Assembly (NCBI RefSeq): GCF_051622035.1
Contig: NC_135356.1
Coordinates: 2,356,001 to 2,420,000, forward strand
Direction of reading: 5' to 3'
Origin: Arctopsyche grandis
Lineage: Eukaryota; Arthropoda; Insecta; Trichoptera; Hydropsychidae
DNA length: 64,000 nt
The notes under the pieces were generated by a model. It saw nothing but the letters and a program-made list of their open reading frames with translations. It searched no databases and was not told the origin of the DNA. The stretch's first letter is position 1. Every line of letters begins with the position of its first letter. Positions 1 through 64,000 of the stretch are shown here, piece by piece. The position numbers and the translations under genes are program-made.

Positions 1-3000
1 AGATCAGCAGCGAGCAGGGTGGAGTACCACAATGTGCCATCGACGGAAGTACTTCGGCCTTCTTCAGAGCAGACACATGCACATTGACCAAGCCAGAACG
101 AATGCCATGGTGGTACGTGAACCTGCTGGAGCCGTACATGGTGCAGCTGGTGCGACTCGACTTCGGCAAACCCTGTTGCGGTAAGTTCTCTCATCTGGTA
201 CCCAGTTGCTTCACATGCACATACATATGTACGTACGTACGGCATAACTGTACCTGGGTAACTGCTTTCAGGTGCCAACACTCCAGCGACGATGGTAGTC
301 AGAGTTGGAAACAATCGACCGGACCTGGGCATCAACCCCATCTGCAACAGGTTCACTGGTTTCCTCGAGGAGGGCCAACCCCTGTTCCTGCCGTGCAACC
401 CTCCCATGCCTGGAGCCTTCGTCAGCGTCCACCTCGAGGTGGCCAATCCTGCCCAACTGTCCATCTGCGAAGCTTTCGCCTACACGGACCAAGCCCTGCC
501 CATCGAGAGGTGTCCTCAGTTCAGGGATCAGCCTCCAGGAAGCACGGCCACCTACAACGGAAAGTGTTACATCTTCTACAACAGACAGCCCCTCAACTTC
601 TGGGAAGCTCAGGCCTTTTGCGCTGGACGGGGTGGAACTTTGGTCAACGAAAGCAATCCCGCATTGCAAGGTTTCATCAGCTGGGAGCTGTGGAGGAGAC
701 ACAGGTGAGATACGTATATATGTGTATTGATGTCATAGTTAAAGCCGCGCGAAAAAACCAAATATCTAGTACTTAAAAGTGGGTACGACTTAACTGTACA
801 TTGAGAAAATACTTTGTATCTTAAAAAAAATGTTTGTGCATTAAAAATTTGCATTATTTTCGGTGCATTAAACAATCTCGTATTGTACATCGAATAAAAT
901 ATTTTGGCACTATAAAGTGACCATTAAATAAAAATATGAAACGATCATTCAAAAAATAGATTTTAGCATTAGAATAGATACAAAAAGATACGTTGCAGTC
1001 TTCCGCTATTGACAACTGTCAACTGTCAAAAGTTTTCACTTTTGTTTACGTATTGCGTATGAATGATGATGTCAGGTCGTAGAACCGAAGCCAAGGTCGT
1101 AGGTGTCGAAGAGTAAAAAAGAAGGAATGCAGTAGAGAGAAGTCGTTGTCGGTTCGTATTTTGGTCATTGTAATGCACATTTAAGTAGCAAACATCCGCT
1201 TTTTAAGTAGCAAATAATTTAATTTTAAATAGCAATGAAAAGTTTTGTAATGCAATCTGTATCCATCGTTTAGAAATGCACACAATTTTTTTGCTATGTA
1301 CAGAAACTTTTTTGTAATGTACAAAAAATTTTTTTAAATGCACATTTATTGTATAAAATGGACGTTTAAATTGTCCCTCTTTAAAATAGTGGTAAAGAAG
1401 AGTACAAACATTTTATATCGCTGTTACGTGCAAACTATGACGAACGTTCAGATCATTATATTACAATATATAATAAGAAATTAACACTTGCCACACAGTG
1501 ATGGATAGCGAGTGACCAGGACTTATATTATATTTTATATCTCCAAATATACTGAATTGTTTTCATATTTTATGTCTTCCTCTTTAAAACCTCTATGATT
1601 CGAATTATGTCATTACAAAATAAAAACATTGATCAATATCAACAGAAATAATTATTTTCGTGGGAAGCCCCGTGTACACGTGCCTCACAGCTGCAAGAGC
1701 GAGGGGGAATTCAATACGCGCCGCGCTCAATGATATCCGCCTTGGAATGACGGCTCTGCTTCAGCCGCCATTTTTTCATATCTTGCACTTATTTTATATT
1801 ATTCGACGTTTAATGCATGATTAAAAATGATTTTTATAGCTAATTACAATAAGATTTTGCATTACTTTTTAAAACCACACATTTTTAACTCCAGCACAGT
1901 TCTTAGCGAATATTTTCCCGGCGTTACCAAATCCAACGAACACTTTTTCGTAGGATTTGGCCGTAATTTTACATTGTTTTCACTCTCATATCAACATAAA
2001 CGAAAACTAACGTAAACAAAAACTACCACGACTAAGGTTCTGATAGTACAAAAAACTGTCGCGTGTAAAAACTGTCCCTTCCAAAACACAAATTGATTGT
2101 TTTTTGGCCTTTTTGTAATGGGAGTCCCACGATCCTAGGCTCCGTGCCCGACCAAAAATCCATACATACTATATTGTCTGAATCTAAGGGCCACAGTTAA
2201 ATTAGGAAATTCTTCCAATTTATTATAATTTTTAGAACAAAACTCTTCTCATTTATGATGACTTATATTTATTTATTTCAAACTTATCTCTTGAATAATT
2301 TACCATTCTATGAATTATCGTAATTTAAGTATATGAACAGATCCTATTAAGATTACATTTATTTAAATGGATGACCATATATGAATTTCATACGCATCCA
2401 TATGTATGTGCCTATACATGTTTACTTTAATCGAACGATGCTAATTTTGATGACGATAATGATGATGATGATGATGATGATTTCTTTCAAATTCGCGCGA
2501 CTAAGCGCAACATTGCGAAACGCTTTCCACACACTTTTTAGATGAATGCAAAGCTTTACTAATTTTTTTTTCATTCGTTATTTATCATTTCGATTCTGAA
2601 ATGTCAACGGCAAGAACGTCTCGTCAGATTCGATTTGGCATTTTTGGCGGCTTATGCAACGCGCCCAATTATTTTTGCATTTTGAATTTGGCATTTTGGA
2701 AGCGGATAATGAATATCGAAACTTTACAATTCAATGAAGCGCACCGACGATTTGCACAACCGAGCGATTAATCGTTTTAAGATGCAACTGACTTTGCTCC
2801 TTTTTCTTTGTAATTTAATTTTGTAATTTTCTTCAATTGGTTTTCGAAAGTGTTCAAATGCGATCCCACAACTCTATTGCAGAATGCCATGATTTTTTTT
2901 TATCATTACATACATAGATTAACAGTCACAACTATTATAATAAAGTTAAATACGAATTCACTACAACAAGTTGATTGACATGACAGCTTGTTTGGTGAAA

Positions 3001-6000
3001 TCTAACATTGCTTTTAATTTAAGTCCAATAAGTAATTTTTTATTTTAAAAATATACGTACCACCATTTTGGTAAACAACCAAACTTATAGAATTACTAGT
3101 GTTTTTACCCGGCTTCGCTCGGTATTTGTAATATAAACAGCTTAAACATGGCAAAACAATTTAATAGTAAACATTCGTTTGTTAATATAATATTTAACGA
3201 TGTCGATATCGTCTTCCTACAAACTTTGATTTGTTTCGATGTTCCCAATAAACCTTACATACATAGTTACATAGTTACAAAGTCTCTTTCGAAATTATAT
3301 ATTAGATTATATATGAAAATGGAAATTTGTATATGTAAATCCACAGTCGAAGTGATAATTTATCCGATTTATCAACTGCATAAATCGCTACTTACGATAT
3401 TAAGAGATAAATCGTAAACAATGTTTATGCATTGATTCAAATTCAAACAAAAGATTCACAATTCGTCAAATAAATGATTGAAAAAAGGTATTATAAGTTA
3501 AAACCTATGGTATATTATTTAATAATCACTCGAACTTGCTACTAATTAATACGATTTTTTGATTATGTGAACGAAATCTATGCACGATAAGGACGTCTCA
3601 ATAAATTGCATAACTAATAGTCTTTTTTTTTTTATTTATTTATTTATTTTTAATTTATATAAACCAGGAAGGTCTAACAGGTAACCCCAATTGTACATTT
3701 GATACTAATATAATACAAATTAAATCAATGAATATTCACAGAGTGTGGTCAAATTTGTAAATTTGCAACATTTTATACAATTTCGCCAGAAAATGGGTAA
3801 GGTTGTCAATTTGTTGGAACCGTTTCAGTGAAAATCAGATAATCTGCCAAACTCTGATAGGAAACGATCGATCTGGAGTCACAAATCCAAGGTCTGGCCA
3901 GCAGAAACCAGTGGGATTTGAACCCGTGACTACTCTGCTCAAATCATTATATGCTAACCACTAGTCTATTGTTCTGGTTAATATTTCGTGTCCTTGAAAG
4001 ACTTGCTACCTCCTACCTACATATATATTAAGTCCTTAAAAGACTTGCATACTGTTGCGTAGAGGTGGGTGGAGGATCCAAATAAAAGGCCAAAGTCGTG
4101 TCACAGCAATTATTGATGATTAAGGAGATACACGCACTGGCAGTGCTCCGTCCAGAATGTCTTGATATCGCCTAAGTACCGCCTTATAAGGGGCAGGTCT
4201 CTCAGGACATCTTCGACGTCTGATTTGTTTACCTATTGTTATGGTCACGTACTCGGATATGTATTCCCACGACATTTGATCCCACGGCACCACGGTATCG
4301 GTCACTTCTGAGAAGGGACCAATAACGGCCAACTTGGTGACGATTGTTTAGCCTAAATGCACTTAGTAATCCTTGAAACCAAACCAAATCCAATTAATTC
4401 TGAAAAAAAATCACCCCATTCAATCCATGAGCTTAGCTTAAGTAGCTTCAAAATTCAACTTTGATATTGATACATTTGATTTGATTTGATTCAATCAGTC
4501 GATTACTTTTTTTAGTGATCTCTTTCGTTATTGTACGTACTGATAAAAGCTTGAAGTGTGTTTTTTTTCCGCTTTAAAATCTACTGGCTAATCTTGAGAT
4601 TAAAATTTGAACTTTTACAGTAACACATACATATGTATAATGAACAAGACGAGTGCTCACGTGCACCAGATGCGACCAAACGGTATGAAGCAGCAGCACT
4701 TTGCGGTTCATAAAACAGTTACCTGGAGTTGCCCACTCAACTCAACTTCACATACGAGCATTCGTCTTATATAATATTGGTTATTATGTATGAGTACACC
4801 AAAAGAAGTAGCGATCTCTATACGATATGAATTACATATGTATGTAGTCTAAATGATAAATAAATTAAAATAAGAGAAGATATACTCTGAGTTACCAAAG
4901 TATGCAACAACACTCTGAAAAGATAATCTGTAACAGTATACTCGAGAGTTTACTGTATACTATTTGTATGTACATATATCTGAAAAGCCTAGCGTTGCTC
5001 AGGAGAGTGAAAACTACAGAAAAAAAAAATTCGATATTGAACTAATAACTATGATAGCGATACAAATTGAGCGCAAATATATGGAAACACAAGACAAAAG
5101 TTCTACTTCCGGTTGTCGAATTTTGTTCAAATTTTTTTTATAATTTAAAATCAGTATAATTATTATACACATTAAATATCAAGAGGATGAAAATAATTTA
5201 AAAGGTCAAAATAAAATAATGAAATATTGTTTTAAAAAAAAAAACTACTTCCGGTTTACGAATTCTGACCAAAACGTTACCAAATCTAAGTTAATACATA
5301 AAGAATACAAATATAAATTTTCAGCTTAATACGTTCAGGGGTGTGGACAGGATCCAGGCGACAACATTTTTGACCTTCCTTCCGGAAGCTTCCGGAAGGG
5401 AAAAAATCCCACTTCTGGTTTATTAAATTTAGTGATTTTTTTTATTTTAATCACATTGATACAAGAATTATACTTGAAATTTTTCGTGAAGACCACACAT
5501 GTTTAAGGGGTCGAAAAAAATAGTGGAAGAAAAATCGAACAAGAGTAAACTGCCACTTTCGGTCGACGGACGCTTACCAAATTTTATACATAACTTGGTA
5601 TTAAGCTTAAACTGATCGATATGAAATTTCAGTTCGATAAATCAAAAGGATTTTGAGAAAAACATAAAAAACCTTGATTTTCTACAGTAAAAGTACTACT
5701 TCCGGTTCAAATAAAAATATTTAAAAAATATAAAAATTATTATTTCTTGTAAATGTAAAAAAAATTCAGTCCGATTCAGTTGGTAGTTTTGGAGAAAATC
5801 GAATTCAAAAACTTAAAAAAAAGAGGACACCTATAAGGGGAGGTACCATTTCCGGTCAACTTAAAAATTTGAAAAAAATTTACGTAGTGTCGATAAGAAT
5901 TTCAGCAACCGATACTAAGTTTCGGTTCGATAGGACTAACGGTGTTGAAAAAATCCCCAAAATACACACACACACACATTTTTTCTAGATCGTGAAAACG

Positions 6001-9000
6001 TGATCAGTAATCGATTCTGAGTTCGAATCCGTCAAAATCTCGAGTTCGAATTTTCGCATGATCACAAAACTTCATCTATTGTTACTACGTACATAGATAA
6101 AGTAAAAATGATAATTATGGGTGGAGATCTACATAAGTTAAGAATACTGTGTAAAAAAATATTGGTTTTAAATTGAAAACTGTAGATTTAGATAATTGAC
6201 TAGTGAACATTCATCTTTTTACAGTACATAGTAGATTATATGCTGATATCAAACAATATGCAACTAAGGCTAGTAAATAATACGATTGATAACTCCTATA
6301 CAATCTATTCCGAACAATTAACATTGTTATTCAAAATTGAAGGCCTTTTGTAGTTATATTTATATTGTATCTTAAAGTAATATACCTATTAACTGATGTA
6401 ACTCACTAAAAGACTTAAATTATTTACAATTTAATTTTACTTTCGATCCAATTGTTATTGAACGTGTATAAATGTCAATGTGCATTACATTTCTGCCGTC
6501 GCTGTTTTTTTTTCAATTTTTGTTTAACGGAAGCTGTCGGTATATTTTTAATATATTTTTTTTTTTCATGGAACTTGGCCGCCTTGCTCCAAATCAACCC
6601 TTAGAGTGGCCCTGATGTAGTTCATTATCCAGTAATGTAATCATAATCTGTAATATAAAGATGAATTTTTGTCTGCGATGTAGATCTACAAATTTAATAT
6701 ATTATCTGAAACTACAAATATATTTATTTGAGGCTACATAAAAAATTAGCTAAATTTTTTTAGATTTTTTTCGAACTTTCATCCCACTGAGCTACTTTGG
6801 GGAGTTCTTGCATTTTTATTTTATATTAAAAAGTTCATACTAATGTATGATGATGCAGATGTTTAATACTTTTCATAAATCATGATATTGATAAATGTAT
6901 AATATAACGACTAAAAGCCATGCACTTTCAATTTTCAATATGAGAAATGATTTTAATATACATATGTATTATAAATAAATAAAACTGTATTTTGTTGCAT
7001 ATGCGTGTTTATTTATGTATATATATTGCGTAATTTTATATATATTTTAAAGGTCAGTTATGTAGTTTAAGCTCATATTGCTAAGCCATTCGTAAGATAT
7101 TTATTGTTGATGCGATAATTGCGATTGTTCATAGGGTGAGTGATCGATTGTAACATTTTATGAGGTGACCGTTGTTCGTTTGCAGGAACGACAGCAGCAG
7201 CCAGTACTGGATGGGTGTGGAGAGAGACCAGAACGACAAGAACAACTGGAAGTGGCTGAATGGAGACGACGTCACCGTTTCGTTCTGGAACTTGCCCGGT
7301 GGCAACGGAGACTGCGCCCGCTACGACGGCAGCAAGGGTTGGCTCTGGTCCGACACCAACTGCCTCACAAGCCTGAACTTCATCTGCCAACATCGTAAGT
7401 GTCAACATTCGGACAGAGCTTCAAGCGCGACTGCATTATATTGTTTTCCATTGTATAGTAATATGATAACTAGCCTAGCGGCGTTTGACCAAATGTGCGA
7501 ATTTAGCTGTAGGTATCTATATCCGGATCATGAACATGATGTTTATTGTGGTTATGTGTATTTTCGCAGAGCCCAAGTCTTGCGGACGTCCTGAACAGCC
7601 GCCCAACTCCAAGATGACGGCTCCCAATTACGACGTCGGTGCAAACGTGGAGTACTCGTGCGACAGTGGGTATCTCCTCGTCGGGCCCACAACCAGAACT
7701 TGCCTGGAGACTGGATTCTACAACGAATTTCCACCTGTTTGTAAAAGTAAGTGTTGAAATGACAGAAACGGAAAGCATGGAAACCGATTCATGACATACT
7801 TTAACTTTGGAATGTTAAATATTGCTCATTTCCGACAATAGTGTACCAACTAAAAATTTGTGATTATTTAGAAGGCTTTGAAATTTTATAAATTTGTCAT
7901 TTTACAATACCATCTTAGCATAAGTCAAGAGCTTTTACCAAATTTCTATTGGTGAAAGTTGCATATTTGATTTTTCATTTTAAGGATGTAAAGAGATTTA
8001 TATTTGATATGAAATTTTTAATTTATTTCTACTCTATGTATGTATGTAATATATAGATTAAGATTGTGAATAAATTATTTAATTAAAATGTAATGATTTC
8101 CTACAAAATTTGTTAGTTTGATCATAAAACAATTCAGCGATTTTAAGTCGAAGATATAGGTTGACCCTTTTTCATTCCAAATTGACATTTGAAATGGAAA
8201 AGGATTAATTTGAAATGAAAAAGGGTCAATTTGGAATGAAAACCCTGTAATAATAGAATTATGAATATTAAAAATCTGATGTATGTTCGGTCAATGTATC
8301 TGAAATATGGAAAAAATTTAGAATTATAGTATTTTTTGCTAAATACACATGTATATTTGGAAATAGCAGCATGTAAAACGTTTTCTTCTTGTTTTGTGTC
8401 AGGAATACAGTGTGGTTATCCAGCCGATATCAACAACGGTGGCTACCAACTCATCAATGGAAGCATCGGATACCTCAGTCAAGTCATTTACACATGCGAA
8501 GAAGGATATGAAATGATTGGCAGAAGCATGTTGACGTGCGACATTGATGAAAGGTGGAACGGTCCACCGCCAAGATGTGAAGGTCTGTTGGAAATACTTC
8601 TAAAAAGTTCTATTTGAACAACTTTTAATTAATTAATACAGTATAATATCAAATACAAAGGCATTTATTGATTTTTATGACAATTTTAGCAATACAATGT
8701 GAGCCTCCACCTCAAATAACCAATGGAAAGTACGCTTCTAACGTGAACGACACATCTTTTGGAGCTGTTGTTGAGTATTTCTGTCTGAGAGGGTACGCTC
8801 TCAACGGAGCAAAGCGGATCACATGCCTATCCAGTGGCCAGTGGGACAGCCCAGCTCCAGTTTGTAAAAGTAATAAATTAAAAACATTAATCTACATACA
8901 TATGTACATATATTAAGTGATGTCGTCCAATTTCTGCAACAACGCATTTAAAAAAAAAACTTCAATATGTATATAGAAGTTTCCGGAAACTCTCGGAAAC

Positions 9001-12000
9001 AACAGATGACAGAACTGCCCGTATAGGTGTATAATAAAAATACTATTAATTAATTCATTTCAGTTGAGGAGACGCAGACGACGGTCACCAGTACAACGGT
9101 GCACCGTTCAACGAGACCGTTGACCACGCGTGTCTCGGCTCGACCGACGAGACCCACCTACACCTACAAGCCCGTTTTCACCACAGTCTCTCAACAGCCA
9201 TCTAGTACTGTGGAGCAGACGAAACCCACCAAGAAGATATACAATAGGCCAATAACGACCGAAGCGGACGTGACCAAGAGTGGCAGTGCACACGTGCCGC
9301 AGATAATCATAGCTTCTCATCCCCAGGAGAAGCACGCGATAGGCACCCACAACAATATAGCATCAGATCAGACCCCCAGGGTGAACATACCGCTATCCGT
9401 AGACGGAGAGAGACGAGAGACGCACACTGCCAAATCTAACCTGGGCGTTATAATAGCCCTCGGAGCGTTTGGAGGTTTTGTATTCTTAGCAGCCATAGTG
9501 ACAACAATAGTCATACTAGTGAGGAGGTAAGTGTCTTCTGCGTCTTATTTCTTTAAATTTCATCGTATTTTAAGTATTGAAAACAGAAAAAATAGATTAA
9601 ATACAGAGTGGGGTGGAAACAACTGGATGATTTGTATCTCGAAAACGAACACTTTGATTGAAAACTAAATATTCCATCAACATCTAGTATAGCATAGCAA
9701 CGTGCAACTATATAAATGTAGTTTGGTATTATTTAGATGGTGAATATTTGTTTGTCAATAAGTTTTTATTTTCAAAATGCATATCTCTTATTGTTTCTGC
9801 TCACATTCTATATATGATTGTTTTCATCTGCACGATTCGCACACAAATTGTAAATTATATTTAGAAAAGTGACAATAATAAAGATGAAATCGTTTGAATA
9901 CTGTAACTTTAAGAATGCAGAGCTTTCAGCCACGCATACAAAAACATGCAATTGAGTATTGTTCACTATTTGCCTATTTTTGTATTATGTAATTTGTTCA
10001 CACAACTCTTGACGTGTTAGATTAGCTTACACGCGTTCACATATAATACATATATAGAATTTTGTATTCTTAATATACAAAAATAATGGTAAATACATCA
10101 CATTTGTCAAAAGAAAATGGCGGCACTAATTGTCGTAATTAATATTTTATTTTATTTTAAAACAAGATTTAGTCATATTTAAAGAGAAGTTCAATTAATA
10201 TACATTCGTATTTTGTAAAAGTGATGAATGAATTTTACTTTGGTCTCTGTTTTGATACTATAGCGTAATTATATTAGAAGATACAAGCCTAGAAATGTAT
10301 GTATGTATGCTAAATTATTAGTAAAGTCAATGATAACTTGTGCGGTAATATTAAAAAATGATTTGGTATGATTACAAGAAAGTTAATCCGACACTTTAAG
10401 TTTTAAGTTATATTTTCACAATCACAAATATTATATTTATATAAATCGTAAACTGTAGTGTTAATTCTTCGGTGGAAAGCCTCTGCATGATGAAAGTTCT
10501 ATTATATATGTTTTCATACACAAAATTACACTTCAATTTTTTTTCTGGTAACTTCCAACAATTGAATATCCATTTATATAAAATTTAGATCAATTATTCA
10601 TTAAAATCAATAATCTCAATATTTGACTAAAGCATCAAATCACGCTTTGTGATGAAACATCCGATAGAGTAAAACCTGGTTTATCGGACATAATTTCACA
10701 GAATTATATCAACAGTTGTTTGATTTTTATAAATTAAAGCGGGCATTCAATGAAAGATTTACTGGCAGATTTACGATGGACAAATCTCTCAACTTCTTTT
10801 CTGAGAATCTTCTATGAAACAAAATATTATTTTATCGAATACGATTTTGAGGTTATGTTAACATAAAACCAAACTTTATTGTTGCAATAAACACGACAGC
10901 TACCATTACAAATAGGATCACCCAACTGTTGTGAACAAATCTGTCACCAGACAAGAAGCTAAACAGATAAATTGCTAGACAAATCTTTACATTAATGCCT
11001 ACCTTTAGATTCAACTCTTCTCCGTACTGTATCGGTTCTGCTAAATCAAGGTTTTACCCATATTGATATCGTACTATGAGCAATTTATACTTCATATACG
11101 CTGAAGAACCCACTTTGAGGCTCAGGTTGCGGGTAAAAAGAAAAATAATAAAAAAGAAAACAATCGGTGGGCTTAGTCGTTGAGTAGGTCAGCCGATTGT
11201 TGGAAGTATGAGCCTGATGCTAATGCGAGACGATTTAACAGTTCGGCGCGGCCCCGAAAAAAGCACATGTTGCCACCAGCTCGAGATGTGCCATCACGCT
11301 GGTACACTCTGCTGGCGCTGCCATTTCCCGACCAGCAGGTGGGACGGCGGGAGTTCTCTCGCACCTACCGCTCGGCACAACGAGCCGGCTACTTCTCGAA
11401 CCCCTTATAGTAGCGGGCTTCGCTAAGTGAAAACACTCACCAGTGTGATACTATCTAAATTAGTTGACTAAGGTACGACGGACAGAACTCATTTTGCTAT
11501 CACGAGCACGAACGACACCACGGGTGAGATGTCCACAAACGTATATATGTACAATACACGGTGGGCAAAAACACAAAAAAAATCCACTACACACTAATCT
11601 AATGATAATTCAATTTGAATCAAATTATAAAACAGGCAACGGTACAATTTTTCATCTGGACAATAATCCTCGGCAGATTTTTTTCATTAAAATACAAATT
11701 TTCAACAAAATGTTCAATATAGCAATTATTTCATTTTACAATTTGACTAAATCCAATGCGGACAAAGTTGCATTGGAATATGGTTAGTGAACTTGTTGTT
11801 TATTATGTGAAAAATTTACAGATATGTGAGTGATTAGATTTGGCTAAATCCGATGCAGACAAAGTTGCATTGAATGATTAGTGAACTTGTTGTTTACTAT
11901 GTGAAAAATTAACAAATAAGTGAGTCATTTGATATCATTCGACTATGCATAGCCATTTTGCATTTTCATTAATTTTATAATACATATAAAAAGGCAAATA

Positions 12001-13507
12001 TTATGACTTAAGAAAAAAAATAGTTTGACTGAGAAAGCAATGACCCAATAAACATTTGGTATTATGTTTTTCGTAAAATAAAAACAACCATCTGGATCCT
12101 TTAATCTTCCAGCCACATCACATCTTCCAATTGCATATAACAGTATCAAATAATTAAAAAAACTGATTTTAATTCACATTTTAATGAAAAAACTGTTGAA
12201 AATTGGGCCTCGGGTGGAAAATAGTACCATTAGAGTAAATGTACCAATGAATAACCGTTAAAAATATATTTGAAATCAGGTTTTGATTATTTTAAGCATA
12301 GGAATGTATTTGAAGTATAGTTCGAATATTTTAAATTGTAATTATTGTCTTATGAAAATGTATATACATATAATAATTAACATTAATATTAAAAAAAACC
12401 GGATTCAGTTTTGCAGCTTAAACATTTGAACAAATAACAAAAAAATATATGGATGATTACAAAATAAAGAAAGAACACATTTTTAAAAACTTGTGTCAAA
12501 TAGTCATAAAATACGAATACTGTTTATAATATTAATATTTCAACTTGTTCTGTAGTTTTTTTTTTTTTGTATTAGAAGTGTATCGTCAAAACATGATGCT
12601 ATTTTCAAATATATTCAATTCGGTCATTCATAAGGGGTCCCAAAACCTATGACACAATTGTAAAGTGAGATTGTATTTAAGTTCTTAATTAATGTAGTTT
12701 GTAATTAGTGGACTTATATACAAATATTGGATTAGGATAAGACTTCTTAAAAAGTAGCACCTTTCCCACCGTGTATGGACATACATACGAGTATATGCAG
12801 CGACGGGCACACAAAACACCAAACCACAGCAAACAAAATAGACCTCCTCGCGAAGTATATTTCATCACTGAGCACGTATACAATATTTAAATCGCATGTG
12901 TAATAAATCTTGTACAGCAGTTTGTAACGCATCAATCATATTGGCACCAGCAGCACTCGCAACCAAACCAGGCCGACGGCAGATTGAAACATCAATTTAA
13001 CGTTGTCGTCTAATATTTACACTCGACTCATGTGCTTCGTTTCGTTTCTTTTGCAGGAATCGTAGTGCCAAACATTATCGTCATCGTGTGTCACCGGACT
13101 GCAACACGGTGGCCTCGTTCGACTCGTCCAGCTCCGAGTCCAGGAACGGGCTGAACCGTTACTACCGACAGGCCTGGGAGAACCTGCACGAATCGGCCGG
13201 CTCCAAGGCCGCTCTCAAATCCCTGAACCACTCTCCGCTGAAGCGCCGGGAAACACTGGACGATCCAATCTCATACAGGAATGCCCATCACCGAGTCAGC
13301 AACGAGGGTATGAGGGACGGCTCCGAACTGGTCATATCCGATGTGGCGGCCTATCCCCCCAGGGGTCAACACGACAAGAGAAGACACCACCATCATCATC
13401 ATCATCACGACCCCCACTCGAGCACACGTCACAAAGAATGGAGTGGACGGGAGAAAGACCGAGATCGGGACTCACGCTCCAACCACAACCATAAAAATCG
13501 ATATTAA
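1..13507 (+). CDS. Selectin-like transmembrane receptor (FTP + C-type lectin + 3 sushi domains), 5'-partial
   Basis: Coding exons read by splice phase: 3-180, 272-704, 7186-7394, 7570-7746, 8403-8582, 8690-8869, 9064-9526, 13057-13507. They join in frame to 756 residues ending at TAA 13505-13507; the 5' end is off the window. Domains in order: FTP/fucolectin (about residues 1-145; PWWYVNL and LVRLDFGKPC), C-type lectin domain (about 149-273; CYIFYNRQ, WMGVERDQND, WLWSDTNC, NFIC), three CCP/sushi modules, one per exon (274-332, 333-392, 393-452; four Cys each plus a Trp or Phe near the last Cys), a Thr/Pro-rich stalk, a membrane helix (about 578-604) followed by Arg-Arg, and a 150-residue cytoplasmic tail rich in Ser, Arg and His (His8 run). 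This architecture is that of insect furrowed/CG9095-type proteins, cell-surface lectins of the epithelium. The usual QPD/EPN sugar-binding triplet is absent (LPGG stands there), so Ca-dependent sugar binding is doubtful. Which orthologue it is cannot be settled from the partial sequence. Confidence 0.92.
781..1377. mobile_element. MITE, GGG-terminal family, copy 1
   Basis: A 597-bp copy of the repeat found inverted at 32565-33183 and truncated at 40547-40820. It begins GGGTACGACTTAACTG and ends CGTTTAAATTGTCCC, so the ends are imperfect inverted repeats. It contains the shared string GCAGTCTTCCGCTATTGAC. The 9 bases on each side are only roughly alike (CTTAAAAGT, TCTTTAAAA), so the target duplication is decayed here, whereas the 32565 copy has an exact one. 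It has no coding capacity. Confidence 0.75.
3663..3981 (-). mobile_element. tRNA-derived SINE (AACCAGCAGAAT head)
   Basis: Read on the minus strand it starts TTAACCAGAACAATAGACTA, has a polymerase III A box (TAGTGGTTAGCATA) and B box (GGGTTCAAATCCC), then a body with CCTATCAGAGTTTGGCAG and a tail ending ACCTGTTAGACCTTCCTGG. The same head recurs at 57399 and the same tail at 18862, 19318 and 19497. These internal promoter boxes are the mark of a tRNA-derived SINE. Confidence 0.8.
4120..4332 (-). other. Unexplained 70-codon ORF in lectin intron
   Basis: An open frame read from the minus strand gives a protein with WDQMSWEYISEYVTITIG and a basic stretch RRRRCPERPAP. Its base composition is more GC-rich than the surrounding intron, which suggests a coding past. 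It has no recognisable motif, no clear splice sites and no start context. It could be a fragment of a transposon protein; I do not recognise it. Confidence 0.25.
5095..5960. repeat. Degenerate tandem array, about 145-bp unit
   Basis: The motif CTACTTCCGGTT or a close variant recurs at about 5103, 5244, 5408, 5550, 5695 and 5844, a spacing of roughly 142-165 bp. Each is followed by AT-rich sequence with phrases such as GAAATTTCAGTTCGATA. The array runs into a segment near 5985-6100 (GTGAAAACGTGATCAGTAAT, TTCGAATCCGTC) that looks like the tail of the same interspersed repeat. It is non-coding. Confidence 0.6.
8156..8252. repeat. Small foldback repeat (TTTTTCATTCCAAATT family)
   Basis: Inverted arms are seen: GGTTGACCCTTTTTCATTCC on the left and GGGTCAATTTGGAATGAAAA on the right, with further alternations of TTTGAAATG between. 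The same vocabulary builds hairpins at 22617-22792 and 31990-32075. It lies in an intron between the first and second sushi exons of the lectin gene. Confidence 0.65.
9527..13056 (+). other. Last intron of the lectin gene (content note)
   Basis: A 3.5-kb intron between the membrane-helix exon and the cytoplasmic-tail exon; donor GAG|GTAAGT, acceptor TTTTGCAG|GAATCG. It is mostly plain AT-rich sequence. Two things stand out: a GC-rich open segment at 11173-11420, listed separately, and a near-duplicated stretch at 11735-11935 (GACTAAATCCAATGCGGACA, then GGCTAAATCCGATGCAGACA), a tandem duplication of about 90 bp. Confidence 0.7.
11173..11420. other. GC-rich open segment inside lectin intron, function unknown
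   Basis: About 240 bp of GC-rich sequence in an AT-rich intron, open in more than one frame. On the plus strand one frame reads PRKKHMLPPARDVPSRWY and ends at TAG near 11408; a minus-strand frame starting at 11364 is also open. Splice sites are not convincing. Candidates are an alternative 3' exon giving a different cytoplasmic tail, or a fragment of a mobile element (the trailing GCGGGCTTCGCTAAG is typical of insect repeats). I cannot choose between them. Confidence 0.3.
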
Positions 13508-13742
13508 AACTGTGAATTCATATCAAATCAATCTTTTTTAAACAACCACAGCCAAAAACAAACGATGAATTCTCCATTTTCAAAAGTCAAATCTCCATAG
13601 GAAAACTTAAGTATATACGTAATACATTTAAATTCAATATTTATAGAAAGTGGGGTCGAAAGCAATTATACGATTCGTGTTTTTAAATGAACATTCAATT
13701 TGAAATGCCAATATGCATAAACTACATTGGATAGTATCTTAT

Positions 13743-14147
13743 GTGCCACTTTAGTATGCGGTCTACCTTCATATATTTACTTTGGTATGCGATCTACCTT
13801 TAATATACGGTCTCACTGTCTCAATTCTCACGTGTGCCACTGAGATTGAATAATACCGACCTAATAATCTTAAATGAATAAGGCCAACCTTAACTTAACC
13901 TAACCTAACCGAACCTTAAACAAATAGGTGTTTTTAAGATATTTTTTTTTTTTTGTGAAAATATTGATGAAATAAATCTTAGCATAAATAACACCTATTT
14001 ATTTAAGGATCAGGTTAGGTTAGGTTAAGTTGGAGTTGGCCCTATAAAAAACAAAAATTATAATAAACAGTCGTTGCTACGATACAAATAATAAAAAAAT
14101 AGTCGAATGCGATTCAAAGGTAGATCGCATACTACTAAAGTGGCACC
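13743..14147. mobile_element. Foldback MITE (GTGCCACTTTAGTATGCG termini)
   Basis: Terminal inverted repeats GTGCCACTTTAGTATGCG (left) and its complement ending ACTAAAGTGGCACC (right), with GATCTACCTT/AAGGTAGATC next to them. A second inner inverted repeat carries AACTTAACCTAACCTAACC and GGTTAGGTTAGGTTAAG around a poly-T tract. The flanks GTATCTTAT and GTATTTTAT match at 8 of 9 positions, suggesting a 9-bp target duplication. A related partial copy lies at 50925-51150. Confidence 0.7.
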
Positions 14148-14156
14148 GTATTTTAT

Positions 14157-17100
14157 TATAAAGTCATTTTTTTGAAGATTGGGTGAGATTTTCCATCTAA
14201 ACGTACCAAAATTCTAAGTGATTGTGCTAAGAAAAATGATAGATTATGTCTGAAAATCTGCTTAAGTTTGCTTGCTTAAAAAATGACTGTACATAACATA
14301 ATGCTTTTATACAACTGATGAACATTTACTTTTCAGTTCAAATATTCATTTACAAGATACTAATCGTGTATTTGTTTCCGTCGCCATCTTATACTTTCGC
14401 TGATTACTTATGAATTAGTTAAGTCAGTTAAATTTTAACTATTTAAACTATGAATATGTTGCTGTTACAATGCCATTTAACTGCAATAAGGTGCAGTGGC
14501 GTAGCAATTAAAAACAAAAAATATATTTTTATATAAGATTTAATTAGAACATGCATATATGCATGTATGATGAAGCTTTAGTGGAGAATGGAAATGAAAA
14601 TTTGCCTTTAAAAGATGTGCATAATAATCTGTGGAGTCGTAGTCGTGTCCTGTAACGTGAAGCCAATGTTGTTACGCCACTATTGTAAGTGCACACGATG
14701 AGTTTAGATATAGGTATGTTTAAACAATATATGATAAATAATTAAATAAATACACATACCTGCATATACACTTATAATATCGTAGTTAACATTTTTAGCT
14801 TGAATTTACATTGTATAAATTTATAGCTTATAAATAATATATAGGTTTAATGTAAAATATGTAAATGTACTAGTTTTATGTAAAGCGAACTTCCATTAAT
14901 TTATAATCTCTCGGTCTGAAGTAAAATTGAAAACGAATAACTACAATTTGTAATTATTTTGATTCTACTACTAAACGTACTTTTGTCTATTTAGCATATA
15001 CTCATTCATAGGAAACTGTCCTAGTTTCGTATGAATGTGTATTTTGCGATAAATCCCTTCCCCTTTTCACTATAGAAAGTGAACACGAGTGGAATATAAC
15101 ATTAATGGAAGTTAAAACAGCCTTTAATTGGTGACGCTGCTTAATCGATGGATTCAGCATGCATTGTAGGTTTATTAAGCGTGCTGAATACTCGGAATAA
15201 GCCGTCTTATGCGTGCAATAAACAATTATGTTCAAATTCGTATGTTTTTGTTGATTTTTGACAGTACATATACATTAAAGTGACCGTTTGTACTGGTTTT
15301 ACCATTACAGTGCTGGTTTTTTTGGGTAGCCGCTCGGTAGAATCCTCGGGTTGGGCCTGTTTATATACATTGAAATAGATTTTTTCATTTTCATAAATGT
15401 GCATCAACGATTTGCTAATGTTCATCAACGCTTTTAATTATTCAGGTATTTGGAAATGTTCTGGTTTAGTCACATAATCTAAAAATATGTAAAATGGTCA
15501 CGTTAATATGCATACATATGTACATGTGTATAAGGTAATGATTCCATTCACCGTTACCAAGTTTTTCTTGTAAGTATTTAAGAGAAAAGAATTTTTTTTA
15601 ATTATTTCAAATATCAAAAGCTTACACGTCTGAACTTCATCTATTAAAAGCTAAGAGCTTTAATATTTAATATTGAAAAAATAACTTTTATTCTCATTTG
15701 AATGAAAAAGCTGACAAGGATCGAGTCGCGGTGGTGAATGGTTTCGTAAACTTGTGTCATTTAAATTTAAATTTGCTTATTGCACGAAATAGACGAGACA
15801 ATGCATAAAATAAAGCTCTTTTAATCATCATCTCATACATCTTGTGAGATGATGCATTAGAACGCTATAACCGAGGGCTCGATTTAAGGTTTCAGATATA
15901 TCACTCTATATTTAACCATAATTATTGTTTAAATATAAATTATTATGTACTTTTTTCCACTGACGTTTATACAAAATATATTATATATTTTTAAGAAATT
16001 TAAATCAAATATCCCTTTCTTTGTGTTTTTAATTATTATTTTTTTTTTTTAATAAACAATGTGCTAGACTATTTATTCATGCTGAAATTTGTAAATCATG
16101 AATTGAAATTTTAAATTTCTTTGATTCATTCAGAGACGATTGAAGCAGCAGCTTACTGTTGACACTATCCATTGTATAATTTAATTTATTTGTATAGAAT
16201 ATATGTATTTAGTTGTTACATTCGAATGTTAAGGTAATATAAGACATTTTCGACACGTCAAATATATTGATAGTTTACAAATGATGTTAGTGCCATTACA
16301 AAGGCAACGGACAGTCGGTTTATTTGCGACGGATCGAGCGTACGGTGAAAAGACCGGGAGAGTGTCTTTTCCGATTGCTCACGTATAATATTAATATATA
16401 TATAATAATTATTGTATGTATGCAAGGGAATCGATCAATTGATTTTTGAATTTAGCATGTAAGCATTTACAATTTGGACCGTCTGTCTATCTGGGAAGTA
16501 TCCAGCTCATCACTGTGTATATAGAATGTATATTGAATCATTGCATATTATGATTGAAACGAATATGTATTTGATATTCGATCGAATTTGCATCGCTCAC
16601 TCTTCACAATCAGTAAAAATTAGCAATTCCAAAGCAATTATTTTATAAATTTCCTAATTTTTACTGCATAGAAATTTCAACTTTCACTATAAAATACCTA
16701 GGTTTATAAACACATATTTGTGTATTATACTATTTGAAGTTTATCTCTCCGCAGTGTGACCTTAATTATTTCTAAATGGGTTTTTTTTTTCCTATTACAA
16801 AACTAATACTTTTTTTTATCTTGTTTCTTCGGACTATCTTAATTTACTTATTGATTCTCTTGAATGGCTGCAAAAGAGTTATGAATAATCAATAAGTACG
16901 GTGTAAAAATTTAACTTTGGCCTTTGGTGTATAAATTTTTAACGAGTTTTAAATAATTAAGGTCACACATGTACAAACATGCGTATAATGAATTTATAAA
17001 AATATTTAATAACAATAAAAACTATAAAACTTACTATTTTTCGTTTTTTTTTTTCAACTTACCTAATGTAATCTGACGAAATGTTGGAAATTTCAGATAA

Positions 17101-17474
17101 TGCAGAAACGAGAGTGATTGAAAAATACCTATATATGTATATATAAAGATAACATGCCTCAAAATTAAGATTAGACGGCATCAACTAAGACTGATTGTAA
17201 ATGTTTACGTTGACTTTCCAAATAGAAAGATTTCAATAATAGAATCCTGAATTCAATAAATATTTGATATTCACATGAGAATTACTGCTGTCTTCGGTAA
17301 ACTTTCGCAATTCCTTTATATGTATTAAACCCAGAAGCTCAAGGCTTATCTCATATGGCCAAAGATTTAATGAAAAGTACATACGTTATCAAGGTTAAGT
17401 TGAGTTACTATATTTGTTGATATTTCACTTACATTACAATCTTGAATGTAAAATGATCTAACTCAATGAACTTA
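14157..17474. other. Intergenic DNA downstream of the lectin gene, no gene seen
   Basis: AT-rich sequence between the lectin stop codon and the solo LTR. AATAAA-type signals occur (for example near 14744 and 17013), so part may be 3' untranslated sequence of the lectin gene. No open frame longer than about 75 codons has coding character, and no RNA gene or clear repeat was recognised. Confidence 0.5.
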
Positions 17475-17478
17475 GGCT

Positions 17479-18017
17479 TGTAAGGCAGGGAAGGTATGTT
17501 GACCGTATCCCGGCCTAACGAAACACATGTTGTTTAGTTTGGAAGAGGATCGTTTATTTGTGTTCAATTGTTACAATGGCTATTGTATGTACGAAGAGGT
17601 TGAGCTTCTGAAAAGTGAGCTGGTGCGTCGCTTTATATACGTTCTGGCTTGAAGCGTGCCGTGTGCAGATGCTTTGTCTTCGTTTCCAGGACACGTGTTT
17701 TGGGGACACGTGTTGACCTGTTTTCGAGGCACGTGTCTTCGGTACACGTGTGGTTTATAGCTATGGGGTCAGCGCCAGGACGTCGTTCATTTGAGAATGG
17801 GGTCGTTTGCCACGCGTAAACGACTTTCAGGACATGTGTTGCGGTTGCCTGATGACATCACTGTTGGGTTTCGTTCGTTTTACGATCGAGCGATGAACTC
17901 TTTCTTCTGGAATGGTCGAAGGGGACGTTGCCCTTGAGTTATGCATGTTTGTACAGGATCGATGATGAGATGACTGGTTTTGATTCGTAATAGCACAAGT
18001 CGTGCTATATTCCTACA
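17479..18017 (+). mobile_element. Solo LTR of an LTR retrotransposon
   Basis: A 539-bp GC-richer block starting TGTAAGG and ending CCTACA, flanked by an exact 4-bp duplication GGCT (17475-17478 and 18018-18021). The flanking repeat sequence (GGCTTATCATCAT...) that it interrupts is found intact at 18868. Four-base duplications and TG...CA ends fit Ty3/gypsy-type elements. The 3' end, CACAAGTCGTGCTATATTCC, is shared with LTR pieces at 53450-53735 and 59478-60722. It contains four ACACGTGT or CACGTG-like E-box motifs. Confidence 0.75.
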
Positions 18018-18061
18018 GGCTTATCATCATTTTTTAGCAATAAAACGTTTCTTATATCATA

Positions 18062-18404
18062 CTAGCTGAACCCAGCATGCGTTTCAATGCCAGAATAAGG
18101 CATGCAATTCCCGTTCTCGTTTCAAGTGATGGTTGGAGCTCTATTAACGTCTCTTCAACAGCGTGTCGTCATAAACCAACTGGTAACGTGGTTACCAACG
18201 AACACATTTCCTTGACTGCACAATGGCGCTACAAACTTTCGCGTCGGTAAAATCGTAATTACAAATATTATTATTAATAGGTTTTTTCCGGTTTTTTTTC
18301 ACAGTAAGCTTCCCAGACATGCATACAACAAATCCTGAACGTTCCATCGTAATCGGTTGAGTGGTTTAGGAGCCTATACGAGGCAGACAGACAAACAGAC
18401 ATTC

Positions 18405-18410
<6 letters not shown>
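18062..18410 (+). repeat. Interspersed repeat, ACTAGCTGAACCC...ACATTCAATTTTATATA family
   Basis: It begins ACTAGCTGAACCCAGCATGC and ends with CAGACAGACAAACAGACATT followed by TA-rich sequence. An inverted copy is at 23345-23690, a partial inverted copy at 46105-46350, and related ends at 52157 and 54705-54910. The CAGACAGACA-CAATTTTATATA tail is a frequent end of non-autonomous repeats in insects; the class is not determined. Confidence 0.65.

Positions 18411-18480
<70 letters not shown>
18409..18480. repeat. (TA)n microsatellite
   Basis: About 70 bp of uninterrupted TA dinucleotides joining the tail of the preceding repeat to GATAGATATAC. Confidence 0.95.
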
Positions 18481-18481
<1 letters not shown>

Positions 18482-18490
18482 TAGATATAC

Positions 18491-18862
18491 AGTAGCGGCT
18501 CGGTGGTTGCGTTTATGTTTAGCACCGAGAGGTTACCGGGTTCGATCCCGTGCTAATGTTTAATGGTGCTGGCTAGACTTGGATATTGGTGACCCAAGTT
18601 ACAGGTTCTTCCATCAAATTGGTAAAAACAATCCTACTCGCTATGTCACAAATATCCGAATTTGATTTATGTATAATATGTCAAATTTGATGTACAAATC
18701 TAAATCCATAGATGTCTCTAGGGATTAATTATTTATTAATTTTGTGTTCTTCAGCCTCGCGAAATACAGTGATTTATGTAATAAAAATGCTGCAATGTTT
18801 GTAATTAATTGTCTAGGAAGTCGCATTGGGGTCTACCTGTCAGGCCTTCCTGGTATAATAAC
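18491..18862 (+). mobile_element. tRNA-derived SINE (AGCGGCTCGGTGG head)
   Basis: The head AGTAGCGGCTCGGTGG supplies an A box and GGGTTCGATCCCG a B box. The body contains GACCCAAGTTACAGGTTCTT, and the tail has AATGCTGCAATGTTTGTAAT then CAGGCCTTCCTGG. The tail is shared with the next SINE and with 3663-3981, although the heads differ: different tRNA-like promoters sit on a common body. Confidence 0.8.
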
Positions 18863-18910
18863 TTAGGCTTATCATCATCTTTTAGCAGCAAAACGTTTCT
18901 TATATTATAC

Positions 18911-19318
18911 AGCCAGCAGCATGGCTCATTGGTAGATCTTTTGCCTAACACCGAGAGGTCGCCGGGTTTGAATCCGTGAGTTGACCACGATAAGAGTATA
19001 TTATCTGTAATGCTGCCGGTCATACTTGGATATTTGTGACTCCAAGTCGATCGTTTCCTATCAGAGCTTGCCAAATTTTCAGATTTCATTGTTGAAATGG
19101 TTCCCAATTAAATTGGTTAAAAACCTTCCCACTTCCTATGTCACCACTAATTGAAGTATGATTTATGTACGAGTTTAATATTCATAGATGTCACGTCAAT
19201 TTCGAGTCTTTTAGCGTCTCGTAATTCAGCGACTTGTGTGTAATAAAAATGCTGCATTGCTTGTAATTGGCTAGGAAGGCGCATTGGGGTTTACCTGTCG
19301 GGCCTTCCTGATATATGT
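18911..19318 (+). mobile_element. tRNA-derived SINE (AGCATGGCTCATTGG head)
   Basis: A box TGGCTCATTGGTAG and B box GGGTTTGAATCC, 45-50 bp apart as in tRNA genes. The body carries TGTGACTCCAAGTCGATCGT and TTTCATTGTTGAAATGGTTC, and the tail CTAGGAAGGCGCATTGGGG with GTCGGGCCTTCCTG. A further isolated tail fragment lies at about 19455-19500. Confidence 0.8.
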
Positions 19319-20059
19319 ACATATGTATATCTACATATATAAAAATTAAATTAAAATAACGACTAAAATCATGCACTTTGATGGTTTATGTTCGTTAAAT
19401 GATTTTAATATATGTACATATTATAAATAAATAAAACTTTGGTCTAAAGACTTAACAGGTAAACGCATTGGGGCTTACTTGTTAGACCTTCCTGGTATGT
19501 ACATATATTTATTTATTGAAAAATGAACAGGCCTCAGATGTAGAAATTCGTAAAAATAAAGGATAAATATAACAAAATAACACCTGAGGCCTATTATAGA
19601 TTAAACATTATGTGATATAATATAATTAGATAAAGAATATATAATAGAAATGAATCAATCAATCAAGACTCCTGATGGCAGTCCTGAGTTGATGTAAGGA
19701 AACACCGAATAGATCAACCTCATTCAGCTCCCCGTTAAGCATACAATAAACACGCTGTAGATAGGAATATTTTAGGTACATATATATGTATACGTATGTA
19801 AAATAAATAAATAATTTATATTTCTTAAATGTACAGTTTCTTATATACATATACATAGTGGTCCAAATGTCAAGCGTGAGGTTTAAGGAGTTGATAATGT
19901 TTTTATCAATGAAACTATGTATTTTATTATCAAGAGATTTTTCAAGTGTAATTTTAGTAAAGGAATAACAAATGAATAAACATAATTTTATTTTAAACAT
20001 GGCAAGTTCATTTTTTCGACAAGAATTCTCCTTTGACATTTTAATTATGTACCTATGTA

Positions 20060-20905
20060 TATACATATATGATCACATTAAGTTATAGTGAAAAGCCGTA
20101 TAAAGAGAGGTATACACAGTGTGGGTGTATTTACATTAACTTGCTAATATTCAAATACAAGAGAAATTATTTAGGAGTAACGTTCAATAAAAGAATGAGA
20201 TGGGCACCTCAATTGAGGCAGCGAAATGCAAAGCGATGCGGGGTATATCCTCAATATATCCAATATTTAATCGCCATAGTTCTTTATCAACGCTAAATAA
20301 AGTAAAATTATATCGCGCGCTCATATTACCATTATTAATCTATGCTTCACCTGTATGGAATAACGCCTCGAATACTAACCTTTCCAAGCTCCAAGTAATA
20401 CAAAATAAATCCCTAAAAATAATTTATAATACACCCATATATACTAACCTGAAAAAACTGCATGCCATATATAATATTCCGTTTGTTACAGACGTTACTA
20501 ACAAACTAACCAGTAGATTCTATGACAGAATCACTAATAACCATACTAACACACTTGTGAAGAGTCTCAGTGATTACAACAAAATGTCTATACCCTTCAG
20601 GTATAAACACAGATTACCTAAACACAATCTGCTTTAGGTCATCGACTTTAGAGAGTCTTTAATTCATATTATGTATTAGATGTATTATGAACATTTATAA
20701 GGATTGTAAATAGGTTTTTGAGCTCTTTTTCCTATTATGATTTAGATTAACATTAGAATAATATAATACTGAGATTACTAACCAAATTAAATTAAAATTG
20801 TAAAATAGAAAATGATCAGTAGATCAGTAGCTATTAAAATAGATATAAGATGTATTGTGAACATAATTTCGTAATAATAAAAAGCATTTAATAAAAAAAA
20901 AAAAA
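20060..20905 (+). mobile_element. Jockey-like LINE 3' end (reverse transcriptase C-terminus)
   Basis: Frames from 20069 and 20200 together read as the end of a non-LTR reverse transcriptase: YLGVTFNKRMRWAPQ, then LYRALILPLLIYASPVW and KLQVIQNKSLKIIYNTP, ending at TAG near 20637. A frameshift separates the two parts. A 3' untranslated region follows with GATCAGTAGATCAGTAGCT and a poly-A tail near 20892. It is a dead 5'-truncated copy. Confidence 0.85.
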
Positions 20906-20944
20906 ACTAATTGAAAAACACACATTATCTGATATACTATTTTT

Positions 20945-21430
20945 ATTATTGGGTTTTAAAATATGATAACATCAAACATCCGGTTTATGTTATGTATATA
21001 ATACCTATTATTTAATGTGATTTTTAAATGATTTTTATTATTACTAAATTATGTTCACAATGTCTTATATCTATTTTAATAGCTACTGATGTACAGATCA
21101 TTTTCTATTTTACAATTTTAATTTAATTTTGTTAGTAATCTTAGTATTATATTATTCTAATGTTAATGTACAGCTTAATAGGAAAAAGAGCCCAAAAACC
21201 AATTTACAATTCTTATAAATGCTCATAATAAATCGAATACATAATATGAATTAAAGACTATCTAAAGTCGATGACCTAAAGCAGATTGTGTTTAGGTAAT
21301 CTGTGTGTTATACCTGAAGGGTATAGACATTTTGATGTCATCACCGAGACTCATTTCACAAGTGTGTTAGTATGGTTATTAGTGATTCTGTCATAGAATC
21401 TACTGGTTACTTTGTTAGTATGTTAGTATG
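20945..21430 (-). mobile_element. Inverted copy of the jockey-like LINE 3' end
   Basis: The minus strand repeats the C-terminal coding end and 3' untranslated region of the element at 20060-20905 (plus-strand text GATGACCTAAAGCAGATTGT and AGCTACTGATGTACAGATCA). The two copies lie tail to tail with about 50 bp between them, forming an inverted repeat with arms of roughly 400 bp. Confidence 0.8.
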
Positions 21431-21745
21431 TCAATAATCACCGAACCATATTTATGTACAATAAATTAAAGAAAATAATGATTGACTTCTCAAACTCAAC
21501 TGTGGCATATTTAGCCCACTCTGTATAGTTAAAAAAGTGCTCGAAATCGAGTATGCTTGATCCGGAAGTGTGGTGGGTAGATTTCGCAGGGCACCGTGGG
21601 CGTTCAACACTGCCCACTAACTTTGACCGGAAGTGTTCCAAAGCCGGGAAGGGGTCAAATGAAATATGGGGGGGGGGTTGGCGAGATATGGATACGATGT
21701 GAACGACATTCGGTCACAGACAACGGTAAAGATTACCGCGTCACC

Positions 21746-24700
21746 ATGCGCTGTCTCATCACAACCTGCCTCGTCACACTCCTCGGTAAGAGTAAATTTC
21801 GATCGGCTGGAAGCTGGCTCTCTCACACTACCTAGCGTCACGTTCAAAATATTCACTGGCCATTATTAACAACAATACCGAAGACTGCTACCGATGACAG
21901 GATAGTAGTTTAGTGTGAATCGACCCAAACAGGAAGCCGTGTGTGGGTTCGAGTCTTTCCGAGAGTCCGTCCAATCTACATAGTTCTACATATATATTTG
22001 TACTCTTGTATTTTAATTTTTATATCAAAACAAAACAAATTTTGGATCTAGTAGAAATGTGCGTGTTTAAAGTGTGATAAAACCCATTACCAACGGTCGT
22101 TGTAAATAATTAAATATAATTGTTGATAAGTGGCTTGCGTACATCAGTGGCGTCTAAGTTCATTTAATTTGATTGTAAACTGTCTGAATTATAATGGTTA
22201 GGTTAAAAATGGTTCATTTTCTATTTACATTATAAAATAATTAAACAAAAAAACATATAATTTAAACTTCTCACTCAGTGGAGCTCATAAGCCTAATGAA
22301 AAATAAGTTGTGTGATGAAATGTAACTTTTCATTGTTTATGTCTATGTAAATTTTTGTGTATTTTTTTAAGATAATAAGTGGTGAAATTATGAACTTTTT
22401 GCAACATCAAGTGTTGATAAAAAAAAAAACCTAGCTATCTTATCAATAAGCTGCTCACTTTCTTCAATTGTGAAATTTGATGGAAGATTTTTGAACCCAT
22501 ACAAATCCTGATGAATATTTAATGCAAGTTTTTAAAAATTTAGAATCAAATTTTTGTATATTATTTCAATATATTTTTTAATTTTCTGAACGATTCGGCC
22601 ATTTTTTTTATTTATACAGGTTTTTCATTCCAAATTTATCCTTTTTCATTTTGAAATTGATCCTTTTTCATTTCAAATTAAACCTTTTTCATTTCGAATT
22701 GACCCCTTTGAAATGAAAAAGGGTCAATTTGAAATGAAAAAGGTTTCATTTGAAATGAAAAGAGTCAATTTAGAATGAAAAACCTTTATAAAGTATAACT
22801 TTTCTGTGTTTCTTCTACGAGAGTTTACATATACATAGTTTTCATTTGAATGGTGAAATGTTTTTTGATAAGCTGCGAAAAGAGCGTTCACAAAGGCCTT
22901 GACTGAAAATCACAATCGGTGAACTTCTGACATAGACCTTGAAAATTACCATACATTTCAAAAAGCATTAAACCCGGATGTATTGTTTAATCTGTTTAAT
23001 AACATTGTACCGTTTCTGATTTGTGCACATCAATTGAGAACCAAAATCATAAAGCATAAGAATCTAGACTTATTCTAGACCTATGTACTTTTAAACTACT
23101 TCACATGTCACTCAATGACAGTTCATCACTCTCCTTTGCTCATTATAGACATAGGTATGTTCTATTTTCAGAGCTGTATTTTCTAAATTTCCGCCTAAAT
23201 GCAAGTATGAAATGTCTAAATACAAAACTTTTGATTTGTAATTGTGACCTAACCAGAGCCGGCCTGAGGATTTTCAGCACCCTGGGAAATTACTAGAATT
23301 TACACCCCCCCCCCTCATTTCATTAACACATGCTACAAAATATAATTTAATATATAAAATTGAATGTCTGTCTCGTATAGGCTCCCAAACCACTCAACCG
23401 ATTACGATGGAACTTTCAGGATTTGTTGTATGCATGTCCGGGAAGCTTACTGTGAAAAAACCTCTTAATAATAATATTCGTAATTACGATTATACCGACG
23501 CGAAAGTTGGAAGCGTCATTGTGTTGTCGAGAAAATGTGTTCGTTGGTAACCACGTTACCAGTTGGTTTATGACGACACGGCGTTGAAGAGACGTTAGTT
23601 GAGCTTCAATCATCACTTGAAACGGGAACGGGAATTGAATGCCTTATTCTGGCATTGAAACGCATGCCGGGTTCATCTAGTAATATAAATAAAATACAAA
23701 CTAGTACTAAAAAATATAAATTAAAATAAAAAATTGTTTTAGTCTAAAAGAACCTGCCTCATAACATTGACCACAGTGAGTGGCCTCTTTTCAAAAGACC
23801 AAAATAAAGTAACCTCACCGTTATAAAAATAAAACAGACTACAAAACAAATAATCGATTTCTTTAATCCAAAAATTGGTATTGAAAATAATAGCGAATTT
23901 TCAGTTGCACGCCCCTGATGTATGTTATCTATTACAGCGTATTTTCCATATCCATACACGAACGCGAAGAGCCAATGACACCCGTGACCAACCTCGAATA
24001 TGAAAGACTATAAATTAAATTACATATAAATTAGATACATTGCCTATAATTAAAATCCAAAATCGAAATTTTTAATGAATAAAACTGCTTAGAAAATTTC
24101 ATCACATGTTGTGTTGACAATCAATGAATGAACAATGATTAAATAGGCATAGATATGTACATATTATATAGTAAATATCGTTCACTTTTCGCTATCTGCC
24201 TCCACACATAGCCGGCATTGACCTATTCATTGCCACAAGAATAAAGAAATAATACTATTACTTTATCTGACCGATAATAACAATATACTTAGATTGATCA
24301 ACATCGATTTGCAAATATATTATAGATATATATATGATTTGTTTGTTCGACTCTGATAGACTGCAAGCGATTTGATGGTCGGTGACCTAGTCTGGCCCAC
24401 TCAAAATGGATATTTATTATAGCGCATCCACAGCATCTGCAGCGTCGGCGTATTACACTTCTCATTGCCCCATCTGCATCAATAATCTTCATCATTAGCG
24501 ATATAAACTGATATAAGTACTGTGCGACATCTGTCCAAAACCCTCCAATCCACTCATTCAGTCAAACCTCCCCAATGTCTAATTTCTGCATCTCTATTTA
24601 GCCTATGGGTCGTAAAACACCAGAATAAAGTCGATCAGCATATTTAATGGGTCGTAAAACATCTCTAGCAAAAACAATATTTTTGAGATAACATATTAAA

Positions 24701-25602
24701 GTCATAAATTTTGCAACATTTTCGTATGGTGGAAACCGTCTGATTATTTGTAGCATGAAAATGAACACTTCAATTGAAACAACACACTGTATAGGATAGA
24801 AATACGCCACAAAGTCATTTCTTGAAGATCTGTCATCATTCTGATGAAGTCTGTCGGATGTGAACACAATGTCGGAATGTAATCTTTGTCACTTTTTTGA
24901 TTATTGATTTTGAAATAGTTTGGTTCCGAGAGTATGAAGCTCATATGTGTAAATCGTCTGAAGACCGTTCAACTCTTCCCGTGGATCTGCTCAAAGTTGA
25001 AATTGTATGTTCGTCGACCTCAAACTATCCAGGAAGTGAAGACAAACATCTGAATTGAAATTCAACATGAGATATTGACTCACCAGAGTGGAATTATCTT
25101 CAAATAATATTTTGCAAGTAGAAGGTGAATGCAATGCTTATGCTAGATCAGTTCTATTAAAAACTTCACTTCAAGATTATGCCGAGAATGGGTATTGTGG
25201 ATGTGAGGTTTCCACTATTAAGCCAATAAATCTCATCCGAGTGAAACATACAAAAAATGATTTTGTGACATAGCGCTATCTTATTTAGCTAGAAATATTT
25301 ACTTTTCATTTAATGTTATTAATTCGTCTCATTGTTTATACCTCACCTGTTAATATGTACATATATAGAGGGGTAATTGGATTATTAGTTACATTGCGAT
25401 CGCTCAAAAGACAATTTTGCCATGAAAATCGCGAATACGGAATATTTGGCACTCGAGTTCTCGTTAGTATGATATTTATCGTTAGTATGATGGACTTTTC
25501 AGCTGCCAGATGTTCCGTTATAGAGATTTTAGTGACTTTTGGACGAGCGCTTTGTGAACAATAATCACCGAATTCCATATAGAAATAGTAATCCCTTACT
25601 TG

Positions 25603-25634
<32 letters not shown>

Positions 25635-27527
25635 CATTTTGTTTGTTTTTTTAAGCTGAAATTGGTCATGTATTTAATTTTCCATTTAATTTACATAGTT
25701 AACAAGCCAGCCCTTGGGTGATTCTCGTTTGTACGTTTGCATAAGTCGAGACGAAACGTATCGATTAAACAATTGCTTGTAAATTACCTTCTGGCAACCG
25801 ATTCCGGAGAATGAAATGACATTGACCGGTTTCGAATGCAGAAACGTTTAATGGCTTCACAATGTGCGTCCCATTTCCTGTGTGATATGCGATTTTGATA
25901 TGTAATTCTGTATATACAACACACACGTATGTATCTGTATATTCCATGATTGTTGTTTTGCGCAAAATTTGTCAATCTAATCTAACATTGCCGACGTGTC
26001 GAATAAATATCAAACTATGTTGCATGCCAGTGTATGATTTGCAATACATTTAGATGTTCATGTTGAATTGTCAATTAGTCTTGGAAATATTGGGTTGTGA
26101 TTTGGAGCAAGCGCATCAAGGATGTAAAATACAAGGAGGTACCTGCGCGTGTGGTTTCGGTTGCAAATCGGAGTACAGATACACCTCCAATAGAGAATGC
26201 AGAAACGCACTGAGAGGTATGTTTCCCGCCGGGGATATATTTTCGCATTCAAATCTGAAAGAAGAGAAATGTATACATTTACTTTTGATTTTTAGAGCGA
26301 GGGATAAATATTTGTTCAAGATTACCTTGTCTAAACAAAGGGAACTGCATTCAAATTACACAAGGGCCCGGTTTCAAGTGCCGATGTGAAGGAACTGGCT
26401 ATTACGGAGATAAGTGCGAAAAAGGTAACATTTCTCGATTCAAACAGCTTTACAGAACGGGGCAGAACAATTAAAAAGAAGTATTTTAAATGAAATCATT
26501 ATGCCCGAGTCATTTTAAGGTCAACCTGGTATGTTTATCATAAACTACGAAACTCATTAAATCTCTGCTCGGATGCTATCCTTCAACTCCTAGATAGTTT
26601 AAAGTCAACAAGCATACATTTTTCCCTCAAATATGTGATTGCATTGGAATAAATCTGAGAAACAGGACTCCCGAAACGAGAATATTTCATCCAGTTGAAA
26701 TCAAATCGTTCCAAAATTTCAGGATAAGTTGAATAGCTATAATGGATTATGCTCGTTTGCGTATTAACCCTCTGAATGCTGACCAACGCCGATCGGCGTT
26801 TTGCCAACAATACGCCGATAGGCTTTGCTTTTTGAGTATGTTAAAAATAAACAAGAATATTACCCGCATTGAAAAAAAATGCATTAAACATGGCTCGTGT
26901 AATCCATGTCAATGTTTTTAAAGACTGGTTTACATCAGAATTTCGGAATTTATAGCCATAGCAGAATTTCCCGATGGAAATCCCTAACTGCTGAGTATTT
27001 TAGATTGTGAGCATTACATTTTAATAACAATGAAGAAGATGGAACTAGTTTTGGAAAAATACATTCATTAATAGACTTCTTCGTTTATTATATATTGTTG
27101 CAAGATATATTAGAGAGTCTAAACTCACCTTTAAAAAACTCGAAATCCTCGACGGTAGTCATCTAGGGTTTGTTTGGATTAGCTACAATTTTTATACGTG
27201 CTTTCTATTGGATATATAAATAATTCTTTCTCTAAGAGGGCTTTCAACAGAAAAGACGCCAGCACTGAAAGGGTTAAAGCTTGTTTCATGTCCGATAGAT
27301 CTCATCCGAGTGGCGTTATCTTCAAAAAAAAAAAAATGACTATAATAATGCGATATACTATTTAGAGTGTTGTAGATAATTTTTAAGTTACTAATTGTTT
27401 CTGCTACGCCGTACATAAAAGTGTTAGTAATATTATTATGAATTAACAGATATATATTTTGATATTTCCAGCTTGCCCTATGGGAGGATTCGCCGTCAAA
27501 ATACCTTACGAATGTATAGTGATTTAA
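21746..27527 (+). CDS. Small secreted Cys-rich protein with one EGF-like domain (unrecognised family)
   Basis: Four exons: 21746-21785, 26079-26216, 26296-26424, 27472-27527, all three introns in phase 1, giving exactly 120 residues and a TAA stop. Exon 1 supplies a signal peptide (MRCLITTCLVTLL) with Kozak-like TCACCATGC and donor CTCG|GTAAGA. Exon 2 (residues 14-59) has a Cys-dense module (GCKIQGGTCACGFGCKSEY). Exon 3 (60-102) is a canonical EGF domain: six Cys spaced C-x4-C-x5-C-x10-C-x-C-x8-C, with GTGYYGDKC. Exon 4 adds a two-Cys tail (ACPMGGFAVKIPYECIVI). There is no membrane helix, so it should be secreted whole. The exon 1 join is inferred over a 4.3-kb intron but fits phase and signal-peptide logic exactly. 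The role is unknown; extracellular ligand or matrix factor is a guess. Confidence 0.72.
22617..22792. repeat. Foldback repeat of TTTTTCATTTCAAATT units
   Basis: Four units of about 22-24 bp on the left (TTTTTCATTTCAAATTAAAC and variants) face inverted units on the right (GGGTCAATTTGAAATGAAAA), so the 175 bp forms one hairpin. The outer ends are AGGTTTTTCATTCC and GAATGAAAAACCT. It lies in intron 1 of the EGF-type gene. Confidence 0.75.
23345..23690 (-). repeat. Inverted copy of the ACTAGCTGAACCC repeat
   Basis: The minus strand matches 18062-18410 closely along its length; plus-strand landmarks are AATTGAATGTCTGTCTCGTA and CGCATGCCGGGTTCATCTAG. It lies in intron 1 of the EGF-type gene. Confidence 0.75.
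25430..25573. mobile_element. Degenerate copy of the TTCGGTGATTATTCCGC foldback MITE
   Basis: GCCAGATGTTCCGTTATAGA, ATTTTAGTGACTTTTG and AATAATCACCGAA match the arms of the element at 35389-35565. The left arm is eroded. It sits in intron 1 of the EGF-type gene. Confidence 0.5.
26768..27273. mobile_element. piggyBac-like MITE, copy A
   Basis: Flanked by TTAA on both sides (26764-26767, 27274-27277), with ends CCCTCTGAATGCTGACC and GACGCCAGCACTGAAAGGG. TTAA duplications and CCC...GGG ends are the hallmark of piggyBac-type elements. A second inner pair, GCCGATCGGCG, lies near one end. There is no transposase frame. It lies wholly within intron 3 of the EGF-type gene. Homologues are at 39223-39792 and 62819-63381. 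Confidence 0.85.
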
Positions 27528-27923
27528 ATGTGTAGCAAGCGACAAGTTTATCTGTTTAAAGGTAAATCACAATAATTGAGTAAGCATAGATTTAGCAATA
27601 GAAATTTAATTACGAATGTGAAAACTTTCTGTCGACGAGCGTACAATTTTGGCAAAAAGGTTATTTTTAACGATGTCTAAAAAGCCAATAACTATGGAAG
27701 ATGAAATTGTGAAGAATTGAAGAATATACAAACTGGAATGAAGTGTAAAAATGAAAACTCCCACCTAGTAATTTAATTGTTAAAATGTACATTCATTATT
27801 ATTATATACATAAATATAAAATTTGAAAAAAAAATTAAAACTCTTTGAATTTAATTCATCGCTTCATAAATAAGCAAAGATAATTATACTAATATATAGT
27901 ATAATCAGGTATCAAATTTTATT

Positions 27924-28387
27924 GGTTGTGGCTATTTGCAGGTACTATATCTGCGACAGCCGCAAAGCCTTCTGCGCATGCGCGTGAACTGTCACTGTCA
28001 GCGTGTTTACTGTTAAAATTTTGTTTTAAGCCTCTTAAAATTTAGTTCGAACTCGTAAAGTGACGTAGAGTAAAAAATATAATCCAAATTAGTTAATATT
28101 ATCAATTGTTAGGAAATTATTATCATATAAAACGTATAATACCTACATACAAGTACAAGCCGCGAACTAGCTAAATGATATAAATCTATTATAATAACGT
28201 GCGAAATTAACGTGCCTCATGAATAATGAACGATTGATTAAACAAGTCTAGCATACATTAAATGTAAGAAATTATAATCGGATTATAAGTTCACGCGCAT
28301 GCGCAGAAGGCTTTGCGCCTGTCGTAGACATAGTACCTGCAAATAGCCAATAATTCGCAGATATAGTACCTGCAAATAGCCACAACC
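27924..28387. mobile_element. MITE with long inverted repeats and exact 9-bp target duplication
   Basis: Ends GGTTGTGGCTATTTGCAGGT and its complement. The inverted arms continue through AAAGCCTTCTGCGCATGCGC, giving about 75 bp per arm. The flanks AATTTTATT (27915-27923 and 28388-28396) are identical. The right arm carries an extra internal duplication of its outer 34 bp. Nine-base duplications with long terminal repeats fit Mutator-like elements. It is non-coding and lies about 400 bp beyond the EGF-type gene's stop. Confidence 0.85.
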
Positions 28388-28396
28388 AATTTTATT

Positions 28397-31300
28397 TAGT
28401 GTGACTCTAAGGACAAGGTTTGCACTCATGTCAATATTAAAAAATTAATTATTTTCAGCAAAGTAACATAATATCAATTTTTTTTAATCTGATACATGTA
28501 AATTATTAAAATTAAAAAGGATTTTTTTAATGGAACACAGTTTGGGATACACCGGCATATGTATAGGAGACAGTAAATTTCAACACCAGATTGTAGACTG
28601 ACTAGTATATTTTATTTCACGGAGAATATTTTTTTACGTAAAAAATAAACATAAACATTTTTCCTTATTAAATTCAAGCCACACGAACTTCGTTTCAAAT
28701 GTTGACACACTTCAAAAACGGACGATAAAAGGGTGGAAGAAATATTTCGAGAATACAACTCCACGCCTGGTGGTCTCCGACACACACACATACATACATA
28801 CATGTAAGTCATGAATCAATTTACAATACAGCATTCATAAATAAATACGGAAACGACAAAAATATTTCCAACACCGATTCTAACAGCAAATTATTATCTA
28901 TATTTTTCAATAAATATTCAATTGAATTAAAATTAAATTTTCGGTGTTACAATATGTAGGTACACGAAAAACAGACATAAACAATAATAAAATTTTGCTA
29001 ATAGCAAACAAATAAACAGTCTCTATGCACACACATACATACGTATGTATGTATGATAGACATGTACGTACATACAACGCTATAATAAATTCAGATTATG
29101 TAGTTTTAATCGAAAGCATTTACATAGTAGCTAGAATAACGTAAAATCACACATTTCTATAAGAAAAATTAATATTAACATAAAGCTAAAGATCAATCTA
29201 AGAGGAATAAAAACTGAAGGAGTATTACCAGTTTCAAATTTAAAAAACTAAATCAGTCTTTAATAATGTTTCATCACAAATGTATTTTTTTTGTTTTTTT
29301 TTTCACCTCTCTCTCAGGATACAATAGAATATCTTCAAAACAACAAAAAAAGAAAATAGAAATAATAAATGCTCCAAGTCGGTTACAGTTTCTTAAAACA
29401 TTACTTAGATGACAGAAACTGTATACGGTTACATCATGTTTAGCACTAATTTATAATATAATGACAGTAATTTTATTTCTATTCATGCCTTATGATGATT
29501 TATAAATGAAAGTACATAATTGTGTATTATTATAGTGACTACAATGACCAAAAAACACATATTATAAAATATTGTACGACAAATACACATTTATTAATTT
29601 TTAGCTCCATTTATATGAATATGTATGTAGTAGGTATAATAATCTATAACACTAACTGAAGGGCGAGGGTAGAAGGGCGACGGGGAGGGGGCGGAGGTTC
29701 TAATTGAAGCAAAAATTAAAATTTACAAACATGTATAAAAAATACTATTATAATTATAATCTACCGCCAATATCGTGAGTTTTCAATTGGTTTCTCAATT
29801 TATTTTCAAGAAAATAATATAAATATAATACACATGTATATAGGCGGGATATCGGATCCATATCCAGCCATATACATACATACATACACCATTCTTATTG
29901 GTGCTAATAAAGAAGCCCTTTAAATATTACTCAATAAAGATGATGCTTTATTTATTTATTAATCAATAAAAATGAGGCTAAAAAAAGACAAAGTGAGAAT
30001 TGATATGTTCTGAAGTATATTTTTTAAAGATTAAGCCCGTACTCGGTAATTAATAACACCTGTCCATAGATATGTAGTTTTGTAATATATATATATATAG
30101 TAATGTATATAAATTTAAAAAAAAAATACTTGAAAACCCACGATTTGTATACATGTAATATTTTAATAATGCAATCAATATCATGAACATTTAACACCTT
30201 TTACATGTATTACAAAAATCGTTAATACGCATCGGCAAACATAAATACTCAAGTTAATATTTGAGTATATAATTGCTGGATGTCAATTAAAATTCTATAA
30301 AATAATTTATTTTTTATTTTTCCCACAGATTTTTTTATAAATAGACTCAATGTACAAACGAAAAAAAACAACAAGATGTCAAGATCGAAAAAACACTCAG
30401 AAGTACACGTATTATTTTTTAAAGTTACGATACATAAAAATACTACTACAAAAATGCCAAAAAATTGTATTTCATACGTAATATAAAATTTACACGAATC
30501 CGTATGAATATTTTCACTAAACATTTGGCAAACTAGCGTATACAATTGCGTTTCTGAAAATTAAAATCATCTACCGAAGAAAAACAACGTATGTAATGTG
30601 TAATTATATGCATACATAATATTATATTTGTATCGCTGATAAGCAATATGGAAAACTGTTATTTTTTTTTTTTTTTTGGCACTTTTAGCATAAAATAACT
30701 GATACAGATTAGCAAAGTTCACCGTTGAAATCAAGTACGTATTACATTTTGCAGTTGGAATGATAAATTTTCCATGAAATCAGTTGGAACATAATTTTAT
30801 GCTCGTCTTCAAGTTTCTTATTACACAGTAAATATACATGTGTGTTATACATCTTATTACAATAGCTGTAATAATATATAAACATCGATAAAACATTTAT
30901 AGTACTATAAAAATACACTCATTAATGATAATTTGAAAAAAAAAAATAACGAAACAGTATGCGAATGGAAACTTGTTTTAATCCTATTTTAGAAATATTT
31001 TATAAATTTTTACACAAACATTAATTCAGTAATACTGTCGTTTGGTTTTTACAAACCGTCAAAAGAAAATGTTGCTTGTTTTGGAGTTGAGAAAAATGTT
31101 TCATTGTTACATAAGAGCGTAGGCGTATATATATCGAGTTACTTCAAATAACAAGATTCTCGAACGAGCTTGTTTATGTATACCAACAAGAGGACATTTG
31201 CTTCGGTAAACTCAAACAATTTAACATTTACAATTTGACATCTATACATTTATTTATTCAGAATTGAAAAATACATTGAGGAAATTCCAAATAAACATGT

Positions 31301-31861
31301 TCACCATTACAATAGTACAAGATACAATTCCAATATAGTAATAAAAGTTAGGTTATGTCATCCGATTTGATTAATCAGTTATGAAGAAGAGCATCTAGCG
31401 GGTTAACCGGTTTCAATTGAAAATACAGATGCGTTGGGTCATTTTATCACTCATAAATACAACATATTATAAGCCAACTTCCACTTTAAAATAAAAAGTT
31501 AAAAAAAAAAAATATGTATATCATATTAACAAAAATGAAAACCAAAAAGAAAAAAATAAATAATTTAAATAGGTGGTATTAAATAAATTTGTAAAAAAAA
31601 AATTACTTAAAAAAATACTAACATCACAATAATAATTTTTCATATATTGCACAAATTCAACATATGTATATGTATACACATATATGAAAGCATAAACAAA
31701 AAGTACAAACTCAAAATGAAATTCGCAAATAATAAGAAACGATTACAATTTGGACAATCAACATGAATTTATTAGATAAATATGTATGTAGATTAGATGA
31801 ACCAAAAAAAATCATTTTTTTTCCAAAATAAATGATATTCTTATGTCACTTCACTGCATCC
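28397..31861. other. Region between the EGF-type gene and Unr; likely includes the Unr 3' UTR
   Basis: Very AT-rich, without coding character on either strand. As it lies directly 3' of the Unr stop codon on the minus strand, the part nearest 31861 is expected to be Unr 3' untranslated sequence. Candidate minus-strand polyadenylation signals (TTTATT on the plus strand) lie near 31250. A G-rich strip (GGGCGACGGGGAGGGGGCGG, about 29670-29690) and repeated ACATACATACGTATGT dyads near 29030-29070 are the only outstanding features. Confidence 0.5.
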
Positions 31862-34800
31862 TCATTTACTATCCTCCGCAATGGAATCTCTGAAAACAGG
31901 ATTAATGAAATTACATAATTGCACAAAAAAACATCATATATATTATATGTACTCTGTAGTAGCTATTTGATAAGTCAACAACTTTCATTTGTTACAGATT
32001 TTTCATTTCAAATTAAACCTTCTACATTTCAAATTGACCCATTTTCAATGTTAATTTGGAATGAAAACCCTATAGTAAATTCAAATTATAAAAACAACTC
32101 TTTTCTCTAGAGAAGAATAATAAAAAAATATCATATTTTCATTTGATAGCATAATAAAATCCAAATAATTGAAAACCAAGACTTTTCAATATGCTTTGAT
32201 ATTTTATACAACAGAAAATGACTTATCTTTTGGAATTTAGTTAATTAAAAATTATAAATGAACACTAATAGATATTATATTTTTATATTATATATAAAAA
32301 TATAATATCAAACTGTATATTATTACATTCTAAGCAAACTGTATATTATTTTTTGCTAATGAAATTTTGAATATTTAAAATATATACATATACATAAGTA
32401 CATATGTTACAGTGAAATTGTTATTGTCAGTGAAATTATAATTTCACTAGTGCGATTATAATTTGTCTGACTCAAGCAGAGAGTACGGATCTACATACGG
32501 AACTATACCCAGCGAGAATGTAATTAGATACGATTATCACTGAAAGATCAGTGTAATTATAATTGGGAACAATTTAAACGTCCATTTTATAAAATAAATG
32601 TACATTTAAAAAAATTTTTGTACATTACATAAAAAAATGTGTGTGCATTTCTAAATGACGGATACAGATTGCATTAGAAACTTTGCTTTGATCATTGAAA
32701 AAAATATTTGCTACTTAAAAAGCGGATGAAATGTGCATTAGAATGACAGATGAACTGTATCGGCAACGTCGCGAATACCAAAATACGAACCGACAACGAC
32801 CAACGCTTCTCTCTACTGGATTCCTTCTTTTTTACTATTCAGCTTGCGAGCTTCGACACCTACGACTTCGACTCCGACTCTACGACCCGACATCATCATT
32901 CATATTCATACGTAAACAAAAGTAAACACTTTCGACATTTGACAGTTGTCAATAGCGGAAGACTGCAACGCTGCCACATTTTTTCATCTATTCTAATGCT
33001 AAAATCTATTTTTTCGAATGATCGTTTCATATTTTTTAATGGTCGCTTTATAATGCCAAAATATTTTATTCGAAGCACAATACGAGATTGTTTAATGCAC
33101 CGAAAATAGTGCGAATTTTTAATGCACAAACATTTTTTTTAAAATACAAAGTATTTTTTTCAATGTTCAGTTAAATCGCACCCATTATAATTTCACTGTG
33201 ACATATATAAATTCATCCCTTACTCTCCGTAAGAGTGTTTTGTCAAACGATAAAAATTCCAGATAAATATTAACCTCGGATTATACAGTTTTCTTGGACG
33301 GAATCCTCTAGTACCATCAGGACCTCGTGGTTTACGTATCACGACCAAACGCGGACCAGCATGTTCTTCTAAAGAAATAGTTCTTAGACGATTTATCAGT
33401 CGTTCGGGACGAGTTGTGGAACTCAAGTCACTGCAAAACACGCATTTTTAAATAAACTTGACACAAATTGATCGTATCGGTCGTTCTATGATTATTTCAT
33501 ATATTCTTACTTCACTTTAGTAATATTACAGGCAGACGATTTTCCAGTTCTTTGGTTGGTTACTAATGTATATTCTACTGTATCTCCCGGTTGCAAATTC
33601 TGAGAGTTTCGGACTTCTGTCATATGAAATACCACCTTTTTTCCATCTTCAATTTCGACAGAAAGAAATCCAAAAGCTCCTGAAAAGAAATCGAAATCAA
33701 ACCTGTTGCAAGAACTTTTACATTTAAATAAATAAATAATAAAAAAAAATAGTGACCTTTTATCGATTCTACAACAGAGCGTCTTTTCTTCCGTATAACA
33801 ACCATTCCCGACGAACGACTCTGCGCATCTATATGCATGGAATTATCGCGTTTACCTAGATTTAAAAAATTACAGTCTGGAGAGCCGCCGTTTGCGGTGT
33901 CGTTATATCCTGAAAATAAAAATCAATTTGATCAGATCAATTCATAAAATATTACAAACGATGTGACATGTTCACAGATGAAGTTTATTTACCGTGTGAT
34001 GATTGGTCGTAGTCTCTATAACTCCTACTATTGCCACTATAAGATTGATAAGAATGATAAGATTGATAGTCATATCCGTGATGACCAGCAGACGATCCAG
34101 ACAAATCCAAATGATCAGGACTTTGTTTGTGGAAGTAATCACCGTCTCTTCCTGTTTCTGTATCATTACATCTATCGTAAGCACTGCGGATATATAGGCC
34201 ATTTAAATTAATAAAAATAAACATTAAATCAATATAATAAAAATAAAGTGTAACTGCTCAAAGTTTTATATACTATACACTCGATGCATTTTAATAATCA
34301 TGTTGCGATATAAAAAAAACATTGCAATATACATCTATTATTTTTACTTGAAAATTATTATCGAGGAGGACACACTTTGAGCAGTTTTTTTACATATTTA
34401 AAATAGCAGCACCTAATTTTTGTAAGGTTGCAAGCAGAAACCTTTCCGTTACGTTGATTTTTAAATAGTATGAATTCCACCACATCGCCTGGGTGCAGGG
34501 GATTGGAAGATGCACACACTTCATTAGAATAATATATAAGTTTTTTGCCATCTTCCAGTTGGTGGGATAGAAATCCGTATGAACCTGAAACACAGCGTTG
34601 CAATAATAACACGATTATGACAAGTATGCACCAACAGAATGGTTTCCTACTTTTGGCAAAGTCAACGGTGGCCCGTCTTTTCCTTACGCACGATGTGATA
34701 TTAGTGGCTCGGTCTTCAACGTCGGTCTGAAAAATTACCGCATCACCGAAACGCAAATTAGCACGTTTACAAGCTAAACTCATGATCCCAAACTCGAATC

Positions 34801-37800
34801 GTAACCCATTATGAGTCTCTATTAAACCTGAAAAAGACAAAAAAAGAAGAAAAAAAAACGTATTGAACCGATCGAGCACAAACAATGTTGTTGGTAAATG
34901 ATAAACAAAAAAAACCTGTATAAATCGGTTGTTCTAAATTCAACGCCCGAATTGGTCGAGTTACGACTCCCTCTACGATCTCGTCGGTGGCCACCGGCTG
35001 CAATAGCGAACCTTTTGGCAAGACTCGTACCAATTCAGCGCTATTACAACCTCCCGGTGGAGCTGCTTGATTTCCCATGAAATATTCTACTTCTCTACCC
35101 AGTTCCAAGGTATCAATATTTCCTTGAAAGTTACTATAAATCAAAGATTAATACAATATATATACGTCAGAAAATCAATAGCATACATAATATTAAAAAC
35201 AATGCAATAGAAAGCCAAATATTAATATTCGCCATATATATATATATATATATGCAAGACATTGAATATTAAAACAGTACATGAATATGCGCTAATAATT
35301 TTTTTAGATAAATAATAGCACATAAAAGTTCACCGTGTCCTCAAAACCAAGTCAAAATTGTTAGTTATAAAATATATATGTATATATATGGTTCGGTGAT
35401 TATTCCGCAAAAGTCACTAAAATCTCGATAACGGATCATCTGGCACCCAAAAACTCGCATCAATTCACGCGAAATATTGTACTAACGAGAACCCGAGTGC
35501 CAGATGTTCCGTGATCGAGATTTTAGTGATTGCTTTTTGCGGAATACTCCGTTTAACATAATATATATGTATAATAGAATGAATTATTGATATTGAATAA
35601 TAGTTATAATTTAATATATGTATATTCGGAGGATAGGTGAGCATCTTATAGTTTCAAAGTCATATAAAAAAAATGCAATGCTCCTATAACATAATCTTTT
35701 GAAAATATATAAATATAATAGATTCGCAATCATCATCACAAGGCATACAAAAAGTAACGGACCATTCTCTACCCGGAATTTGATATTTAATCATTTTTTC
35801 AATCAGGATGCAAATAAAACCAATTTGTTTTCAAAATTCATTTGAAACGATTTCAAATATCAATTTTTCAACTCCCAGGGTTTGTTTCTTTGCAATAAGT
35901 AGTGAGTAATAGCATTTAAAGTTGAGAAAATACGTTTTGCAACATCAAATGCAGATTATTTTCATTGTCCCCTACTAATTCCTATTGTCATAATGAAGCT
36001 ATTTTCATAAATGAACCTTTGCTATTTGAAATATTGAAAATAAGAAAACTTTATTTGCATTTTAACAAGAAAAAAACAAAAAACAATGGAAGCGGAGTGG
36101 AAAATGGAATCGTTATCTTTTATTTTTTATATTGTACATATAAAAAGTAGTAAACATAAATCGCCAACATTTAATAAAAAGAATTATAAATGAAATTAAT
36201 TTTCGCATCCAAAATAAAAAACAAGATAAAACATATAACATATTTACCTGAAATGAAAATATATCTCTTTGTCGCGTTCTTTGGATTCGATGAAACCAAA
36301 GCCGTCTTTCAGAACGGCTATAAATCCTTGAAGCATAGTTCGAGATCCATTACTATAAGAATCGTGTGATCTTTTAACCATCACACGCATTCCGACGACT
36401 TCCTTAGTTCTTTTTATCTGAAACAAAGAAAACATCACACATGTAATATACATTTAATGATCAACAGTAGAGTTGGTAAAACTAACAACAGCTTACTTGA
36501 CATATGTTGAAAATAACTTTATCTCCGTCGCGTGGAAGCTTTTTTCCGATAATATCTTTAACATAATAGGGTACAGTTTTACGCATTCCATTCAACTGGT
36601 AACTAATAAGGCCATTTGCTTCCTAACCAATGAAATAAAAAATAGTCACACAAGTCTTATATAATAACGAGAAAAAAAATAGTGATTCAACGATTTGTTT
36701 GCGTGAAAGTTCTCACCTGTGTTGTCTTTAATAAGCTATTTATCGGTAAAGTGACTTCTTTTAGTACGATCCCTTGAATGTTTTTCTCTAATATTACCTC
36801 AAACTGCACAGATCCCAGCGGTAGATGTTTAATCCTGATAGCCGATGGTCTCGAGTTGGAAAATCCGGCTGCAGGATCGACCGTATATTCAATCTAAACA
36901 TATATACATGCATAAACGTTCAATAGTAACGATGATAAAAATTTGGGAAAGTGGTAAAAGTAAACGCATACCTCATCTCCAACATTCAAAGTCTGATTCA
37001 TAGACAAAACTTCAGCGAAATGGAAGAAAAGAAGAGATTCACGCTCCACACACTTGATAAAACCGAAGCCATCCTTCAACATGGACACAATTCCTCTTTC
37101 GCGTTTTTCTCCGGAAACATGGAATGATTCGTCCAGTAATGATATATTCGTCGCTCGCTTCAACTGATCGCGGCGATCCGTCGCCACCTATTTAAACGTG
37201 AAAACAGTCGTAAATTCGTATATATGCAATAATAAATTAGTAACAATAAAAAACAGAAATAATGTAATTACTTGAAATTTAACCCAATCACCGTGGCGAA
37301 GGGTGAAATCTCCGTTTTGATCCTTATCACCAAAAGGTACCTAAAGTATTACGGAATCAATATTGAAAAATTACATTTAAAGCACATTCAATTAAATAGA
37401 CTATTCTCCCGATTATCCAGGTATAAATTATCTATGAACAAATCCAGCACTTTTGTATTAAAACCTATGTATATTTTTTTATTTATAAATCGAATGTTCA
37501 AAACAAAAATTGATGTACAGATGTGAAAAATTTAAATTAATGGCAATTTTATAAAATTTGATAAAGAAAACATCTAGTGGTAAAAGCGTGATTAAAATGA
37601 TCTTTATTCACAACACAATGACAATTTATTGGAGTAAAACGACCAACAAAGATTTGACTACGACAATATAAAATCTCTTAGATATCATTAGAAAATTCAT
37701 GATATTGGAAAATGGTTAAAGATAACACATATTTATATAGATAGATTTTTCAGCTCTTTTTACTATTATGCTGTACACTAACATGGGAATAATATAATAC

Positions 37801-40800
37801 TATGATTACTAACAAAATTAAATTAAAATTATGAAATAGAAAATGATCAGTAGATCAGTAGCTATTAAAATAGATATAAGATGTATTGTGAATAACAACA
37901 AGCATTTAAAAATCAAATTAAATAATAGGTACTAAACATAAACCGGATGTTTGATGTTATCATATTTTAAAACCCAATAATGAAAATAGTATTTCAGATA
38001 ATGTGTGCTATTCAATTAGCCTTTTCCATCACTAGTCCGGATAATTGGGAGTATACTGTTTTGTTTTTACATATGTATATAAATATATTTTACATCTACT
38101 TCCGAATGATCGGATGCTCGGTGTCTGATACGGCCAGGTAGAGGATCGGTTTGTTGCCTCGCACTGTTTCCCCTTTCTAAAGGTTTCAAAACTTGTCCTT
38201 TTATGATGTCAGCGCACACGTCTTCAAATACAACTGATCCGTTTTGAAGACGAGTTATGCTACAAGCAACCTCTTTCCCCTAAAACGTGAATTCAATGCG
38301 AGATAAATATACACATAAGATAAACCGAAGGAAAATGTACATGGAATCAAACGGAACATGTTATATACGCACATTTCTAGTCTGGATGACAAACTCCACA
38401 TCGTCGCCCAGATTCAGATTATTCTTGGTTTTAGCTTCAGAAAAGTGAAAAAATATTTCCTTGACAACGTCAGCCCTTTCGATGAATCCAAAAGACTCTT
38501 TCATGGAACAAACAACGCCTTGATATTTCACAGGATGGACTGGATTCTCGAGTCGAATATGACAAGCACCAAGGTTGCCACTAAAACAGAAAAACAAAAA
38601 ACCATTATAAGCTGTTCTCAATCTTTTTGCTCCTTGAAGAGCAGTCGTGATGGTGTTAGTCTAAATGTTTTCTTCCTTCATGCAAGTATTTCAAACAATA
38701 GCGGAGACTATTCGGCGACACTTAACCTAAAAATGCTTTCGCCGAGACTTATTACATAGATAGAGTTCAAAGACTTATAGTCGATAGTATACGTCTATTC
38801 AGCTCCAATTCATTCGATATGATTCCAAAATCATTCATCTCTAACGCTATGTATTTATTAAAAACAGAAAGAGAAAAAGTTTTTGCAAAACATTGACACC
38901 AAAAAAGTTTCAACATATTTATTTATCCATTATACATATTATTATTAGCCGCTACAGGTTGCCCAAGGCGACACCTATGATCAAACTTTTGTTCGTAAAT
39001 ACCAAATACCACCATTACACATAATGATTATAAACAAAATATGAACGAGTTGAAAACACCGTGCGACAATCCTTGCCACTCAACTCTTCCACTGCGGAAG
39101 CCGCTATAGCTGCTCCGTCATATGTAGATGTTCCTCTTCCCAATTCATCGAGTAAAACTGAAGTCTTAATATTGTTACTGAATTTAACCGGGAGGGTCAT
39201 TATTATTATTTTCTTTAATTAACCCCTTGAGTGCTGACGTCTTTTCTGTTAAAAGCCCACCACGCTGAAAATTTCGCCAACATTTCCAACTAGAATTATT
39301 TAGAAATCCAATAGAAAGCAGGTATAAAAATTGTAACCCTAAATAACTACCGCCGAGGATTTCGAGTTTTGTAAAGGTGTGTTTATAGACTCTCTAATAC
39401 ATCTTGCGACAACATAAAATAAACAAAAGAAGTATATTAATGAATGTATTTTTCCAAAACTAGTTCCGTCTTCTTCATTGTTGTTAAAATGTAAAGCTCA
39501 CAATCTAAATGCCAGCCACAATCTAAAATACTCAGCAGTTAGGGATTTCCATTGGGAAATTCTGCTATGGTTATAAATTCAGAAATTCCGGTGTAAACCA
39601 GTCTTTATAAATATTGACACGGATTACAAGACACAAGTTCAACGCATTTTTTTTCAATGCTACCTGGAAAGGCTTAGCGGGTAGTATTTGTATTTACTTT
39701 GTAAATGCTTAAAATACAACACCTATTGGCGTTTTTCAAGCCCATGGACTAGTTGGCAAAACGCCAATCGGCGCTGGTCAGCATTCAAAGAGTTAAGCTC
39801 TGCTTTCGATGTTTGTTTGTGTTCAATGGCTTACAATGCTAGATTATTTAATCTGTACTGTCTTGTTATAGAAGTCATAGACTAGTCTTCTGATACGTTT
39901 GCTGACGAGCTCCAGGTAATTGGCTACATTTACGATATATTGAACGGAAAAGTCGCCAAAGGGCATTCCATTCTGTTTTGATAACTTCTCAGATCAACCT
40001 ATAAGCAATCGAAAAACCCCTCTACGAACATGTATGTATGTATGAAAGTGCTTAACGATTGTTATATTTTTTACAGCGCAATCCATTTGAGAGCGAGCAC
40101 GCCTCGTACCAAACAATGTACACATACATATATCCAGCGAAAACAGTATCAGTCACGTTTTAAGAAAATTGCATTGTTTTAAATTTAAAAAACAATCTGT
40201 ACGGATCGAGTACTCGCCGTACGTGATTCTTAACGAAATATCGGAATGTTGTATAAAACTCAATGGTTTTATTTGTATTTTATTTACTCAGTTTTATTTG
40301 CTCTCGGCTAAAGCTCTGTTCGATACATGCATTTGATGACAAACATGGCATTTGTAATTTAAAACACTACAAAGAGGAATCGGCGTACAAATGTATACTG
40401 GCAGTTTAATCTAGCGCGTCTAGATACGTTTCGCCTTGAAGTATTTTAAAATAGAAACATACATACATACTGCGGCCATATTCTCAATATGTTTTATTTT
40501 ATCTCGATATAAGGTTTGGAAAATGGAGCAGTGCGAGATTATTTAGGGGTACGATTTAACTGAACATTGACAAAAATACTTTGTATCTTAAAAAAAATGT
40601 TTGTGCATTAAAAATTTGCATTATTTTCGGTGCATTCAACAATCTCGTATTGTGCATCGAATAAAAAATTGTGTCACTATAAAGTGACCTTTGAAAAATA
40701 TGAAACGATCATTCGAAAAAATAGATTTTAGCAATAGAATGGATACAAAATCAATTCTGAAGTAAGAAGAGGTTTGTAATAAAAAAAAGTGGCAACGTTT

Positions 40801-41325
40801 CAGTCTTCCGCTATTGACAATACCTCGCACAGATTGTCTTTCAATGACCATATGGAAGCAGAAATAGAAAAGAGCATCACTAACGCGTGGAAAATATTCT
40901 GGTCCCTGAAAGACATAATGAAGGGCAAACAACATGCCAATGCAATCAAAAGAAAAATATTCAACACCTGCATACATACTTCCAATCATGACGTATGGAT
41001 GTCAAACTTGAGCTACTACACAAAAAAACTTCCAGAAACTTATAACATGCCAGAGAAGCATGGAAAGAAGTATGCTAGGTTATATCATAAAACATAAGAA
41101 AAGAGCAGTAGATCTCAGAAAAATTACCAAAGTCGAAGATGTTGGTATAAAAGCCAAAACATTGAAATGGAGATGGACTGGTCACATGATAAGAGACAGG
41201 AAAGAGAAATGGTCAACAGCTATAACAAAATGGACACCACGCAATAAAGCAAAAAGAGGCAGACAGAGGAAAAGATGTTCAGATGACCCGAAGCAAGCTG
41301 CAGGCCCTTTATGGACAAGGATGGC

Positions 41326-41363
<38 letters not shown>

Positions 41364-43148
41364 TATGGAAAGGTCTGGAGGAGGCTATGTGTCATCAAGA
41401 CACGCTGAATATCAGCAATAAAGGCTTTGAAATCTTGAAAAAAAAGAAAATCTCTTCAACGAGAGGAAGTCGGCAAAAATCATTGTCAATTCGAATTTAG
41501 CGGGTCAAACTTAGTAAGGATTGATAAGTTTCGGCTCCGGTAAGTAAAAAAACATGATTTTTGATATGAAACATGAAAAACCATGAGACAGGCCCGCGGC
41601 CGTCTTCTATGGAAGCTTTGGGCGACAAGTCTATAGCGCGGCTGTCTTCCATAGAATTTCTGAACTTTGCACGGGATTTTGAGCCTTATATGCGCCTATT
41701 TCAACTGTTTTAAGGTTAAAAATTGGTTGAATATATTACTGACAGTTAAATGCCATCTATTCAATTTGCTTAAAATGAATATATACCAGTCAAAATTAGT
41801 TTTTTGTGGAACCATAGTGAAACCTCGTTTATGTGACGTCACGTCTGTTGAACAATGGCGACGATACGTCTCAATTGTATGAAGAATGATTATTTGACAA
41901 TTAAGCCAAAACTACGAGATATTTTATTTTTTTAAATAATACTTTATGTGTTAATTAACATATCTGGTTACTTGAGTAAATATTAAAATCTGTATTTAAG
42001 GTCGAAAACTCGATTACCAAATTCGCGAAAAAGGCGCCGCGTACGGGGCATGTTCGCTATATTTATTGCCGCGGGCAAAGGGTTAAGAGGACTTCACTAC
42101 ATAACAAATAGTAAAAACGTGTGAAAGTTATCAAAATCATTGTCGTCATATCACTGCAGCGGTATTGTGTTTATAAAGCTACAACAAATTCACCCATGTA
42201 CATATATATTATGTCTGTCGATACTCACCGTTGGTTAGTGGCAATTTGGAAGCTCACTGTGTCTCCGGAACCCAAGTTGACATTTCCTTCCACATCGTCC
42301 TTAGTGTACGGCAAAAAAAAGCACTCTCCACGATTCTCGTACGATATACGACCGGTGGAATCGCCTAAACCATCACCTCTCAACTCGGTCGTGACGGTGC
42401 CGGTCACTCTTGCTTCACTCAATACCTAGACACGATTAAATATTTACATAAAGACGTTAAATCAGATACAAAATATGTGTTCATAAACAGAACACTCACA
42501 ACTTCAGGTGCAATTTTAGTGACGGTCGACGCGATAGGCTTTCCGGTTCGTCTATCATATGTCATTTCAAATTCGACAGGATCTCCGATCTTAAGATGTT
42601 CAATATTTCCGCTGAACTGCGAGAAATGAAAAAACAGTCTCGCCTGTCGCTCGCAACACTGTATGAATCCATAGGAATGCTGAAAAGAGAAATTCAAGTT
42701 TTATTTTAAATGTGTCGTTGTTTCTGTATATGTTGTATTTTGAGTAAACAATTCACACCAGTAGTTTTTCAATAATCCCGGTTTCTCTGTTCGGTTGATT
42801 GGGGGGATCATACTGTTGAGAGCTCTGCGAGGAGTTTCCGTGAGAGTTGGGCGAATCATTTCGCTTAAAGTTGTCTAATTTAAAACCTCCCATCGCTGCA
42901 CGGCCACCACTACTCGTGGACTCGGTGTTCGAAAACTCCTTTTTTGAGGTTTTGAGAAATTCGTTACCTGTTTAAAATAGACGAATTATGTAAAATTAAA
43001 ATATATATTCGAGTTGCCATGTTATATAAAGCATAAAAATCATACACTTACCATTTCTAAGTATAGGTTTCACTTGTTGCAAGTTATGTATATCTTTAGT
43101 AGAAGTTTTGGATTGTTGAAAAGATTTCCATTGAGAATTGCTGGACAT
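31862..43148 (-). CDS. Unr: Unr / CSDE1, multi-cold-shock-domain RNA-binding protein
   Basis: Nineteen coding exons on the minus strand, high to low: 43148-43052, 42967-42759, 42679-42500, 42425-42229, 38580-38373, 38279-38094, 37340-37272, 37187-36972, 36893-36717, 36622-36497, 36417-36248, 35133-34916, 34827-34651, 34584-34413, 34183-33993, 33909-33757, 33679-33511, 33430-33275, 31889-31862. They sum to 3099 nt, 1032 residues, all phases agreeing. Canonical cold-shock RNP1/RNP2 motifs: SYGFIQC/RLFFHFS, SFGFIER/EIFFHFS, GFGFIKC/LLFFHFA, GFGFIES/EIYFHF, SYGFLSH/KLIYYSN, AFGFLSV/KVVFHMT, alternating with non-canonical domains ([16 protein letters not shown] and others). The C-terminal [15 protein letters not shown] box matches the SUZ-C-like end of animal Unr. 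Unr is a cytoplasmic mRNA-binding regulator of translation and stability; in Drosophila it acts in dosage compensation. The exon at 38094 could instead end at 38100, and the ATG exon is the least certain part. Introns are full of TE copies. Confidence 0.94.
31990..32075. repeat. Small foldback repeat (TTTTTCATTTCAAATT family)
   Basis: AGATTTTTCATTTCAAATTA at the left and AATTTGGAATGAAAACCCTA at the right form inverted arms, sharing vocabulary with 8156-8252 and 22617-22792. It lies in the last intron of Unr. Confidence 0.6.
32401..33210. mobile_element. Outer MITE (ACAGTGAAATT termini) interrupted by another MITE
   Basis: Left end ATATGTTACAGTGAAATT and right end AATTTCACTGTGACATAT are inverted repeats of about 18-20 bp. 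When the inner insertion (32565-33183) is removed, the element is only about 190 bp and rich in AATTATAATT. It lies in the last intron of Unr. Confidence 0.6.
32565..33183. mobile_element. MITE, GGG-terminal family, copy 2, exact 9-bp duplication
   Basis: Ends GGGAACAATTTAAACGTC and AGTTAAATCGCACCC, with identical 9-bp flanks ATTATAATT at 32556-32564 and 33184-33192. It runs in the opposite orientation to copy 1 (781-1377) and contains ATAGCGGAAGACTGCAACGC. It is 619 bp, non-coding, inside the last Unr intron and nested in another MITE. Confidence 0.85.
35389..35565. mobile_element. Foldback MITE (TTCGGTGATTATTCCGC)
   Basis: The left arm GGTTCGGTGATTATTCCGC, AGTCACTAAAATCTCGATAA and ATCTGGCAC is answered on the right by GTGCCAGATG, GATCGAGATTTTAGTGATTG and TTGCGGAATA. 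The arms are about 65 bp. Relatives: 25430-25573 (degenerate) and single ends AATCACCGAACC at 21438 and 54522. It lies in a Unr intron. Confidence 0.7.
37760..38010 (+). mobile_element. Jockey-like LINE 3' untranslated fragment
   Basis: AATGATCAGTAGATCAGTAG, TAAAATAGATATAAGATGTA and AACATCCGGT-like sequences match the 3' end of the LINE at 20060-20905. It lies in a Unr intron in antisense to the gene. Confidence 0.7.
39015..39200 (-). pseudogene. MSH6 (MutS homologue) fragment, Walker B region
   Basis: The minus-strand frame reads [20 protein letters not shown], then [15 protein letters not shown]. The [12 protein letters not shown] box is the Walker B/signature region of MutS ATPases, and the following text fits MSH6. 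After FST the expected HYH is lost (RSYF), a frameshift-like break follows, and a weak GVALGNL echo of the next MSH6 motif appears at about 38965. No other MSH6 exons are seen around it. It lies inside a Unr intron on the same strand. Most likely it is a retrocopy or transduced exon fragment, not a working gene. Confidence 0.75.
39223..39792. mobile_element. piggyBac-like MITE, copy B
   Basis: TTAA at 39219-39222 and 39793-39796 bracket ends CCCCTTGAGTGCTGACG and TGGTCAGCATTCAAAGA. The interior is nearly collinear with copy C (62819-63381) and, inverted, with copy A. Shared text includes TTTCCAACTAGAATTATTTA and GGATTTCGAGTTTTGTAAA. It is in a Unr intron. Confidence 0.85.
40547..40820. mobile_element. 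MITE, GGG-terminal family, truncated copy 3
   Basis: Starts GGGTACGATTTAACTGAACA and follows copy 1 as far as CAGTCTTCCGCTATTGACAA, where it is cut by the LINE fragment beginning near 40827. It is in the 38.6-42.2 kb intron of Unr. Confidence 0.75.
40827..41460 (+). mobile_element. Non-LTR retrotransposon 3' fragment, copy 1
   Basis: Frames from 40839 and 41060 read as the C-terminus of an endonuclease/reverse-transcriptase [42 protein letters not shown], then [20 protein letters not shown] and [17 protein letters not shown] (GA)14-type microsatellite at about 41330-41360 grew within the codons for the final Arg-Glu-rich segment. The reading frame is broken. It is nearly identical to 47190-47785. 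Confidence 0.85.
41465..41560. mobile_element. Fragment of the PIF/Harbinger-like MITE
   Basis: AATTCGAATTTAGCGGGTCA and CTTAGTAAGGATTGATAAGT, then CTCCGGTAA, match one terminal arm of the element at 63411-63869. Only the arm is left. Confidence 0.5.
41590..42081. repeat. Possible TTAA-flanked repeat, low confidence
   Basis: It ends GCCGCGGGCAAAGGGTTAA, like the right ends of piggyBac-type MITEs. Near the other side GGCCCGCGGCCGTCTTC is a partial inverted match, but no TTAA was found there. A GTGACGTCAC palindrome (CRE-like) is at about 41831. Treat as uncertain. Confidence 0.3.
42082..42228 (-). other. End of the largest Unr intron
   Basis: Unique-looking sequence next to the donor of the exon at 42229. 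Together with 38581-42081 it forms a 3.6-kb intron almost wholly filled by TE fragments and the MSH6 relic. Confidence 0.6.
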
Positions 43149-44483
43149 AATCTTATGTAAGTTTAAATTTTAGGGTTTTCTTTTTGTTATTTTTAATTTT
43201 TTATAAATTAATTACAAAAGTCATAAGTGCAGCAGCATATATCACAGAATGGTTACACATAATAATTATGAACTTATCGGAAATACTTTTTACACTAGTA
43301 CAGTTACATACATAAATATAATTTAGAAGATTTAAATTAAAAAATAGTTTATATTGAAATGTTCCTGAAGATAAGCTGATTCCAAGTTATATAGTGATCA
43401 ATCACTTCAAAATAATTTGGTGTTTTATATAAGGGACAGACTTTTGTGTTGGTTTTATTACTTTTTTAAACCAATTCTTTTACACGGGATTCGTAGTATA
43501 ATTTTAGAAAACACGAATTATTTAAATTTAATTAAATTAATTTTTCATTGTTTTTTGTTGTTGTTGTTGATGTTTTTCGATGTAATTAAGTATTCACAAT
43601 ATAAAACGATTTAGTCTTTATATAATACCTATTTATAAAGTTATTTTAATTTGCTCCTTAAATCAACTGGTAACTGGAATGAAAAAAAATATATAATTAA
43701 TAACATGAATAAGTTATAATAAGTTCTTTCAACTATATTCAATTTGCCACAAAGCATTTTAAAATTGCATCAGCCATTTTTGTAATTCTTCTTGATAAAA
43801 CATCATCTTTATTTACATAATCTTTTGAAATGAACTGTCGCAGTTACATAAAACACAACACTCGTGATTTTACAATGTTACGATTTTAAGGCAATAAAAA
43901 AAAACTATCCCTTCATGTGATGGCTTTTAAACGACCAAGTTTTATAAATATGATTGTTTTCTAAGATTTGAGTATAGTTTCGTGTGAGTTTTCAAGGTGC
44001 AAAGATCAAAATAATTGTCATTGGAGAAAAAAAATTAAATCTCAACTTTGGCTTGTGCATGTTTGGCCCAAAAGGTTTTACTAGACATTTTCCAAATAAA
44101 AATCTTAAGTCTTCTAAAAATTATTCATATTACTAAAAGGAAGCATTTAAAATTTTATACTCCAAATTTGATAAGCAACAAATTGCGTGTCAAAATTTCC
44201 CCCATGTGTACTCCTCACGACATTCAATAGTTTTCCGTTACGGATATTAATTGTCCACAATTATCTATAAAAACGATGTTAAAATAAAATGTCTTTGAAA
44301 GAGGTAATTGCATAATTTACGACTTCAAATTCGCAAAGTCAAAGTTCAAAGTTGAAAGCGAGGAAAAAATAACGTTTAGATTATGTGAGTTAATCACTAA
44401 TTAAATTTAATAACAAAAATACTAAAAGGGGGCCTTTTTCTTACATTTGCATGCATTATTGTGGTCAATTTAACTCATCACCA

Positions 44484-44789
44484 TCATCGACGGCCGCTCA
44501 ACATCCCCTGCTGGATGAAGGCCACTCCAACACGCTTCCACTCGTCTCTGTTTGCGCAACTCCCATCCACCCCAAACATTTGCTTAATTACCTTTTTCCG
44601 GTTCCTGTCTTTCCTCATTCTGCCGAGCATATAGCTTTCCATACTTCTTTGAGTGCATTGGATTTTGTGTAGCATCTTGGCGTTCAATATCCAAGTTTCA
44701 CATCCATACGTCATCACTGGCAAAACAAATTGACCGAAGATCTTTTTCTTCAGACAGAGTAGCATTTTTGATTTAAAAACAACATGCAT
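44484..44789 (-). mobile_element. LINE C-terminal fragment
   Basis: The minus strand reads FGQFVLPVMTYGCETWILNA, then CTQRSMESYMLGRMRKDRNR and EWKRVGVAFIQQ. The YGCETW and Q-R-S-M-E...ML..R pattern is the conserved end of the reverse transcriptase domain in endonuclease LINEs. A piece between the RT end and the final Trp-containing tail is missing. It is unrelated in detail to the 40827 copy. Confidence 0.8.
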
Positions 44790-45331
44790 TCGTCCAAATG
44801 CACTCCATCCTAATTTCGTACGTCTCTTTATTTCTACATCTTATTTCACTAAATACATATGTATACATAAGTTCATATACATATATACATATACATATAT
44901 GTAAATAACAGCCGAGATTGTCTGGTCTGAAATAATCCATAAACATGAGGAATGCAAATCGTCAAATTTGAAATGCAACAAAAGGCGATACAATCCTTCC
45001 TCATTTTAAATAAACATATATTCATCGTAGTAAAAAAAAATATAAACATAAGGAACAATAAGGAACGGTGGGAAAAGTCTATCTTGAAAAATTTACACTT
45101 GATTTTTTACAAGTAGACGATTCGGAGCCTGTTACTATATAAGGTTCTAGAACACTTACCCCCTGGACACATGTCCCTGGTCAAAAACCCCCTGGACATT
45201 ATCCCCCCGTGCAAATAACCCTCCCCCCCCCCCGTCATGGATGAAAATATTCTATAAAAATTGACAGTATCTTTAATAAAAAGTCAGTATCAATGATTTC
45301 AGCCAGAAAAATACAGATATTAACACCTTAA

Positions 45332-45525
45332 GGACGGGCCTCGCACTAGCCTGATATACGCAAAGGACCGCACTTTTTGCGCAAAGTCGCACATATTGCA
45401 AATTTTACTAAAAAAAATGAAATGAATATATTTCCTATTAAACATGTTTTTTTTTCACCAAAGAGACCCATATTTTTTCGCATTAGTTCGACCGTACACA
45501 AACCGTGCTAGCGCAGGACCCGTCC
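45332..45525. mobile_element. Short piggyBac-like MITE, 194 bp
   Basis: TTAA at 45328-45331 and 45526-45529; ends GGACGGGCCTCGCACTAGCC and GTGCTAGCGCAGGACCCGTC (C follows). The arms match over about 20 bp with few mismatches. It is a different family from the 26768/39223/62819 group. Confidence 0.8.
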
Positions 45526-46104
45526 TTAAGTTGTTGATAATACATATATCAGATTCTTTATAAATAATCAATAATTAATAATAAAAAATCAGTAATCAAT
45601 AATAATAATTTAAAATATACAAAACACCAAAATTAATTGTATTTTAATCTTTTTTTCTCGATTTTAAAATTCCATCATGGATAGTCTAAAAATATTTAAA
45701 ATATAACAATAAAATATATACTTTAATTAAAATTAACTTTCAACGCTAACTGGTGACTAAAAGTCTTTTAAATTGATATTTATTCTATTTACTACAATAA
45801 ATTGAAATTCAATATTGTATATAAATTGAAATTAAATGTGCTCTACCACACTCAATTTATTATTATTTATGACTTTACTTTATTATTAATTGTTTATTAA
45901 TATTTTTAACACAATGGTGGCCGCTGACTCATATTTGCATCATGATGGTGCCAAGGCTTAGTGGCCGCTGATGCATATATGATTCACGATTGCGCGAACT
46001 GCTTCAGTCCGCTGATATATTTTTGTATTACGTTTTCGTCAATCGCTTCTGGTCGATGATACAATTATGTTTCATTTTTTGTATTTTCTTTTTATTTTAA
46101 TCTA

Positions 46105-46350
46105 TAAATTATGAATATATATATAAAATTGAATGTCTATCTGTCTGTCTGTTTGTCTCGTATGGGCTCCTAAACTACTCAACCGATTACGATGAAACTT
46201 ACAGGATTTGTTTTATGCATGTCCGGAAAGATTACTGTGAAAAAAAATCGCCCGAAAACGGGTAAAACGGGAATGAGTGTCATTGCAACGCAATAATTTC
46301 GTAATTTGCGTAAACAAAATTCGTTAAGTGTTCCTATAGATACAGAACCA
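46105..46350 (-). repeat. Partial inverted copy of the ACTAGCTGAACCC repeat
   Basis: TATATATATAAAATTGAATG, CTCAACCGATTACGATGAAA and TTTATGCATGTCCGGAAAGA correspond to the complement of 18280-18410. The far end is missing. Confidence 0.65.
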
Positions 46351-47189
46351 TCGATATTTTCCATTTTTTTATTTTATTTCATTTATATGCATGTACATGC
46401 GAATATATATAAAGTTTTTTTTAAAAATTGTGCCGGCCCCTGGTGAAGTTCAACAGTTTTAACTGCGCGGCCGCTATAGTGTTGAACAATTTTTATCCAT
46501 GGCAGGGGTTATTTGCATGGGGGGGGGTTAAGGTGCCGAGAGTATGTGTCCGGGAGGTACATTTCCGGATACCGCTATATAATACTACTTGCAAATGCGA
46601 ATTTGTAACGAGGAGTTGGGTCTGGAAAAACTAGAGATTGTGAAAGTGGGTCATCCAAAGCAAAATCTATGTATTATACATACCTTATTTACAGCCTGAC
46701 ATATTATACAGTCAAACTAACCCAACATGAATACAACTGTTACGAGGAAAAATTGTCAGTCAGCCACTCAATTATGTAACGAACTAGCCGTGGATACACT
46801 GTATAAATTTTAATACACAAATATGCAGAAAACAGTATTGACTATCATTCAATATTTAACGAAGGTAACGCTTATCCTTTTCTGCCAATTTTAACTAGAC
46901 GGCATACTCCTACAATCACTATGAAAAATATTTTAGCTAACGAGGATATTTCCCTTCAAATTAACATCCGGAATGTTTCCAACTCTACTATGTGGATCGG
47001 AAATTCGGACAGTCAAAAAGGATCCAATCTTTTAGCTTATATGTGCATATGTACATACATAGATGGATTTCTTTGATCAGAGGTAGACAAAATGTAGCTC
47101 TCGGCGTATACTAGTGTGGTCTTCAATATAAATGAAAATCATATTTCCATTTGAGGGTTAATAAAAAGAGCTATGTATACCTCGGGAAG

Positions 47190-47785
47190 ATTGTGTATTT
47201 CAATGACCATATGGAAGCAGAAATAGAAAATAGGATCACTAACGCGTGGAAAAGATTCTGGTCCCTAAAAGACATAATGAAGGGCAAACAACATGCCAAT
47301 GCAATCAAAAGAAAAATATACAACACCTGCATACCTCCAATCATGAACTATGGGGTGTGAAACTTGGGCTACTACACAAAAAAACTTCCGGAAACTTATA
47401 ACATGCCAGAGAAGCATGGAAATGAGTATGCTAGGGTATACCATAAAACATAAGAAAAGAGCAGTAGATCTCAGAAAAATTGAAGATGTTAGTATAAAAA
47501 CCAAAACACTAAAACGGAGAAGGAATGGTCACATGATAAGAGACAAGAAAGAGAAATGGTCAACAGCTATAACAGAATGAACCCCACGCTATAAAGCAAA
47601 AAGAGGCAGACAGAGGAAAAGATGTTCAGATGACCCGAAGCAAGCTGCAGGCCCTTTATGGACAAGGATGGTAGGAGAGAGAGAGAGAGAGAGAGAGGAA
47701 TATGGAAAGGTCTGGAGAAGGCCTATGTGTAATCAGGACACGCTGAATATCAGCAATAAAGGCTTTGAAATCTTGAAATGAAAAA
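47190..47785 (+). mobile_element. Non-LTR retrotransposon 3' fragment, copy 2
   Basis: Collinear with 40827-41460 ([49 protein letters not shown]), with a stop codon after NYGV and a shorter GA run at 47677. It ends AGCAATAAAGGCTTTGAAAT like copy 1, which fixes the element's 3' end. Confidence 0.85.
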
Positions 47786-47794
47786 AGAGTTTAT

Positions 47795-48305
47795 TTGAGG
47801 TAACTTTTCCACCTCAGTGCGCTCGCACAGTTATTTATCGAATGGCTCCTATTCCAAGACCTATCCGACTTCTCAATGAGATTGCTACAGCTGAGCCTAA
47901 ATGTGATATTTTCAACCTCAGTGAGCGTAGGTTATTGGAGATTATTTTAACCTTTTTTTGTCTGGTAGCCCGCTCTCATAATTATTTTCATAATTGAATG
48001 TGATGTATGAGTGTAATTTTGATCTCCTCTCTGCCATTTGGGCTTCTCGGGGATGTTTTGTATTTGCGGCCGGTTCTTTATATATTGGTGCTGGCCATAG
48101 GTGCAAGACATTCCCTAATTTGTATTTTATTATTCGATATTTTTACTTTATCTGCTACTATTATAATGCTATTGTATGAATGTATTTTTTTTTTCTTTGT
48201 GTATATATTCCTATTTTACTCATCTCTCTGTATTTTTTCGACCATTGTGGCGCATTAGGGACTTTCTGTAATGCCACAATGGTCCAAACTTAAACTTTAA
48301 AATAA
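47795..48305 (+). mobile_element. LINE 3' end with PRPIRLLNE motif
   Basis: The frame from about 47795 reads TVIYRMAPIPRPIRLLNEIA and CDIFNLSERRLLEIILTFF, the tail of a non-LTR reverse transcriptase. A hydrophobic frame at 48007-48258 follows in what is the 3' untranslated region, and AAAATAAATAAATACC ends the element near 48312. Confidence 0.65.
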
Positions 48306-49419
48306 ATAAATACCGACTTATCGTTTTGATTCGACTCCCAACTTGAATGATTTTAGTAAGATCGACTTTTCTTGCCAACGTATAAAATTATTAATAATGA
48401 AAATAAAAGCGATATTCAAAAAATAATAAAAAAAATCAGGCAAGGAATTAAAAAAATTCACCAAAAATTTACATTTTACCGAATTTATGGAATTATTGGT
48501 AATACAATAGTTATAAATAAAAATTAAATACATCCATAGTGTATGTGTACGAATTTCAAACACAAGCAAATCAATTTAATAAAAAAAAAAATTTTTAATT
48601 AAAAAGTATATAAGCATTAAAACTGTGCAATTCAACGATTTTATTTATAATGCAATTTAAATTCATAAACAAATTATTAAATTTCAATTTATTAGTAGAT
48701 TTACTTCAATATAATTGGATAGCCTAGTTGACACATACTGTAATAAAGAAAATAATAATAAAAAGGAGATAAAGGTTGGTTTAAATACTCCACGATTCTG
48801 ATCCCGCAGCCGTGCTTACAATACAATACAATCGAGCAAGTAATCCTAATTGTGTATAGTTGACTTTCAATGACTCGAAACCTTATCAAATGGTGGACCA
48901 TTATAATGACATCATTTTTAAACAATGAGTTTTAATTTAAGATTTCAATTTTATATGCATTTATTTACCTAAATATTATTTTTAAACAGATGTTCCAAAT
49001 ATTATATTCCATATAAAAAATATATTCCTATGATGATGAATCCACATTCACCAACAAAATTTTAACAAAAGTCTTGTATTTTAGTCGATCCAACAAAGGC
49101 TTGAAGTAAAGGCTTGATCCAACAAAGACTTGAAACAACTGTTCAATGATTGGATAATATTGAGAAATACCCAAATTGATTGGCCGCCGTGTTTGCTTAC
49201 GATTCCTTCTTGTCAAGATATCTGAATGCTCTTATTGTAAAGCTCGAGGAAAATATTTATGCAAAGTTTCAAATTAGCGTTCATTATCAAAACACCGATT
49301 GCTTTAGACTGTTGACTTTAAAAGTAATATATATGTAAATAAATAAATCTCATAAAGTCCAACGCTCTCAAAGACAATGAGGAAGTCTTTGACCTTATCT
49401 ACCTAGGGTGATTTGATCT

Positions 49420-49860
49420 CAAGGGAAGGGGGATGCCAATCGGAAATCTGCAGAGTAAGAATGGCGAAAATGGCGATGGTCAGTCTGATGAAAATATGGA
49501 AGAACCGCTGAATTATGAAAAGAAGGAAAATCCGTTCGGTGCGATCTCATGTGTTCCCCATTGGATTGTGTGGAGTCAAAGGAACATTCTAGATGCATTC
49601 GAAATGTAGTCTTGGAGACGGATTCTGCGCATACCATGGAACGCAAGACATGTTCATCCTCAAAGAGTTGGCAATCTCAGAAAGACCCCACAACATGCAG
49701 GAAAAGGGTTTTTTCCTATTTTGGCCATATGGCCAGGAAGAATGTGGAGAGTCTGAGGAGGGTAGTAGTCACAGGAACGCTGTAGGGAAGGTGAACGAGA
49801 GGACGGTCTCCAGACCAGATCAGAGAACTGACAGGATAGTCCCTTAACGCTCTGCCTTCA
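49420..49860 (+). mobile_element. LINE C-terminal fragment (SYFGHMARKN)
   Basis: In two shifted frames: SWRRILRIPWNA, then FSYFGHMARKNVESLRRVVV and RGRSPDQIREL. The WRRxLRIPW and FGHxAR boxes are the standard C-terminus of insect endonuclease LINEs. Stops and frameshifts show it is dead. Confidence 0.8.
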
Positions 49861-49865
49861 ACTTG

Positions 49866-50020
49866 GCACTTTTTCCTATTATGCCGTACATTAACATTAG
49901 AATAATATAATACTATGACTACTAACCAAATTAAACGATCAGTAGATCAGTAGCTATTCAAATAGATATAAGATGTATTGTGAACGTAATTTCGTAATAA
50001 TAAAAAGCATTTAAAAATCA
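49866..50020 (+). mobile_element. Jockey-like LINE 3' untranslated fragment
   Basis: CGATCAGTAGATCAGTAGCT, ATAGATATAAGATGTATTGT and CGTAATAATAAAAAGCATTT match 20820-20890. Third dispersed copy of this 3' end. Confidence 0.75.
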
Positions 50021-50189
50021 ATTGAGTCCATAACATCAATTAGACCTAGGTTTGTTCACCACTTGGAACCTAAAATGGTCCTCTCATATTAACCATATTT
50101 TGAACAAATGTTACTCATTTTTTTTTTTTTATATGTAATACGCATTAAATTTTATGATCTTAACTATGTATGTATATCATCAAAAATAT

Positions 50190-50920
50190 ACAAAACTTGT
50201 ATCAGACCTAAACTAGAATACGCTTTTAGCATATGGAATCCTCATTTTGAAAAATATATTACATCTATCGAAAGGGTTCGAAGGATTCCTTCTGAACTTA
50301 ATTCACTTTCTTATAATGAAAGATTGAAAAGAACGACTGCTAAGATGTGTTGTTTTTTTTTTTTTTTTTGTCAAAATATTGATTTTATCGACTAGAATAC
50401 GCTTTTAGCATATGGAATCCTCATTTTGAAAAATATATTACATCTATCGAAAGGGTTCGAAGGATTCCTTCTGAACTTAATTCACTTTCTTATAACGAAA
50501 GATTGAAAAGAACGACTGCTAAGATGTGTTGTTGTTTTTTTTTTTTTTTGTGAAAATATTGATTTTGTCGACTAGAATACGCTTTTAGCATATGGAATCC
50601 TCATTTTGAAAAATATATTACATCTATCGAAAGGGTTCGAAGGATTCCTTCTGAACTTAATTCACTCTCTTATAACGAAAGATTGAAAAGAACGACTGCT
50701 AAAATGTGTTTATTTTTTTTTGTGAAAATATTGATTTCATTAACTAGAATACGCTTTTAGCATATGGAATCCTCATTTTGAAAAATATATTACATCTATC
50801 GAAAGGGTTCAAAGGATTCCTTCTGAACTTAATTCGCTTTCTTATAACGAAAGATTGAAAAGAACGACTGCTAAGATGTGTTGTTGTTTTTTTTTTTTTT
50901 TTGTGAAAATATTGATTTTC
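50190..50920 (+). repeat. Four-fold tandem array of a LINE reverse-transcriptase fragment
   Basis: Units starting ACTAGAATACGCTTTTAGCA at 50212, 50391, 50571 and 50743 (spacing 179, 180, 172 bp), almost identical to each other. Each encodes LEYAFSIWNPHFEKYITSIE and SELNSLSYNERLKR, the thumb region of a CR1/jockey-type reverse transcriptase, followed by GTGTTGTT, a poly-T run and GTGAAAATATTGATTT. The first unit alone has the upstream text YKTCIRPK, so it is the parent. Confidence 0.9.
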
Positions 50921-50924
50921 ATCA

Positions 50925-51150
50925 TATTTTCACAAAAAAAAAAAAAAAAATACACATCTTAGCAGCCAACACCTATTTGTTTAAGGGTCATAGAATAGGT
51001 CAGGTTGAGTTAAGGTTGGTGGCCTTATTCATTTAAGATATGTATCTGCTGACGATATTCGGATAGAAATGCTTCGACAACAATACGGGGCGCGGCAGGA
51101 AAAAACAAAAATTGTAATAAACATTTCGTTGCTACGATACGAATAAAAAA
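50925..51150. mobile_element. Partial copy related to the 13743-14147 MITE
   Basis: CAACACCTATTTGTTTAAGG, GGTTGAGTTAAGGTTGGTGG, AAAAATTGTAATAAACA and CGTTGCTACGATACGAATAA match the right half of the 13743-14147 element. Its A-run meets the T-run of the tandem array, so the junction at about 50890-50960 is itself a palindrome. Confidence 0.65.
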
Positions 51151-51539
51151 AAAAAAGATAGATACAATAAACTTGTTTGTATCAAACTAAACTAGTGCTT
51201 ATGTTTTTAATATAAGATTTATTGAACCGTTTTGAATGTTGCAATATTCCAGATGATTCTTTATCAATGAAACATATTCGATGCAAACGGTTCATTGTTA
51301 TAAGAAAAGTAATGAAGACTACAGATTCAATTGTCAAGCCTTGCCCTGGGGCGCATATTGTTGATAGACGCAACTGGACACAACAGGTTCGCCCAAGACG
51401 ATTCATTCATGCATATTCCTCGGCGTTGACGACGATGCTCGTATGATTGGAGTTTCTGTATATAGGATATAGAGATATATGTATATAGGATAAAATGAAA
51501 CAGCAGTGTATGTAAAATTTGCACAATACGTCACACAGA

Positions 51540-52065
51540 GTCGCGACGCAGTCTCGCCTCGCAGTGCGGAGTGGCCGGCCCCTTTGTACGTACGCGCGTG
51601 TTATGTATTATGAATGAATTAGAAAATGATGTGAATTAGTTTTTTTGATAGTGAGGGGGATTGGAAGGGGTGTGAGGTGCGGGGTGTAGGGTTGGGCAAG
51701 GGTGAAGGCGTGTGTGTTTGTGTGTGTGTGTGGGGAAAATGTCGGACGTACCTTAGGATCAGACGATGGCGTTGGTTGTGGTGTCGGCGTTGGTGGTGAT
51801 GATGGCGATGGCTGTGGCGGTGGAGCAAAAGTGCAGGGAGGAAGCAGCGGCGGCAGGGTGATAAAAAACCGCACTACAGATACCGCTGTATCGCGCGTCG
51901 CAGCCCGACTGAGCCGAGCGCGATCGTAGTGGGGATGGTCGGGGTCTCACCGGTGTGGCCACACTTTTCGATATTTACACCCGAAAGTGTCGCGCGCTTC
52001 GATCGGCATGCGACCAACCGGGCAACAGCGATTAGCTACACGGTTCGGCGATTACTGATTACGTA
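51540..52065. promoter_or_regulatory. CpG-rich candidate promoter
   Basis: Repeated CG dinucleotides (CGTACGCGCG near 51590, GTCGCGCGCTTCGATCGGCA near 51990) in an AT-rich setting. TGGCCACACTTTTCGATATT at 51956-51975 combines near-matches to two motifs of insect housekeeping promoters, Ohler motif 1 (YGGTCACACTR) and DRE (TATCGATA). A GT microsatellite lies at 51710-51732. Start site and direction are not proven. Confidence 0.4.
51752..51960 (-). other. Candidate 5' non-coding exon
   Basis: On the minus strand a GC-rich stretch ends in a strong splice donor, CTGATCCTAAG|GTACGT at 51752/51751. It lies in the only sizeable CpG-rich block of the 43-55 kb interval and reads toward Unr, the next minus-strand gene. 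No ATG opens a convincing frame, so it would be untranslated. Assignment to Unr is inference; the acceptor upstream of the Unr ATG is not clear. Confidence 0.4.
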
Positions 52066-52743
52066 CCGAATGTGACTTGCGGTAATTGGATTATAAAAAC
52101 TTGAGGATATAAAATAATTTCTTTATTATTTTTAAATGATTTCTTGTTTAACTACTAGGTGAACCCGGCATGCGTTGCAATGCCACAATGGCACCGTTAA
52201 CACTAGCGATATCTACACCGATATGTATGAAATTTTCCATATCGAGTTCCCATATTGCAACCACAGGTTGCAATATGGGAACTGGATATGGAAAATTTCC
52301 GGTCTCCGTGACGAGACAGAATGTTAAATTACAGAAAACACAAATATCGGAAGGCAAAGATTGAAAATCGAAAGATCTTAAGTCGAAAGATCAAAAAAAA
52401 AATGGTACATGGTATAGGGGGGTTGAAGGTTTTGGACCGTTTCCCAGCCTATGGAAATTCAGTTGAATTTTGAAGAGGATCTTTATTACTCGATTAATAC
52501 AGGTGTATTTGTATGTACAGCGAAGTAGGTAAAGGATTCACTGGAACGAGCTAGGTCGAGTTCCTGAAGCTCACTGGCATCTGGGGACGATGCACTGGTT
52601 TTATAAATTACTAGTGTTGGGCCCGTTGATTTCAACGGGTGGTTTCGAAAAGGAATTGAAACTCGAATAAAAATAAAGTTAAAGATATTGAATCGACTGG
52701 TTTCGGAAAGAAATTGATGCACGAATTACGAAGTGATTACGAA

Positions 52744-53335
52744 TTACGAACTACGTTTTGTGCATCGCCGACCTCCTGCCGCCTTTGCCCCCGATGCCTC
52801 CGTCGCTCCGGGGCTTTCGGCCCCAGCGCCGCCGACGCCTCCGGCGCCCCCAGCGCCCCGATGCCTTCGGCACCCCGGGGGCTTCGCCCCCAGCGCCGCT
52901 GACGCCTTCGGCGCCGCCAGCGCCCCCGGCAATGAAAAAAATGAAAAAACTGAAAAAATGAAAAAAATGAAAAAACTGAAAAAATGAAAAAAATTAAAAA
53001 AATTAAAAAACTGAAAAAATGAAAAAAATTAAAAAACTGAAAAAATGAAAAAAATTAAAAAACTGAAAAAATGAAAAAAATGAAAAAATGAAAAAAATTA
53101 AAAAAATTAAAAAAATGAAAAAACTGAAAAAATGAAAAAAATGAAAAAACTGAAAAAATGAAAATACCTGAAAAAATGAAAAAAATTTAAAAACTGAAAA
53201 AATTAAAAAAATGAAAATTATGAAAAAAATGAAAATTATGAAAAAAATTAAAAAAACTGAAAAAACCTGAAAAAAACTGAAAAATATGAAAAAACTGAAA
53301 AATATGAAAAAAATGAAAAAAAAAAAATTTTTGTT
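52744..53335. repeat. GC-rich block followed by a (TGAAAAAA)n-like array
   Basis: 52755-52930 is about three-quarters G+C, built of CGCCTTCGGC- and GGGGCTTCGCCCC-like inverted repeats. It gives way abruptly to about 400 bp of TGAAAAAA/CTGAAAAAA/TTAAAAAA units with no other content. Open frames here (Pro/Ala-rich on plus, Phe-rich on minus) are products of composition, not genes. Confidence 0.9.
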
Positions 53336-53449
53336 CCCCATACGGTTGATCGTCCGTCACAAATATATATACAAATATATATACAAATATACAAATATAT
53401 TTAGCGACAGTCCGTTTTTATATATATTATTTTGGTGTTGCTTGAGCAA

Positions 53450-53735
53450 CGCGTAGCTGGGCTGGTGAGATCACGTTCTGGAAGATTCCGACGGGGTCGA
53501 GGTCTTCCTTTGTGTTCGATGTTTGATGCGTAGTTGCGTAGCTCCTTGGGATTTCCCGTGTACTCGTGATTGCGTATCTGGAGCGAGTCGAATCGCCTTT
53601 ATGGGTAAGCTGGACGAAGTTTTTCTTCCACGGCTAACTTTCGTGTACGAGAAGAGGACACGATGATGTCATTTGTACAGATTAAGTTCGATGAGGGAAA
53701 TAGGTGATATCACAAGTCGTGCTATATCTCTACAA
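53450..53735 (+). mobile_element. LTR fragment related to the 17479 solo LTR
   Basis: It ends CACAAGTCGTGCTATATCTC then TACA, as does the 17479 LTR, and its GTCGAGGTCTTCCTTTGTGT to AGATTAAGTTCGATGAGGGA stretch is the complement of the interrupted LTR at 59478-60722. The 5' boundary is unclear. Confidence 0.65.
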
Positions 53736-53910
53736 TGGTAAACGGTACATACTCACTTAATTTACGCGAGCGGGATACAACAGGAACAAGTGGAACAGGC
53801 TTTTCCTCCCGTATTAATGTGCGCGCGCAGAATACGGGAGGGAAAGCATGTTCCACTTGTTCCTGTTGTATCCTGCTCGCGCAAATTAAGTGAGTATGTA
53901 CCGTTTACCA
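53736..53910. repeat. Near-perfect 175-bp palindrome
   Basis: Arms of about 80 bp: TGGTAAACGGTACATACTCA on the left, TGAGTATGTACCGTTTACCA on the right. The loop is about 15 bp around GTGCGCGCGC. Few mismatches are visible (GGAACAGGCTTTTCC versus GGAAAGCATGTTCC). Confidence 0.9.
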
Positions 53911-54112
53911 GGAACAATTTTTTTTTTTGATCTTTCGACTTAAGATCTTTCGATTTTCGATCTTTGCCTTCCGATATTTGTGTTTTCTGTAATTTAACAT
54001 TCTGTCTCGTCACGTAGACCCGGAAAATTTCATACATATCGGTGTAGATATTGCTAGTGTTAACAGTGCCAATAACGCATGCAATTCCCATTCCCGTTCC
54101 CCCATTGGCTAC

Positions 54113-54269
54113 GTTTACATTACCGATATCTACACCCGATCCACCCAATATTTAGGAATTTTTCCATATCCAGTTCCCATATTGCAACCTGTGGTTGCTA
54201 TTTAGCAACTGGTTATGGAAAAATTCGCAAATATCGGGTGGATCGGGTGTAGATATCGGTAGTGTAAAC
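54113..54269. repeat. 157-bp inverted repeat
   Basis: Left arm GTTTACATTACCGATATCTA, right arm TAGATATCGGTAGTGTAAAC, with AATTTTTCCATATCCAGTTC facing AACTGGTTATGGAAAAATT. The loop is near TTGCAACCTGTGGTTGC. Confidence 0.88.
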
Positions 54270-54281
54270 GGTAAACGGACT

Positions 54282-54515
54282 ACTAGTCATATGTGAACCA
54301 GTCACAGGACAACCGGTCGCTCTAGATCGGTCACACGTGATCACCCGGCACACTAAAACTGGTCACACCCTAAAATCGGTCACGAGAAAACTGGTTGACC
54401 GATTTTACATAGGATGTGACCAGTTTTCTCGTGACCAGTTTTAGTGTGATGGGTGATCACGTGTGACCGATCTAGAGCGACCGGTTGTCCTGTGACCGGT
54501 TCACATTTGACTAGT
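54282..54515. repeat. 234-bp palindrome
   Basis: Left arm ACTAGTCATATGTGAACCAG ... TCGCTCTAGATCGGTCACAC; right arm GTGTGACCGATCTAGAGCGA ... GGTTCACATTTGACTAGT. The centre is near 54398 within ACTGGTTGACCGATTTT. GGTCAC/GTGACC half-sites recur many times inside it. Confidence 0.9.
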
Positions 54516-55034
54516 AATCACCGAACCAGTGTAAACGTAGTCATTGGCTACGTCCACACAACCGATATCTACACCCGATATTTGCGAATTTTTCCACAAC
54601 CAGTTCCTAAATAGCAGCCACAGGTTGCAATATGGGAACTGGATATGGAATATTCGAGAATATTGTTAGAAAAACTCAGGCAGCGAACACATTTTAAATT
54701 ATTCAATTATGTTACCCTAAAGGTACGATTCCACCAAAATAGTGTGCAGCACATTTGTTTACAAACATTTTGTGCAAAACTACAGCACAACACGTACTTT
54801 TTTACAGAAACCATCGCAGACATACACACGTGTAAGTTTCATCGCAATCGGTTGAATGGTATACGAACGCATACGTGTCAGACAAACATTGGTTTTTGTT
54901 TTATACAAGATTTGGGCAATTTTCTGTACGTTTTATTTTATTATTTTCTGTATGTTTATTTTATTATTTTTGTTATTCTTGATTTATGTATTTTTATTAT
55001 AACCACATTGAGGCTTTGGGGCTACCTATATTGA

Positions 55035-55720
55035 TTTTTAAAAAATAAAATAAAATAACAGAATGTTTCGAATGGTAAACGGGTTACTTGTCAAATGTGA
55101 ATCGCTAACAGAATAACCGCTCGCATGAAAATTGTTCGTGCGGATTTCACGTCGCACGAAAACTGCTCGCAAATACTTTTTTTTACGAGATTTTTATTAT
55201 TATCGACTAGCGAATATTTTTTTTGAACAAAAAAATCTTTTGAAAAAATCCAATTTTAATGATATCAAATAATCAAAAAAAATATATTTATGTATCACTT
55301 ATCATTCAAAATTGTTGGATAGAAATTATTTAGACCAAATTAATTTAAAAAATCAGCATTTTTAAGGTAGACACTTTTTTTTTTTACTGCTACTCTAAGT
55401 TATACAGAAATCTTGGTACCAGTCGTAAAATAAAATTCAGTATATATTTACTATATAAAATTTATTCTTATTCAAATATTGGCACATAAAAATAATACTG
55501 TTTCTAATTTAAAAAAAAGCAGAATAACTATTGATAAATTTTGTTTCGAAACACATAGGTATCACAGTTATTTGAAACAGATCAAATTTGTTCGAAGAAT
55601 ACAAAAAAATCTTCAGTGTTTCTTAAATATAATCAAAAAACGTACGTCTTATTATTAGATTTAAACATTTTATAAATTCTTCAAATACAATTCGGATCAT
55701 AGAACGAGTAAGTTCATTGT
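55035..55720. other. Downstream of XXYLT1, no other gene seen
   Basis: AT-rich sequence, probably partly XXYLT1 3' untranslated region. Nothing else was recognised. Confidence 0.5.
55461..55466 (-). terminator. Candidate polyadenylation signal of XXYLT1
   Basis: AATAAA on the minus strand (TTTATT on plus), about 255 nt beyond the XXYLT1 stop codon. Other TTTATT strings exist further down, so it is only the nearest good candidate. Confidence 0.35.
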
Positions 55721-58700
55721 CTAAACTTTTAAAACGTAGTTTTCGTTTTGTGCTATCGCAGTGTTGCAGTTTCCATGGAGTATTTTCACCGACTCGTCAC
55801 ATTTAAAGTAATCGTCAAATATTTTGACATCGACATATTGTCGCCACCACTTGCACAACTGTCTATTAAAACCGCAGTCCAAAGTGTGAAACAATTCTGG
55901 CTTTTCGTAACCTAAAATATAAAACATTTCACTTAAAAACACACACACACATAATGATAGTAAAATCTTGTAAGATGTGAAAAAATCGGAAACCTAATAA
56001 CGTAAAAAAATCTTGATCTCCTAAATGTCCCTTGAAAGAGTATGTTTTAGTCAGATTTCGAACAACATCACATTTTAATAAGTTCGCGAAGGTTTTCGAT
56101 CGACGCAAACGTTCCAAATTCAACAGAATCACGCCTGAATTGAATCCTGGAAACCCTTCGGTTTCTGCATCCGCTCCATTCACTCCATTGCTCCTATTCG
56201 AAGCTAGATTTGAAGTGTCCGCTGCATTACCTTTGGAAAAATGTGGTTCAGATCCAAACCGCGTGTTTTTATGCTTCGTTCTATAGTTATAAAGAACATG
56301 TCTGTACACTGGGGATAGTTCGTATCCCAATCCATACAAGTTTGTAGATGAAAACCTGAAAAATATAAAAACAAAACATCAATCGTGTAAATGAGCATAA
56401 CGTCTGAATAATACCTATATATATATATAAAACGCATAATTACTTGTCGAACTCTTTGAATAGCAATTCTATGCTACTTTTAAAACGCAAATCGCAATCC
56501 AGTGATATAATCTGGGTTTGATCTTCGGGTGCAATTCGATGGAGACCCAACGACAGATAAAATAGAGCATCCGAGTAATAAGAACCTGAGGAAAAAATAA
56601 ATTTAAAGCTGCAAATGATTTGGTCAATTCTCTCTCAAAGTATATACATAGGCATGAAATATTACGCAAAATTGTTTAAAATAATAATTTCATACATTGA
56701 GCAATGTTTTAAATACGTCATCATCATATATATAATATGCAATATAAGCTTTTAATTCATCAAAAATTCAACATCGCAATTATATTATCTCACAGCTCAG
56801 CTAAATTCGATATATGCAAAGTTGCACTGGTGACAAAATCATCAATAAATAATGGAATTGATGAATAGATCTTCAAATTGATTCAAAAGAAAAATACCGG
56901 CGTAATAAAATTTTATATAAAGATCGTAGTTACAGTCAAATTATTAGCAAAAATAGGTTGAGCATTTCCTAGACATAGAAATAGACTAGTCAGTGTAACT
57001 TTAAATTGTAATTAATCAAAAGATAATGTCTTTTCTTTATTAAACTTCGTCTACATAATGATTGAAGAAGATTTAAGTTGTATTTTTGTTGACATAACAT
57101 CTCAAATGTAGATATATTTGGACTTCCAAACTATGGTGCTTTTTTTGTATAAGGGTAGTATATATTTTTTGCTATCTATGTATATCTTTCTAATTATTTT
57201 ATATCATATCTAATATATAATCTAATTATTTATTTGTTTAACCAGCAGAATAGACTAATGATTAGCATATAATGCTTTGAACAAATAAACCATTTACGTT
57301 AAAATGAGGCAATAATATTAATACTAAGACAAAAAATAATGTGTAAAATAGAACAGTAGCTATTAGAGTATAATTAATATATGTAATTGATTATAATTAA
57401 CCAGCAGAATAGACTAGTGGTTAGGATATAAAGCTTTGAACAAAATGGTCACAGGTTCAAATCCCACTGGTTTCTGCTGGCCAGATCTTGGATTTGTGAC
57501 TCCAGGTCGTTCGTTTTCTATTAGAGTTTGCCTATTTATCTGATTTCCATTGAGACAATAATTCTAACAAATCGGCAACCTTACCCATTTTCTTGCAAAC
57601 CTCGAGTTTTCACCAATATTGAATTTCGCTGAATTGTATAAAATGCTGCAAATTTACAAATTCGACTATAAATGTCTCCGAGGATGTTAATTAATTTATC
57701 AGACCTTGGCTTGTGACTCCAAGTCGATCGTTTCCTATCAGAGTTTGCCAATTTATCTGATTTTCATTGAAACGGTTCCAACAAATTGGCAACCTTTACC
57801 CATTTCTCGCGATTTTCTCTGATTCGTATAAAAATCCACGACAACATGTTAATTGATATGTATTTACTGAATTGCGCTTTCTCAAAAGATCATGTTTTAA
57901 AATAATAATAATATACCTGATAACACCCAAGTATTATTATTAATTATGTTACGCAAAACAGTTCGGCTAAATTTTAAACCCTTTAAAAGGTGTCATTAGT
58001 ATTCATTCTTCTACAGATGATGGTATCATACTGAATTATTAAGCATCTGTCGACGGCTTCTCGTCCTGAATCCATTCGTCATCATCCAAACATCAAACAT
58101 GAATCCATTTTGGAACAGTATGTACATATCTAATAATCGCACCTCACTTTATATAAAATATAATTATTTTCTTAATAAAAATATGAATACTTCGTAAAAC
58201 AAGTAAAATCGCAACATACAAGGCAATGTTATAATCAAAGATCGGACTTGAATGGATGCTTTTCGCACAAAAAATGCTTCAATATTATCAATTGCTTAGA
58301 AAAATCATGCCAGTTTGCTCTGAAAAGTAAATGTCCAATGCCTATCTTTGGTTATAATAACAATTCTAAATATGTATAACGCTAACAATTCGCACAATTG
58401 GCCGCATGGAATTTGGCAAGTCTTAAATAGCAGAAGTTTTGCCTTTTTTAAGGAAAAAAAATATTTTCTTTTTTATTATCATATATTCAGATAATCGCTT
58501 TTGAATGATCTTTTCAATTTTTTCATAATTTTATGTAGAAGCTGTTGTTGAATCTGGATGATCAAAGTGCTTCTCTATATTGGGAAACATTTAATAATAG
58601 TGTTCATCGTCTAAAAATATATGACCTAAAAATTTATAAAACACAGATTCCCAATCAACCAGATGCTAAGCTGAAAAAAAAAGGTTCAATAATGAAGAAA

Positions 58701-59359
58701 TGGATTTCGCACATTGTTTACAAGATGGTCATTAGCGTTTTGTATTTCAGCAAATGTGTGTTATTTTGCAAAAGTTATCAGTTGTTAAGAAGTAACTGTA
58801 TATGAAAATGTGGTGAAGGTCACAAATTTGAAAAGTTTGTTTGATTCATATATTACGTATATTGATTATAACCTGGTTTGGAACTGAAGTGGGGCGTCAT
58901 GCATTGGACGATATCGGATAAGTTGCGAGCGCACTCCTCGACATCGTACATCGAATATGTGGGTGTGGGCTTTAAGTTTTCCGGGCTTTGTGATGAAGTC
59001 GAGGGGTAGTGCAGTGAAAGGAGACGATCGATGAGGAGTCTGGCGGCGTCCCGACTCGTCACGTCGCTGATGACGTTGAGATGTAGCACGACGTCGCGGC
59101 TGTGCATCATCATGCTGTCCAACATCGCCTCAAGTTTGAGACCCAGGGGCGAGTTGGCGCCCGCTTTGGTGAAGGTGAGCCAGACATGGCGCGTGGGGGG
59201 TATGCGGGGGGTTGTGGGTGCTCCGCCACGAATGTGGGTGCTACGCCCCGCTAGATACAATGCCGATGCGATCAGCAGCGACGCGAGCGCGACCGCCTTC
59301 ACCAAATGACGCATCGGCGGACATTTGATGTTTGACGTTGACACTTGACAATGATCCAA
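55721..59359 (-). CDS. XXYLT1: Xyloside xylosyltransferase 1
   Basis: Four minus-strand exons: 59359-58873, 56585-56444, 56355-55994, 55911-55721; phases agree, giving 393 residues with stop. A second in-frame ATG at 59314 (MRHLVKAVAL) directly before the membrane helix is an equally good start (378 residues). Exon 1 encodes a type II signal-anchor (ALASLLIASALYLAG) and the N-terminal fold (HVWLTFTKAGANSPL). Exon 2 has the metal-binding D-x-D, SLDCDLRF. Exon 3 has GFPGFNSGVILLNLERL and GHLGDQDFFTLLG; exon 4 has HTLDCGFNRQLCKWW and KILHGNCNT. These are the conserved blocks of the GT8-like enzyme that adds the second xylose to Xyl-Glc-O-EGF repeats in the ER. Relative to the vertebrate protein there is an extra Ser/Asn-rich loop in exon 3 (about 56160-56260) before GFPGFNSG. 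Sequence-level identification is strong. Confidence 0.94.
56586..58872 (-). other. Intron 1 of XXYLT1 (content note)
   Basis: A 2.3-kb intron with donor AAACCAG|GTTATAA and acceptor TTTCCTCAG|GTTCTT. It contains a SINE cluster (57240-57840), an AT-rich remainder and one 86-codon plus-strand frame (58545-58805) without coding character. Confidence 0.8.
57399..57840 (+). mobile_element. tRNA-derived SINE with appended second body fragment
   Basis: Head AACCAGCAGAATAGACTAGT with A box TAGTGGTTAGGATA and B box AGGTTCAAATCCC, as in the copy at 3663-3981. The body has TGTGACTCCAGGTCGTTCGT and CATTGAGACAATAATTC, and a second body starts near 57705 (TGTGACTCCAAGTCGATCGT). A further head-only fragment lies at 57240-57290. 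Confidence 0.8.
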
Positions 59360-59477
59360 AGCTCGGCTTTTACACCCTAAGCTTTCGCTATTGAGCTTTA
59401 TTCCAAAGTGAATTCATGCCAGGGATGTGGAATTATTATCAAGTCGTGGCTTTCTACTATTAGCCTCTTCTATACTT

Positions 59478-60722
59478 TGTAGGGATATAGCACGACTTGT
59501 ACCATACGAAACTAGGTCGATGATGTCACCTATTTCCCTCATCGAACTTAATCTGTACAAATGACATCATCACGTCCTGTTCTGGTACACGAAAGTCAGC
59601 CTTGGCCGAAACACTTCGTCCAGCTTACCCATAAACAGTGCCGGCCTTACACCCGATGGCGCCCTTGGGCATTTTTTTCTAAACATCCTTAAAAAATTAT
59701 TTCTTTTCTAAAAAAATAGATTACCATCCTCCTTTTCCTGGGTTTGGGACATTGCTACAGTTTCAGGCAATGTCAGCAAAAGCATACCAACCCAAATTTT
59801 TGGATATAATTCTTTTAAATTATGCTATTTTATAAAATTTAATACAATGAGGATTAATTTTACCTTGAACTTTATTTGAAAGAAAGGCTTTTAAATTGAT
59901 AAGTTTGTGGCGGCTCGCTTATACGACATGGTCGAGTTTGGTTGCCTTCCTGCGAGTGGGGACCAACCCAGCTGGGTTCGGAGAGCCACTACTCACTCTG
60001 TCTTCAGCTGTCATATAATAAACACGTGCATTAACATGCCAGTCGTCTCATTCGTTCATCCTCCATAAGTTCATTGCTAATAATATCAGATTTTGAATTC
60101 GCGGTGAGCTTAATCTGAAGATCGGCTCTTTCCAGTAGATTGTTTACAAAATACAAAAAACCCCACATCTTTAAATATTCGTTTAACTGTTCGAATCTAA
60201 GATATTTTTTTTAGGAATATAATTATACGTAATCAGCTAGAATCTTCCAGCGATATATTGAAGCTGAAAATACATAGTGTAAACAATTTTCGGAGAATAT
60301 CGAAAAAAGTTTGCCATGTTACAGAAGATTTCGCAGCGTCATATAGCACAAGATTTAAATTGTGGTTGCCACGGGGTAACGTTAATTAAAATACAGAAGG
60401 GAATGCGCATTCACTCAATAAATAGAATTTGCCGAGTACAAATGTTCGAGTTTAGAAAGTAAAGGTGCCTTTGGCGCTCTAATCTAAAACTTTGTAGGGT
60501 TTTTGGCGCTCTAATTTTAAATTTTAAGCGGCTTTGGCTCATCGAATGGCGCCCTAACTTATTTGGCGCCCTCGGGCGCCACCCAACCTAGCCCCCCCTT
60601 AAAACCGGCACTGCCCATAAAGGCGATTCGACTCGCTCCAGATATGCAATCACAAGTACACGGGACATCCCAAGGAGCTACGCAACTACGCATCAAACAT
60701 ATAACACAAAGGAAGACCTCGA
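59478..60722 (-). mobile_element. Solo LTR interrupted by a hAT element
   Basis: Two pieces, 59478-59635 and 60614-60722, are together the complement of 53490-53735; they start TGTAGGGATATAGCACGACT. The break is filled by the hAT element at 59636-60613. The LTR's 5' part (beyond GACCTCGAC) is missing. Confidence 0.75.
59636..60613. mobile_element. Non-autonomous hAT element, exact 8-bp duplication
   Basis: Ends CAGTGCCGGCCTTA and TAAAACCGGCACTG; the flanks CCCATAAA (59628-59635, 60614-60621) are identical. CAGTG-type ends and 8-bp duplications define hAT elements. Subterminal GATGGCGCCC and GGGCGCCA are also inverted. It is 978 bp, without a transposase frame. Confidence 0.88.
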
Positions 60723-60805
60723 CTAATTATGTCCGATGTTTATATCATTAATTTTTATCTTCGTGACAATTGACGTGTATAATAAATGTATATAGCGCTT
60801 TAAAG

Positions 60806-61616
60806 CATAGGTTCCCAAACTTATTTTCCCCGTGGACCCCTAACCCAGTATTTTATCCTTCGTGGACCCCCTCCCCCAGGATGCCTAATAGTGAATTTAG
60901 TAATAGTGTAATTTTTTTAAATACAAATATGAACACACTGTGATAGGTTTTTTTGTATAGTGGGCAATTGTAAAAAAAAATATGTATATTTTTTATTCTT
61001 ATCGTTATTGAATTTTTTTTTAATGAAAATGAACAAATCAAAAGACAAAAAAATTCTTACATAAAATAATAAATTCTGTTAATGAGAGGGATGAACCTGA
61101 TGCTCCTATATCAATTGGTCAATAATTGGGTTCAAATTTGTAAGGTACAGTCGTAAATCTCCACGTTCAGTGATTTGCAAACCGATTTCTTTTTTTCGTA
61201 AGAAAATTGGTAACTGCACTAAAACCTCTTTCCACGAGGTGCGAAGAAGGAAATGCTATCAAAAACTTTCTTGCGATAGCCCACAATACAGGATAAGCAA
61301 CAAGGATATCTTTCTGCAGCCAGAAATGCTGGTAACCCTTTCTAAACTGTACCTTAAGTTCTTTGTTTGTCCTTAATTCTATCAATTCTTCTTGTACTGT
61401 GTATTTAAACCCGCATTATTTTGATTAATTTTGATTCCATTGATTCCGGTCCGTGGACCCCCATTTACATCTCGTGGACCCCCATTTTTTACTAACCTCT
61501 TATACGTTTCACATGGTTTTCGTGTAAGTGGTAATTTTTTTTTCTTCCTGTCAGGAACCCCCTGGCAGTCCTCACGAACCCCCGGGAGTCCGTACGGATC
61601 ACTTTGGGAACCTCTG
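60806..61616. mobile_element. Internally deleted hAT element, exact 8-bp duplication
   Basis: Ends CATAGGTTCCCAAACTT and TTTGGGAACCTCTG, flanked by CTTTAAAG at 60798-60805 and 61617-61624. Repeated CGTGGACCCCC strings follow each end. A remnant of the transposase is inside. The GGTTCCCAAA end is like Charlie/Buster-type hATs. Confidence 0.88.
61167..61385 (-). pseudogene. hAT transposase C-terminal dimerisation (hATC) remnant
   Basis: The minus-strand frame reads FWLQKDILVAYPVLWAIARK, then FPSSHLVERGFSAVTNFLTK and KRNRF. YPxLWxIAxxxL and the xxVERxFSxxxxLxTKxR block are the hATC signature. The DDE catalytic part is missing, so it is not functional. The similarity is to the SCAND3/ZBED5-like branch as far as I can judge. 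Confidence 0.82.
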
Positions 61617-61662
61617 CTTTAAAGTAATAAAAATTTAACCGTAAGCAGAACTTGGTGGTGAT

Positions 61663-61778
61663 CTATGGTTTGTTTGGATTAGCTATAATTTTTATACCTG
61701 CTTTCTATTGGATTTCTAAATATGTAATTCTAGTTGGAAATGTTGTTGGCTTTCAACAGATCGTCAGCACTCAAAGGG
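61663..61778. mobile_element. piggyBac-like MITE, end fragment D
   Basis: TTTGTTTGGATTAGCTATAA, TACCTGCTTTCTATTGGATT and CGTCAGCACTCAAAGGG precede TTAA at 61779-61782: the right-hand 115 bp of the copy A/B/C family. The other end is gone. Confidence 0.75.
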
Positions 61779-61782
61779 TTAA

Positions 61783-62814
61783 AGATCGTTATCGAGCTGT
61801 TCTCGAGTGTCAAATTCAAGTTATGTACATATTTATTGGAGCGCTAACGTGGTAAATTTAAAAATGCACTCCAAAATCCATACCGGAAAAGAAAGAAACG
61901 GTATCGATTGCCCGAATTTCAATCATCGACTGTATGTACAATTGACAGTCGAAGACTTAATTGCGATAATGTTTAATAATTATATAAAAAATATTTCTAT
62001 ATTTTACTAGCCTCTTCTTAGTTCGGAAATGATTTTGTCGTGTGACGAAGTTTGGATTCTTATTATGATTGTAAATAATTCATTCGTGGAGCATGTCCGC
62101 CATTTCTGTTTGTTTTGGGTACATATTGATTCGCATCTGCGCAGATGATCCAGCTGTAGATTTGGAATAGGGTTGCCAATAATTCCGGATTGAACCATGT
62201 CGTACTGTCACTGTCATAGGTCAAGCCTGTTTAAATTTTTTTTACTGAAACGTATGTTCTGTGATGTGGGGAAAATATATATTCTATATTCCAGCTTTCA
62301 TATTTAAATTCAGCATGTGTATGTATGTACATATATTGATAATACCATACTCGTTATGCAAGTGCCGAAGAAATTTCTTCTGCACTATCTCGATGAATAA
62401 ACTTAGTTAGTTACTAGGTGGAAAGTCAAAATTATAAACTGAAATGAAGTGTTACGGGGACGAGTAGGAGATGGTATATGTAATTTATAAAAAAAAATAA
62501 TGTTTATATTTTATTTTCCAAAAGAAGCATTTTGTGTAGACGAGATCTATGCAGACATGTTTTGAGATGCGTGATACAAGTCTCGAACACAAAATTACTA
62601 GTTACAAGTTACCAGTTTAATTCGGCAGTTTAATCACAAGTGGGGTTCAATATGGCTGACATGAGTAGATATACAACAAGGATATTAATTTCAACCAATG
62701 ACAGAATTTTGGTAAAACAATTGGCATTCATGCGTAAGTCTTAGTATTTGATATATTTGTCCTTTGGGGGTATCACGAAATGGTTGAATAAAAACACACA
62801 ATTAGTCATGCAAA
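61783..62814. other. Intergenic DNA, nothing recognised
   Basis: AT-rich, with only short frames lacking coding character. No RNA gene or repeat was identified. Confidence 0.5.
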
Positions 62815-62818
62815 TTAA

Positions 62819-63381
62819 CCCTTTGAGTGCTGACGACTTTTCTGTTGAAAGCCCGCCACGCTTAAAATTTCGCCAACATTTCCAACTAGAATTATTTAGA
62901 AATCCAATAGAAAGCAGGTATAAAAAGTGTAGCTTATCCAAACAAACACTAGATATCTACCGCTGAGGATTTCGAGTTTTGTAAATGTGTGTTTAAACTC
63001 TTTAATATATCTTGAAACAATATAAAATAAACAAAAGAAGTCTATTAATGAATTTGTTTTTCCAAAACTAGTTGCATCTTCTTCATTGTTGCTAAAATTT
63101 AATGCTCACAATCTAAATGCCAAGCCACAATCTAAAATACTCGGCAGTTGGGGTTTCAATGGAGAAATTCTATGTGGTTATAAATTCAGAAGTTCCGGTG
63201 TAAACCAGTCTTTATAAACATTGACACGGATTACACCAGCCATGTTCAATGAATTTTTTTTTCGATGCTACCAAAAAAGGCTTAGTGGGCAGTATTCTTG
63301 TTTATTTTTTACATACTTAAAAATAAACAAGAATATTTACATTGGTAAAATGCCAATCGGCGTTGGTCAGAATTCAAAGGA
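62819..63381. mobile_element. piggyBac-like MITE, copy C
   Basis: TTAA at 62815-62818 and 63382-63385 bracket ends CCCTTTGAGTGCTGACG and GGTCAGAATTCAAAGGA. It is collinear with copy B through TTTCCAACTAGAATTATTTA, ACATTGACACGGATTACA and GCCAATCGGCG. Confidence 0.85.
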
Positions 63382-63410
63382 TTAAGAGGAATAATGATAT
63401 GATGTGATAA

Positions 63411-63869
63411 CACTGAGCAACAAAAAATCACGTTTTTAAGTTACCGGAGCGGAGACGAACCAATCTTCACTAACTTTGACCCACTGAATTCGAATATGAT
63501 AATGATTTTTGTTGGCTGGTGATTGTTTACGAGATAAGAGCGTTTAAAAAAATGCGCGAGTTTTACAGTTTTTTGGCTTTTGTTTTTTATTAAAAATATA
63601 TTTTTGACTTTTAAAATTCACTAGTCAATTAATTACAACTATTTTAAGGCAATGAAATATCACAATCAATAGGAAAAACATCTGACTATTGATTGCAATA
63701 CTCACTTTGAGCACAGCAATACAAGATTTTGGGTTAAAGACCGCAAAAGCCAAAAAACTGTAAAATGATCACCAACCAACAAAAATTATTATCATATTCG
63801 AATTCAGTGGGTCAAAGTTAGTAAAGATCGGTTAGTCTCCGCTCTGGTAATTTTTTTTGTTGCTCAGTG
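63411..63869. mobile_element. PIF/Harbinger-like MITE with about 105-bp inverted repeats
   Basis: Ends CACTGAGCAACAAAAAA and TTTTTTGTTGCTCAGTG, flanked by TAA on each side (63408-63410, 63870-63872). The arms stay inverted through GAGCGGAGACGAACC, ACTAACTTTGACCCACTGAA and CGAATATGATAATGATTTTT. An inner pair, TTTTTTGGCTTTTG/CAAAAGCCAAAAAA, extends the foldback. A TWA duplication is typical of PIF/Harbinger. Confidence 0.75.
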
Positions 63870-63872
63870 TAA

Positions 63873-64000
63873 TAAAAACAATATTTTAAGTTTTGGATAT
63901 TTGACATATGTATCCTGTGAAGGTATCGAGAAATGGTTGAATGGATATGCAGATAAAGAGGGATAATAATATTTGAGATTACAAATATGTAGTGGGACAA
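63873..64000. other. Window end, no feature
   Basis: Short AT-rich stretch without recognisable content. Confidence 0.5.

Follow-up and report, generated by a model that had tools for sequence, protein, structure and literature searches.

A probable four-exon gene for a small secreted EGF-like protein in Arctopsyche grandis

The window analysed here, a stretch of 64,000 nucleotides from contig NC_135356.1 of Arctopsyche grandis (Trichoptera), likely contains a real gene, of which the genome search revealed no second copy. Its small and probably secreted product combines an orphan six-cysteine module, an EGF-like domain, and a two-cysteine tail. Annotation easily overlooks short genes that are split into several exons and begin with a tiny one. 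The 120-residue product would be secreted. As far as its sequence allows a judgment, the protein is probably of an ordinary kind, and it is the cysteine module that lacks a family placement.

Gene structure

The four-exon model is confirmed as sequence and has a complete frame (Table 1). The positions of the exons in the original prediction, their GT-AG borders, the phase (1) of each of the three junctions, and the length of the first intron (4293 nt) were all recovered. The joined exons comprise 363 nt, which encode 120 amino acids plus a stop codon and remain in phase 1 throughout; the first alanine codon of the tail encoded by exon 4 spans the junction at intron 3.

Table 1. Features of the candidate gene (positions in the window)
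Feature	Position	Strand	Description
Exon 1	21746..21785	+	ATG plus 13 codons, probable signal peptide, phase-1 end
Intron 1	21786..26078	+	4293 nt, phase 1, weak acceptor TTGAATTGTCAATTAG
Exon 2	26079..26216	+	Last part of the signal peptide, then the six-Cys module (about residues 14–60)
Intron 2	26217..26295	+	79 nt, phase 1
Exon 3	26296..26424	+	EGF-like domain (Cys 66–100)
Intron 3	26425..27471	+	1047 nt, phase 1
Exon 4	27472..27527	+	Two-Cys tail ACPMGGFAVKIPYECIVI and TAA stop
ATTAAA, possible poly(A) signal	27834..27839	+	About 307 nt past the stop, consensus match only

The ranks of the splice sites are rough because the scoring matrix was hand-set from the consensus. Among the 3283 GT dinucleotides on the plus strand of the window, the donors of exon 1 (TCG/GTAAGA), exon 2 (GAG/GTATGT), and exon 3 fall into the top 1.4, 0.4, and 3.6%, respectively. 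The acceptors of exons 3 and 4 are among the top 4 and 2% of 2899 AG dinucleotides; that of exon 2 (26079) is poor, with 32% of the AGs in the window scoring equally well. Exon 4 is backed by its open frame and good acceptor and by nothing else. The least certain parts of the model are exon 1 and the acceptor of exon 2. The AATAAA nearest to the stop codon is located at 28644.

Signal peptide and choice of the first exon

The joined start of the protein (MRCLITTCLVTLLVLEILG-C) forms a strong hydrophobic run (hydropathy window, 2.77) and is probably a signal peptide with a cleavage site near residue 19 or 20. Cleavage before Cys20 would leave 101 residues with 14 cysteines, which is an even number. 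In a survey of 210 phase-1 candidates for a first exon between 13500 and 26054, filtered by thresholds for donor and hydropathy, both thresholds were passed by only five, including the exon at 21746; one of the five is a listing artefact, in which exon 2 was read twice. An A at position −3 is present at 21746 and also in the candidate at 14698. The region around exon 1 has a GC content of 50%, a level reached by 4% of windows, and no TATA, initiator, or CCAAT words were found ahead of exon 1 (21501–21746).

The poor acceptor at 26079 and the presence of an in-frame ATG 25 nt upstream of exon 2 (ORF 26054–26389) leave an appreciable, if minor, chance that exons 2–4 are real and exon 1 is not. 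The protein would then start at ATG 26054 (MFMLNCQLVLEILGC...) or in another first exon, and the exon at 21746 would be coincidental. The best rival first exon (23115–23154) has a better donor than that at 21746 (3.98 vs. 3.42) and nearly equals its hydropathy (2.66) but carries a T at position −3, whereas the exon at 21746 has an A at this position, is followed by a strong donor, ranks first among the five candidates in hydropathy, and lies in a GC-rich stretch whose only match in the genome search (21440–21900) is itself. The start at 26054, by contrast, would give a poor signal peptide, which by eye contains Gln and Glu.

The EGF-like domain of exon 3

The six-cysteine EGF domain announced in the original prediction is borne out by matches in Pfam and the PDB. 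Exon 3 has both the six-cysteine pattern and a profile match of an EGF-like domain; by itself, it matches Pfam family PF00008 with an E value of 7.2e-4 and 20.2 bits, which is just under the cut-off of 21.5. With the whole protein as query, the PDB yielded Notch1 as the best match (E 4.2e-6 as the sum of three repeats, the best of which alone has 0.02), besides the EGF domain of COX-2 (E 0.0042). The cysteine spacing of the domain is 4-5-10-1-9, with GDKC at its end. A regular expression that we set around the known spacing of EGF cysteines occurs once in the six frames of the window, namely in exon 3, and was encountered once in 60 simulated windows (0.017 per window). Neither of two PROSITE patterns for EGF domains matches the 120-residue protein, nor do the sequence patterns of the modifications known from Notch-type EGF repeats (O-fucose, O-glucose, O-GlcNAc, Asp/Asn hydroxylation) or that of calcium binding.

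The six-cysteine module of exon 2

The cysteines encoded by exon 2 are located at residues 20, 29, 36, 38, 42, and 54 (spacing 8-6-1-3-11). The module preceding the EGF domain had been described as eleven residues with four cysteines around CACGFGC; the four cysteines in question (29, 36, 38, and 42) actually span 14 residues, and the count rises to six when Cys20 and Cys54 are included. The claim that the protein belongs to no recognisable family held up better: the whole protein has no match to any family in Pfam or NCBIfam, and exon 2 alone has neither a Pfam family nor a significant PDB match (two listings at E 1.5 look like chance).

Two known cysteine-rich domains were considered and rejected. 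The C-x8-C-K start and the GC...EC end of exon 2 resemble those of Kunitz domains (by eye), but a profile of 11 domains, which were picked by pattern from the Kunitz loci of this genome, scores exon 2 at −0.5 bits (Kunitz_BPTI), and as good a score is reached by 223 of 500 shuffles with fixed cysteines and by 130 of 500 free shuffles. Somatomedin-B domains share the CxCxxxC core (again by eye), but exon 2 lacks their CC pair and is absent from the three Somatomedin_B matches in the genome (four candidates scored). A structure model of exon 2 (pLDDT 65) gave no fold match at E <= 0.001; the same was true for the EGF exon used as a control, so that such single-peptide models are uninformative.

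Chance expectation and copies in the genome

Open segments flanked by AG and GT in phase 1-1 that comprise 30–75 residues and at least six cysteines occur seven times on the plus strand and three times on the minus strand of the window, as compared to 0.44 per strand in simulations. Exons 2 and 3 form an adjacent pair of such segments; pairs at a distance of 60–1500 bp were absent from all 100 simulated strands. The second real pair on the plus strand (7311–7508 and 8370–8582) belongs to the neighbouring lectin gene, where the segment 8370–8582 has the look of a sushi domain (by eye).

The genome search covered 475.7 Mb in 189 contigs, scoring only the best candidates and skipping very common words. 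Among the best candidates, exon 2 has a single match at E <= 10, namely itself; the exon-1 flank likewise matches only itself, so that neither is an obvious repeat. No close paralogue of the gene was found among the best-scored genome candidates.

It is quite improbable that the exons are what remains of a larger multi-EGF gene, or a pseudogene derived from one. Repeat sequence flanks the gene on either side, and codon usage, which is uninformative (exons 1–4 are matched by 9, 23, 60, and 32% of open stretches of the same length), lends no support to a coding function, but the frame is open over four GT-AG exons. Moreover, the matches of exon 3 in the genome at E <= 0.01 (14 candidates scored) comprise only itself and three others with just 47–50% identity, so that no recent parent copy is seen.

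Searches for relatives and literature

Although eight stretches in viral contigs matched a pattern, none of them encodes a relative, and tblastn against phages gave no match at E <= 1. Among 17 stretches from prokaryote genome contigs, one (L002, from a Chloroflexi MAG) encodes a "relative" by tblastn (query residues 23–61, 48% identity, with an E value of 4e-5 that refers to the candidate stretches alone). It is judged a chance match because the frame is one of several long, overlapping frames in a GC-rich bacterial contig and the EGF cysteine pattern is absent from all six frames of the surrounding 10 kb. A degenerate DNA pattern for CEGTGYYG retrieved one viral contig (L001), where the words of the pattern lie in an open frame of 380 residues; there is no EGF pattern across 7.5 kb. 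Peptide words from the protein and variants of CACGFGC had no match in a word search of the literature, and those parts of the publications on the topic that were available contained nothing that we recognised as describing this protein.

Neighbouring genes and repeats

The gene shares the window with exons of several others. Exons of a C-type lectin gene, which we take to resemble furrowed of Drosophila, lie within 262–13507 (+) and include sushi-like and transmembrane-like stretches (by eye); the matches to Lectin_C have E values of 4.9e-11 (7169–7591) and 0.073 (262–708), and 13001–13504 has no family in Pfam. An exon at 34358–34933 (−) encodes a cold-shock domain like that of CSDE1/Unr (CSDE1: E 5.4e-5, 23.7 bits, cut-off 27); the adjoining ORFs 33507–33842 and 34809–35147 look similar by eye. 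Xyloside xylosyltransferase 1 (XXYLT1) extends O-glucose on EGF repeats; it is matched by 55932–56378 (−) (PDB 4wlg, E 3.3e-22). By eye, the segment 58853–59413 (−) could be the exon for the N-terminus of XXYLT1; it has no PDB match at E <= 0.001 and a weak Pfam match to the unrelated BssS (E 0.0012), which is below the cut-off.

Upstream of the gene, the stretch 20191–21420 holds a fragment that by eye resembles a non-LTR reverse transcriptase (no family in Pfam) and, behind it, the end of this fragment in inverted orientation (244-nt arms, 94% identity); the stretch stops about 326 bp before exon 1. Downstream, MITE-like pairs of inverted repeats (27914–28397; arms of 62 and 43 nt with 95 and 93% identity) begin 387 bp past the stop codon. 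Within intron 3, the segment 26534–26600 has two matches elsewhere in the genome (81–85% identity), and the intron may therefore hold a dispersed repeat.

Possible function

Growth factors and regulators of the matrix are found among the small secreted proteins with EGF domains. The mature chain (about 101 residues, 11 kDa, net charge +5) would contain up to 14 cysteines, which may form disulphides inside each module. Its action would be extracellular, either that of a soluble ligand or that of a matrix or receptor adaptor; binding would be conferred by the orphan six-cysteine module, with the EGF domain as a scaffold or second contact.

The original prediction had suggested a receptor ligand, a possibility that lacks support in the case of the EGF receptor but leaves room for a ligand of another receptor or a matrix factor. 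The genome encodes a Spitz-like protein elsewhere, whose EGF domain shares 59% identity with that of Drosophila Spitz (E 2.1e-16) and has a spacing of 8-5-12-1-8 and the end GQRC. The protein described here has neither this spacing nor the GxRC end, and a role as EGFR ligand is therefore improbable. The vertebrate motif CX7CX4-5CX10-13CXCX8C matches neither the present domain nor that of the Spitz-like protein.

A ligand of the Spitz or Vein kind without a membrane anchor would agree with a single EGF domain and probable secretion. In PMC4914847, having only one EGF motif is a criterion by which candidate ligands are chosen, and two planarian ligands are reported to be secreted and to lack a transmembrane domain. 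The same paper, however, describes the known EGF ligands as made in the form of transmembrane precursors, and no transmembrane stretch was seen in the present protein by a crude scan, which also misses the signal peptide. Together with the deviating spacing and the GDKC end, this makes such a ligand most improbable, and the protein is, on sequence grounds, probably no EGFR ligand.

For the secreted protein with its orphan module, a bolder and rather unlikely reading is that exon 2 encodes a new disulphide fold and that the gene specifies a conserved, unstudied extracellular signal or matrix factor of insects acting via a receptor other than EGFR.

Should the gene have orthologues throughout the insects, it would lend itself readily to knock-down; should it have none, its product is a secreted protein specific to the lineage, whose cysteine module is unassigned.

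Comparison with known EGF proteins

The Spitz-type ligands of the EGF receptor have in common with the present protein the single EGF domain but differ in the cysteine spacing and in the GxRC end. The EGF-like domains of Notch (PF00008) resemble exon 3 in their six cysteines, the C-x4-C-x5-C start, the C-x-C motif, and the last cysteine; however, there is only one domain here, and its C3–C4 and C5–C6 loops comprise 10 and 9 residues. COX-2 (prostaglandin G/H synthase 2) is an enzyme with a length of about 600 residues, whereas the protein of A. grandis has no catalytic domain, but the last loop of their EGF domains aligns without gaps (TGFYGENC in COX-2, TGYYGDKC here).
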